A stretch of DNA of 64,000 bases from Watersipora subatra (lineage: Eukaryota > Bryozoa > Gymnolaemata > Cheilostomatida > Watersiporidae), in the NCBI RefSeq assembly GCF_963576615.1, contig NC_088712.1, positions 27,557,870-27,621,869 of the forward strand. Reading direction: 5' to 3'. A model generated the notes under the pieces. That model saw only the letters and a list, made by a program, of their open reading frames with translations. It made no database searches and was not told where the DNA came from. Shown here piece by piece: positions 1-64,000 of this stretch; the stretch's first letter is position 1; each line of letters begins with the position of its first letter. The position numbers were made by a program, and so were the translations under genes.

Positions 1-889
1 AGCACCAGATCAGCCAAAGTGATTTTAAGAAGTTTGACTGACCGGGTTGGAGAAAATCATGATTTTTAAAAAGAAAAATCGGAGTTTTTTATTTGAATCA
101 CTTTTTTTTATTTGGATCGGACTTTTTGAAAACATCAATTACCAACTTTTTTTGATAACCGCTAACATAATATTATTTTATTCAAGTGTGCCACATGAAA
201 ACATTAGCAACATAACAAAACAACTTTGCATCACTTTGATTTATTAAAAGTTGTCTTTATTTTAATTTTTACCAAGTTGTGCTTCATATTCACAGTAGCC
301 CCTCTATAAGTACCATTTTTTGACACGGAAAAATCAAAAAATCTTCAAACACGATTTTTTTAGGATGATTTAAATCATTGATTTGAATCGGCCAACTTGG
401 GTCATCTTAGGTCAACCCTGTTGACTGACCTAAAATACCAGATGTAATAATATTTGGGGTGTTATCTACTTTTTTCTGAAACTTTTCTGTTTAGGCTTGT
501 ACAATTTGATGGGTGCCTTACCAATAGTCAGGTTCACCTCCCCTCACCATACTTATAGCGCTACTATTTAATAAGTTACATTTAGAGTATGGTCATATGG
601 TCAGCCAAAACCCTGCTAAGGTAAGTTGAGTTCATACAGTCAGTGCCAGTCAAACGCTGATAATCTAAACTCGGTTAATAAAAAACTTCTATGTAATGCA
701 TCCGCGAATATGCACAGACCGTCAGAGCTGACTCACTAGACAGACGTCTGCAGACTATCAAATTAACTCACTTGTAGTTATGCATAACTACATCAGACAC
801 GTCTGGCATCGTATGATTAACAAAAGTGAGGGAGAAGAACCGACAACAAATTCAGAGCTGAGAAACTGCGAGAGTAAGCAACTACAAAC
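1..889. other. ING intron / left edge, no exon recognised
   Basis: AT-rich sequence with a degenerate inverted stretch near 1-440 (TGACCGGGTTGG near the left end, CAACCCTGTTGACTGACC near 410). I looked for a PHD-finger exon on the minus strand and saw none. Confidence 0.5.
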
Positions 890-1035
890 CTGTTTGCTCA
901 ACTCTTTTGAGCTCTCCAGAGATTGATTAGATGCAGATGAGTGAACCACTGTTGAGTTCTTTGTATCATTGTTAGGTTTCTTACAAGCGCTGCCAGTCCT
1001 TGCTGGTGCCTCACTGAGGGTGTGGTTGGCAGGAT
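890..1035 (-). CDS. ING: ING exon 4 (linker)
   Basis: 146 nt between a CTATAG acceptor and a GTTTGT donor, phase 1 in and phase 0 out. The product is a low-complexity Ser/Thr/Lys linker, as expected between the ING helices and the PHD finger. Similarity alone would not identify it; the phase match and position support it. Confidence 0.55.
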
Positions 1036-3640
1036 CTATAGAGGTATACAAAGACTCCAGAGAAATGCTCAAATAACAGTCTATTTAACAGGCACACATT
1101 ATATCTTCAGTTTTGTGGCACCATCGAGGGTGAACCTGAGAATGGCCACAGCTTATAGTACAACGAAACATCTACTTACAACAGAAATTTGTTCCAGAAG
1201 GTGTTTCGTAAGTAAAAAGGTTTGTATGCACAAGCCGACCATATAAATTCCCTTACAAATCCATTACAAGCCTCCACAAAACTCAGACATAAGAGTTGTA
1301 TAGATCGTAAATACATGCTATGGTTAAAGTCTGTAAGAGATACATGTTCCAATTATATTTTACATAATAATTAGAAAAAGTATCCAGAACAAGAAAAATG
1401 AACAGAAAAATAAGAAATAAAAACTACTAATGGTTTGTTTATCCTTATCATTGGCCATCTAGACTATGTTACGAGAAGACGAGGAGAAGTTTGAGAATGG
1501 AGGGTCAAAGGAGTGTTGTATTGTTGTTTTGGGTTTGTTTTGCTCAGAGTAAATATTTTCAAAAGTAAACATAAAAAGATTTTACATTTGCACTAAATGA
1601 AAAACGCCATCCTACAGAATACACACCACTTGAATTGAAAGAAACAAACATCGTCCTGCCAAGTATGCGATATATGATAACTCCTAATTATACAATGAAC
1701 AAAAACAAAATACTTGTCCATTCGCTAGGAACTGAGTGAAGCGCACTCAAAGTCGCACTAATGCAAAACAAACGGGCCAAGGCATAAAACTAACGAACAC
1801 GCCAAATTAGACATTTTGCTTCCATTTAGGGAAGAAATTTCTAGATGCGAAAGCCTCTAAAAATCTCTTTCCGAAATAGCAAAATATCTACCAAAACATG
1901 TTTTGTAACTCGAAAATTTTTTTAAGTAGAAAAGTAAACAGTGAAAAGAGAAAAACTGAGAAATAACTGAGCGAGTTTGTTTGTTTACCTGCAAATTTCA
2001 CTGTTAAAATGTGTCGAACTGCTGAGGCCGAAGGTGCATTATAAAAACATGATCGTCAATAAAAATGTCAAGTACACATTATTAAAAGACCCAAACAGTT
2101 ACTTTGGCTGAGATTGAGCTGTTGCGTTCTAACTTTACTGTTGTTGAGATCTTTAAATGTTTTAAACTATGAGTACTTACAAATGTATGCTTTGTGGAAA
2201 TGAGAATAGACTATAGACTTGCGCAAGTCGACAGTCTCCTGTTTTGTTTGCAGCACATGTAAACTATGAGTACTTACAAATGTATGCATTGTGGAAATGA
2301 GAATAGACTACAGACTCACGCAAGTCGACAGTCTCATGTTTTGTTTGCAGCACAACAGGAGACTGTAAAGACAAAAATTTAATTTGTTTACTAAATGAAT
2401 GACACATTTTTTGGCTTTGTCAAAGTTTTTTAGCATGACGAGGCCAGTGATAAAGTAGTTGATGAGCTGCAGACAAGTTGCCCATAGCAAAAAGTGGGTT
2501 GTTTCGTTTTGTACCCAATGAGAATGTAATTTTTAAAAACTAAAAAGAAACAACAGGGTAGAAATCCTAAAACTTTGGCAACCTTCGCAATCACTTGAAT
2601 TCTATATGATGCTCAGTGTTACCTCATGACAGTTATCCTACATAATTAAAACTGATTAATTAAACATAATTAGACAGACTCGAGCACATAAGGGGTTACC
2701 TAGATTTTCACGGTCTGCGTCCAACTGTTTTGTTCTGTTTTCTATGTACTCCATGAGAGAGTTGGAGAGCTGAATCTTTTCATCTTCAAACTCCTACAAA
2801 ATTGATCGCAATCTTAAAAAGATTGTAAGGCTGTGACATAAGCACACAAAACAGCTCAGTAACCAAGCAGTGATCTGTTTAACAGAAGTAAAACCTGCAA
2901 TATCTTGTCAGACTTGCTGGGGTACCCAACAACTAAATTGTAAACTAGTGACTCTTTGCATTATGTTTTCAACAAAAAATGCATCACTTGCAACTATTTC
3001 ACGAACTTTTCCTAGCAACGGCAAATGCACGTTACCAAAATTTACCAAATTATAATTTGCTAAAGATTTACAAAGTTATAAAAAAACCATCACCAAAATG
3101 AATTTATAGTTAAATTAACTATTTGCATAAACGTAGAAAGTATTAGTAGTATACTCACCTGCATTCTTAAAAGCATTCGATGCAGTTGGGAAACAAAAGA
3201 ACTGTCAGGTATTTCTCCATCTTTTAAATTTACGAATACTTCTTCAAAAGGTGCGGTGTCTTTTTCTAAATCTATAGATATGACAATTAAGAACGATGAA
3301 AAAACCTGCTTCTATCATGTGGTCCCAATACAGACGTTTAATAGGAATTATCAGCTTAACCGCTAACTTTACCTTGGCTAAATAACACACGCAGGTTGCA
3401 ATATCAACCATATTAGGCGGCATATTTTGACTTTTTTCTATTCACTAGCAACAGAATTTGCAAAGGTATTACGTTTATAGCGTTCAACGTACCTGATAAC
3501 CTCACATCTACTTCTCTAATCTGTGTGAGAATTTTTTGTAAGTCATCGGGTAAAGCCTCGAGACAGTCGAGATAATTTTCCAAATAGGTAGCAGAACAAA
3601 TAGCTTCTACATGCGCTTGATTTAGCACAGACATAGTCAT
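890..3640 (-). CDS. ING: ING-family (inhibitor of growth) gene, exons 1-4, 3' part outside window
   Basis: ING proteins are nuclear chromatin readers. A helical N-terminal domain docks them into histone acetyltransferase or deacetylase complexes, and a C-terminal PHD finger binds methylated H3K4. I see four minus-strand exons: 3640-3493 (start Met), 3271-3159, 2793-2700 and 1035-890. Their phases (1, 0, 1, 0) join cleanly with GT/AG sites and give 167 residues. Exon 1 has the family signature YLENYLDCLEALPDDLQ, then IREVD. Exon 3 has DEKIQLSNSLMEYIENRTKQLD, matching the ING motif DEKIQ...ELVENR..Q. Exon 4 is a Ser/Thr/Lys-rich linker. No PHD exon (CxC...C) was found in 1-889, so it should lie further left. 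The segment encoded by exon 2 is divergent from ING1/2. It resembles the ING1/ING2 type more than ING3, which is inference. Confidence 0.8.
2164..2352. repeat. Tandem duplication of about 97 bp in the ING intron
   Basis: Two copies of a block that starts AAACTATGAGTACTTACAAA and ends in TTTGCAGCACA lie head to tail. They differ by a few substitutions, so the duplication is fairly recent. It lies between ING exons 4 and 3. Confidence 0.75.
2700..2793 (-). CDS. ING: ING exon 3
   Basis: 94 nt between a TTTTGTAG acceptor and a GTAACC donor. It encodes EFEDEKIQLSNSLMEYIEN and then RTKQLD, the best-conserved part of the second ING helix. Confidence 0.78.
3159..3271 (-). CDS. ING: ING exon 2
   Basis: 113 nt between a TATAG acceptor and a GTGAGT donor. 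It completes an Asp codon with exon 1 and ends in phase 0 (reading ...LHRMLLRMQ). It corresponds to the middle of the helical ING domain and is poorly conserved apart from its end, which aligns with the ING LQRALI..Q segment. Confidence 0.65.
3493..3640 (-). CDS. ING: ING exon 1
   Basis: It starts at ATG (3640-3638) and ends in a GTACGT donor, phase 1, after 49 codons. It holds the N-terminal ING signature with the acidic LPDDLQ stretch. The Met two codons downstream is an alternative start. Confidence 0.75.
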
Positions 3641-4137
3641 GGATTTGACACTCTCTTGTCTTTTTGTAGAATTACTTCTTGAGAAAGCTACAAATGAGTA
3701 ATATAGGGTTACTTTTTAAAAATATGTGCGGTAGAGTAAAATCGTAACAAAAGTTGCGGTTGAGAAGATCGTAGCCGCATTTCCAGCGGATTTCCAATGA
3801 CTTTCACAATAAAGGCTACGCGCTGCTTTGATACTACTACGCCTGCGATTTAAGGAATTACATATACACCACTAGCGAGGCGCATCAATCAACCAGCCGA
3901 CCCGATAGCAATGCAAAACCGAAGAACGTGCTTGTTATTAGCCAATTGGGCGCTAAGACTAAGAGAAACGAGTGACAACTCAACGATAACTGGGCAATCA
4001 GCTGCAACAGGAACACGCCCCCTTATAGTAGCGTAATATATTATTAGGAAATAAAATTCGCTTGTCTACCTTCTGCGACTAAAACTTCCAAATGGTGTTG
4101 CTGCTCAGCCTGTTACCCAGCACGCATATACACATAG

Positions 4138-4237
4138 ATATATTGTATCAATTGGTAATGTAATTACCAATTGATACAATATATCAATTGGGCGATTACA
4201 TTGCCCAATTGGTAATGTAATTACCAATTGGGCAATG
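4138..4237. repeat. Cluster of near-perfect palindromes
   Basis: Two adjacent hairpins share the core GGTAATGTAATTACC. The first has arms of about 20 bp ending in CAATATA, the second has arms containing TTGCCCAATT. A third overlapping inverted pair (CAATTGGGC/GCCCAATTG) joins them. They lie upstream of the ING gene start. Confidence 0.75.
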
Positions 4238-5330
4238 TAATTGGTATAATAGCATTGCTCATCAAAAGTTGTATTTTAGAAAGTACAAAAAGGCTAGAAA
4301 CTTTTTGATTAATATATTGCTCATGTAATTATTTTTACAGAATGCAGCAATCTCATCATTCCAAATGACATGATACAGCATGGACTAGCTCAACAAAAAT
4401 AGTCAGCTAAATTCGTACACCAACAAGAAATAATTTCTCCAACTAAAGTCCCTAGTCGGGAACGTAACCCACAATCCTATGCATATAATTACAGAAAGAA
4501 GGACTCATGTATACATACAGACAATGCAAGTAAATATGATGAAAAATTACATATTACCATAAAAGCAAAATCAATAAACATTAACAACTTTTACTGGAGA
4601 GAATTTACCTGCAAAGGTGTTATATTTTGCAGGTCTCTGCAAAATATAACGCCTTTGCATTTCTCTTCGCATTGACATAACAGAATACTTTTTGATAAAA
4701 ACGAATGCTCCCAAAGAGATGTTGTGAGAAAATATAAACATAGTTGCAAGCGCGATGAGAGTCTGCAATACCTCATCATGAGACATCATTTCAGAACCGA
4801 TCAGCGCACCGAAGAGCTATGTGTGGGACAGATTCAAAATCCAGTTCTGTCCATTACAAAAAACTTTGCTATTGGATACAGAGCAAAGTGATACAGCTGA
4901 AAGATGACTGAGAAAAGAAGCTTGCAAGGAGCTAATAGATAAAACAAAGAGTAACAAACTGAGCTGACCAATAAAGCGCAACAAATAGACCTACCAAATA
5001 ATTGCATGTTGTTCAACTAATTATATAGTAAAAACTCTAGCAAAAGTTAAAAAAAATTGCAAGTGATTGGAAAGAAGACAAAAACAAACAGAAGCAGCTG
5101 AATAAATCAAACAAATGGGGATATTTAGCTCAGCATCAATTTTAAATCGTACGCGTAACACGACTCAGAGGTGAACAACCTGATAACCGCAAAAGGGGCA
5201 ATCAAGAATCTCATTAAAGTCTAAGAAACAAACATGGAAAGATGTAACTTAATGACATCATTCGAAAACCTAATGACATCATTCAAAAACCTAATGAGAT
5301 CATTCAAAAACTGGTAGAGACACTAGACAC

Positions 5331-5434
5331 TCACAGAGAGCAGCTTGAGATGATGCAAACTCAGGAGAAACATCCTTTGATCTTGTTCCTGCAGCAGGTT
5401 CAGCATTCTCTGTGGCTAATCTCTTCCAGTCTGC
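5331..5434 (-). CDS. Possible second exon of the THAP-domain gene
   Basis: On the minus strand a TTTTCTTCCAG acceptor is followed by an open stretch beginning ADWKRLATENAEPAAGTR. A GTGAGT donor lies near 5330, and the same frame stops near 5300. The upstream exon (6172-6370) ends in phase 0, which fits this frame. The intron between them is filled by a 47-bp repeat. The product is not recognisable by itself, so this exon rests on splice sites, phase and position only. Confidence 0.4.
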
Positions 5435-5462
5435 CTGGAAGAAAATAGCTAAATGTATCGAC

Positions 5463-6152
5463 ATATTATAGTTTACTAGTGTAACAATATAATAACTAAA
5501 TATACCAAGATATTATAGTTTACTAACGTAACAATATAATAACTAAATATACCAACATATTATAGTTTATTAGCATAACAATATAATAACTAAACATACC
5601 AACATATTATAGTTTATTAGCATAACAATATAATAGCTAAATATACCAACATATTACAGTTTATTAGCGTAACAATATAATAACTAAATATACCAACATA
5701 TTATAGTTTATTAGCATAGCAATATAATAACTAAATATACCAACATATTATAGTTTACTAGTGTAACAATATAATAACTAAATATACCAACATATTATAG
5801 TTTACTAGTGTAACAATATAATAACTAAATATACCAACATATTATAGTTTACTAGTGTAACAATATAATAACTAAATATACCAACATATTATAGTTTACT
5901 AGCATAACAATATAATAACTAAATATACCAACATATTATAGTTTATTAGCATAACAATATAATAACTAAATATACCAACATATTATAGTTTACTAGTGTA
6001 ACAATATAATAACTAAATATACTAACATATTATAGTTTACTAGCATAACAATATAATAACTAAATATACCAACATATTATAGTTTATTAGCATAACAATA
6101 TAATAACTAAATATATCAACATATTATAGTTTATTAGCGTAACAATATACAA
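5463..6152. repeat. 47-bp minisatellite, about 14-15 copies
   Basis: The unit reads approximately AACTAAATATACCAACATAT, then TATAGTTTACTAGTGTAACA, then ATATAAT. Variants alternate between TTACTAGTGTAAC and TTATTAGCATAAC. It fills nearly the whole intron between the THAP exon donor (6171) and the next candidate acceptor (5435). Confidence 0.9.
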
Positions 6153-6171
6153 TAGCAACAGATAATTGTAC

Positions 6172-6370
6172 CCGCACATCGTCCAATGACAGAAATATTG
6201 ATGGAACGGCATGAGCTTTGATCATACGATGAGAGGCTTCCGGCCGCACTTGAAAGTCTGACTCAGTAAAGTGATCAGAGCAGATGTAGGATGTCTTGGT
6301 GGCCACGAAGTTCTTTCTTCCTAAAACTGCAACCCACTTCTGCAGAATGCTGTCATTACCCAGTGGAAAC
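6172..6370 (-). CDS. THAP zinc-finger exon (C-terminal half of the domain)
   Basis: THAP domains are C2CH zinc fingers that bind DNA; they occur in cellular regulators and in P-element-type transposases. On the minus strand, after a CTTCTTAG acceptor, the reading frame gives FPLGNDSILQKWVAVLGR, then the diagnostic ICSDHFTESDF and, further on, AVPSIF, i.e. the FP, W, C, H and AVP anchors. It enters in phase 2, which would complete the K/R before FP, and leaves in phase 0 at a GTACAA donor. The first half of the finger (CxxxxC) must be in an upstream exon to the right, which I could not find. It could be a host gene or a P-like transposon remnant. Confidence 0.75.
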
Positions 6371-6374
6371 CTAA

Positions 6375-7097
<723 letters not shown>

Positions 7098-7104
7098 TAT
7101 ATAT

Positions 7105-8010
7105 ATATTTATATGCTAGCTGAATTTCAATCGGCTGCTCTTACAATGGACCTTCGCCCTGATGATGAGGAAATTGACTGGCACACGAAACCTCTTCATG
7201 GTGCTTACCACCGACAAATATCTAAGGTTGGCGATCTTCACCTGACATATATGTGGCTGAACAAAGGAAACCTAACGACCAATACAGAGTCGCTAATCAT
7301 GGCAGCCCAGGAGCAAGTGATCCCGACAAGGCAACTCCAGACAAAAATCTATCACACTAGAGACGATCCTAGATGCAGACTGCGCAAAGATGCACCTGAG
7401 ACCATCCAACACATCATCAGTGGATGCAAGCAGCTAGCAGGAAACGCATACACTGAGCGGCATAATCATGTTGCAGGTGTTGTGTATAATAGTCTATGTG
7501 ACGAATATGGCCTTAATAAACCACATCACTGGTGGGAAGCTCCTGGTAAGGTCAATGAAAATGACCCGCTAAGATCCTCTGGGACTTCTACATCCGGACT
7601 GACAAGCATGTCCTGGCAAACCAACCAGATATAGTGGTGGTGGACAAAGAGAACAAGAGAGCTACTATAATAGATTTAGCAGTACCCAATGACTACAATA
7701 TAGCCAGCAAAGAAAAAGAAAAGATAGAGAAATATCTCCCTCTTGGAGAAGAGATTGAAAAATGCTGGGATGTAAGAACAACTGTAATCCTAGTAGTCAT
7801 TGGGGCACTGGGTGCAATAACACCGGCACATAAAATGTGGCTTGCCCGGATACCAACAGCAATCAACTCAGTTGAGTTGCAGAAAAGTGCGCTACTGGGA
7901 ACAGCTAAGATCTTGAGGCGAGTGCTCAAACTCCCAGGTCTCTGGTAGGAGACCCGAGTTAGAGCAGAAACTACCACCCATACCGGTTAACTGGGGTGAG
8001 GAAACAATTT
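7105..8010 (+). mobile_element. 5'-truncated non-LTR retrotransposon, restriction-like-endonuclease end
   Basis: The C-terminal end of a non-LTR retrotransposon polyprotein. The first part reads [24 protein letters not shown], then a degenerate zinc-knuckle region CRLRK...[10 protein letters not shown] in which the second Cys is replaced by Arg. A frameshift near 7560-7570 splits the frame. The second part continues [23 protein letters not shown] (the PD of the endonuclease), D and K residues in IIDLAVPND and KEKEKIEKY, and ends LLGTAKILRRVLKLPGLW before a stop at 7946-7948. The short tail ends in a TA repeat. It is dead because it is 5' truncated and frameshifted. Confidence 0.8.
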
Positions 8011-9160
8011 ATATATATATATAAAGATATATATAGATTTCTCAACAAGTGACTGGAAAACTTGCAATGGTCACAAAGTTGTGAGACACGAAAAAATGAA
8101 TTATCCAAACTAAACCGGTTTTTGCTGTGTGGCAATAAAAACACCTGAAATATCAGAAACTGTGCTGAACCACTGGTACAAAAAGGGCACAATGGTATTT
8201 AGCTTTGAGATCACATGCGACTAGGCTGGGAAAGATCATAAAAGAAAATGGCACGTAAAACGAAATCAAGTAACCAATACAATGCCTAAAACATGTTGAC
8301 TAAACTGACAGAAATTTCTTGACAAATAGTGGGATAAGGAAATACATGTACACATTTCTATGTCCATCAGCCACCGGTGAACATATAGTAACAAGCGGCA
8401 TACATATTGATTATTACTTCAGGTATGTTGAAGTGAGCTAGTTGAGAAACATAATTTTGAAAACCCAACATTTTTCTCTTTTTTTTAAATAATAGCTGAA
8501 TTTTTTTTTTCAAAAAATTTAAAAAAAAGGAACTTTTTCAAAATTCTTCAGTACCAAATTATTCAGAGTCAAACAGAGAAAGGGGCTTTTTTCAATGCTG
8601 TTCTTTAATAGATATATAATATATTTTAGATAACCTCTTGGCGGCTGCAATCAACTAGAAAAAACAAAAGCCAAGATAGATCTCTCAAAATAGATCCAGA
8701 TAGTATAAATATCTGATAACAAATTGAAGGTTTGAAGTTGAAATGTACGTTTGGGCCTATAAAAATTTGGAACATCCTGAAACAGGAAAATTTCCAAATA
8801 AGCTCCAGAAGATCAAATGCATGAGACTACAGCTGTTGAGAACGCATATCAGTAGTCCGGGCAGTACACAACATAATTGTGTTGTATAATTCAAATGCAT
8901 TGCTACTTGTATTAGCCTATTAGTTATTGCGTTTATAGACTCCCATATACCATTGCGTCGTTTTTGACCTCCCTTACTTGCTCACTCTTTTTTCTGATTC
9001 TATTGTTCGACCATTGCGGACGTGTTTCTGCTAGTGCTCTCAATTTACAGTACCCTCTTTTATATTTTTAGACATTTTCTTAAACTTTCCTTTCTTTATC
9101 TATATTATCTCTTGACTTAATTGTTTGTTTCACATTAACATAACAAAATAATCTTATTTT
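7990..9160. other. Intergenic, AT-rich
   Basis: Contains a short (TA)n run (8011-8036), poly-T/poly-A stretches near 8470-8530 and no exon that I can support. Confidence 0.4.
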
Positions 9161-9164
9161 ATTG

Positions 9165-9480
9165 ATATTTGGGCAGCTCGGCCGCTTCAGGCGCTGCTCT
9201 GAGTGTTTTTATTCCTAGACACGGAGTGAGACATTTTATTAGTTTTACTTTTATTTAAATTAGTTTTATTTTAAATTCAGTTTAGAAACAACATTTTATT
9301 TTTTTTTCTAAACTGAATAGTGTCATTTTATTTTGTTGGGAGTTGGGCAGCTCAGTCGCTTAAGGGGCTGCTGTGAGTATTTTATTCTTACAGACTCTGA
9401 GTAGAAACTTTTTACCTGATTTTATTTAAAGTCCCTGGTTTTACCTTAGTTTTTTATATAAACTTAAAAGTTTCTTAGGA
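9165..9480 (+). promoter_or_regulatory. Tandem 5' UTR monomers of the LINE
   Basis: The block GGGCAGCTCGGCCGCTTCAG...GCTGCTCTGAG near 9172 recurs near 9348 with GGGCAGCTCAGTCGCTTAAG...GCTGCTGTGAG. Each copy is followed by a tract of ATTTTATT type. Repeated monomers ahead of ORF1 are a known promoter arrangement in some LINEs; promoter activity here is inference. Confidence 0.5.
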
Positions 9481-9482
9481 GT

Positions 9483-9797
9483 ATGGCGAGTGGACGTTTT
9501 GCTAGTAAAGCAAATAAAAATAGTAGGTCGGGAGCAGGAACACCTAAGGGGGCTCAGGGTAATGTTAGAAAACAGAGTGGCAGTTTACAAAGTGCTGCTA
9601 ATAGTGATAAAGACATTGCTGTGCCTTGTGGGCATTGTAATGTCTCTTTCAAAGATAAGGTCGATAGCTTTATCCTGTGTGACTTTTGTCAGCAGTGGTA
9701 TCATCTCAAATGTGTAGATTTGACTAAGGACGAGGCAGGTACTATATATCGACTTGAAACTAAGGGTGTAAGATTGGCCTGTAAAATATGTAATTAA
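9483..9797 (+). pseudogene. LINE ORF1 with PHD-type zinc finger
   Basis: A 104-aa open frame. Residues 48-103 carry a C4HC3-like set of ligands: CGHC, then CDFC, WYHLKC and CKIC. A basic Ser/Gly-rich N-terminus precedes the finger. This is the ORF1 finger of CR1-type LINEs, not a host gene: it lies upstream of endonuclease and RT remnants in the same direction. The stop at 9795-9797 cuts it off from the downstream coiled coil, so the ORF1 protein is probably truncated. Confidence 0.7.
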
Positions 9798-10636
9798 TCT
9801 AGTTCTACTGCACACAACCAATTAGATCGTATTGAAAGGAGTCTCGACTAAATAAAGTCCATGGTTTCAGTAATGATTGATCCAAAATTTGAATCCATCG
9901 AAAATTCAGTGCAATGGCAGTAAAGAACATTGAAAGAAATTCTACGGTCTTGGCTGGAGCAGTTAAAAAAAACAATAAAACAGACTGAGCAAAAACAAAT
10001 AAGAGATAAGAATCTGATTATTTATGACATGGCAGAAAACAATACTAAGCAAGAAACCATAGATAAAGTGCAGGAAATCATGAATAGCTGCCATCTTCAG
10101 GCTAAAGTTGCCAACCGAGGCTTATACCGACTGCTCAGGCTTATACCGGCTGGGTAAAAGAGACAATCTTAAAACGGATAAGCATGGAAAAACATTCCCA
10201 AGGCCTTTAAAATTATGCACTGAAGTGAGAGAGGAAAAATGGGACATTCTTTAAAGAATTAGCAGTCAGAGAATAAAGGGAATTTTTGCTAAACCTGACC
10301 TCAACAAAGAGCAAAGGAAGCGGATTTTCGGCTACGAACAGAGTTGAAAAAGACCAGAGAGGAAAATTCAACGGATGTATACAAAATAGTAAAGGGACAA
10401 ATAGTAAAAATAATTATGTAACTCATAGATAGCTGCTGGCAAACCTTCGATCAAAAAGAGGTAAAATTATTGAGTTAATGGCAATGTCAAATCTTTTTAT
10501 TTCTGTGTGACTAAAACTCATCTAGATGTCTCTGTAAAAGATGGACTTTGATATATATATAGAAATGATAGGGACTTGCATGGAGGTGATGTACTAATAG
10601 TGATCTCAAATCAATTTTGACACTCTACAGTGAGTT

Positions 10637-11092
10637 TTGAGGGATTTTGAAATGTTCCTTCAGAAGTTGTTGCTACTTTTATTCCCAAGCAGTGCAGGAC
10701 TGGTCACCCACATAATAATGTTCTGTATATATATTCCAGCAAGTGGATTTCATTTAGCTGTTGAGCCTTTGAGTGAGTTTTTGTCAAAGCTCACACAGAG
10801 ATATCGAAATGCTAATATATATGTCACCGGTGACTTTAACATGCCGGATATTGAGTGGGAATCGGATGCTTTGGTGAACGTTTCTGGCAAAAACAAACAT
10901 CTGCATCAAAACCTTTTGGACTGTTTCAATGAATTTGGATTTCATCAGTTGGTATCTCATCCAATTCACGTTAAGGGTAACACACTAGATTTGATTTTTA
11001 TTAATTTTGTAAGTAATGATTTGTCTCCTATGGTTATTAGTCGGGGTTTAAGTGATCACTACATGATTGAGTTGGAACTTAGACTTGATTAA
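10637..11092 (+). pseudogene. LINE endonuclease, C-terminal half
   Basis: An open frame ending in AP-endonuclease motifs: VTGDFNMPDIEW (catalytic DFN), LDLIFIN and GLSDHYMIELEL (the SDH catalytic motif). The N-terminal catalytic Glu region is lost or frameshifted upstream of 10690. The frame stops just before the inserted foldback element at 11118. Confidence 0.78.
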
Positions 11093-11117
11093 AGAACTAA
11101 CACTAAGCCTCGACTTG

Positions 11118-11987
11118 TTAAAGGTTGACTTGCAACAAAATTCACATTACAGTTATTTGATATCAAAAGATTCACCATGTCTTACTCTGTTGTGTTGTAG
11201 GTGCAAAATATATGGAAAGGTGATTATAAGCTCTTAAAAGCTCAAAAATGAACATAAAATCGCAGCCACACGAGACCGCCGTAGTTTGGATTCTCTTTCC
11301 AAAACGGTTCAAATGTGACGTAGTTGTGAGAGCTGGTTTCTGTTTACACTTTCATGCAACCTTATTCGTCGAAATATTTTCACAAATATACTTCACGCAT
11401 TCAATAAAACCATGTCTATTGTTCTTAGGCGTCTGTTTTATCGTCATCGTAATGCTGTCACTTTTAGCAGTGATATACTATAACTTACCGTAAAGATTCC
11501 TTTAATTTTTCAGCCTTACCTTGAAGGAGTACATGTCATTGTCTAATAATCATGACGAGCCTGTTGGTCATTCGTGATAATCGAAAAGTACTGCAGAAAT
11601 TATTTGCGAAGTATTGGGTCACATGATCAGATTACGACTTGCCGATTGGACCAAAACAAAACTGTAAAGTAGCGAGCATCTATATTTGATAAGGGGTCTT
11701 CGGAAAAACCTTAAGTGCTTGTCATAAACTAGTGCTTCGATAAGTTTTATATTAAGCTTTTTATTAGCCTTTCAATTCACGTGAGAACATCACGTGACAA
11801 GACAATAAATAAATTTCATGACTACGTCAGAGAAATAAAGAGATTCCAATCTACGTCGGCTTTTTGATTTTGAGCTTTTAATCACATTTCCACATATTTG
11901 GCACCTACAACACAACAGAGTAAGACATGGCGAATCTTTTGATACCAAATAACTGGAATGTGAATTTTATTGCAAGCCAACCTTTCA
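11118..11987. mobile_element. Foldback element copy 1 (862 bp), inside the LINE
   Basis: Ends AGGTTGACTTGCAACAAAAT and its inverted copy (with AGGTTGGC), with TIRs of roughly 125-140 bp. The left flank is TTAA, the right flank TTCA, as expected for a decayed TTAA target duplication. No transposase frame is visible, so it is non-autonomous. Same family as 24576-25452 and 52176-52691. Confidence 0.85.
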
Positions 11988-12769
11988 GGATGAAATTACA
12001 TAAATTTTAGTTAAGCTATATAATCGGGCTGAAAAAGAAGAAATAACAATGATCTTAGAAAAACAGAAAGTCAGATCAGGGCCTTGATTGATGGTGGGAG
12101 GACATTGATAATGTGTGAAATGTTCTCTTACACAGCATGGTGTTAGCTATTGAAAAGCGAGTCCCAAACACGACAATTAAGCAGGGACCAAGCGGTGAGC
12201 CTTTCTGGTTTAATTAAATTGCAAGGCAACTTGTAAACAGGCAAACAAAGTTGTATAACAAATACAGAAAGTCTGGAAATGAGTTAGATCTCCAAAAATA
12301 TTATTGTTTTAGAAAAATACCCAAACAAACTTAAAAATTACATAATCACTACATAACTAAACTAAACATATTTTTTACTCCTTTGTCTGAGGGAAACAGC
12401 AAATGTTTTATCGATTTTGAAAGGTCAAGACAGGCAAAAACCACAGGAAAAATTTTGGAGGAGTCCGAGGACATGGCAAATGAGTTGAATAACCATTTTG
12501 GTATTCAACTCATTTGATTTTTTTGTCTCAGACCAAAAACACGCAGCGTTTTGGTCTGAGACAAGACTGTAATCCTTATCCCTTGTTTAATAAATCTGCA
12601 ATCAAAATAACCAGAGATGGAGTCAAGAAGTTAATTAGGTAAGCACCTGGGAAAGCACCTAGGCCGGATAGGCTCCAAAAAAGATATTTTTTCCGGCTAT
12701 TGATGAAATTTCATCGGTTTTAACACTAATATTTCAGTATTCACTAGAGGTATTCACTGGGTAGGTTTC

Positions 12770-13660
12770 CCCCGCAATTGAAACAAGCTAATGTAGCTCC
12801 AATATTTAAATCCGGTAGTAAGCAAGCAGCTGGTATCTATCGGCCTGTGTCTTTAACTTGTATTTACTCAAAATTTTTTAAACAGATCATTCGACATCAT
12901 ATTAGTTCAGAGTTAAATGACATACTCTTACCTCAACAGCACGGTTTTAGACGCGGACTGTCGTGCACCAGTCAACTATTCACTACCACACAGTCTATCT
13001 TAAGGGAAGATGACAAAGAAGAGTGTGTGCAAGCAATCGTTTTAGATTTTTTAAAAGCGTTCGATAAAGTGTGTCCCATGCACTTTTGATGGATAAACTT
13101 TTAGGATATGGTTTTACAAATGATAATTTTTCATGGAATTTAGATTTTTTGACAGATAGAACAAAGAGGGTGGTTTTAAACAGTTCTTTTTCACAAGTTA
13201 AAGCAGTAACCTCGAGCGTTCCTCAAAGGTCGGCCCTTGGCCTCGCGCTCTTTTTACTGTGTATTAATGTCATTAGTCAATCTCTGACTTCAACTATTCG
13301 CCTATATGGCGATGATGCATTGTTGCATCATCCAGTTACCAGTGCCACTTCTGTTGAAGTCTTTCAAGAAGATTGGAATATTTTGGAAAAGCGGGCTGAA
13401 AAAATGGGAAATGTTTTGTAATACATCTAAGTGTTCTGTTATAATTTTTGGAACTTCAAAGATTGTTGATTTTCGTAGTGTACAGTATAAACTGAACAAT
13501 GTAGTTTTAAATCGTAGTAATAGTATCAAGCCTTTAAGAGTTTTAATAACTAGTGATTTAACTGGAGTGAGCACATCTATAAAAAACACTCAGAAGCCGT
13601 GCAGGTTATGGGCATGCTCAGACGTAATCTTTCAACAGCATCACCTAAAATAAAGCTGCT
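12770..13660 (+). pseudogene. LINE reverse transcriptase, decayed
   Basis: Reads in two or three frames: PIFKSGSK, YRPVSLT, QHGFRRGLSC, VLDFLKAFDKV (normally DFSKAFD), then SSVPQRSALG (normally GVPQGSVLGP) and LYGDD where a functional enzyme has YADD. The damaged active site and frameshifts show that it is dead. Confidence 0.8.
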
Positions 13661-14630
13661 GGCGCATAAAACTCTTTTTCGACTTAAAGGAATTTGAATC
13701 AAAGGTGTGTGACACCAGCCTGAAATCTCTTATTCAATTACTTTAAATGATACAAAACAAGGCTGCTCGTTTTGTTAGTGGTCTGAAGGAGAGGGAGGGT
13801 GTTACTCAGAGAAGGAATTTTTGGGACTTGATTCATTACAGAATCATAAGAACAATCAGAGCGTCAAATCCTTTCATAACGTAATGCAGTCTGAAAACCA
13901 TTCAAAGAACTAAATGATTTTATTGAGCAGTGTTTTAATGATGAGTGTCCTGGCCCTCGTAAAAACAACCAGAGATATGCAAATATTTTAGTTGATACTT
14001 GTACGAGTTTGATGGTCTCCACTTCCACCTCTGGGTGGTCTAGGGACTCTATCCTAAATTGAACCGTTAAAAGTAAAGTGTTAAAGCTTATAATTGTGTT
14101 ACAACAGCGTTCAATCTGTTGCTTACGTTTGATATAAATATGTATTGATAGTGCTATACATAAATTAAAAAGCAGATTACATTCTGCTCACCTGTGAAAA
14201 GATTTATCTGGGCATTTGCTTTTAGTATTCAAACAGCCTTGTGCGCTGCAATGTCGCACCATTATAACTGTTGCTCAAATTTTTTTTATATCTTGAACTT
14301 TAACAAATGAAAAAAAAATCCGTTGAGTTTTTAATAGTAAATTTAATTCATGAACAACAACAACGACATTCCAGTAAACCCCAGCTCGACTAGACGAACA
14401 CTGCCGCGTTATGAGCACACCCTTACAAAATGGCGGCGTCTCGCAACAATCCGACAGCTAAAATCGGTAATATTACAGCTTTTATACGTCTTCACGATTG
14501 CACCCGATTACAAAGAGGCGGGTCAACTAATCTCGGTTCTGTCAGCTACTGATGAGGATAACACCGGCTTAATCAAGAACGCTCCGACATTTTCCGAATC
14601 AAAGGTATAAACCTAGCGATGCAAGTATTT

Positions 14631-14673
14631 TAATATATAAATTAATCGAGCGCTTTTCCGGTAAATGTGAAAC
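14631..14673 (+). promoter_or_regulatory. Possible PDCD2 core promoter
   Basis: A TATATAAAT stretch lies about 37 bp before the PDCD2 start codon. That is close for a TATA box, so it may be fortuitous in AT-rich DNA. Confidence 0.25.
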
Positions 14674-15211
14674 ATGGATTTAGGGTTTGCGGAATCCTGC
14701 CCGCAAATCTGGCGGCTATATAGTCAATACTTTCCTTCAAAATTAGGTGGTGCTCCAGCATGGCTTTCGTTCGATTGTTTGCCTGGTTATGAAGAACTTA
14801 AATGTCACGGCTGTCAGACAACATCTAAATTTTTATTGCAACTGTACTCTCCTGGGTCTGAGGAAGAAGATGATTGCGATGAAACTGTCTCGCAAACGTT
14901 TCACAGATCTTTATTTATGTTTGTCTGTGCAAAAGAATCTTGCAATAGTCGAGCCATCAAATGTTTCAGAAGCCAGTTGCCAAGAACTAATCCTTATTAT
15001 AGTTACAAGCCTCCTAATTATGACACTTTTGATCCGTCGTTTTCTCCAAAAAGACCTTTGTCTGGAAAAGTCTGTCATGTTTGTTCTTGCAAGGCTACTA
15101 AACTTTGTGGTGAATGCAAGCTTTACTCATATTGTTCTAAAGCTCACCAAGCATTGCACTGGAAAACTGATCACAAAAACAAATGCGCCAATCCTCCTCA
15201 AGGTGAATTTA
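14674..15211 (+). CDS. PDCD2: PDCD2 exon 1 (PDCD2 N-terminal domain and MYND finger)
   Basis: 538 nt from the ATG to the GTAAGT donor at 15212, phase 1. It encodes residues 1-179, including the whole MYND finger. The donor sits directly against LINE-derived sequence. Confidence 0.92.
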
Positions 15212-18200
15212 GTAAGTACTCGATATTGTGGTGATCATGATATTGACTGGATTAAACATTTTTTAACCGGGCGAACTCAAAGAGTTACGATAAAAGGGGT
15301 AAATAGTGAGAGTCGTTGTGTTACAAGTGGGGTAACCCAGGGTTCTGTCTTGGGGCCTAGATTGTTTTTGTTGTATATTAATGATTTGTCTGAATGTGTT
15401 GATTGTAATATTAGTTTGTTTGCGGACGACACTATAGTTTATGCCTCAATTGATAATTCCTTTACTGTTGTCGACTTTCAGAATAGCATAAACGCTGTCT
15501 TCGATTGGTCTCAGAGGTGGAAGCTAGAATTTAATATTGAAAAGTGTAAGGTGATGTGTTTTTCAGGTTCTGCATGTTCTGACGACCAGTTGCCATATTT
15601 TTTAAATGGAAGTTTGTTACAGTTTGAAACCCATTCACTATACTTGGGAGTGTGGCTATCTAGTGACCTTTCGTGGCAGTATCACATCGATTGCAAAGTT
15701 AAAAAGGCCAGTCAAATGCTAGGATTTTTAAGGAGATCTATATCTAGTGCACCTAAAGCTCTCAAACTACTTGCATATAAATCCTTTATTAGACCTATTT
15801 TGGAGTATGGATGCCAGGTGTGGGACCCGTACAAGAGATACGAGGTTGACCAGGTTGAGGCGGTTCAGAGAAAGGCTGTAAGATTTATTTGCAATGTTAA
15901 AGGTCGCGATATTGGTGTAACTGGCTTAATTAAAGACATGAACCTGGAGACGTTAGAGGAACGTAGAACCAACTTGCGTAAATGTTTGTTATATAAAATG
16001 ATCAGAGACGCCTGTTCCGAGTCTCCAGGAGCAATATCACACAAGTTTCCTGAGCTTTTTAGTAAAAATAAAAATGAAGATCATTGTACCACTAGAAGTC
16101 AGCGTGCCTCGCAGCCCATGAATTTAACCGCAAATAACAACAAGTACCATAATAGCTTCCTTCCGAGAACTATACGAGATATGAAACTCGGAGATATATA
16201 TGTCATACAATAAGCTTTATTATTTTTTGTTTTTGAGGTTGTAATTTTAGTCTATACTTTTGATTGTACAAACTTGAGGCCTGCACAATATATTCATATG
16301 AATATCTGCAGGATCTATTTATACCGATACCGATACCGATTCATGCAGACATACAAAGAAATAGACCAAAACAACTTTTTACAATGTTCTGAGGCCTCAT
16401 AATGAGTGCTCAAGTGTAGGCAATTGTTAAAGATGGAATACAAATAGAGTTCATGTACTTGTTTCGTTTTATGTCATGAGTACAATCACCTATGATTTTG
16501 GCGCTCACCGTTGTGAAAGAAATAAAAGGCAACATTATGCTATTGGAATGCTATGCTACTGAAACAAATTCTAAATTCAACTAAAATAAATTCTGACTTG
16601 TCTAGAAACAGGCCTCAATATCCGCTATGAATTATCCGGAATCATCAGCTATTAGTGATGAAGCTCCCATATATCGACAAAATTTGTTTTTCTATCAGAG
16701 GTGTTAGCATACATGCATATAAACTAATATTGTGTGATTCGGTCTATTGTTATTTGTTAACAACAGTAAAAAGTTATATTTGTTTTATTATTTTTCTGAT
16801 TATTTAGCATAGGTGAAAGTGGGGCAAGTTTGGCTGTGAGCAAGTTGGGCCGTGCCACATATCTGAAGTTGCTTGTCATGTTTGTTTTCTTTTGTTAGGT
16901 CACTGAGAACATCTTAGGCCAAGATCATTTTTTACCATTACTCAGTAAGGAACATTTAGCACAACCTTGCTCACCTAGCACAAGTTGCTCAACCTTGGCG
17001 GGGCAAGATGGGTCACTGACCCCAGCTTGCCCCATCAGCTTTTATCGATCTTGTACTTTTGGTGACATCGCTAAAAGGTAATAAACTGTAGTCTTAACAA
17101 TTATATTGGCCTATAGACAAAAAGTTTTAATACACTCGATATAGGCTTCACGCTCAACAGTTGAAATCTTTGAAACCAAAGGCACTACATAAAAAAGCAT
17201 AGAAAAGCAAAAATAAGAAAGAGAGCTAAGACTGCAACACTAACAGATACTCCCGATAACGTTAACTAAGAAAATGTTGAGTAAAACGGAAAAAATAAAA
17301 AAATTTGAATAGTTTCATCTTTAAGGTCAAATAAAAATACCATCTTGACAGACTGCTTGATTGGTTCAGACAGTGGTTCACCAGCATCGGAGACTTATAA
17401 TGAAGAAGGGGAGATAGGAAAGTTCCTTTTAGTAGTTTGCTGAAAAACACAAATTTCATTTTTTGGAATAGTAACAGGAGGTGAGGGATTCAATTTGCTG
17501 GTAGGTTTTTACAAAAAGACCCCCTGAAGAATCGAACAGCAAACCTAAACTAGAAACCATCTCGCTAGTAGATCCCAACCAGATCGTTAGAGTACTAGGT
17601 GCCCCACTTTCAACAGTAATAATTACCAAAATGCTAGGAAGTGTCAGCTGTTGTGACAAGATGCTTGTAGATATGTAGAACATTTGTGTAGAATTACGCT
17701 AATAATGGTTTTTACACTTGACAAAGATATGCTCTAAGGTTTTGTGTTAATATTACTTATGCATAATATTACATATGTATGTACATGCACATGATAATTA
17801 AAAGTGTGAAAAATATTTTCAAGTGTAAATTTGAATAAAATGTCGTTGTGAAGTTTTAATGTGTCATAAAACTACTCTTGAATACTTTTACACTGACCCA
17901 ACTTGCCCCATCGACTGACCCAATTTGCCCCATCGACTGACCCAACTTGCCCCATCGACTGACCCAACTTGCCCCATTGTTTGACCCAACTTGCCCCATT
18001 GATTGACCCAATTTGCCCCATCGACTGACCCAACTTGCCCTATTGACTGACCCAACTTGCCCCATCAACTGACCCTACTTGTCCCATCGACTGACCCAAC
18101 TTGCCCCATCGACTGACCCAACTTGCCCCATCGACTGACCCAATTTGCCCCATCGACTGACCCAACTTGCCCCATCGACTGACCCAACTTGCCACATCGA

Positions 18201-21200
18201 CTGACCCAACTTGCCCCATCAACTGACCCAACTTGCCCCATTGACTGACCCAATTTGCCCCATCGACTGACCCAACTTGCTCCATCGACTGACCCAACTT
18301 GCCACATCGACTGACCCAACTTGCCCCATCAACTGACCCAACTTGCCCCATCGACTGACCCAACTTGCCCCATTGTTTGACCCAACTTGCCCCATCGATT
18401 GACCCATATTGCCCCATCGACTGACCCAACTTGCCCCATCGACTGACCCAACTTGCCCCATCAACTGACTCAACTTGCCCCATCGACTGGCCCAACTTGC
18501 CCCATCGACTGACCCAACTTGCCCCATCGACAGACTTCATTTGCCCCATCAACTGACCCAACTTGCCCCATCGATTGACCCAACTTGCCTCATTGATTTA
18601 TCTAACTTGTCCCACTGATTGGCCCAACTTGGGGTGAGTTTGGTCAGACGCCATCAATCTTCAAATGAGTATTTTGTCAGTTTGACCGAGGATTAACCAT
18701 TGTGCATGTACAGTAGAATAGAACACACACTAACCTATTTATAGTTGGAAAAGTTGTTCAATCCTAGAGTTTCTACTTTAGTCATATTTTGCATAAATGT
18801 GATTTTGACCCAACTTGCCCCGCCTTCCCTTATAAGCATATTTTTATAAGTCGTAGGAAACTGGCGCATTAACATGAATTGATGCATTTTTAAATTGGTT
18901 TTGCAAGTTGTTGCGTGTATGTCCAGCTTTCTGTGTATTTTTAGAATGATATTTTTTATAAACAGAAGTTTTTAGGGGTTGGTTTGTGGGCTTGCATACT
19001 ATGTAAAAAACACTTTTGTTCTGGTAAACAATCGTGAAAGTCAGAAATGTTAATTTGGTCTAATAATACGAGTAACTATTATTACATATCTATATCTTCA
19101 GCTGTTTAACTTTTTATATTAAGTGAGCTACAGAATTGGCATATTGAGGAGTTTAGCAAAGCATTTTTGTTTTGTGCGTTGTGATCGTTAGATATTTCTC
19201 AACAAAGTATGTTAGCCTTTCTTGAAAATTGTAAACAAAATCAGTAGTTTGTTTAGTTATAAGTCACCATAAATCAACACACTGCATTTTACTATACTAT
19301 GCACACTGACACTGATATTCATGTGATCATCAAAATATATACGCATCGTTAACGGTATTTAATTTTTATTTTTCGTCATTTCAACTTAACTACTTACTAT
19401 TTTTAATGGTGTTTACTCATTTTACAACCTTGCAACAAAAACAACTGGAAATGGTTTTATTAGTAGTTTGTTGTTGTGGTTGCAATATATTAATTTTTAG
19501 GCAGTGATGATACACTGGGATCATATTTCTTCAAGGAGTATGAAATTGTTATGGATGTTGAAGACATCTCTGATCGCAAGCCCAAGTCTGAAGAAGAGGC
19601 ATTGGCTGAATATAAAGTAAGATTAGTCAGATCATCGCTGTTTGAAGTCTGCTGACCTTTGTCATTTACTAATATGTCTGCTGATCTTTGACACTAATAT
19701 TCAAGGACTGCCGATCTTTGACACATATATTCAACAGCAGCTGATTTTTGACAGCAGAAAATTTACCATATACCTCGGCTCCAGGACATTAGATAGGAAC
19801 TATATTTTTTACCTTTGACACTTACTAATATTCAATGTCTGCTGACCTTTGCTAATTATTAATATTCAACATCTGCTGACCTTTGACACTTACTAATATT
19901 CAATGTTTGCTGACTTTTGACAGTTACTAATATTCAATGTTTGCTGACCTTTGACAGTTACTAATATTCCACGTCTGCTGACCTTTGACAGTTACTAATA
20001 TTCCATGTCTGCTGACCTTTGACAGTTACTAATATTCCACGTCTGCTGACCTTTGACACTTACTAATATTTACCGTTTGCTGACCTTTGACACTAATATT
20101 TAACGTCTGCTGGCCTTTGACACTTACTAATATTCAACGTCTGCTGACCTGTGACAGTTACTAATATTCCACGTCTGCTGACCTTTGACAGTTACTAATA
20201 TTCCACGTCTGCTGACCTTTGACACTTACTAATTTTCAATGTCTGCTAACCTTTGACACCTACTAATATTCAATGTCTGCTGACCTTTGACACTTACTAA
20301 TATTTAACGTCTGCTGACCATTAACACTTTCACCTATTCAACGTCTGCCGACCTTTGACATTTAGTAATACTCCACTTCTGCTGTCCTTTGACACTTAGA
20401 CATATTCAATGTCTGCTAACCTTTGACACTAGTTAATATTTAGTATCTGCTGATCTTTCATACCCGTGAATATTCTCCTTTTGCTGTAGCTAACTTTGGA
20501 AACATTTTGGGCTATAATTGTCCTTTGACATTTGTTGCTAATCTTAAAACCTGGTCAATATTGTTTTAATATAATTATTCTGACAACCAACCAGATGTCC
20601 TAAGTTACATTCTACATGCACTATAAGACCTTTAACAGACTTGTGTGAACACATCAATTAATTTCAATTAGAATCTGAAAACATGCTGTCATATCTTACT
20701 CTACTCTCTGCCATTGTGTGCAAGGGTAAGTTATTCGGTAGATTTCAAAAATATTGCATTTGTGTGTCATTAAGATTATTTTGTGTACCAAAGAGCGAAT
20801 CGATTGCCATCATCAGCAATCTCACAGAGTCGAGAGTAGACCATCGCAGTCGGTGTGGATCAATAAAGTCAAAAAGTGTGTTTGTCTTTTTATTACAGCG
20901 TTACCTCGCTCAAAAATCGGAAGGTAAGCGTGAGAGCTCTTCTGACTGGGAGGCGGCTGGTGAAGTCCAAGTAGCAGATAAAATGTTCATGGCATTTCGA
21001 GAACGAATAGCTGACAACCCAGATCAGGTATTGTCAATTGTCACACACTTCCAAGGTTCAACCAAATCCTCTCACATTCTGTCTGATTTTATTCCGATAA
21101 TTTAGTATTAGTTTTATACCAGATAACATATTTTATAGCTAAATGAGAACCTACTCCATCCATGATCATTGGCCTACAAAGTTTTGATCAGAGTTCTATA

Positions 21201-24200
21201 TTGATTTGGGTCCAATTAACTAACTTTCGTATCCGAATGAATTGAATCTAAAGATATAGGCTTAGGTTGCGTTGTAGTCATCAAATTACATTAAAGTACG
21301 GTAAAACCATTCGAATTGAATGTCATGGCGCTCTTATTTTTTAACCTTTTCCCTATAGTGGCAGTCAAATAGAGGTGGCGTTCAATTAGAGGTTTTACGG
21401 TACATGAGTTGAGAGAGTGTAAGTTTGGATGAAGTCATTAGATGGAGTTGAAATACAGTGCACCCTCAGTTTACGATTTTCCTGCTATACGATTTTTTTG
21501 TATTTTGAATTTAACCATGACGATTTTTCCCCCCTCGCCATACAAATCCTATTTCGCAATACTAATTCAACAAAATTTTCGCCCGAATTCAAATTTGGCT
21601 GTCAGTGTGCTCATTATGTACAGCCGATCCTTGGCTCTCGGACATAGTTCGTTTCAGAAGGTAGTTCGAAAACCAAGTTGTTCGAGATCCGAAACAATTA
21701 TTCCCTTTAGAATTAGTGTATGTAAATTTTAATCCGTTCCAAGTCGAGAAAACAACTTCCGTAAAGTATTTTTTTAACATTTGACACTATAAACTGTCTG
21801 TATTCTGCATACTATAAATCAAAACAGGTAGATATAGATCATGTTTAATTTTAATAAAAGATTTTCTACCTATTATGGCGGAAAAAGAAAACAAAAATTA
21901 TACACTTATACACTTTTGCTCGTAAAACATCAAAAACATTAAAGGTTAAAATACAATACCAGAAATTGCAGAAATTGATATTGAAACAGCAAAAAATGCA
22001 CATTAAAAGTCAAAAATTGTGTGATAAAGAAAATATAAACAGCATGTTTACTTCACGTCTTTGAAGAAGAATCGTCCTCTAAAACAATTTAGGGTTTTGG
22101 AGGAGGATTTGAAGCGTAACTCGACTGGAGGAGTTGTCTCTCTAGCAAATCTTTTCGGTAAAGGAGACGTCGTCCCAGATAGTTCTTTTCTTTTTGTAAA
22201 GGATTTATCAGGCATAACTTATGGTAACGAGTATTTCCATGCTGTTTCCGGAGCTGTTCCGAACGTTTAATTCCAAAGCGCATGCTCCGGTTTGGTCGAA
22301 AACCGAATTTATGTTCGAGATCCGAAAAGAACAAATCTTAAATTTTTTTATCGAACATCGAGTTGGTCGAAAACTGAAGCCTTCGAGAACCACGGTTCCA
22401 CTGTACATTCAAATTGTCAAAAAGAAGAAAGCCATTATTCATTCAGGTCATTCTTGTGCACATTCCATGGAAAACTACAACATTGTCTGGATCTTTTTAT
22501 AAGCAATCTAGCAATTGTCTGCATTGCACCTGCATTTACAGTGCACCAGCAAACATCCTCAATAAGTGATCATGTAGGCAATTTTCTACATTGCACCAAG
22601 TTGGTTTCGAGCACTCTCTGCACCAACTGGAAAGCTGTCTTCCTGGAAATTTTCGCTTGTGAGGGCCTAAAAGTGGTAAAATTTTCTCTTTAAAACCGGT
22701 AGCAAAGTTGGAGTTGCGATCCCTTCAAACAAAGGGTCAGGAATAAACAACTTTTTTTAGCTTAAGGCCGCTTTCGAGAACTGCATCGCTTGGCTTTGTC
22801 AAATTAGGTTGAAAAAGATTTTAATGAGGTCAACTAAAAGTTATAGTGAAAACGAAGCCAGAAACTGATAAGTGATAAAATTCTAGTGACATCAAATTGG
22901 AAATCAAGAAAATTAGTTAAAAATACATACTAAAACTTGGTTTCAAGTGTGTGCGTGCGTGTGTGCTGAGCTCATTAATTAGTAAGCTTAATTCGATAAA
23001 GGTGAATTCAAAGTCTATGTCATACGTGCGTCTGTAATGTTACATTTTAATGCAGATTGTAACCAATAAATACACTAAAGTTACTGTAGGTAACTACATG
23101 TATAGTTACTAAGGTTAGCATACTATTTTGTTACTAATTGTTAATATGTGCAACACTTATATGTAAAATTTTGATTATTTTTACCAGGGGATGTTTGCAT
23201 TATATTATTACTATAGTTTCTATACTTTTTCATACGATTTTTTCATCATACGATGCCAACCCTGGAACGGATCAAAATCATATCCCGAGGGTGCACTGTA
23301 CCTGGGTTGATAGAATATAAGCAGAGTTGGAATTATCAGATTGAGTCGAAACACATGAGTTGATGACTGACTCCGATTTGACTAGAAAATCTTATACAGT
23401 AGGCGTTCCTATAATGTAAATAATCCATTCCAGGAACATTAATGTTATAGAGATTTTACATTTTGAAAACAGTAAAATACATGTAAATTGTCTAATCCAT
23501 TCTAAGGTCTTTCCAAACTCACCCTTATGGCCGTAAAAAAGGAAAAACTAGACTTATATTTTTAATTTCTATCATTCATAACTGCAGTATTATTGGTTTG
23601 CCTTGACAACTTTTCTTCTTTTTCAATCAATCTCACTGGTTTTATAGACCGATTGCGGTAAATATAAATGATTGCAGTCATTGTGCAATAAGTCGATGGA
23701 GAGCTCATATCTTCGATGTTCATTTACAACAATTTGCTTAATTTTTCTAAACTGCAAAGTGTATTCCGCAAAGTAAAACTAAAAACAAATACTTTATATG
23801 TCTACAATAATGCAAAATAACAAAATATTCTTACTATAGAAAAGCAGTACTACCTGTTCATCGTCTATCTGTACCTAGGGGTCAGAGTTAGCACAAAAGA
23901 AAACGTTCGACAGTACTTCAACTCGTGACATTAAGACTGGTAGACCGGCGCTGTATGACCTGCACTAATCGATAACCTTTGTAGTTATGCGCAGCTACCC
24001 TATTCTATGTTTTGTCGACACATTTGACGATTTATTACGACGAATTAGAATGTTGCGAAAGTTGTATATATATTAGATGTAACGCTTCACGCATTTCATT
24101 TTTTCTTCTGCAAGTACAGCGAGATAGGTTAACATTCAAATCGAATTTGAGAACTCGCTCGGTTTGACGCTTTGCGTTATATGGAATTGTATATGTAGTA

Positions 24201-27200
24201 AGAAGCAAAAACTTCACATAAATTTTAAACTTTATATGGAATTTGCGTTATAGGAGTGTCTACTGTATTTAATTTGTCAAAAACAACCTTGAAAATCCAT
24301 CTTTCCCTAACGCTGTAATTCTTAGCCATTTCAGCTTTTTTTTGCCAATTTCATAATTTTACATTTGCTCATCAGAAGATCCGTTTTTCAATCATTTTCC
24401 TAGCATAAATGAGAATAGCTCTATTTGAATTTCACATGTCTTTACAATTTATTTCATATTCAAACTTCGACATACAAAACTAATTCTTTCCAACATTTGC
24501 TTCATATGTCACAACATATGAAGCAAAACTCATAAAGCTACCCAATGTCATACAATGGAGCCAGTATTCTTTTAAAGGTTGACTTGCAACAAAATTCACA
24601 TTACAGTTATTTGATATGAAAAGATTCACCATGTCTTACTCTGTTGTGTTGTAGGTGCCAAATATATGGGAATGTGATTACAAGCTCTTAAAAGCTAAAA
24701 AACGAACAGTTAATCGCAGCCACACGAGTCCGCCGTAGTTTGGATTCGCTTTCCAAAATGGCTCAAATGAGACGTAGTTGTTACAGGATGGTTTCTGTTT
24801 ACGCTTTCATGCAATCTCATTCGTCGAAATATTTTTACAAATGTAGTTCAGGCATTCAATAAAACCATGTCTATTGTTCTTGCGCGTCTATTTTATCGTC
24901 ATTGCAATGCTGTCACTTTTAGTACTGATATCTTTTAACTTACCGTAATAAATCGTTAAACTTTTTAACCTTAGCTCGAAGGAGTACATATCATTGTCTG
25001 ATAATCATGACGAGCCTGTTGGTCATTTGTGATAATCGAAAAGTACTGCAGAAATTATTTGCGAAGTATTGGCTCACATGATCAGATTACGACTTGCCGA
25101 TTAGACCAAACCAAAATAAAACTGTAAAGTAGCGAGCATCTATATTTGATACGGGGTCTTCGGAAAACCCGAAGTGTTTGTCATAAACTAGTGCTACGAT
25201 AAGTTTTATATTAAGCCTTTTATTGGCCTTTCAATTCACGTGAGAACATCACGTGACAAGACAATAAATAAATTTCATGACTATGTCAGAGAAATAAAGA
25301 GATACCAATCTACGGCAGCTTTTTGTTTTTGAGCTTTTAAGAGCTTGTAATCACATTTTCACGTATTTGGCACCTACAACACAACAGAGTAAGACTTTGT
25401 GAATCTTTTGATACCAAATAACTGTAATGTGAATTTTGTTGCAAGTCAACCTTTAAGAATATATCTTATTTGATTTGTTCCACAGCCCAAAATATCTTAC
25501 AACAACTACTCAATTACTTATAGCTGTAAAACAAAGTAAGATATGAAACTATATAAATTAAATTATCTGTAAAAAGATAAATAAAGTAATAATTAACACA
25601 AACACGTTTAGGCTGTCACTCTGCCTTAGAGGCTGGGAAATTTAAGTATAGCCTAGGCCAGGGGTCGGCAACCTTTTTCACTCAAAGAGCCATTTTGACC
25701 CGTTTTCTACGTATAAGAATGCAGTGGGAGCCACGAACCCCTTTTCCCACGACCAAACAAGCGGAGCGAATGTTGGAGAGTTTTTATGATAAATGCATGT
25801 GCACACAACTCATGAAAATTATTCATCAACAACATCGCAAAACCTTGTACCGAAATCTCATCAACAAATTTAACCATTTTTCTGTGTAGTCGTTAAAGTA
25901 TAATAACGATACAAAACACATATAAACCTATTTAAATATATTACCAAGTCTTTGAAAAGTGTCGACAGTATCTTAAAACTTACCCATCTGATCGGATTAT
26001 ACATAAATAGACAGATTAATTCGGCCAAAAATCGCCACAAAACGCTTGGAAAACTTGGTTTAATAATAGTTAAGACCTGCCTACGGTAGGCCAATAAAGC
26101 CGTGCGACAGATAGTAGAACTATTTAGCAGTGCGCATTTCACGAGAAAAACGTGCTCATTTCACCAGTCTATGGCATTGTTTACTTGCTAAGGTTTCTAA
26201 TATTTTTGTTAGATTTAATTATAAGAATAATTAATCGAGTTTATCCGAAGGTTTCTGTAATAAAGGTAGACCGTTTGAGGTGTAGGATAAAGGTAGACCA
26301 TTTGAGACATAGACCGATTTACAGGTACGAAATTGTGGTACACAGTTTATCAGCCTATGTTTTTTTGTCCAATTACCGGAGGTTTCATTAAATTATTTAA
26401 GACATTAGCCGAAATTATTTACAACTTATGTACAAACTAGGGCCGAACTACAACGCCCCTTTATGACAAGAACATTTTTTTTATTTTGCTTCAGTTTGCA
26501 GAAAACTTCCAGACACGTGAATGCTCATACTTGCTTTCTGTTAAAGATCGCTATCAAAACCATTCTACATTCAACACAACCAACTTTCAAATTGTGTATA
26601 GTGCACAGTAGCTTGTCATTTTACTTCTAATTTTGCATTTCAGAGTTATAATAAACATATTTCCTTATGGTTGTTGTTAAATTACATACATTACAGTAGG
26701 TTAGGCCTACAGCTTCAATTAATATTTATTTTATTGTTGTAAAACATAGGTTTGAGATAATAGTAGATGATGATTTGATGGTGTGATTTTTTGTGTGATT
26801 AGGTGTTATTTATTGTTGTAAAACATCGGTTTAAGATAGTAGTAGATTAGATGTGATTTTTTGTGTGATTAGGTGTGATTTTTTGTTGTAAAACATACTT
26901 TTTGACAACTACTTTTTTAACAACCAGCACTGCCATTTCTTTTTTCCATTATCCTTTATTCCATTATCAGGTCGTGGGCTGTATGACAGGGGAATTTCTA
27001 GTGATATTTTCAATTTAAAAAATACTATATTTAACTTTTATGTTTAGCTTTGGATTTTTTTATACCATGTTTACATCATAAAACGAAAAGGTGTGGCATG
27101 TATAATGATTTAACTGCTGACAAAACAGAATTACACTTATGCATAAAAAAAGATTTTGGCAGGTTTTGGCGCATAAATTATTATATGGTGTACTACCTGT

Positions 27201-29137
27201 AATACTGTTGTTGTTTGTCAGTAGTGTTGTTGACGATTTGCAGACGTAAGTGGCTGGCCAGCCTCACTAGATTTCTAATTGTTTAACCCAGTTCGTTGAC
27301 ATAATATCAGACGGTATCTCATAGCGATTTGGCACTCTGCGCTAATCCGGTAGTACTTTTTTCTGTACTTTTATTTTAAAGTTAAAGCCATGTGACGATC
27401 ATGTGAAAAGGTACTAATAATAATTTAACATAAATAATGACGCATAGCAAGCGACAATGTGTGATTTATCATCATAATTACCAATTTTTAAATTATATTA
27501 CAAAATCTAGTGGTAAAACTTCTATATTTTTATGAATTACTTGGCATATGGTAAAAAAGATAAAAAGTCGTAAGTCAGAGGGAGCCGCAGCGAGGGGATG
27601 AAAGAGCCGCATGCGGCTCCGGAGCCGCAGGTTGCTGTCCCCTGGCCTAGGCCATAGAAGAGATTGAGGGTCTAGTTAGATGCACCGATAGAGATATGGA
27701 ACTAGTCTAAATTGTCTATTTGAATCTCATTCAACTTTTTTTGTATATTTGTGACATTTTTGTAATTGACCTGGTCAGTGTCTCCGCTTTCTCAGCTTTC
27801 AGATGTGTTTTTTTTTCAGTCAACTTTTTTCAATGAAGTTGACAGGCCTGGCCAGTATTATTTAAACATTGTAGGACCAAACTATATGAGAGAGAATTGT
27901 GTAGCCTAAATATGTTCCGATTTACAGTATTTTCAAGAAATTATGTGACTCCGTATGTGGGAAATTACTTTGCATGTCGAGAAATATTATTTGCGCAAGC
28001 TTAACGTTGCATATTGAAAAATTCATTTGAGTCGGTTGCTAGTCAAGCATAAACTGTATTATTACGGGTATGTTGAGACAGATTGTCCGATATGAAAAAG
28101 GAGGTAAACCTCTGCTTGTATCGGATGAAGGCAAACCTCCTCTCGATATCCCAGCTTGCAATTCCTGCGGAGGAGAACGAGAGTTTGAGTTTCAGGTAAG
28201 CAGTGTTTCCTGTCTTATGTTGAATCAGCAGTATTTCCTGTCTAGAGCTGTGACAGTAGTATTTCCTGTTCTGAATTGTGGCAGTAGTATTTCCTGTTCG
28301 GAGTTGTGACAGTAGTACTTCTTGTTTTGAGTTGTGACAATAGTATTTCCTGTTTTAGTTGTGACAATAGTATTTCCTGTTCAGAGTTGTGACAGTAGTA
28401 TTTCCTGTTCAGAGTTGTGACAGTAGTATTTCCTGTTCAGAGTTGTGACAATAGTATTTCCTGTTCAGAGTTGTGACAATAGTATTTCCTGTTCCGAGTT
28501 GTGACAGTAGTATTTCCTGTTCAGAGTTGTGACAGTAGTATTTCCTGTTCCGAGTTGTGACAGTAGTATTTCCTGTTCAGAGTTGTGACAGTAGTATTTT
28601 CTGTTCCGAGTTGTGACAGTAGTATTTCCTGTTCAGAGTTGTGACAGTAGTATTTCCTGTTCCGAGTTGTGACAGTAGTATTTCCTGTTCCGAGTTGTGA
28701 CAGTAGTATTTCCTGTTCCGAGTTGTGACAGTAGTATTTCCTGTTCAGAGTTGTGACAGTAGTATTTCCTGTTCAGAGTGTGGTTTCCATGAGTATCTAG
28801 ATTTTAAGTACTCAGAAAGCTACGTTTATTGCATCTTATTCTGTCAAGGTTTTATCCTCACTCAAAATCATCTGATCAGAATATGATCTATTATTCATAA
28901 ACAGACATCAGACCTATGATGTTATCTAGCAATATACATTATACATGTCTCTGATTTGTTCTGCAGGTCATGTCCCAGTGCCTCAGTTATCTAAATGTAG
29001 ACACTAGTGTGAATAGTTTAGACTGGGGAACTCTCATCATCTACACATGCAAGAAGTCGTGCCAGATTCAAGGCTATGCACCTGAGTATGTATGGAAACA
29101 AGACTTCTCCAACAAAGACCTGGTTGCTGGCAAGTAG
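14674..29137 (+). CDS. PDCD2: PDCD2 (programmed cell death 2), complete, five exons
   Basis: PDCD2 is a conserved MYND-type protein; in other animals it acts as a chaperone for the ribosomal protein uS5 (RPS2) and is needed for cell growth. Exons: 14674-15211, 19501-19616, 20899-21027, 28082-28195 and 28967-29137. Phases (1, 0, 0, 0) all match, with GTAAGT, GTAAGA, GTATTG and GTAAGC donors. Product 355 aa (human about 344). The N-terminal PDCD2 signature KCFRSQLPRTNPYYS is at residues 97-111. The MYND finger is at residues 134-171 (CHVCSC, CGEC, YCSKAHQ, HW, C). The C-terminal domain has IVRYEKGG, PACNSCGGEREFEFQ and EYVWKQDF. It shows no damage despite introns of 0.8-7 kb filled with repeats. 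Poly(A) signal AATAAA at 29379. Confidence 0.93.
15216..16260 (+). mobile_element. 5'-truncated LINE reverse transcriptase fragment in PDCD2 intron 1
   Basis: Starts about 4 bp after the PDCD2 exon 1 donor. The open frame runs to the stop at 16211-16213 without a break: DIDWIKHFLTGRTQRV, SGVTQGSVLGP, LFLLYINDLS, the intact active-site motif FADDTIVYA, then the thumb and C-terminal RPILEYGCQVWDP and LRKCLLYKM. Endonuclease and RT fingers are missing because of 5' truncation, the usual result of incomplete target-primed reverse transcription. The intact frame suggests a younger insertion than the LINE at 9-14 kb. The apparent in-frame fusion to PDCD2 exon 1 uses another frame and is not coding. 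Confidence 0.85.
16811..18836. mobile_element. Possible TIR element carrying the 22-bp array
   Basis: The sequence GGTGAAAGTGGGGCAAGTTTGG near 16813 and the inverse of GACCCAACTTGCCCCGCCTT near 18808 form imperfect terminal inverted repeats. They share GGGGCAAGTTGGG with the units of the array inside. Target duplications are not clear, so the limits are approximate. Confidence 0.4.
17885..18625. repeat. 22-bp minisatellite, about 33 copies, PDCD2 intron 1
   Basis: Unit CATCGACTGACCCAACTTGC + CC with few variants (TTGT, AACT, GATT). Because 66 bp is three units, the minus strand is open in several frames with a 22-residue period. This is a by-product of the repeat, not a protein. Confidence 0.95.
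19501..19616 (+). CDS. PDCD2: PDCD2 exon 2
   Basis: 116 nt after a TTAATTTTTAG acceptor; donor GTAAGA. Acidic segment SYFFKEYEIVMDVEDISD, matching the FPEFEIVIE-type segment after the MYND finger. Confidence 0.88.
19632..20470. repeat. 34-bp minisatellite, about 23-25 degenerate copies, PDCD2 intron 2
   Basis: Unit approximately CTGCTGACCTTTGACACTTA + CTAATATTCAACGT. It begins about 30 bp after the exon 2 donor at 19617. Confidence 0.88.
20899..21027 (+). CDS. PDCD2: PDCD2 exon 3
   Basis: 129 nt after a TTTTTATTACAG acceptor. It ends MAFRERIADNPDQ before a GTATTG donor, matching the F..RIA..P.Q segment of PDCD2. Confidence 0.9.
21297..21402. mobile_element. Short palindromic MITE with TA flanks
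   Basis: CGGTAAAACCATTCGAATTG at the left and CAATTAGAGGTTTTACCG-type sequence at the right form TIRs flanked by TA. Inner sequence TTTCCCTATAGTGGCAGTCAAAT recurs near 33685 and 34880. Confidence 0.7.
21456..23298. mobile_element. Tigger/pogo-like non-autonomous element with TA flanks
   Basis: Ends CAGTGCACCCTC...GAGGGTGCACTG, each flanked by TA, the Tc1-mariner/pogo target. A second element (21621-22403) is nested inside. Lies in PDCD2 intron 3. No transposase seen. Confidence 0.75.
21621..22403. mobile_element. Nested Tigger-like element
   Basis: TIRs CAGCCGATCCTTGGCTCTCG and (inverted) CAGTGGAACCGTGGTTCTCG, flanked by TA, inserted inside the element 21456-23298. Several short frames on both strands arise from internal inverted segments (TTCGAGATCCGAA) and are not genes. 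Confidence 0.75.
23397..24265. mobile_element. Tigger-like MITE, 869 bp, TA flanks
   Basis: Left end CAGTAGGCGTTCCTATAATG, right end inverse (TATAGGAGTGTCTACTG), both flanked by TA. In PDCD2 intron 3, about 100 bp after the previous element. Confidence 0.78.
24572..25456. mobile_element. Foldback element copy 2 (877 bp) with TTAA flanks
   Basis: Element 24576-25452 with TIRs AGGTTGACTTGCAACAAAAT and inverse, flanked on both sides by TTAA. Same family as 11122-11983; internal sequence largely collinear with that copy. Confidence 0.88.
25651..27652. mobile_element. Non-autonomous hAT element, 1986 bp, with 8-bp target duplication
   Basis: Element 25659-27644. Its left end CAGGGGTCGGCAACCTTTTT is a widespread hAT terminus and its right end is GGTTGCTGTCCCCTG. 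It is flanked by the perfect direct duplication GCCTAGGC (25651-25658 and 27645-27652). Near the right end there is a GC-rich run of GAGCCGC motifs. No transposase frame is visible. It lies in PDCD2 intron 3. Confidence 0.93.
28082..28195 (+). CDS. PDCD2: PDCD2 exon 4
   Basis: 114 nt starting IVRYEKGGKPLL (PDCD2 VLRY motif) and ending GEREFEFQ before a GTAAGC donor. Acceptor TTGAGACAG chosen because it keeps frame and begins at the conserved motif. The two CxxC-type cysteines are in PACNSCGG. Confidence 0.9.
28196..28785. repeat. 28-bp minisatellite, about 20 copies, PDCD2 intron 4
   Basis: Unit TTCAGAGTTGTGACAGTAGT + ATTTCCTG with CAGAG/CCGAG variants. The first degenerate units begin at the exon 4 splice donor itself (AGCAGTGTTTCCTG). 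Confidence 0.95.
28967..29137 (+). CDS. PDCD2: PDCD2 exon 5 (terminal)
   Basis: 171 nt after a TTTGTTCTGCAG acceptor, encoding VMSQCLSYLNVD, SLDWGTLIIYTC, YVWKQDF and a stop. It matches the PDCD2 C-terminus (DWG...FTC...EFVWKQD). Confidence 0.92.
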   Translation, partial: VMSQCLSYLNVDTSVNSLDWGTLIIYTCKKSCQIQGYAPEYVWKQDFSNKDLVAGK

Positions 29138-29179
29138 GCCAAGTTGTTGTCAGTATCATCTCATTCTCACTAGTAACTG

Positions 29180-29345
29180 TGACTCTCACTGAACACCAGT
29201 TGGACGCTATGAACAGTAATTGGTTGCTATAGACAACAGTTTGTTGCTATGCTCAACGGTTTGCTGCTATGAACAGTGGTTTGTTGCTATCGACAACAGG
29301 TCATTGCTATAAATAACAATTTTTTGATATGGTCAAAAATTGTTG
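29180..29345. repeat. Degenerate repeat in the PDCD2 3' UTR
   Basis: Irregular copies of TTGCTATGAACAGTGGTTTG type, starting about 45 bp after the PDCD2 stop and ending before the AATAAA at 29379. Confidence 0.65.
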
Positions 29346-29378
29346 CCATGAACCATGGTTACTTTTATTGCAAATTGG

Positions 29379-29384
29379 AATAAA
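29379..29384 (+). terminator. PDCD2: PDCD2 poly(A) signal
   Basis: AATAAA, 242 bp after the stop codon; the first canonical signal downstream. Confidence 0.5.
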
Positions 29385-32300
29385 AGAAATAGGTACCAGT
29401 TTACCAACAGACTTTATGCCCTCTTCTCTAAAGGTCTACTTCACTGATACTAGTCATTCAGTCCACAACATTGGCTTCTTACTATTTATGAGTTATATTC
29501 AAGCTCTCAGCAGCATGGGCCAACTCTAGAAGTCTAGTGGTTGTTGAGCAATTAAAATGCAGAAAGTGCTTGGGTTACATTACTGCCGATCTACGCTGTT
29601 TCGAGGTTTCGATCGATATCAAGCGTCATTTTGTCTAACGTCATTTATGTCTTGAGCAACGGAAACAATTGCCAACTTGTTTCTCCCTCAACGACTGTTG
29701 TGCTTGTCACTAAGTTTCAGTCGTGTCAATCAGTTTCAGTGATGCGCCATTTCGGTTGTACCCTCCGATTCTCTCTTTTGTATGTGTCTTTATTTTTTGA
29801 CCTTCATTATTGCTCTACTATTCCAGCTTCTCCGCCATCTTGTTAGTATTCACTATTCAGGCGCTGCCGAGCAGTGATTGACAAAGTATTGTTCATCTCA
29901 AGGACCAAAACAGCTCTTTTCAAGGCCATCAAAACCTATCTTTAGTTTTATTCACAATAAATGCATTGTTGAAGATAAGAAAAATTTGTTTTATGAATTT
30001 TGTTCAGACGCTATTTAATAGAAATGACAACGGTTCAGTAAGTCTCCAATAATATTTTTATAAAATATAAGATGTGGCTCTAAATTAATTCCATCAAAAA
30101 GCCAACGTTTCGATGATTCAAATGATATATAATTTTCTATAGTTATCTAAATTGTTGATTATAAAAAAAACGAATGCAACTCACAATTCATTGCTATGTA
30201 ACACAAATTTGAGGCGGTTCCATATTTTGTGCCACCATATTTGTATAATTCGTGTGGTAAGGAAATGTTTCCTTTTTCTAATAAAGTACTGTTCATATTA
30301 TTTGTTACATCTTATTACAGTGCTGTACATTTAGAGTAATTTGTTAATGGTATTCCGACTTACACCAAAATTGTGGTAACACCATGTCGTAAGAACAAAT
30401 TAATGTTGCGATTTGAGAACCCCCTGGAATTGTTTTGCATGACAGCGTCTCTCTCTCGCTCTCAGAGAGAGAGAGACAGTCATTTCTGAGAGACAGTCAT
30501 TTCGACAATGACTGTCTCATGGTTTAGGCTTAATCACTGACTTCCCATGCAGCTCAGTTTTCCATCGTCTATTACCATCTGTTTGTGTCCAGTTCCTTCA
30601 ACTTCATGTTATACTTAGCTACATCTTTGTATTGGAACTGGAGGGGGAGTACCACAGCTCGGAACTTTTTTAGGCCAGGCATCGGTCGAGCCAGTACGAT
30701 ATCATTGATTTGTGTCATTTCCATAAAACTACATACAAAAGATATTAATAAACACCAGCTTTTGCCTTACTTGAGTCTCTCTCTCAGATCAGCAGTACAG
30801 AGATGTAATCCAGCGGGCAGGAACAGGTCTAAAGTCTCTCTCTCAGATCAGCAGTACAGAGATGTAATCCAGCGGGCAGGAACAGGTCTAAACATACCGG
30901 CATCTTTGATCTGCTGCAGCGGCTGGTTGATGAGTTTATCTATTCTCGCCTCTGAGTCCGGGTTGGCATTTTGGACAAGAAAAACACTTCTCAGGGCAGC
31001 AGAAAAATTCAGGAATAAGTGGAAAAAAAGTGGTTAAAATAGGGAAAATTGGTAATAAGTGAGAAAAAAGTAAAAAAATTGTAATTATATTGCGAATTAG
31101 TTAATTATTTTAAATAATTGCCAGCAATTTAATTCTTGCGTGGAGTTTATTGCTACCAGAAAAGAGATGTTGTCGGAAAATACTGGCTTGGGCCCAATTT
31201 AGTGGATTATTAAGAAGTTAACAGATTGAACCATAGTCTGCGAATTCCTCTTGGTCTGAGACTTTATTAATGAGTGAACATATCTACATGTAAATACGCT
31301 CAGTTTAGCTTAATACTTGTAGTTATTTCTAAGACAATGTAATAATCGTCTTGAGTCAGGTAAAGACGCTGATGTGTATCACTCAATAGGCCAGCTTAAT
31401 TTGTGAGATGAAATACAATTTATCCAGGACCAGAAAGGATTAACAACTCAGAGATTAGCTAGGTAGAAATGCTAGTCTGCTCATCACAATAGATCATAGT
31501 ATTTTTTTATATTATGATAAAATGGTCTTTACTCAGTTGCTGTTACTGAGCTTGTTTAGCACTGGTCAAACCTTCTCATTTTTAACTCAACTTTCGCCTC
31601 ATCAAGTATAGCTGAGTATTGAGTATACCATAGCTATGTCAGGACAAGGCTGGCCACTGGAAGAATTGGAAAAGATAAGCATTGAGGATGACTAAACACT
31701 TGGTATATATTTGTATATATATGTTGCACTTACATTTGTTGCAACATATGCATATTATTACTGGAAATACGTTATAAAATTGTTTTATAAACCATAACTT
31801 TTTAATGCATTCAATTCAGCAAACTATAGTTATAGCTAAATTTTCTTTTTGCAAACTAAGTATTGATACTTTTTCCCACCTTTGTTCTACTAAACACCAT
31901 TTTCCCAGGATGGTGAATATCGGTAAATATCACTGGTATTTACCAAACATGCTTTGAGTGCACACTTTTTGGGAAATCTAGCCAGCCTTATTGTCAATTA
32001 TTTTAGTTTATTCTTACAGAATGCCCAGTTTCATTCCCCAGCTAGGAGCCACTGTACTAGTGTTGACAGTTTAGTCGCTGGAAATCCGACCCATGATCCA
32101 GGTTGTATCGGTCTTCGTGATTATCTGATAGCAGTATGACCATGGTAGTACAATGACGAACAACACCATACACCCCGTTGCTCAGTGAAGACCTGTTGCT
32201 GTCACAGCAGTTCCATCTGTCACATTTTAGTATTGTATAATGATGCATTACTTTAAATATTGCTGTTTCCCATTATGTGTTTTATTGCATCAATTAGTAA

Positions 32301-32984
32301 AAATTAAACAAAAACATAAATGTAGTTACAATATTGTTTAAATGAAAAAAATGAAAACTTAACTACTAAAGTAACTTGACCAAGCACAAGTTACTAAAGT
32401 AACTTGTGATTGGCCAAACTAACGTCCGCTATACAGTTGCACACACATAGTAGATGTCTTCAACTGGGACTAACTGTCCCTGTTATTGGCTACTTTATAT
32501 CAGTAGCGTGTGCTTCCTAGCAGCTGACCATCCAAATTATGTTGGCTATTTGTACGCTGCCGCCCACCAAAGTCAGCACTGCGGGAGTAAGACCATCTGT
32601 CAATAACACATGACAAGCTCTTCGATAAGATACGCCATACGTTACATAAAACATGTAGTTTTGTTTGCTTGCCTTGTGCGCTATGGTTGGTATACCCTCT
32701 CTGGATACATCACAAGCACTGGTTCAGGCGTTATTGACCTCTTCAACCAGTTGAATTCCTAACTACTGTTCAATATCTGTGTTATTCTCAACTAGCGAAA
32801 TTAATAGCATTGCACAGGTATTAAAAAGTCAGCTTATAAACAGTGACAGGTAATGTAGTAGCCTGGCACATTGCCAATGGCTAATTTGTGTAAGCTAGTA
32901 ACCTATAATGATTTCTAAACGTACTAAGAGCCATGAGACCAAGTATAAAATGACATATATTGCCCTGTGGATCTATCAATCTTG
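29385..32984. other. Intergenic between PDCD2 and the His-rich gene
   Basis: No gene that I can support. It contains a GA/CT-rich patch (30448-30510) with an inverted GACAGTCATT motif and a 60-bp duplication at 30773-30892. The rest is AT-rich. Confidence 0.4.
30773..30892. repeat. Exact 60-bp tandem duplication with splice-like signals
   Basis: Two near-identical 60-bp copies, each TCTCTCTCTCAG, then ATCAGCAGTACAGAG..., then GGAACAG followed by GTCTAA. Each copy looks like a 3' splice site, a 39-nt exon and a weak donor. On the minus strand just to the right, a frame INQPLQQIKDAG ends at a GTATGT donor (near 30895). Neither reading is assigned to a family. Confidence 0.6.
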
Positions 32985-33110
32985 CGTAGCATAATGGCTT
33001 AGCATATCATTTAGGGAACGGGAGGTTCCGAGATCAAGCCTTTTGCGATACGGATTCTTGATTCCAAGATTTTACACCTGGACACACAGAATCAAACAGC
33101 GTACTACAAC
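32985..33110 (+). repeat. tRNA-derived SINE copy (+)
   Basis: A box-like TAGCATAATGGCTTAGCAT, B box-like GGTTCCGAGATCAAGCC, followed by a tail TTCCAAGATTTTACACCTGG + ACACAC shared with the copies at 41.2 and 46.8 kb. Confidence 0.6.
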
Positions 33111-33432
33111 AGTCAACTCTTGACTATTCCTACTTGGTTTCATAACTCAAACTAGAAAAAGTGCTGCCGCTATTGGCAGCATGCACAAAGAAACACCAGC
33201 AAATTTCCATGACTTGAATGCTAAGATTCTGTATGTGATGAGGTTTTAATATCTATGTAGGAGTTGTCCACTCATTCACAGATGTATCAACCATGCTCAA
33301 GAAATTCATTAAAGAACAAATTCAAGGTTGATTTCAATTTAGCAGCTTCAAGATGGAGCTGTTCAGATTGGATTCCGTTGAGTCTGTGATAAAACTACAG
33401 ATGTTATTTCTCATTGGCTCCATTTACCAGGC

Positions 33433-33440
33433 TATATAAG
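33433..33440 (+). promoter_or_regulatory. TATA box of the His-rich gene
   Basis: TATATAAG lies 37 bp before the start codon, with an inverted CCAAT (ATTGG) about 20 bp further upstream. This predicts a 5' UTR of only some 10-20 nt, typical of a strongly expressed secretory-product gene (inference). Confidence 0.6.
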
Positions 33441-33476
33441 AGCCCTACATCGCCTGCCTACCAACTTCGTCTAAAC

Positions 33477-33518
33477 ATGAAGCTGCTGCTCCTAACTGCC
33501 TGCGTGGCTGTGTCTCTG
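33477..33518 (+). CDS. His-rich gene exon 1: signal peptide
   Basis: 42 nt, 14 codons: Met-Lys, four Leu, then a short hydrophobic run. Donor GTAGGT, phase 0. This start is preferred over an upstream Met because it directly begins the signal peptide and follows the TATA box. Confidence 0.8.
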
Positions 33519-36500
33519 GTAGGTCTAAAATGTAAATTACAGCATTTGGTATTTGTGGGCTTGAACTTTCTGACAGTTGAATGCTGCCTGCTCTTTTTAC
33601 CGAGCTCATCAGCAAATTTATTCAATTATAAATCTACCATAAAACTTCTATTTGAATGCCATGGCAATCTGTTTTAACCCTTTCCCTATAGTGGCGGTCA
33701 AATGGAGGTGGCGTTTACATAGAAGCTGGCATTGTATTTTTCAAATAGCTCGTCAGAATTTTTAGGAAGCTGAATTTAAACCTTTATGTTTTGAACTTTC
33801 CTTTGGTTAGAGCGTCATTACTCTTTTGGATGCAATAAATCTGTTAACTTATCCCGAACTTGTCAAAGATCTGTGATTAAATATGCATTTGGAAGCCGAT
33901 AAATATCTTTACCTTTATCTATTACTCTCAATTAATCTGTGATTATATTATAGCCTGTGCCATGCTTTGCAATTTATTGGAGCTTTTTACTTTTTTGTTT
34001 CATCCTCAATTTGAAGGCATATTTTAATTTTATAATTATATTTAACAACGTTGCATAAAAGCTCATTACACTTATTGATATGTTCACTGCAGTTTGCAGC
34101 CACAACTGGCTTTTTATGTGCGATGGAAGAGGTGTTATGTATATGTCGATCCATTGTAAGCTGAGTTAAGATAAATGCAAGAATGCTTCAAATAATATGT
34201 TATAAATCTGCAAATTTTATAAGTTGTATAATGGTAATCTATTAAATGCTACAATATATATTCAAAGACAAGTGACATAATTGAACTATGCTTATAATAC
34301 ATGCAGAAACAAAAATAATTGCATCATTTGCTCTGCCAGGTTTATTATGATTGCTGCATTCAATGGAACAATCATATTCTGGCTGTTTAATACCTTCCAC
34401 AATGTCTTCTGACTTCAACTCCTTTTTCGCGCAGCTGAACTGGTTGATATTAATGTCCAAACAATTTTTTTAGCCGAGCGAAATTTCTAGGCTTTACATT
34501 TTACACAAATAATAATAAACTTTCAGTCCCATTGGCGCCAAGTACAACTTTAAGCCTAAAACTAGTTGTTCATAGATCATCATCAACGTAAACTATTTTT
34601 CACATTCGTCCAAGTATCAAGGGCCGCTTTAAACAAGGAATTACTATTAGCCTGATATAGTTATTGATTATTTTTATGGTGTTGCTTTCAAAATTTTAAC
34701 AAAAAAGCCTAAAAGTTTTAGAGATGCAAAACAGACTTCGATACGAACAAAAACAACGAAAGAACCAATTATTATTATTTATTTATTGTTATTGATGTAA
34801 CTGAGTCATTATTAGTATGTTTTTGTGAACCTTTTTCTACTGATCATGTGCTCTTAAGGGTTTGTAAAGATCAATGCAAAGGTGTCGGTCAAATGGAGGT
34901 GGCAATCAATTAAAGGGTGGCACTCTATTTTTTAACCCTTCTTTCATGGTGGCGGGCAATTAAAAGTTTTACCGTACATCTGAAAGTCCGTCGTGCGCTT
35001 GTCCAGCTATCGTGATTGAACTTTATCAATAAAAAATCTGCATCACAGAATATTTGATCTCGGAACCTCCCATCCACAAGGTGGCAATCTTACCAATTAA
35101 GCTACACAGGATACAATGGATTCATTGGCAGATAGTCGTTACATGCGTTAAAATAAGCATAACGACGCTGTGTTATGCGCAACATAACGAAAGCTTGCTT
35201 TCACGGCTCTTATTGGTATGTTTAGCAATACATATACTAGCTGACTGAATTAGCTAATGGCACCTAAATTACCTGCCACTGTTTATAAGCTGTTTTTTTA
35301 TTACCCGTGCAACGCCGAGCATTCAACTAGTAATATCCTACAAATTGTTTTGTCGATTAAATTAGTAGTTATTTCCTTTTCATTTTGCAAAGAAGAGATA
35401 ACTTCTAGTCTCTCACCGTATTTGGTTACTATTTTTTGAGCTAATGCAAATACCTTCTATGAAACTATACGTTAAAAGCATTTTGTCAATTTTCGTATTA
35501 CTGTAAACAGCGTGTTAGCATTTTTATTACGAAACAATAGGATTTTATTGCTTTTAAACTACTAGACCTGCCTACTGTAAAGGGCAGAGTGTATGTAGCA
35601 TGCATAGCATATACCCGCATGTATGATTTTGTGTCAGCCCAACTATTTCAAATATTACTTGGATCAATTGACATCAAAACTCTGCAACAATATTTTCTGA
35701 AATGGAAGACCAGCTAGCAGATTTTTTAGCGAACGTTTTATACCATTAGTCTGCTTACAGGTGTGGGCCAGACATGAAACGGATAAAGGGAAAGTTGTAA
35801 GGTAGGTTTTTGTTTGCTCTAACTCACCTCTGCGACTCACCTCTCCTACTCACCTCTCCGACTCACCTCTCCTACTCACCTCTCCGATTCAACTCTGCGA
35901 CTCACCTCCCGACTCGCCTCTCCGACTCATTTCTCCTACTCACCTCTCCGATTCAACTCTGCGACTCACCTCTCCGATTCAACTCTCTGACTCACCTCTC
36001 CGACTCACCTCTCCGACTCACCTCCTGACTCACCTCTCTGACTCGCCTCTCCGACTCACTTTCCAACACAAAAGCTGCTGCCACTCATGCTTGCAGTTTA
36101 AGAATTGATGCTTTTTCTAGCTTGAAGCGAGGAAAATTCTTAAGTAATGACCGGTTTGCGTTAGGCTATTTGAGGAGCAGTTTGTCAGCTAAAATCGTTA
36201 GGAAGTGGCACTGCAAGTTAAAGTGTGATACTGGCAATACTGTGAGGTGTGATACAACATGACTGGCTCAATTTTTACTCAATCAAATTCATGATAAAAT
36301 GCTAATAGAATATGTTGCTAATAGCAACACCAAGTAGTCTCTGAGCATGTTTTTCTTTTAAAAAGTATTTGTTTGTAAGACAACATTCGCTCAAATTAAA
36401 TTAGGTGTGTGCCTAATACATGGTCACGTGACTAATTTATGGTCATCTGGCTACCATAGGGTAATGTGAGTAATATATGCTTATATGACTAATACATGGT

Positions 36501-39500
36501 CATGTGATTAACACATGGTCATGTGGTTAACACATGGTCATGTGACTAATAAAGAAAAATTACCGGTTACCATTCACAATTCTGCTATTGGTCAATTGAC
36601 TGTAGCACCAGTAGGCAGCACCAATGGCTTGCTGCCAACTGTTTTAAGTTCTGTCTGTCAGTCTCATTTCCACTTATATTTCACAAAGTATTGTAGTTAT
36701 AGTCGACTTGAGACAGGAAAATCACTTTTAAATTTCTTTGTTTTACCCGTTAAAAACGGCTTCGTTTTTTTGTGACATCATTTTATGTGAGGCCATCTTT
36801 ATGGACAATTTTATCATTAAAAACACGAAGCTTTTGCAATGAGATTTTGAAAATGATGTTTCTGTTTGCAATTCTTTTATTATAGTATTCAAACAACACC
36901 AAAAAGTACTATTAAATAAAAGAATAACGATCGTTTTCTACAAATATGGCAACTTTTTCGTGAACGAGCGCATGTGTGCTCGTTCGGTTGATGACGGTTT
37001 GATGACGTAAAAAAATTGATGGATTGGAAAAGCGATATTGTAACTCCCATGCAGAATTATTATGCTCCATTTGCAAATAAAGAGGTTGCAGTAAATTGAG
37101 CCCACACTGTGTAATGACATTTCTGGTCTAAAGTCATTTTCTGCAAATTTCAGTTAACACGCTGACTTATATCTGACTATTAAGAGAGTAAATTTGGGCA
37201 AGGGATCAACTTGAAATGACCTTGACCTTGAAATGATTGTGAAGTATCTTATGTGCTTATCGATTCAGCTCTCCCTTTGCCAAACAAATTCAGAGCTTCA
37301 ATGATGCTCTCGATGACATGTTTGCCAAGAGACCAACCGGTAGACCAGATGTCCATCAGTTCATGAAAGACATGGAGAAGAAGTACAGAGAAGCCAAAGA
37401 GATGTTGAAGAATAGTCGACCTACTGGACGACCTACTGGACGACCTACTGGACGACCTACTGGACGACCATTGAAGGCAAAGCATGACATATTCCATGAT
37501 GCGGATAGGCTGGTACATTACGTCATGCTAATAGTAAATTCCTCCCGGTTGGGTTTCAGAGCATAACAACTGAACGTAATGACATGTTAACAGCTGATCT
37601 CACAGACTTGTTTTCTGCTGAACATACAGACATGTTTACGACCGAACATACCAACATGTTTACAGCCGAACATACCAACATGTTTACAACTGAACATACC
37701 AACATGTTTACAACCGAACATATAGGCATGTTTACAACTGAACATATAGACATGTTTACAACTGAACATACAGACATGTTAACTACTGAACATACTGACA
37801 TGTTTACAACTGAACATACAGACATGTTCACAGCTGAACATACTGACATGTTTACAACTGAACATACGTACATTATATGTTTATATCAGGCAATAGGGTA
37901 AGTGATTCTGGAGTATTAAACTATTTTATGTTCAAATTTTAAATCAATTCTAAGTTAACTTTTATTTTAATTGAAGAACACAAGTTACCAAAGTTGCATA
38001 TGTTTGTGTAAAATATAGTGAGGTAATTTTGTCTATTAAATGTTATGCTGTTAAATGCACATGTGTTTAGGTATCATTGGATCAGGTTTGCATCAAGTAT
38101 TCTGATTCATTGTTGAGCAGAGTCAAACCTTGACATCTGAGAAAGATTAATTATTGGTTATTGTTCTTATTCTTTTATTTATTATTTTGTTTTCAAGTCA
38201 TGATTTTTTCACATTTCCTTACAAGCAGCAATGTTTTAAAAATGAGATATAGTATATACAAATGTAGTTATCTGAACTCGGATGTTACTTATTAGTACTA
38301 TAGAGATATACTTATCTGAATTTGCAATGTATCAGCGTTCTTTATACGCAAGGTCAAAGTCAACAAGAGTTCATCACTCAACTTTACATAGTTTATTTTA
38401 CTAGGGTCAAATTATTTTACTGTCTTGTTGAATACAGTTTGAGCAATGTAATTACAACAGAACTGTACATATATAAAGGGTCTTATCTCTAGTTGAAGGA
38501 GCATTATGAAGATGTGAAAGAGAAAGTCGAGGCATGGAAAAAACAAGTTGAAGCGGACGAGCATGCTCACCATGAACACCACGGTTCCCACAGTCACCAA
38601 GATCCCCAAAAGGAACATGACCTGCATAAGAAGCACCCCGAAGATGAGCACACTAAACATTCTAAAACTGATGAGAAAGAGACTTCGTATGTCATTTCCT
38701 CAGTTATACTGCCTGTTGCTACATTTGTCCTTTATTTAAAGCTACACATGTTTTTGTTTGATGCTTTGATCGGAAATCTTTTAGAATGACCCTTTTTTCA
38801 GTTCTCCATATGACAAACAAGTCCAGAGTTTCAAGGATGCTCTCGATGACATGTTCGCCAAGAGACCAACCGGTAGACCAGATGTCCATCAGTTCATGAA
38901 AGACTTGGAGAAGAAGTACAGAGAAGCCAAAGAGCTTTTGAGAGACAGTCACCCAACTGGACGACCCTCAAAGGAGAAGCATGACATGTTTCATGATGCT
39001 GACAAAACAGTAGGTTGTTTTGGTAATATTAATGAAGCAGGCCATGCATAACATTTTTAAAATTTACAAGCTTTGACCTTTATAACTTTTTTATATTTTA
39101 ATTTACATCAAATTTAAATTTAGGTTTTTCATCTTCAACTTTTCCTTTTAACTTTTGTGGCTGCATCTGCACAACATATAGCAAAGATTTTAATGAATGT
39201 ATTGATACCTAGAAAAGAAACTATTTGGATAATTTTCTTGCATAATATATGTAAATAAATTTTGTATAAATCAAAATAAAATTCAGGATACTAAATGTTG
39301 CAGTTGGTGTTAGAATGTGCAGGCCTATTTGCTCCTTTAAACTCTGTGAGTTATAACTTAGGACTATCAATATCTTTCTGTGGTTTTTCTTTGTTTTCAC
39401 TGGGAAGTGAACCCCAACACGTAGCGCACAGGTACATCACTTTCAACCAATAGGCCACAGCTGTCCCCATGTTAGTAAATTATAACATATCATATTAAAT

Positions 39501-42500
39501 TGTACAATTCCAGTCACACCGCCCCTACTCATGCAGTGCCTCAATTCAGCACAATAAATAATCAATAGCAATCGTATTGATCTATTTGCTCCACAATATC
39601 TCCAAATAATTGGATTCATTGTAACCACATGTGAATAGGCATGAATAGCTTTAGAGAGAGTGTAAGATAAAATTGTTAGAATCTTCAAGTACATGTAGTA
39701 ATAACTTGGCTAAAATTGAATTTAGATTTGTCTCCCCCGCCTTGATAGGTTTTGAAGAAATACTGCCAACTGTTAATTTTTAAAGTTGACTTCATCTAAA
39801 TTGAAAGTATAAAAGTTAGTTGTGTCACTTTTATTAGTGGAAGCAATGCTGAGACTTTTTGGGCCCTTTTATCATTCTTAAATATATTTGACCAAAACTG
39901 AATTAAACAGAAAAGGTAATAAATTTTGTTAATTTTTAAAATACCTCACTGATCATATTAATTGTTCATGTCAATATACAGTTAACGCTGCTGGCTTGAA
40001 GCACTGATTTATATGTATTACGACGGTTATATAAGACTAGTACGCTGGCAGACCCGTGTGCCATGAGATATCATCATCATCATGTGTATTAACTATCTGC
40101 ATAATTATCTTGTATTACAGCAAGGCAACTGAGTAGTGCAGTTAGTAGCACGAAAATCTGAAGATCCAGGTTCGATTCTTGTGCAGTACATTCTTTTTCT
40201 CCTATCACTTTTAGCATAGCTTCAAATTGACAAATAGGCATGACTTATTATAGTAAAAATTTACTTCCTAAACTACTGTTTGGTTACACAAGCTATTTTA
40301 AACAGTTCAGATATGGAAAACCCTAGGGAATTCATATCTTTTTTTTACATAGTTTTCTGCTCAATGGCGAGCAAACCGAAATATTAAAAGTTCCTTAATG
40401 AAGAATTACGTTTGATTGAAATGGAGTTGTCTACCCATAACTTGTTTCACGAAATGTGTTGTCACATTTGCTTAACTTTTTAAAGTCATCATATTCTAAG
40501 ATGCAATTTAATTGGCCAAGCTAAATGAGTTTAAACTGGACATGTTCGCGAGATTATATATATTGTATATATAATATATGTATATAATATATATGTATAT
40601 AATATGTATATACTTTTTCCAAAAGAAGGAATATTTGTGTCTGTAGTTGAAGGAACATTATGATGATGTTAGAGAGAAAGTTGAAGCATGGAGAAAACAT
40701 AATCATGTTGACAAGCGCAGCCCCCACGACCACCACAAGCATCATGAACATGGTCATGACGACTCCATGACTCTTCCAGTGAAAATCAGCATAAACTCGT
40801 ATGTCATCTCTTGTATATTATCAATGGAGCCTGCCTAATGTTATAAATATCTTTGATTTTATTACTCAAAGATTTGACCAGAATCTCTCATGTTTATTTC
40901 TCTTTTAGCTCTCCATTTTACAAACAAGTTCAGGGCTATAATAATGCTCTTGATGACATGTTTGCCAAGAGACCAACCGGTAGACCAGATGTCCATCAGC
41001 TCATGAAAGACTTGGAGAAGAAGTACAGAGAAGCCAAAGAGTTGTTGAAAGACAGTCGACCTACTGGACGACCCTCGAAGGCGGAGCATGACATATTCCA
41101 CAACGCCGATGAAATGGTAAATAGCAAGAGAGGACAACTAGGGTTTTATAACACAGCATTGGCTTAAGTAAACAAGTATACATGTATATATATATATGAA
41201 TTTTTCAAAATTGGTTGTGTATGTGTTCAGTTATAGCTATTAAAATCTTGGAATTAAAATTCCACGTTCTGATGGATTTGAACTCATGACAAATGCAACT
41301 GCCAGTTTTTTATCCAGGCGCTCTACCACGGAGCTATATAAGGTCTACCGTACTTTTCAGGCTATAAACCGCACCGCTATATAAGCCGCATCTGCTTTGT
41401 TTTCGAAAAAAAAAAAATAAAACAATACATAGGCCGCACCTTTGTATAGGACGCAGAACTCAGGACGGTGCTTTTTAACGCGGCAGCAACTTTGCTGTTT
41501 AAAACGAAACAGTGCCTAACGGCACTGTTTCGTATTAACCGACGCTTTTTAACCTAGTGTTTAACGGAACAGTACCGTTAGGCATTGTTTCGTATTCTCT
41601 TTCACCGCTAGAGGCACACTAACAGGAGATTCTGGTTAATGCGCCATAGCGGTGAAATAAAAAGCCACAGATTAGCCTCACCCTTATATAAGCCGCATGG
41701 CTCAAATCATCAGACAAAAGTAGCGGCTAATAGTCCGAATAGTACGGTATTATCAAAGATTTTATTGTATACTGCATGCACACGCTAAGTATTTTAGCAT
41801 TGCGCTCCGCGCTACGATGCCCCTGATAAGAAATATTTTTCGTAAGGTTCAATTACTATATCTGGTGTCAAGGCCAACTCTTCTCATGCGGACAATTATG
41901 TTATCTCTGTAGGAAGAGCCTCGACATTCTTTCTGCATTCGGTCAGACAAAGACAGTATGATCTCTCATTTTTGCATTCGTACCCGTATCGAGAGGTGTG
42001 TCGTATTCAAAGTTTTGATGGATAGCTTTTGGTGGAACAGTAACCTTTTTTATACACAAACATTTCTATGCAAGAATTGTTATTATTAATTCAACGTATT
42101 CAGAATTTTTATTTTGTTTTCTCAGTTCATATTAATTGTATAATTACCAAATCATCTCATATTGTGATCGTAGCAAAACAGACTCAACTTAGCTATTACT
42201 TGCTAATTATTTCACATTTACATCTAAACCCTTTTATAGTCGTTTTTTTTAATTTAGTTGTCCAGCACAAAACTTATTCATCATGGTATGAAATTTGGAA
42301 GTTACAGTTGTTTGACAAAGTTTGAAAACCTTTACAGGTTTCAAACTCTAATTATTTCAACTGCACAAAACACTTTTCTCATGAGATGTAGTTTGAAAGC
42401 TAGATTGGCAAATGTTGTTATATGTTAAATACAAATCAATTTTCTGTGCAAAGACTTTTTTATTACCCGAGCAATGCCGGGTAGCACAGCTAGTCGTATA

Positions 42501-45500
42501 ATAAAGGTTGGATTGATCTATTGCCCTGTATGGAAAAATTGGGTCAGTCTGTTGTCTTGTATGGGGAACTTACCGTATATACTCAATTATAGGACGCACC
42601 TTAGTATAAGACGCAGCATAAATTTCAGCCAATTATTGAGAATAAAGGGTATAGGATGTATTCAAGTATAGGACGCACTTCAATCAATCTCTTCACAAGT
42701 GAAATTTTCGCATGATCAATCGATTGTTTTCTCACTTTTAGGGCTCAGTTGACTGACTGACAGGTAAGTTTTAGCGCTTGTAACGCTTTTAAAGATCGCT
42801 TACGTTTGTTGACTGAAGACATTCTTGTTGGGTACTCTGGTCACAATTGATCAAGAAATGATATCTCATGGTAAAATTAGTTTGCTTTATATAGGAATAA
42901 AGAGTAACAGATCGACGAACAATTCCGTAAAATGCAAAATGTACTCGCTCAACAGATCTTTGATGGATGTAAAGATAAAAGATTTCTGATGCTCCAAAAC
43001 AATTAGCAGCTCTTGAAATCAAGATTAGCAACTCACAACTAGTCTTTGACAAAAAATAATTCAAAACAATTGTTGTCAAAATCCTTTATTGATCATCAAT
43101 TTCAAAGAAATTTAATTGCACTTCCGCCCTCTCACAAGTATCAAATGACGCGTCCCCCGTGATTGACGCTGCTGCCACCTCGCGAGTGCAATTGACACCT
43201 GTGAACAAAAAGAAAACAGAAACATGTCAGATTTTTGAGACAACACGTCAAAAAACAAATTTCAGCTCACTACTAGCTAGGCTTATTAAAAATAGTCTTA
43301 AAGTAATGAATTAAATCATTCTTTAATGTCAAGACCGGCTTACTGATATTCTTTTTATATTGCGAGCAATAAGTGGAGTTAAAAACAGTTAAAATCGCCG
43401 CGATTGTCTTCCGTCTACCGAGTGTCCATTCCCCTCTCGTATACATGGTATACGGTATAGCAGTGGCCTGATAATCGGTGCTGCTTCATAGAAACACATG
43501 GCCCCTCGTGGTATGTTGCGATTATAAGACGCAGGTGAAATGTAGGCTGATTTTCAGGTCAAAAAAGTGTGTCCTATAATTGAGTATATACGATAGATTG
43601 GTATATTGGCTAGCATGGTGAAATTGATTGGTCTGTTGCTTTGCTTGGTAAAGTTTAATTGGTTTATTATTTTTTTATAGTGCTATTCCGGTTTGTTATA
43701 ATAAATAATCTAGCTCTCATAGGCTTCTGTCGGTAACATTTTAACCATGAATTTCATGATTGCTTTGTCAGTCATTTTACTGTCTTGTTGAATACAGTTT
43801 GAGCAATGTAATTACAACAGAACTGTACATATATAAAGGGTCTTCTCTCTAGTTGAAGGAACATTATGAAGATGTGAGAGAGAAAGTTGAGGCATGGAAA
43901 AAACAAGTTGAAGCGGACGAGCATGCTCACCATGAACACCCTGAACCCCATAAACACCCTGAACATCATGAACCCCATGAACACCATGAACACCATGAGA
44001 AACATGAACACGACCCACACAAGAAAGCTCCTAAGGACAAGCATCAAAAAGATGACAACTCCATGACTCTTCCAGTAAAAATCAGCGTAAACTCGTATGT
44101 AATTTTCTGTATATTATCACTGGGACTGCCGAATGTTATACATATCTTTGATTTTATTACTCAAAGATTTGACCAGAGTATCTCATGTTTCTTTCTCTTT
44201 TAGCTCTCCATTTTACAAACAAGTTCAGGGCTATAATAATGCTCTTGATGACATGTTTGCCAAGAGACCAACCGGTAGACCAGATGTCCATCAGCTCATG
44301 AAAGACTTGGAGAAGAAGTACAGAGAAGCCAAAGAGTTGTTGAAAGACAGTCGACCTACTGGACGACCCTCGAAGGCGGAGCATGACAAATTCCACAACG
44401 CCGATAAAATGGTAAATAGCAAGAGAGGACAACTAGGGTGTTATAACACAGCATTAGCATAAGTAAACCAATTTATATCTACTATATAAACGGCAATCGT
44501 TGTGTGTGTGCGTGCGTGCGTGTGTGTCCGCCTTATAACGTACCGTACTTTTCAGACTATTGGCCGCTACTAGGTATCTAGGGCGCATTAACGGGTATCG
44601 ACGGTTAATACACACCTCTATACATAACCTATTCATCGTTTGCCGTTTTCACACAAAAATGACGTAATAATTTCAACTCTATGGCTTTCTTTCAGCTTTA
44701 TGACACGCGATGCTTTTTTGTCCTCGACGTATTAGGGCTAATTTGTTTTCAGCAAAACGATATCGACAATAGACTCTTTCGATATTAGATATTGGCGATT
44801 AAATTTTATTAATTCTATGAAACACGATGCCGTTTTTGTGAACCTCTATTTCTGGCTTTTCTTAAGGTTCAAATGCTAAATCGCTGTTAGGGTCACTAGC
44901 ATCTAGATTCTCTCACCTTCGATCAGACAAACACACTACAATATTTTATTTTTACATAACAAATCGTCGTACCGGTATCGTCGTATTCAGAGTTTTGATG
45001 GATAGCTGTTGGTGGAACTGTAACTTTTTATACACACACCTCTATGCAAGAATTGCTATTAATAATTCAACATATTCATGAACTTTATTTTGTTTTCTCT
45101 GTTAGTATTAATTGTATCATTACCGTATCATCTTTTATTGTAATTGTTGCAAAACCGACTTAATTTAGCTATTGCTCGCTGATTATTTGAAATTTACATC
45201 TAATCCCTTTTACAATTGTTTTATTTTTTTAATTCATTAGACTGGCAGAAAACCTTTTCCTCATGATATGAAGTTTGAAAGTTACAGTTGTTTGACAAAG
45301 TTTGATAAACGTTACAGTTGTTTTTATTTTCTCTTAAATTATTTCAACTACACAAAACACTTTTCTCATGATAAGTTACCTATCATGTTTTCTCATGATA
45401 CCTATGTAGTTTGAATGTTAGAATGGCAAATGTTGTTATATTTGTTAAATGCAAATAGATTTTCTGTGCAAAGACTTTTTTATTACCCGGGTACAAGTAC

Positions 45501-48500
45501 AGCTTATGGTGTAAAATGTTTAACATATACTTTACCGAAGTGGTTTTCTCGCCTTGAAGTGGATTAAAATTTACATTATTTTATTTTAACGAGAAAAATT
45601 GTTTCGGATCTTGAACTTATGGAACTGATTATGTTCGAGAACTGAGGTTCCACTATACGTTATCAAAAGATATAGGTCGCTGAAAGTTATGAAATTTTAA
45701 ATTTACATTGGTTTGAAAACCTTTACAGTTGTTTTATTTATTTTTAAATCAGTTGTCCTGCACAAAACCTTTTCCTCATGATATGAAGTTTGAAAGTTGT
45801 AGTTGTTTGAAAAAGTTTGAAAACCTTTACAGTTGTTTTAATTTCTCTCTTGATTTATTTCAACTACACAAAACACTTCTTTCATGATATGTAGTTCAAA
45901 AGTTAGAATGGCAAATGTTGTCATATGTTAAATACAAATCAATTTTGTGTGCAAAGACCATTTTACTACCCGGGTAAAGCCGGGTAGCACAGTTAGGCTT
46001 GGGGCCATGGCGTCACTCGGGGATGCGCGGGAGACCTTTTTTGCCCCGAGTACAGCGAGAGTCTCTAGGCGCAGCTTTCCGGATGAATGAGTTGGCGAGT
46101 GCGAGGCGATTGATTGCAAAGCGATTGAGTGCTAGGCGATTGATTGCGAGGCGATTGGTTGCGAGACGATTGGTTGCGAGTGCAAGGTGATTGATTGCCA
46201 GGTGAGTGGGAGGTGTTTGCAAGGCGAGTGCGAGGCGATTGATTGCGAGGCGATTGATTGCGAGGCGATTGGTTGCGAGGAGAGTGCAAGGCGATTGATT
46301 GCGAGGCGCGCAGGCCGATTGATTGCGAGGCGGGTGTGGGCCGATTGATTGCAAGGCGATTGATTGCAAGTGCAAACCGATTGATTGCGAGGCGAGTGCA
46401 AGAGCGCGATTGTCAACTGCGAGGCGGGTAAAGACTGGTCAGCCGAGGCGGGGGCTCAGCGGCAGAAGTGCGCGATCGTCAACTGCAAATATACATGTAG
46501 ATGGGTATGAACGGATGCATGAATCTAGACACATGAATCTAGAATATTTACTAGATTTTACACGCATCTAGCTGTAAGACACATTGCAGATTTCCATTGT
46601 TCTCCCCAACATTGACATGTATATGTGCATACATTCTCTGTTCAGGACAACAATTTCAGTAGACTGCATATTTGGAGTTGTTTTACAGTATGAAAGACAA
46701 CTCTCAATAAACCTTATGCTGCACGTGAATCTGCTCCTCTAGGCGGGTAATGCAGCTAGTATATATATATTTTTCAAAGTTGTTCGTGTGTATGTGTGCG
46801 TGTCCAGCTATAGCTATTAAAACCTTGCAATTAAAATTCCACGTACTGATTTATTCGAACTCAAGACGAATGCAACGCAAGTTGGTTATCCAGGCGTTCT
46901 ACCACTGAGCTATATAAGGCATATTTATCAAAGATGTTATCGTATACCGAATATTATTTTAGCATTGCGCCCACGCGTTACAATGCCCATGTTAAGAAAT
47001 ATTTTTTGTAAGGTTCAATTACTATATCTTGGGTCAAGGCCAATTCTTCTTATGCGGACAATTATATTATCTCCCTAGGAAAAGCCATGACATTCTCTCT
47101 CCGTTCGGTCAGAAAAAGACAATACGATATCTCATTTTAACATTCGGACTAGTATCGAGAGGTACCAGTATTGTCCTATTCAAAGTTTTGATGGATAGCT
47201 TCTGGTGGAACAGTAACCTTTTTTATATACAAACACTTCTATGCAAGAATTGTTATTATTAATTCAACGTATTCAGGATTTTTATTTTGTTTTTTCAGTT
47301 CGTTTTAATTGTATCATTACCAAATCATTATTTATTGGAATCGTAGCAAAACTGACTTAATTTAGCTATTACTTGCTAATTATTTCACATTTACATCTAA
47401 ACCTTTTGATAATCGTTTTATTTTCTTTAATTTATTTAACCTGCACAAAACCATTTTCTCATGATATGAAGTTCAAAAGTTACAGTTGCTTGGCAAAGTT
47501 TGAAAACCTTTGCAGTTGTTTTTAGCTTCTCTTAAATTATTTCAATTACCCAAAACACTTTTCTCATAATATGTAGTTTAAAAGTTAGAATGGCAAATGT
47601 TGTTATATGTTAAATACAAATCAATTTTCTGTCCAAAGAATTTTTTATTACCCGGGCAATGCCGGGTAGCACAGCTAGTCATATAATAAAGGTTGGATTG
47701 GTCTGTTGCCCTGTATGGTGAAATTGGGTCAGTCTGTTGTCTTGTATGTAGAACTTAGATTGGTATATTGGCTAGCATGGTGAAATTGATTGGTCTGTTG
47801 TAGAGATGCCCGATTCTAAATTCACCAGCCGATTCAGATACCGATCCGATATACCGATCCTAATTGAAAAATAATCCGATTCAGATACCGATTCAGATCT
47901 TTTGTGTTGCATAGATAGTAGCTCATTTCATTATGCAAATACAAACATAATGCAAAGAAAACATGAATATTATTGTATTTATTTGTTTGCATTTATGGAA
48001 AAAAATATATACATATTCACATACTGACATACCGTGCATGTAGTAACAAAACAGTCCATGTTTCTTGTAATTTGTAAATAAAGGTAATTACTGTTAGTGG
48101 TACAGTTCTATCTGTGATAACGAAGTCCCTCTTCTATTGTTGGATGAACTGCTGTGCCTGTACAAGTTTAGAGCAAATCAATGTTTCTTTTAAAAACCGT
48201 TAGTGATTCAATTATCTCAGTAAGACGTCTCTTTTCTTCCATCATTATCAATGTAGCCAAGCGTACTGAAGGGGGATTCCCTTGCAACAGATGTCGGAAG
48301 ACAGGCTACATACCGATACGCCACTGGGGTTACCGTTTTTTGTACAATACAAACGATCCATTGTATCGTCAGGATCAAGAGAGTGATAGATAACTTTATG
48401 CGTCGACTGTTTAAATTACTTTCGTAATGCTAGTAAATAGAAATATTGCACTGCGTTCTTGTTTCCCATTTTTGTTATCTTGTTTGTGATTGCTTGCAAT

Positions 48501-51500
48501 AAACCCTATCGCTGTAATTGGGAAATACCACACTTTTTGTTTACGTTCTGGCTAAAAAGTTTCCTTCGCTGCGTTGATCAGGCTATAGACATGAAATAAA
48601 TTGTGTGGCAGGCCTGAAATTCATTAAGTAAAAGTAAGAAGCTTACAGCTGATGATTTTTTATTAGTATAGCAGGCTAAAATACAGTTTTCTGCTAAATG
48701 GTTGATCTGTAAAAAGTATCGGAAGGTTCAGATTTTTTAAGAAAAGATCGGTCGATACCGATTCAGATACTTGACACTCATATCGGCACCGATACCGATT
48801 CCGATACCAAAATCGGGGCAACTCTAGTCTGTTGTCTTGCTTGGTAAAATTTGATTGGTTTATTATTTTTTATAATTCTACCTCCGGTTTGTTATTATAA
48901 ATAATCTAGCTCTCATAGGCTTCTATTGGCAACATTTTAACTCTGAATTTCATGATTGCCTTGTCAGTCATTTACACTGTCTTGTTGAATACAGTTTGAG
49001 CAATGTAATTACAACAAAACTGTACATATATAAAGGGTCTTTTCTTTAGTTGAAGGAACATTATGAAGATGTGAGACAGAAAGTTGAGGCATGGAAAAAA
49101 CAAGTTGAAGCTGACGAGCATGCTCACCATGAACACCCTGAACACCATGAACCCCATAAACACCCTGAACACCACGAACACCCTGAACCCCATAAACACC
49201 CTGAACCACATAAACCCCATGAACACCCTGAACCCCATGAACATGACCCACACAAGAAAGCTCCCAAGGACAAGCATCAAAAGGATGACAACTCCATGAC
49301 TCTTCCAGTAAAAATCAGCGTAAACTCGTATGTCATTTCTTGTATATTTACACTTGAGACTGCCTAATGTTACACATATCTTTAATTTTATTACTCAAAG
49401 ATTTGACCAGAGTCTCTCAAGTTTATTTCTCTTTTAGTTCTCCATTTTACAAACAAGTTCAGGGCTATAATAATGCTCTTGATGACATGTTTGCCAAAAG
49501 ACCAACCGGTAGACCAGATGTCCATCAGTTCATGAAAGACTTGGAGAAGAAGTACAGAGAAGCCAAGGAGCTGTTGAGAGACAGTCACCCAACTGGACGA
49601 CCCTCAAAGGCGGAGAACGACAAATTTCACAATGCCGATAAAATGGTAATTAGCAAGAGAGGACAACTAGGGTTTTAGAACACAGCATGAGCATAAGTAC
49701 ACAGATGGTATAACTTAGATACCTTGTATAGTGAAATCGGATTGGTCTGTTTCTTTGCGTGGTGAGTTTGGATTGGTCTATTGCTTAGTATGTTGAAATT
49801 GGATAGATCTATCGCTTTGGTAGTGAAATTGGATGGGTGTATTGCTTTGCATATTGATGTTTGTTTGGTCTTCTGCTTTGCATGGTCAAATAGGATCGGT
49901 CTGCTGTTTAGAACGGTGAAACTGGATTGGTTCATGGCTTTTAATTGGTGTATTTCTTTACACGGTTAAACATTATAGTCGGCACCTCATAACATTACAG
50001 TCGGCACCTCATAACATAACTAATCTGTTCTGAGAGCATTTACATTAATTTTTTGTTGTTATTTATTTTATTTATTAGTATTTACTTTTTCATTGAAGCG
50101 TAAAATGTATGTAAATAGCCTCTGTTCCAAGATCTTCTCAAACTCACTCTTTAGAGTCTATAAAAAAACTAACTTTTTAATTTAATGATGTATAGTAAAT
50201 ATGTTATGATTGGTTTTAATGAAAACTTTCCCCTTTTTCCTTTCATCGCTTTCACTTGGTTTAGCCTCCACAATTACGTCAGCTTGACGTTAAGTTCAGG
50301 GTAGCACACACTTTTTATCTGAATTCAATTCAAATTTTCTCATCATCATTTTGCTATAGAAAGAGAAAAAATACTGTACATGTCTCAAATAAATTTAAAA
50401 ACATGTAATAGGTACCCATATCCGTAATTTTCTTCCCAAGTGTGGCAAGAGAAAGAGCGATATTTTTAAGGCTAATTGTAGGGCTCTCCTTAATCAAACC
50501 GGATTTTAAAATTCGCAACGAATTGATGCTTTACCTTATGTAGAATTTCTATGAAATGTATAGCGAAAACTTTATATAAATCTTTGAACTTATGTAGCAT
50601 TTTTGCAAAAAAGGTATACATTATAGAAGTCTTCATATGTATCTTGTATATAAAGATAAAAGTTTGATATTTAAACTAAAGGACTTGTCTTCTATACAGA
50701 TTAATTTACAAGCCAAATTTACCGTAAATCTATAGGTTATATATATTTATATATTATATAGGCTATAACTTTATCTATATATGTATATAATATATATAAT
50801 TATATATACATATATTTACATATATACATGTATATTTATCTATTTATATATTATCTAAGATATAAATTTACTAAATCACTATAAATCACTTTATCATCAT
50901 CATTCCGCATGTAATACCGTATATTGTGGCTGCATTTATTCAAATACAGTAAAACCTTTACATGTATTTACAAAATTAATTCATTCTGCAAGTCATTCCA
51001 TAAGTATAAAATTTCGATGTAAAATGTAGATAAAGAGTTGCTGGCAATGTTGGCAATTTCTCATGTTTTATATGTTTAGGAGTTAGTGAGCAAACCTCAA
51101 GTGTGATTTAGTACAAATCATTTAAAAATATCAACGTGAGTTTCGTAGTTTTGGTCTTTCATTCTTATACTATCAAGACATGTTTAACATCTTAAATGGT
51201 GGATTGGAGATGGCCTATCGCTTTGCTTGGTGAAATGTGGTTGGTCTGTTGCTTTGCATAGTGAAATGGGGTTGATCTATTGCTTTGTATGGTGAAATTT
51301 GGTTGGTCTATTGCTTTGCATGGTGAAATTTGGTTGGTCTATTGCTTTGCATGGTGAAATCTGATTGGTCTATTATGTTGTACATGACTGCCCTTGGCTT
51401 ATAGCTATAAGCTATAAATAAGCCAGCTCTTGTAGGTCTCTAGTTGATGAAGTTTTGCTACAAATTGCATTGGTCCTTTTCCAGCTTTTATTTACTGTCT

Positions 51501-53257
51501 TGTTGAATACAGTTTGAGCAATGTAATTACAACAGAACTGTACATATATAAAGGGTCTCTTTAGTTGAAGGAACATTATGAAGATGTGAAAGAGAAAGTT
51601 GAGGCATGGAAAAAACAAGTTGAAGCAGACGAGCATGCTCACCATGAACACCACGAACACCCTGAACCCCATGAACACCCTGAACATCATGAGCCCCATG
51701 AACACCATGAGAAACATGAACGTGACCCACACAAGAAAGCTCCTAAGGACAAGCATCAAAAAGATGACAACTCCATGACTCTTCCAGTAAAAATCAGCAT
51801 AAACTCGTATGTCATTTTTTGTATATTTACCCTTGAGACTGCCTAATGTTACACATATCTTTAATTTTATTACTCAAAGATTTGACCAGAGTCTCTCAAG
51901 TTTATTTCTCTTTTAGTTCTCCATTTTACAAACAAGTTCAGGGCTATAATAATGCTCTTGATGACATGTTTGCCAAGAGACCAACCGGTAGACCAGATGT
52001 CCATCAGTTCATGAAAGACTTGGAAAAGAAGTACAGAGAAGCCGAGGAGCTGTTGAGAGACAGTCACCCAACTGGGCGACCCTCGAGGGCGGAGAACGAC
52101 AAATTTCACAACGCTGATAAAATGGTAAATAGCAAGAGAGGACAACTAGGGCTTTAGAACGCAGCATGAGCTTAAAGGTTGACTTGCAACAAAATTCACA
52201 TTACAGTTATTTGGTATCAAAAGATTCACCATGTCTTACTCTGTTGTGTTGTAGGTGCCAAATGTGTGGAAAAGTGATTACAAGCTCTTAAAAGCTCAGA
52301 AACGAAAATTAAATGAATTTTTACGGCAAGTTATAAGATATCACTGCTAAAAGTGACAGCATTACAATGACGATAAAACAGACGCGTAAGAACAATAGAC
52401 ATGGTTTTATCGAATGCGTGAAGTGTATTTGTGAGAATATTTCGACGAATAAGGTTGCATGAAAGTGTAAACAGAAACCATTTTTCACAGTTATGTCACA
52501 ATGAGCCGTTTTGGAAAGAGAATCCAAACTACGGCGGTCTCGTGTGGCTGCGATTTTCTGTTCGTTTTTGAGCTTTTAAGAGCTTGTAATCACATTTCCG
52601 CATATTTGGCACCTACAACACAACAGAGTAAGACATGGTGAATCTTTTGATATCAAATAACTGTAATGTGAATTTTCTTGCAAGTCAACCTTTAATGTAA
52701 ACAAATCATGTAATGAAGATTGGATTGGTCTATTGCCTAGCATGTTGAAATTTGATTGGTTTACTGCCTTGCATGGTGAAATTGTATTGATCTTTTGCCT
52801 GATATGAGAAAATTGGATTAGCCTAATACCTTGCATAGTGTTGTTGATTATTCTACATGGAATGTGTTGCGTGGGGACATTTGACTGGACTCTTGCTTTG
52901 CATAGTGATATTTGATTTGTTTATTGATTAACATTGCATTGTTAGCCCTGGTTTATAGTAATAAATAATCCAGTTTTATTAAAGTGTAATTTAATAATGA
53001 TTTTTATGGTTGGTTCTTTCTAGTCTTTTAACTGCATTGTTATTGAATATGGCTTGTGTAATAATATAATATATTAACAATTTCAACAGAACCTATGTCC
53101 TGCTCTTATGTCTAAAATATCTTCTCTCTAGTTGAAGGAACATTATGAAGATGTGAGAGAGAAAGTTGAGGCATGGAAAAAACAAATTGAAGCTGACGAG
53201 CATGCTCACCACGAACACCACGAACATGACCCACACAAGAAGCCACCTCACCATTAA
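33477..53257 (+). CDS. Secreted histidine-rich tandem-module protein, 14 exons, about 866 aa
   Basis: I do not recognise the family. Exon 1 encodes a signal peptide ([14 protein letters not shown]). Exon 2 adds [14 protein letters not shown], giving a likely cleavage after VWA. Then come six B modules (about 69 aa) alternating with six A modules (41-93 aa). [24 protein letters not shown], an amphipathic helix [16 protein letters not shown], a second PTGRP, then [11 protein letters not shown]: helix [20 protein letters not shown], then a His tail rich in HEHPEPH/HHE. Exons: 33477-33518, 35761-35801, B 37269-37512, A 38493-38686, B 38802-39009, A 40647-40798, B 40909-41116, A 43853-44094, B 44204-44411, A 49050-49327, B 49438-49645, A 51565-51806, B 51917-52124, A 53132-53257. 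The 2601 coding nt stay in frame. There is no membrane segment after the signal. Metal or mineral binding through His clusters is plausible but unproven. Confidence 0.85.
33650..33745. repeat. Partial MITE related to 21297-21402
   Basis: Shares CCCTTTCCCTATAGTGGCGG + TCAAATGGAGGTGGCG with the palindromic MITE in PDCD2 intron 3; a further partial copy lies near 34870-34975. Confidence 0.55.
34870..34977. repeat. Partial palindromic MITE copy
   Basis: GTCGGTCAAATGGAGGTGGC near the left and AATTAAAAGTTTTACCGTAC near the right; same family as 21297-21402. Confidence 0.6.
34985..35112 (-). repeat. tRNA-derived SINE copy (-)
   Basis: On the minus strand: TGTAGCTTAATTGGTAAGAT (A-box region), GGGAGGTTCCGAGATCAA (B-box region), then a tail with AGCTGGACAAGC. 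The head is tRNA-like but the structure is too degenerate for a functional tRNA. Confidence 0.55.
35228..35330 (+). mobile_element. Helitron-like 3' end
   Basis: TTTTTTATTACCCGTGCAAC followed by GCCGAGCATTCAACTAG and T: a GC hairpin remnant 10-15 bp before a terminal CTAG. Same terminal sequence type as at 42.49, 45.99 and 47.68 kb. Confidence 0.5.
35761..35801 (+). CDS. His-rich gene exon 2: linker
   Basis: 41 nt between a TCTGCTTACAG acceptor and a GTAGGT donor, phase 0 in and phase 2 out, which is exactly what joins exon 1 to the first B exon. Encodes [13 protein letters not shown] plus two bases. Confidence 0.65.
35820..36062. repeat. 13-bp minisatellite (ACTCACCTCTCCG)
   Basis: About 18 degenerate units of ACTCACCTCTCCG with TTCAACTCTGCG variants, starting about 20 bp after the donor of the linker exon. 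Confidence 0.9.
36410..36548. repeat. Degenerate repeat TGGTCATGTGACTAATACA
   Basis: Six or so irregular copies of a block of about 19-25 bp containing CATGGTCATGTG; intronic in the His-rich gene. Confidence 0.7.
37269..37512 (+). CDS. B module 1 with expanded PTGR repeat
   Basis: 244 nt, 36 nt longer than the other B exons (208 nt). The extra length is three more 12-bp units CCTACTGGACGA, giving RPTG repeated four times before RPLKAKHD. Acceptor GATTCAG, donor GTACAT. Confidence 0.85.
37580..37872. repeat. 24-bp minisatellite, 12 copies, open on both strands
   Basis: Unit ATGTTTACAACTGAACATAC + AGAC. 24 is a multiple of three and no stop occurs in the unit in these frames, so both strands show long open frames with an 8-residue period. 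It lies in the intron after B module 1 and continues no exon frame, so it is not coding. Confidence 0.9.
38493..39009 (+). CDS. A module 1 (38493-38686) and B module 2 (38802-39009)
   Basis: A1 encodes [20 protein letters not shown], a His/Asp/Lys tail ([14 protein letters not shown]...) and ends DEKET, lacking the MTLPVKIS end found in A2-A5. The intron is 115 bp. B2 starts [18 protein letters not shown] and ends HDADKT. Phases 0-2 and 2-0. Confidence 0.85.
40647..41116 (+). CDS. A module 2 (40647-40798) and B module 3 (40909-41116)
   Basis: A2 is the shortest internal A exon (152 nt) and the most divergent: [18 protein letters not shown] replaces the usual [16 protein letters not shown]. 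It ends [13 protein letters not shown]3 reads [18 protein letters not shown]. The sequence upstream of A2 lacks the block conserved before A1, A3, A4 and A5. Confidence 0.85.
41195..41340 (-). repeat. tRNA-derived SINE copy (-) in Helitron-like copy 1
   Basis: Minus strand: TAGCTCCGTGGTAGAGCGCC (A box), GAGTTCAAATCC (B box), tail ATTCCAAGATTTTAATAGCT. It looks like a tRNA gene head, but the acceptor stem does not close, so it is a SINE. Confidence 0.65.
41346..41749. mobile_element. 400-bp MITE with TA duplication and an empty site elsewhere
   Basis: Element 41348-41747 with TIRs CCGTACTTTTCAGGCTATAA and inverse CCGTACTATTCGGACTATTA, flanked by TA. The paralogous sequence at 46915-46930 is uninterrupted and has a single TA. 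GCCGCA-rich subterminal motifs are typical of a widespread mariner-type MITE. Confidence 0.88.
42571..43595. mobile_element. 1021-bp MITE with TA duplication and an empty site elsewhere
   Basis: Element 42573-43593 with TIRs CCGTATATACTCAATTATAG and inverse CGTATATACTCAATTATAGG, flanked by TA. The paralogous intron reads GAACTTAGATTGG (47752-47764) without the insert. Confidence 0.9.
43600..43680. repeat. Intronic repeat TTGGTCTGTTGCTTTGCATG (about 28-bp unit)
   Basis: Units of type GATTGGTCTATTGCTTTGCA + TGGTGAAA occur in tandem or near tandem here and at 42520-42565, 47690-47800, 49725-49965, 51205-51375 and 52715-52935, always in introns of the His-rich gene. Confidence 0.7.
43853..44411 (+). 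CDS. A module 3 (43853-44094) and B module 4 (44204-44411)
   Basis: A3 (242 nt) carries a proline-spaced His tail such as [20 protein letters not shown], then [16 protein letters not shown] and MTLPVKIS. B4 is nearly identical to B3. Preceded by the conserved block ACTGTCTTGTTGAATACAGT...TATAAAGGGTCTT. Confidence 0.87.
44478..45996 (+). mobile_element. Non-autonomous Helitron-like element
   Basis: Starts TCTACTATATAAACGGCAAT after an A, a common Helitron 5' type, and ends ACCCGGGTAAAGCCGGGTAG + CACAGTTAG. It contains an MITE-end fragment (CCGTACTTTTCAGACTATTG near 44542) and two internal repeats of TTTGAAAACCTTTACAGTTG. No coding capacity seen. Confidence 0.55.
46005..46475. repeat. GC-rich 15-bp repeat cluster (CGATTGATTGCGAGG)
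   Basis: Irregular array of CGATTGATTGCGAGG and CGAGTGCGAGG units, clearly more GC-rich than its surroundings. Gives artefactual open frames ([12 protein letters not shown]) on the minus strand. It directly follows the Helitron-like end at 45996. Confidence 0.85.
46765..47678 (+). mobile_element. Helitron-like composite copy 2
   Basis: Collinear with 41190-42493 but without its MITE insertion. It ends ACCCGGGCAATGCCGGGT, then CTAG at 47675-47678 followed by T. A SINE head (minus) is at 46785-46925. A separate 3' end with CTAG at 46756-46759 abuts its left side. Confidence 0.6.
46785..46925 (-). repeat. tRNA-derived SINE copy (-) in Helitron-like copy 2
   Basis: Minus strand: TAGCTCAGTGGTAGAACGCC (A box, very close to a real tRNA), GAGTTCGAATAAATC (damaged B box), then the tail with TAATAGCTATAGCTGGACAC. 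Confidence 0.65.
47793..48834. mobile_element. Non-autonomous hAT element, 1026 bp, with 8-bp duplication
   Basis: Element 47801-48826 with TIRs TAGAGATGCCCGATT and inverse TAGAGTTGCCCCGATT, flanked by GTCTGTTG on both sides (47793-47800, 48827-48834). The paralogous intron has a single GTCTGTTG near 43632. Subterminal CCGATACCGATT repeats occur at both ends. Confidence 0.92.
49050..49645 (+). CDS. A module 4 (49050-49327) and B module 5 (49438-49645)
   Basis: A4 is the longest A exon (278 nt) because of extra [12 protein letters not shown] units in the His tail. B5 ends with [12 protein letters not shown]. Splice sites TTTCTTTAG, GTATGT, CTTTTAG and GTAATT. Confidence 0.87.
49985..51200. 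other. Intron of the His-rich gene, AT-rich, nothing clear
   Basis: Contains a TATATA-rich inverted patch (50735-50870) and possible MITE remnants near 50000 and 50630. No exon-like stretch between B5 and A5. Confidence 0.4.
51565..52124 (+). CDS. A module 5 (51565-51806) and B module 6 (51917-52124)
   Basis: A5 (242 nt) is close to A3 with one Arg in the His tail ([11 protein letters not shown]). B6 has [21 protein letters not shown] foldback transposon begins 52 bp after the B6 donor. Confidence 0.87.
52172..52695. mobile_element. Foldback element copy 3 (516 bp) with TTAA flanks
   Basis: Element 52176-52691 with the same TIRs as copies 1 and 2 and TTAA on both sides. The interior is in the opposite orientation and shorter, lacking about 350 bp. 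Located 52 bp after the B6 donor. Confidence 0.9.
53132..53257 (+). CDS. A module 6, terminal exon
   Basis: 126 nt after a CTTCTCTCTAG acceptor: the A helix, a short tail [14 protein letters not shown] and then PPHH followed by TAA. The His tail is cut short, so the protein ends within an A module. Confidence 0.85.
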   Translation: MKEHYEDVREKVEAWKKQIEADEHAHHEHHEHDPHKKPPHH

Positions 53258-53484
53258 TGCTTTATAGCCTCAGATCTCTCTACTTCATTTTACAATCTGT
53301 TGCTAATTCTTTGGTTGATTTCTTGTTCATGTCACACTCAACAAGTCAATATAGAAAGTTGATACTTTTATCCACTTACCATAGGGCCAGGGTTATAACA
53401 ACACATGTGCAGTTACCATTATTTCTTACAAGACACCGGCTAGCAAACTGAACAACAAACTCTTTTACAGGTATATTTGTTGTC

Positions 53485-54297
53485 TGATTAGCACCTAAAG
53501 CTATACAGTCAAACCTAAAGATCTACAGTCAAACCTAAAGATGTACAGTCAAACCTAAAGTCCTACACTCAAACCTAAAGCTATACAGTCAAACCTAAAG
53601 CTATACAGTCAAACCTAAAGATTTACAGTGCAACCTAAAGGTATACAGTCAAACCTAAAGGTGTACAGTCAAACCTACATAAAGATGTACAGTCAAACCT
53701 AAAGCTATACAGTCGAACTTGAAGATGTACAGTCAAACCTAAAGCTATACCGTGAAACCTAAAGGTATACAGTCAAACCTAAAGGTATAAGTCAAACCTA
53801 AAGATGTACGGTCAAACCTAAAGCTATGCAGTCAAACCTAAACCCGTACAGTCAAACCTAAACCCGTACAGCCAACTCTAAAGCTATACAGTTAAACCTA
53901 AAGATGTACAGTCAAACCTAAAGCTATACAGCCGAACCTGAAGGTGTACAGTCAAACCTAAAGCTATACAGTCAAACCTACATAAAGATGTACAGTCAAA
54001 CCTAAGGCTATACCGTGAAACCTAAAGCTATACAGTCAAACCTAAAGGTGTACAGTCAAACCTAAAGGCATACAGTCAAACCTAAAGGTGTACAGTCAAA
54101 CCTAAAGCTATACAGTCAAAGCTATACAGTAATACCTAATCTATACAGTCAAACCTAAAGATGTACAGGCAAACCTAAAGCTATACAGTCAAACCTAAAC
54201 CCGTACAGTCAAACCTAAACCCGTACAGCCAAACCTAAAGATATACAGTCAAACCTAAAGGTGTACAGTCAAACTTAAAAGTGTACAGTCAAACTGC
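53485..54297. repeat. 20-bp minisatellite, about 40 copies, after the His-rich gene stop
   Basis: Unit ACCTAAAGATGTACAGTCAA with CTATAC, GTGTAC, GTATAC and CCCGTAC variants. It starts about 230 bp after the stop, and the first AATAAA downstream is at 54330, so the array may be transcribed in the 3' UTR. Confidence 0.93.
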
Positions 54298-54329
54298 TAC
54301 ATTTGACTCCCTTCAAATACAAATACTCC

Positions 54330-54335
54330 AATAAA
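54330..54335 (+). terminator. Possible poly(A) signal of the His-rich gene
   Basis: AATAAA, the first canonical hexamer after the stop at 53257, lying just past the 20-bp array. A non-canonical earlier signal is possible. Confidence 0.35.
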
Positions 54336-54659
54336 GCCCATGAAAATATTTGACTCTCCAGTGCAAGTAATTTTAAATAGAAAACATTAAAAAATTCTGA
54401 AAGATTTCCAGTTTCAGAAGGACACGTGAACAGGCTAGTGAGAACTAAATTTAATTCATTAAATTAATCAAATGATAATTCAATTATAACGTGGAAAACT
54501 GACAACTAGTACATATACGTATCTGTAAATTTTACAGTGAAGACTGTCGCATATTGTCATCACCACTTTTTTTGAATGTAAATATTCCAAACATCCATTT
54601 ACATTTCTCTAAGGTAAAACCAGTTGTCTTCTGCGGAAACTAACTACCCTCTGACAGAC

Positions 54660-56110
54660 ATGAAGCTGTTTGCAGTTGTTTTTGGATGAGAAAAATTTCA
54701 GAATTATACCTATGAACAGCTCATTCATGTATACTGTTCACAGACCACTTGTGTCTGTCAAAAGCAAGCTTTTACACAAGGTATCACCCAGACAGCAACA
54801 ACTCTTAATACGGCTGCCAAAATTTGATATATCCCAAGTTCAGTACGTTTCTGGCAAATTACTATACATGTTTAATACCCTGTTTAGGGCTTTCACTGAC
54901 ATAGATTCTGCAGAGCAGCAAGAATTTGATGAAAAAATTATTTAGGTATAAGGCTAGTGATACTTTTCACAGTGAAAAGATTTTCTTTACGATTCATGCT
55001 GATCATCAAAGAAAACAGAAACGCTGGGATCATGCAGCCAGATCTGTATTTTGTTCTAGGATAAATTGTGATATCTCTTTGAAAGTGGGTTCATGTGCTA
55101 CTTGTGCTATCTTCAGTAACCGCCAGCAAAAGGAAACCCAATGCACTCACTATTTACCTGAGCTACCATGGAACCTTTTAGCTATGAATATACTGGAATT
55201 TACAGAAATCAATTACATTGTTGTTGTCCGCTGTATGACACACTCTCCAGATCTTTGAAAGCTCACGAAAAGTCAACTGCTGTTGTTATTATGGCACTAA
55301 ATTTTTCTTCACTGTTCACGGAGTGCCAATTTCTATTATGGCTGAAAAATGCTTTTCAATAATTATCAGATGCAGCAGTTCGTCAAAGAATGATCATTTT
55401 ACATTCATACTTGAAGGCCATATTATCCACAGACAAATGGTGTGGCTGAGCAATACGTTTAGACAATCTAGTTGGTCTTGAAGAAGTGTGAACATTACAT
55501 CAAAGATGTCTATCATTCCATACTAATATATCGGGCAACACCGATTACTGGAAACATCGACTCACCATGAAAGGCATCAAGACACCATGACTGACATGGG
55601 GTCATTCCACCATGACAGTGATTGACACAGAATGACACCATGACTGATATGGTGTCATTCCAACATGACAGTGTGATTGACACAGAATGACACCATGGCT
55701 GGCATGGTGTCATTTCAGCATGACACTGTGAATGGCACAGAATGACACCATGACTGACATGATGTCATGCCATGACTCAGTCATGACACCATGACTCAGT
55801 CATGACACCATGACTAGCATGCCAGTCATGGAAGACCATCTCAGATCAGCTCCTGTGCTTGTTACAGGTTAACTAAAGCAGAACAAAATACCACAGGAAA
55901 AAAAAAACAGTGTGACAAAACTGCTCGAGATTAACTAAGTTCTCTTATCAACTCAGATTTATTTATGGGGACTGGATAGCAAGGACAATAGGCTCTGGGA
56001 AAAGTGGTAGAGAAACGCACAACATCAAGATCATATCTTGTGGAAACTGGAACCAACATGATTAAGAGAAACCAAGTACATTTCAAACCCGATAAGACGA
56101 GCAGTAGGCT
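54660..56110 (+). pseudogene. Ty3/gypsy pol remnant (RNase H end and integrase)
   Basis: Fragments in order: end of RNase H (SPRQQQLLIRLPKFDISQVQ, then YVSGK...FRAF), integrase zinc-binding HHCC region (IHADHQRKQKRWDHAARSVF, CATC), the LPELPW segment, a degraded core (HEKSTAVVIMAL) and the integrase C-terminal end near 55965-56100. Several stops and frame changes interrupt it, and a TGACACCATGACTGACATGG repeat interrupts it at about 55545-55815. No LTRs recognised. Dead element. Confidence 0.75.
55545..55815. repeat. Tandem repeat with internal palindrome (CACCATGACTGACATGGTG)
   Basis: Four or so units of about 50-57 bp containing ACACCATGACTGACATGGTG and GTGATTGACACAGAATG. Lies within the gypsy remnant. 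Confidence 0.8.
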
Positions 56111-56467
56111 ACCATAAACGATAATAATATAAAAAATGATAAACTAATAATAGTAATAATAATAATAGTTAGTAATAGACTAACTGATGTACTTTGAGCA
56201 GTCAGCGATAATATAAACGGAGTCCCAACATTAATGTCAGACCAAATCTCAAGGATGTCTGGTGCATTGCAAAGATCTAAAAAAGCACCAACTGAAACAC
56301 CTCTGGCTTTAGATCAAAGCTAACATCGTCTAACCAAAATGTGTTACCATCACGTTACTGCAATGACTATTTGATGTGCGAAATGTTGTTCATTACTCCA
56401 AACCTGTAAACACGATCAATTGAGACTTTTCATTTCAGAAAATGGAGGATGTTGAATTCTCTGTTTT

Positions 56468-56562
56468 AGGCATAGACCTATTAACTAAGTATAGTTAATA
56501 GATCTATGGTTTTAGGCATAGACCTATTAACTAAGAATAGTTAATAGGTCTATGGTCTATGG
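56468..56562. repeat. Inverted/direct repeat AGACCTATTAACTAAG
   Basis: Two direct copies of a hairpin with arms AGACCTATTAACTA and TAGTTAATAGGTCT. The stretch 56110-57390 holds nothing else that I recognise. Confidence 0.7.
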
Positions 56563-57526
56563 TGATATACGACGCCTTTAATGTTTGTGTATACTTTTAC
56601 CCTACTAACAAGATACAACAATCTTACTACTTCTAAAACTAACTTTTGATGACACCAAATGACACAGTCGATGATACCAAGTTTTCACCGATTATTCTTA
56701 CCTTAGCAACAAACCTCAATCCTAAACAACAAACTACTGAAACTCTCTACCTATGGACCGTCCAGACTCTCGTTTGACTGTCGAGACTTACAGCCATACA
56801 GGACTGAGCAAACAAACATGGACGACTGTTCAAGTAAAGGTATAACTTTCATTAGCTATTCTAACCTATTACCATTAATATTATTGTTTTAGAATTTTGT
56901 TAGCTGTGTATTTAAATGTTTGACTTGTAGAATAAAGAAGTAGCTTCTACTGGTAAACATCAGTATTGCTTACAATAGCTTAACACTTTCACTAGAATCA
57001 AGTTAGTTCCCACAAGCTAAGCAAAAGTGCACAAACTAAACATAGTCAAATTAGAATAAGTTACCAAAGCAATGTCATCACTGATGTTGTGTGTGGATTC
57101 GGATTAGTTGCGCATCGCATAATTTCTCCACATCCACCTATGACACTGTTATGAAATTTGCAATGGTGATCTAGCTTGTTATTCCATTCATGTCTAATTG
57201 TACATGGCTGATGTCAAATATAACAGTTTGTTGCAATATTGCATATCTCTCCTATGCTGTCACTGCTATCTGTTTTTGCTAAAACTTCCATACAGCAAAT
57301 CTACTCTAACAACAACTGAAGTTGAACTTTGAAGTTATCTTTTCTTTTGCAGAAAACCTGTGCGGGACAAGGGGCTTGGCAGAACATAGGGCATGCAGAG
57401 CAGACGGTGCTGCGCACTGAATTATTCTACTCCTGGAATCACATTGGCCTATCTAAACCAATGAACTTCCGCGCGACATTGTGAGTGCCATCTTGAACAA
57501 TGCTACATGGGATTCCGACTGTAATT

Positions 57527-60500
57527 ATGGAAATGGCGGATCATAGTCATCCCAAGAAAAAAACTCATTCAGCTGCTGGAAAGAAGTGTTTTGCCATTAA
57601 TTGCTACCACTACGACAACCCTGAAACGCGAAGGGTTAATGGCATATCATTTCACAAGTGAGTTTAGCGTTTTATTCCTGCATTAGTAGCTCTAGTACAG
57701 TAGTAGCTGTTTAGAAGAAGCTTGCTAGTGGCTGGTTAGAAGCTTGCTAGTAGCTGATTTATAGCTTGCTAGTAGCTGGTTAGAAGCTTGCTAGCAGCTA
57801 GTTAGTAGTAGCTTGCTAGCTGTTGGTTAGTAGTAGCTTGCTAGTAGTAGCTAGTTAGTAGCTTGCTAGCAGCTGGTTAGCCGATTTAGCTTAGCTAGTG
57901 TGCTTATCTGTGTGTTTATAACTTATATAGGTTGCTCTTGCTACTCAGGCGTTATCTGCATCAGTGGCTGGTTCCCTAATTATCCTGAAAGAGTTGAAGT
58001 TGCCACAGTTTCAGGACTGTGATGCCACAGTTGAGTTCATTCAGGTTAGTGCGTGTGAGTCGATACTGCAAAGACTTGTTATTGGAAATTTTGATGCCAT
58101 GCTTGGCAGTGTGATCACAGCTGGAATAATGTAGGTTAACTTATAACTGTAGATATAGATTATAAGTTGTAGATATTAAAATTCAGTCAACATAAGTAAA
58201 TGTGGTTTCTCGTTTTTACAGAAAGTTGATTGACTATTTGATATACTCAATAGTCGGTCAGTAGCAGGTCGTGTCTATAAACGGACTATAATACGGTTGT
58301 CTAGTATGGAGTGTCTAACTCTGTTTTTACTAGACACAAAGACATATCTTATGAGTTTGAGAACGATGGATGATACACATTTATACAACACTAGGCGGTA
58401 CTACATTTTTGTTGTTGAAATTGTTGTTTGTTTTACTGTTCAATTTCTATTTCTTCGGTATAGTCACAATAGACTGAAATACTAATTCAAATTTTTGATT
58501 GAAACAGAATTGAGCACACGTAATATTCTGATAATGATCTACTGTTTGGTGACCTGATATAATCTGTTATTTTTTCACAATATTTCAGTTTGTTTCTATG
58601 GTTAAATATTCTTTGTTTATTGTTCCTTTTTCTAGTTTATGATCTTAGTGTGTGTCTTGTTCTGCTTTTTAGTTTCCTAGACTAGCAGCTGCATCATGTA
58701 GCGTGGTGCGATATTAGTGCATAATTGTTATAAGCCTGCATTAACTTATATTGATGTACTACAAGAGTGCCCAAATGTCTTAATTGAGGGCCAGTACTTA
58801 ATATTTGAGAATTTTGGCAGGCAACAAGATTTATGATGATACGAACTGAAGTTGTATATAAGTTTGAGAATATTATTGTATTTCTATAACTATATATACT
58901 ATATTATTTTACAGTTACATCCATGTGTCAATAACAAATTATGTTTAGTTGTCTTTAGTGAATATGGAATACAGATTATGTGCGCCATTTGTATAGAGAA
59001 ATACTCGACATAAAGCTTTACAAACCAGCCTAAAATGGGTTGCATTCCAAATATGTGCAAAAAGTAATTTTTTTGAGACTTTGTAAGATGGGCCACATTA
59101 AATTTGATAGTGGGTCACTGCAGGCCACTATTTGAGCATTCCTCATGCACAGTGAAAAAAGAGCAATGTTTATGTATTGACATATTTTGATGGTTTGTTT
59201 GTAGGCATGCTTGCATTACTGGATTGGTGTGTGCTCTTGATGTAGTGCTCGGTTTTGTTGAGAAGCTACTGAAGCCTGGTCATTTAGATTACCTGCTGAT
59301 GTACAAGTTCTCACAAGACTATCTGGAGTTGTTCTATAATGCTGTGCGGAGGTGTGGTATGTAGTACAGTGCTTGTTAATTCATCCCATCCAAGTATAGC
59401 TGAAAACGCACATATTGTGCTTTGCAGTATGTGATCTCACCTGCTGGGTATAGCTTTTCAGACCACACGCTGCTTTCAAGCAAAATAGATCAAGTGGGCC
59501 AATCGAGAATGATACAAAAATGATATCACCAAGCTTCAAGATAATGGGCTTCAAAACCTAAATATAATCAATTTATATATTGCTGGACACCATGATATTG
59601 CTCGACTATGAATCTATTTCCTTGGTATGCTCAATTGTAATGAAGACATTTTGGCTGATACCTTAACTGCCTAACAATTTTCTTTTAAAAATTATTATTA
59701 TTCAGTTCATATTTTAGCACCATTTCCATTGTATTTCCAATTGCAACAAAAGATTGCTGTTATTATTTCAGGAGACTGGAACAACCGCCCATCAGTAGAG
59801 CAGTTCCAGCATATCTTTAGGCGCTTGGTTACAAGATGTTGTGTTACACCAGGAGCTACTGGTAATGTCATATCTATGGATGACACTGCATTGTTACAAG
59901 CTTCTACTACCTAAGTGCCACCAACTGTTGGTAATGAAGATTATTTTGAAGATGTTATTGACAGACAAACTATGCTTCCCGAAAAAATGCTAAACATTAC
60001 ATTATATCCTGTTCTTGGTAAAATTGCTGTATATTTATCTGGTTGCCTTGTCAGAAAACTGCTTAAAAGGTTGCATTGTGAGCCATGTAGACTCTCCCTA
60101 ATTCAGTCTAAGGAAGTTAGCAAATATGATGATATTCATGTTCTGTTAAGAGTTAAGAACAACGGTGGCTTGATTTCTCCTTCTGATGGTGTTGTAACAA
60201 CTGTTCTATGCACCAAAAAGTATCTGAAAGCGGCTACATCAGCAAATCAGTGTTAGAAATATCTCAAGATTCTGAAGTGTGTAAAAGAAGAGATTGCACG
60301 CTATGATATATTTGAATTAAAGCAACATTGTACTGACACTTCTGTAGGAATTGATAATCATCACTATTCACTACTACATGTAACTTTAGTGGTTGAAACA
60401 TACTTTGATTTAGGACAGCACCACTTTGCCAACTTAAGAAACCTAGATTTACATAAAGTGAACATCAGACATAATCTTACAAAAACATATTGTTTAGAGG

Positions 60501-60541
60501 ACAGTGGCCTGTTACGTTGCTGTGAGATCAATTGTCTTTAG
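57527..60541 (+). pseudogene. P-element-like transposase, broken
   Basis: P/THAP9-type transposases cut and paste DNA with an RNase H-like domain. Exons seen: 57527-57657 (MEMADHS..., KKCFAINCYHYD, ISFHK: start of the THAP finger, phase 2); 57949-58044 (LSASVAGSLIILKELKLPQF); 59205-59356 (YKFSQDYLELFYNAVRRC, phase 1); 59772 onward (GDWNNRPSVEQF, SGCLVRKLLKRL, KNNGGLISPS, LHKVNIRHNLTK). In the last exon two in-frame stops (TAA 59912-59914, TAG 60254-60256) precede the natural stop at 60539-60541. Exons for the rest of the THAP finger and much of the central catalytic part are missing, and the phases of the first three exons do not join. Relic of an active element. Confidence 0.75.
57690..57890. 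repeat. Repeat AGCTTGCTAGTAGCTGGTTAGA
   Basis: Irregular units of AGCTTGCTAGTAGCTGGTTA, starting about 30-40 bp after the donor of the first transposase exon. Confidence 0.8.
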
Positions 60542-60584
60542 CCGGGTTAAGTTAGTATTTATTTGTAAGATTTCTCTTTATATA

Positions 60585-60955
60585 TGCATATAAATTGTAA
60601 AGTTTGCAGGCATGTAGTAGTTCAGTTTATTATATAATTTATATATACTATGATGCTATTAGACGTTATATTAGGATCATCAGAGCGTCTGGCTCATTAA
60701 TTTTTTATGCATAGATCATTTATTTTCTGAATCACAAACAAATTTGATGGTCAAGTATAATGTAATTAAGATTTATAGTTTGCTTTATATATGCACACAA
60801 TTTGTACAGTTTGAAGGCATTTAGCTGTTTAATTTATTATATACTTATTATATGGTATATAATACTATTAGACATTGTATTAGCATCCAAGCATCTGGCT
60901 CATTTTCTATGCATAGATCATTTATTTTCTATGTAGATATAGTAGAATATGTAGA
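60585..60955. repeat. Tandem duplication of about 190 bp
   Basis: Both copies contain TCTGGCTCATT...TGCATAGATCATTTATTTTC preceded by TATATGCATA/TATATGCACA and a GTTTAATTTATTATATA-type stretch. Non-coding 3' part of P-like element 1. Confidence 0.75.
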
Positions 60956-62213
60956 TCTTTATCTTGACTTTGATATATAGATTGATTAAGATTGGCGATG
61001 GATTTAAAGCACCTACAAGCTCATTGAGATTAAATGTTGTACAATGTTGCTAGGTTACTATAAAGGGGGGGGGCGTAGATATGTAGCATGGTTCAGGATG
61101 GCGCTCAAATTGTAATGCTGACAAATGACCTTGGCTATTCCAGGAGTAGTATAATTTTGTGGTGCTGCGCACAGCCATTGAGTGTAAGAGTTATGTCATG
61201 CTAGTAACGCAAAAAATTTGATCACGTGACCGTATCGTTGCCATCTTAGTTCCATTTACTGTGTCGTACTCAAAGTGATATATACTTATTTGAGTGATAT
61301 TTATTATAATTATCCATAGATATATAAACCTAGATTGGCCAATAATGGCTATTCCCATTGGTTACCTTGTCAAACTTAAATAGCATGATGTTACGTCATT
61401 GTATTGTACCTAATGCTTGGCTGCACTGTTGTTAACAATGGAGCTAATGAGGAGAAGGTGACAAAATCACATTTATTTTCACCTAAAAACCCTCTTGGAT
61501 ACATAATCCAGCCAAAGCGATTCTGTGATAATAACTGATAACCACCATAGATTAAAACTATAAAAGTTATGAAATGTTGCAAACAAATCATGAGCCATCA
61601 GGGCTTTATTTGCCACCCCCTCTCCTATAGACCTTCTTTCTTTTAGCCTTCCCTCTTCTCCCAAGAAGAAGTGGGAAGGGAGAAGGAGAAAAGGGAGAAG
61701 AGGGAAAGGAGAGGGGGGCAAATAGCCCAACCACCCGAAGAGCCAGACCTTGGCTAGGTAAATAGACTAATATCATGCTGAACTAAACATGACTAAATAT
61801 GATGAGTATGCAAGTAGCCTATGTCTTAAGTGAAAAATGAGACAGAATCATTATTTTACAACTGGCTATGTATCTCGGTCACTAAAGCTGAAATGTAATA
61901 ATTGTATCACTAACATCATGGATGTTACCAACTATGATGTCAACCAAGCAACGGATTCCCTGATCACAGTTAAGAATCGTGGTGGCTTGACTTTGTCTTC
62001 GCCTGTGGTGATTGAGGTTTGTAACCACAGTGAGAAAGAGTGTTGCTTAGTAGTGTTGGGTTGGTGACAAACTTTCCCAGTCTAGCACCGATTGCCACTA
62101 TGAAGAGGTTGCTGAGGTTCAACATCATGCTATTGTTTAAGTGTAATCTTCATGCTAGTAGCCTAGCTCGTGGGATAGCAAAGAGATATATTTCGATTAG
62201 GGCACATTATGAA

Positions 62214-63173
62214 GCTAAGAATAGAGCTGGCACCAGTAGCTCGTCTGGTCTTGACTCACCGGGTCAGAGGTGCTCTGATCAGGCCACCCAACCCTCGGGT
62301 CTTCTTATACAAAGACACGGGTAGGTCTATGGCTAAATGAGAGCGATTGTATATCGCTTTTCAAGTGCGATTGAAATAGAGTCGCATATAGTCCTAGCGT
62401 GAAAGAATCAGACGAAATAAAACAAGGTGAGTTCAGACTATATTTTTACGTCTGCGACAATAGTCTTTGGACTATAGGTTTCACAACGTTTTTCGGCAAG
62501 AAATAATCAACATGTCGGTGGTCTGGGATTTCATGAAAAAGCCGGTCAAGAAAGGGAAATACCAAATTATTTGTACAATATGCGAAAGCAAGTTAAGCTA
62601 CAAAGAAGGGTCCACCTCAATGCTATTGAGGCATTTACAATGAAGGCATCTTGAGGAACTTAGAAGCATGTCTAAGAACCTTCAATCCAGCAAATTTATT
62701 TTATTTTTAGTTTCTTTCACAAATACCAGAAGTTTTAGGGAAGTGATGAATTGTTGCTTTTCACTATGCTGGGTTATTCATTTCTATATTTACAAAGTAT
62801 TTTTCAATTAATCTCTTCTTGTTGATTATAATAGCAGTTGAAAATAAAATCTGTAATAAAAAAACTTTAGCCAAAGTCATGGCATTAATCTATCACCCAT
62901 TGAATAGCATTGATCCACCAATGTCTAGTCATAAATTGTAGATTGCATCTATAAACCAAGCCACAAAATATAATGATTGGTGTGATAATGGGTTATTTTA
63001 TCTTAGGTTATTGATGTCACAACATAAGGCTGAAATAGAACTATCTCTTAACCTTAAATGAATAAAAAAATCACGCACGCTGACCCGGTCCGACCCGATC
63101 TTGGCCCTCATTGCTGACCCTGAGTCTGGCCCGACTCTGCATTCCTTGGTCTCATTCCAGCTCTAGCTAAGAA
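62214..63173 (+). mobile_element. hAT element with BED finger, 944 bp, 8-bp duplication
   Basis: Element 62222-63165, ends TAGAGCTGG...CCAGCTCTA, flanked by GCTAAGAA (62214-62221 and 63166-63173). It is inserted in the transposase of P-like element 2. Both subterminal regions carry GGGTC/GACCC-rich DNA. It contains a BED-finger fragment but no hAT catalytic domain. Confidence 0.93.
62512..62643 (+). pseudogene. BED zinc-finger fragment of a hAT transposase
   Basis: The BED domain binds DNA at the N-terminus of many hAT transposases. The frame MSVVWDFMKK, CTICESKLSY, STSMLLRHLQ carries the aromatic W, the CxxC pair and the first His. A TGA stop falls between the two His ligands (H-L-Q-stop-R-H), and the frame continues HLEELRSMSKN after it. 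So the element lost its transposase before or after insertion. Confidence 0.8.
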
Positions 63174-63669
63174 AGCCACTGATTCCATTTTCCTGATCAG
63201 ATCAAAACTTCACAGGCTCATCATATTTAGTCATGTTTAGTTCAGCATGATATTAGTCTTTAACCTAGCCAGGGTCTGGCTCGTCAGGTGGGTGGGCTAT
63301 GTGCCCCCCTCTCCTTTCTCCTTTCTCCTTCTCTCTTTTCCCCTTCCCCCTTCTTCTTAGGATAAGGAGAATGGGATAGGAGAGGGGGTGGCAAATAAAG
63401 CCCTGATGGCTCATGATTTGTGGTGCAACATTTCATAATTTTTATAGTTTTAATATATGATGGTTATCAGATATTATCACAGAATCGCTTTGGTTCACTC
63501 GATTATGTATCCAAAAAAGTTTTTATGTGAAAATAAATGTGATTTTGTCACCTTCTCATTAGCTTCATTGTAAACAACAGTGCAGTCAAGCATTAGGTAC
63601 AATACAATGACCTAACGTCATGCTATTTAAATCTGACAGGCTTTTTTCCTATTGGCCAATCTAGGTTTA

Positions 63670-64000
63670 CATAATTATTTATGTAATTATCACTTTGATT
63701 GTACTGTTCTATTACGATTTCAGTTGTTATTGAGGAAACTAAGGGCTGTTAGTCCACCCAGCCTCATCTAAACCTTTTTTTTATTATTGAAAGGCTAAGT
63801 CATTACCATAGTTTAAACGCGAGGCTATGTGGCAATTTTGAGCATTATTTGAGAGAGAACTACATCTATTCATGCATTGATCATGCTGATTTGTTAATAT
63901 TTTATATCTCAGTGTAATTGGTGTGTGTATGTACGTGTTGAACTCAAAGTGCAACAAAGAGGTTACTAGAAGTTGGCAGTTTAGTAGTAGCAGCAGTCAA
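63670..64000. other. Right edge, nothing recognised
   Basis: AT-rich sequence. A weak inverted match to about 61270 (TCAAAGTGAT) may be part of the outer arm of P-like element 2. Confidence 0.35.

Follow-up and report, generated by a model that had tools for sequence, protein, structure and literature searches.

On the plus strand of the window, a 64,000-nucleotide stretch of the Watersipora subatra genome, lies a gene of 14 exons (33477 to 53257) that are predicted to join in one frame to 866 codons and a TAA stop ending at 53257. The product consists of a predicted signal peptide, followed by a linker exon and six pairs of A and B exons. The sequence-only reading had proposed 14 exons with good splice sites and an 866-aa product, and the same coordinates were recovered, with GT...AG ends in 13 of 13 introns and matching exon phases (0 / 0-2 / (2-0, 0-2)x5 / 2-0, 0-stop). 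Its prediction of a single gene with a signal peptide and six repeats is supported by exon structure and phases, with one signal-peptide exon, one stop exon and no stop codon inside any exon. The features are as follows.

33430 to 33445, plus strand: TATA-box-like element GGCTATATAAGAGCCC, from sequence, about 45 nt upstream of the ATG
33477 to 33518, plus strand: exon 1, predicted signal peptide, 14 residues, phase 0 donor
35761 to 35801, plus strand: exon 2, linker, 13 residues, phase 0 to 2
37269 to 37512, plus strand: exon 3, A1, with helices 1 and 2 on either side of the RPTGRP loop, an expanded RPTG repeat and the start of helix 3 (HMM match; helices by homology to P0001 models)
38493 to 38686, plus strand: exon 4, B1, with remainder of helix 3 and His-rich arm, 12 His
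38802 to 39009, plus strand: exon 5, A2 (HMM match)
40647 to 40798, plus strand: exon 6, B2, arm with 9 His
40909 to 41116, plus strand: exon 7, A3 (HMM match)
43853 to 44094, plus strand: exon 8, B3, arm with 17 His
44204 to 44411, plus strand: exon 9, A4, identical to A3 in 206 of 208 nt
49050 to 49327, plus strand: exon 10, B4, arm with 20 His
49438 to 49645, plus strand: exon 11, A5 (HMM match)
51565 to 51806, plus strand: exon 12, B5, arm with 16 His
51917 to 52124, plus strand: exon 13, A6 (HMM match)
53132 to 53257, plus strand: exon 14, B6, terminal, TAA stop, arm with 9 His
54330 to 54335, plus strand: AATAAA, candidate polyadenylation signal, from sequence

Five A exons measure 208 nt, and the 244 nt of A1 are explained by three additional 12-nt RPTG units (4.4 copies in A1 according to TRF). 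The five internal B exons range from 152 to 278 nt and are all 2 mod 3, so that any change in B size preserves the reading frame. No Rfam family was found in the window. The metal-response-element core TGCRCNC was absent from the first 1 kb upstream of the gene, thus giving no sign there of MTF-1-type induction, a point against the metal-binding reading; three sites, two of them overlapping, were found 1.0–1.5 kb upstream, compared with 0.45 per kb across the window.

Repeat unit and histidine-rich arms

The true repeat is one predicted three-helix unit, encoded by an A exon and roughly the first 20 codons that complete helix 3 in the partner B exon, with the remainder of B forming the His-rich arm. 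Alternating A and B modules had been proposed, of which the helical PTGRP and His-rich parts and the six repeats stood, whereas A and B are not independent modules, as the intron between them splits the third helix. Structure models were made of P0001, an uncharacterised protein from a public set, and predicted three helices per unit with RPTGRP in the loop between helices 1 and 2 (mean pLDDT 67 and 72, modest); the helices of the six-unit protein were assigned by homology. RPTGRP is invariant in all six units of the window and in four of four P0001 units, compared with 30% identity elsewhere. The conserved part is the RPTGRP unit and not the B module: poly-His arms are missing in P0001 and in a single-unit paralogue.

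The 866 residues include 109 His, of which 83 lie in the six arms, and HxH, HxxH and HH spacings are frequent. Glu and Asp also occur in the arms, and the computed pI of the protein is 6.8. Its predicted mass is about 101 kDa, assuming signal peptide cleavage after residue 17. The only Cys in 866 aa lies in the signal peptide, which sets the protein apart from metallothioneins with their many Cys.

Relatives and growth of the array

The RPTGRP unit is common to three uncharacterised public proteins, P0001 and P0003 from JGI sets and P0002 from an ENA set, whose unit is about one third identical to that of the six-unit protein, RPTGRP included. A DETE-type linker occurs in P0001 and P0003, as in the six-unit gene, and P0002 resembles a single A exon of genomic sequence, whose boundaries agree as judged from the P0002 residues. 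Differences were also seen, as P0001 is without poly-His arms, and P0003 has another arrangement with seven RPTGRP motifs, in which the RPTGRP-dense segment also holds His. An RPTGRP family is proposed, defined by a three-helix unit with an RPTGRP loop; the motif is present in the sequence of the six-unit protein, and the helices are predicted from the P0001 models. No relatives were found in the viral contigs scanned with an alignment or in the genome contigs scanned with P0002. The open-licence literature, judged by title or abstract, yielded no relevant paper on the PTGRP/RPTGRP motif, and in the open-licence literature no paper was found on such a bryozoan histidine-rich gene, with analogues at most.

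Two shorter paralogous genes with identical exon phases lie about 22–34 kb downstream, in the interval 27.63–27.65 Mb of chromosome 5, and form, together with the six-unit gene, a local cluster of three family genes on one strand. One encodes a complete protein of 121 aa with a signal peptide, a single unit and no poly-His arm, and the other has two units and a poly-Asp C-terminal tail, GKGHDDDDDDYY. A exons of phase 2-0 and B exons of phase 0-2 are found in the six-unit gene and in downstream genes 2 and 3. The linker exon of gene 3 (DEDETEVIS) matches exon 2 of the six-unit gene in position and phases; for gene 2, a filtered search gave no linker candidate. A query of the genome with P0001 gave, as its third extra match, C1:44528580 (E 7.9), which contains two stops. 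An assembly search with the third A exon gave at least 10 candidates and at least six matches at E ≤ 0.001, and all matches listed lay in the six-unit gene. The genome-wide number of family paralogues is a lower bound, obtained with the third A exon and P0001 as queries.

Pfam analysis of the whole 866 aa listed 16 families to E 1, five of them above their own cut-offs (Uds1, VPS28, DUF2524, Osmo_CC and WS_DGAT_C). These were rejected as coiled-coil composition summed over six similar repeats, with the single unit staying below cut-off; Uds1, for example, reached 47.5 bits for the whole protein (cut-off 28.8), 19.4 for one unit and 10.7 for P0001. One 150-aa unit gave four listed Pfam families, none of which reached its cut-off. 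The earlier claim that no named family could be matched holds for the single unit in Pfam, but the protein is no orphan, since P0001–P0003 have the unit too. A match of one unit to TRIM25 (PDB sequence, E 0.005) and one of the profile to a designed helical protein (PDB, E 0.002) look like chance helical matches. Foldseek found no match at E ≤ 0.001 for the two P0001 models. Spectrin-type repeats are also tandem three-helix units and were among the best weak structural matches of the first P0001 model, with scores inside the noise for helical bundles. They differ in that the six-unit protein has a signal peptide and the RPTGRP loop, and no spectrin family was listed by Pfam to E 1 for the six-unit protein, P0001, P0003 or gene 3.

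The A exons are under purifying selection. After removal of the 12-codon insertion of A1, pairwise dN/dS among the six A exons was 0.07–0.27 in 14 of 15 pairs, and the fifteenth pair, A3–A4, had no synonymous and two nonsynonymous differences. The helix stretch of B2 showed 7–9 nonsynonymous and 2–5 synonymous differences to the other B exons, over 63 nt that are too short for a firm ratio. Replication slippage in weakly constrained sequence could have produced the runs of His, Glu and Pro, which would count against the metal-binding reading. The introns are long and have repeats in common, and the presence of paralogous introns speaks in support of cassette duplication. The six-unit gene would have arisen by duplication of an A+B cassette symmetrical in intron phase, and short repeats in the arms would have expanded later.

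Proposed function and its alternatives

As best explanation, in which our confidence is about evenly balanced, the protein would be a secreted helical scaffold with arms that bind metal, similar in action to histidine-rich glycoproteins (HRG) but on an unrelated scaffold. The predicted signal peptide points to secretion, and the composition of the arms suggests metal binding. Six three-helix units would form a beaded rod, on which the invariant RPTGRP loop that leads from helix 1 to helix 2 in every unit is a likely recognition surface. The flexible His/Glu/Pro-rich arm after each unit would coordinate divalent ions (Cu, Zn or similar), and the six arms may provide a multivalent scaffold that buffers, carries or cross-links via metal outside the cell. 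Metal binding by the arms was probably not the original function of the family, because P0001 and the one-unit paralogue are without poly-His arms.

The likeness to HRG, a secreted protein with a His/Pro tandem-repeat region, is by composition only and concerns the signal peptide and the six arms with their 83 His. HRG has one His/Pro region beside cystatin-type domains, whereas six arms alternate with helical units here. Mytilus HRG, alias EP, carries a C1q domain; the Pfam listing for the six-unit protein, 16 families down to E 1, contained neither a cystatin nor a C1q family. In mammalian HRG, the tandem-repeat region rich in His binds Zn and Cu (PMC5372734), and the mussel plasma HRG, a His-rich secreted protein of an invertebrate, has been related to metal transfer (PMC6530089).

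A structural or adhesive matrix protein is possible but distinctly less probable. Helical rods and RPTGRP loops would attach to a polymer of the cuticle, the skeleton or the substrate, and the His arms would harden the material via metal coordination. This would suit a large, repetitive and multivalent protein with a signal peptide and almost no Cys, in which the invariant loop reads as a surface for binding, from a genus that fouls vessels (PMC3514011); the 121-aa one-unit paralogue, however, is shorter than would be expected of a matrix polymer and has no repeats.

More doubtful is a regulator of biomineralisation, with acidic and His-rich arms binding calcium and the calcified zooid wall surfaces. 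Against this role, histidine coordinates calcium poorly, skeletal-matrix proteins are typically more acidic, and the computed pI is 6.8. It is favoured by the terminal GKGHDDDDDDYY of the two-unit paralogue, by the Glu and Asp in the His arms and by mussel HRG/EP, which is believed to be active in shell formation (PMC6530089).

Quite improbable is a lipid or small-ligand carrier, in which the His arms would be secondary to a unit built, much as apolipophorin-III is, as an amphipathic bundle of helices. A one-unit form with a signal peptide exists and gene 3 has a weak ApoLp-III match (E 0.025), but its 15.2 bits are far under the curated cut-off of 36.3, and ApoLp-III was not among the Pfam families listed for the six-unit protein, P0001 or P0003. 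That the exons belong to several genes or to a decayed, unexpressed array is very improbable, as the long introns with repeats in common and a gene model drawn from genomic sequence are outweighed by one signal-peptide exon, one stop exon, fitting phases throughout, no internal stops and, for 14 of the 15 pairings of A exons, a dN/dS under 0.3.

Possible link to copper tolerance, and significance

The genus Watersipora has been reported to be highly copper tolerant (PMC3514011), and no molecular mechanism was found in the available text of PMC3060921 or PMC9666713. A further reading, to which we give little credence, would be an extracellular copper or zinc sponge of six His arms that helps Watersipora tolerate antifouling paint containing copper; the protein would then be a larger version within a helical family that has an armless one-unit form. 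The link to copper tolerance is speculative; if it were true, cassette number or arm length may differ among populations.

The RPTGRP unit represents a putative helical domain family in signal-peptide proteins, with single units that stay below the cut-off of every Pfam family. The six-unit gene next to its one- and two-unit sisters illustrates how cassette duplication can build six units, and its product offers a specific candidate for the handling of metal outside the cell in Watersipora, described as highly copper tolerant (PMC3514011).

Gene model and repeat unit of the six-unit gene

The sequence-only reading had joined 14 well-spliced exons in one frame, and this was borne out when the gene was rebuilt from the window sequence, yielding a product of 866 aa. 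All 13 introns start with GT and end with AG, and the exon phases are consistent (0, then 0 to 2, followed by 2 to 0 for A exons and 0 to 2 for B exons, the two alternating exon types).

Exons of the six-unit gene, rebuilt from the window sequence
33477-33518, + strand, exon 1
35761-35801, + strand, exon 2
37269-37512 and 38493-38686, + strand, A1 and B1
38802-39009 and 40647-40798, + strand, A2 and B2
40909-41116 and 43853-44094, + strand, A3 and B3
44204-44411 and 49050-49327, + strand, A4 and B4
49438-49645 and 51565-51806, + strand, A5 and B5
51917-52124 and 53132-53257, + strand, A6 and B6

A TATA-like box precedes the ATG by ~45 nt, and 3' of the stop codon there is an AATAAA (54330). 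Among A-exon pairs, dN/dS was 0.07-0.27 in 14 of 15, and the remaining pair, A3-A4, has zero synonymous changes. Substitution counts in the B helix are too small for judging constraint; B2 is relatively diverged in this stretch. From splice sites, phases, the 866-aa product and A-exon dN/dS, the gene looks real and constrained at the protein level in its A exons, and the gene model for this signal-peptide-bearing predicted protein is well-supported. A 20-nt minisatellite of 40 copies (53493-54294) is perhaps part of the 3' untranslated region, as it lies between the stop codon and AATAAA.

Six repeats were confirmed, but not the proposed division into separate helical PTGRP (A) and B modules, since an A exon plus ~20 residues of the B exon align to one unit of ~93 residues (six window units and four units of P0001, an uncharacterised public protein from a JGI set). 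Between window and P0001 units, the six RPTGRP columns are 100% identical, and identity elsewhere is 30%. In both AlphaFold2 models of P0001, made alone (mean pLDDT 67.1) or with eight aligned sequences (71.8), each unit is predicted as three helices, and RPTGRP falls in the loop joining helices 1 and 2. The second model is limited in two places: most of residues 82-100, the stretch containing the RPTGRP of the first unit, is at pLDDT <50, and helix 3 of the third unit continues into helix 1 of the fourth. With Foldseek, neither model had a match at E<=0.001, and several of the best weak matches of the first were spectrin repeats and other helical proteins, with scores reachable by chance for helical bundles. 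The claim is therefore limited to predicted three-helix units and does not extend to a fold, whether known or new.

The His-rich remainder of each B exon, the arm, was counted from directly after the AWKK (or AWRK) motif. The six arms have 24-75 residues with 9-20 His each and hold 83 of the 109 His of the product. Size differences between B exons are multiples of 3 nt, as repeat expansion constrained to keep the frame would produce. SMTLPVKIS(I/V)N closes four arms (B2-B5), and of the five inner unit boundaries, four thereby carry an N-S-S sequon; a Pro after the sequon may weaken its use. The single Cys is located in the signal peptide.

Relatives and local paralogues

The sequence-only reading had found no match to any named family. 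The family is indeed without a clear Pfam entry and its scaffold uncharacterised, but relatives exist among about 5.8 billion proteins. Of 7,992 scored candidates, P0001 (477 aa, E 6.4e-51) alone reached E<=0.001. In a search with 7,994 scored candidates, P0003, likewise from JGI (296 aa, E 3.9e-9), and P0001 were the two proteins at E<=10. In both searches, scoring was restricted to candidates sharing most words. P0002, from an ENA set (95 aa, E 4.9e-19), was the sole protein at E<=10 among 470 candidates. Judged from its residues, P0002 appears to be a translated genomic A exon, as its SSPYAAHI start and ARDD end coincide with A-exon boundaries and the V-S-W that comes next is what a GTAAGT donor would encode. 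RPTGRP occurs five times in P0001 and seven times in P0003.

Querying the genome, in which the window spans G000:C5:27557870-27621869, with P0001 returned six exons of the six-unit gene and three weak matches, C5:27644524 (E 0.03), C5:27636511 (E 3.5) and, on another contig, C1:44528580 (E 7.9, two stops). The two C5 exons and a third, L015:8759, noticed on visual inspection of the listed ORFs, were then tested by profile searches of the window and 100 kb of flanking DNA (5,447 ORFs). An HMM built only from the four P0001 units and P0002 matched all six A exons at E 7e-17 or better, as well as L016:3381 (E 5.7e-12), L015:8759 (1.7e-4) and L015:5428 (3.6e-4) in the downstream flank. The best match outside the six-unit gene and the two paralogous genes to which these exons belong had E 0.39, and the best across ten residue-shuffled control sets E 0.19. 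Two of the three paralogue exons are less clear with other HMMs: units of the window, P0001, P0002 and P0003 gave E 0.0024 for L015:5428 and 0.01 for L015:8759, and window units alone gave 2e-6 for L016:3381 and 1.1 for L015:5428, with L015:8759 not among the matches listed.

Paralogues downstream of the window, same strand (G000:C5:27.633-27.645 Mb when the likely signal-peptide exon of gene 2 at L015:1700 is included)
L015:5460 to L016:1276, +, gene 2: A, B, A and terminal B exons
L016:2134-2178, 2414-2460, 3518-3731 and 4095-4154, +, gene 3: complete, 121 aa

A and B phases in both are those of the six-unit gene. Membership of gene 2 is further supported by these phases and by its terminal B exon, which ends GKGHDDDDDDYY, a poly-Asp tail. 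Its likely signal-peptide exon lies at L015:1700, with GTAAGT next; a linker exon was looked for and not found. Gene 3 encodes a signal peptide, a DEDETEVIS linker, one unit with RPAGTP where RPTGRP is expected, and a stop; the DETE linker is found again in P0001 and P0003. The window and 100 kb of flanking DNA showed no other obvious family exon, the rest of the genome being covered by two queries only.

Cassette growth and other features of the locus

Because the A+B cassette begins and ends in the same phase, inserted copies leave the frame intact. A3 and A4 are identical at 206 of 208 positions. The short B-to-A introns (109-115 nt) are 88-98% alike in numbers 2-5, with the first only 65-70% like these. 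The long A-to-B introns have ends in common, and the third and fourth share an 843-bp stretch at 85%. The first short intron is diverged, yet the first long intron matches three others at 96-100% over its 3' end, which suggests gene conversion. A 143-nt inverted repeat in the last long intron (52172-52314 and 52553-52695, 94% complementary) may be a small mobile element.

Other features were noted in the window and its flanks.
5444-6149 (47 nt), 17892-18631 (22 nt), 19811-20458 (34 nt), 28226-28779 (28 nt), minisatellites
10634-13653, +, fragments of LINE-like endonuclease and reverse transcriptase
14671-15234, +, ORF with a MYND finger, presumably resembling PDCD2; a reverse-transcriptase frame (14747-16213) overlaps the ORF
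54905-55258, +, weak match to an integrase H2C2 zinc-binding domain (17.9 bits versus a curated cut-off of 25.5)
L021:4645-4902, +, exon encoding part of an actin-family protein, ~5 kb before the window start
L014:5723-6664 and L014:9721 to L015:668, +, two ORFs alike by eye, the first with a weak SOCS-box match (21.2 bits versus a cut-off of 23.5); the pair is read as a second local duplication

Putative role in metal binding

By analogy, the protein most likely functions in binding metal outside the cell: the His arms, carried by the helical scaffold, would bind the metal, and RPTGRP would be a recognition loop. Such a role is plausible from likeness in composition to mammalian HRG, whose His-rich repeats are described as binding Zn and Cu (PMC5372734), and to mussel HRG/EP, for which a link with both metal transfer and shell formation is described (PMC6530089). 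By the domains tested, the protein belongs to neither family. However, P0001 and gene 3 are without His-rich arms, which counts against metal binding as an original family trait, and binding by the arms is thus probably a derived feature. Also counting against a metal role, no metal-response element core was found within 1 kb upstream of the six-unit gene. Watersipora is reported to tolerate copper well (PMC3514011); a link between this tolerance and the six-unit gene is only a hypothesis. Secreted His-rich repeat proteins are known; new is such a predicted protein on an uncharacterised scaffold.
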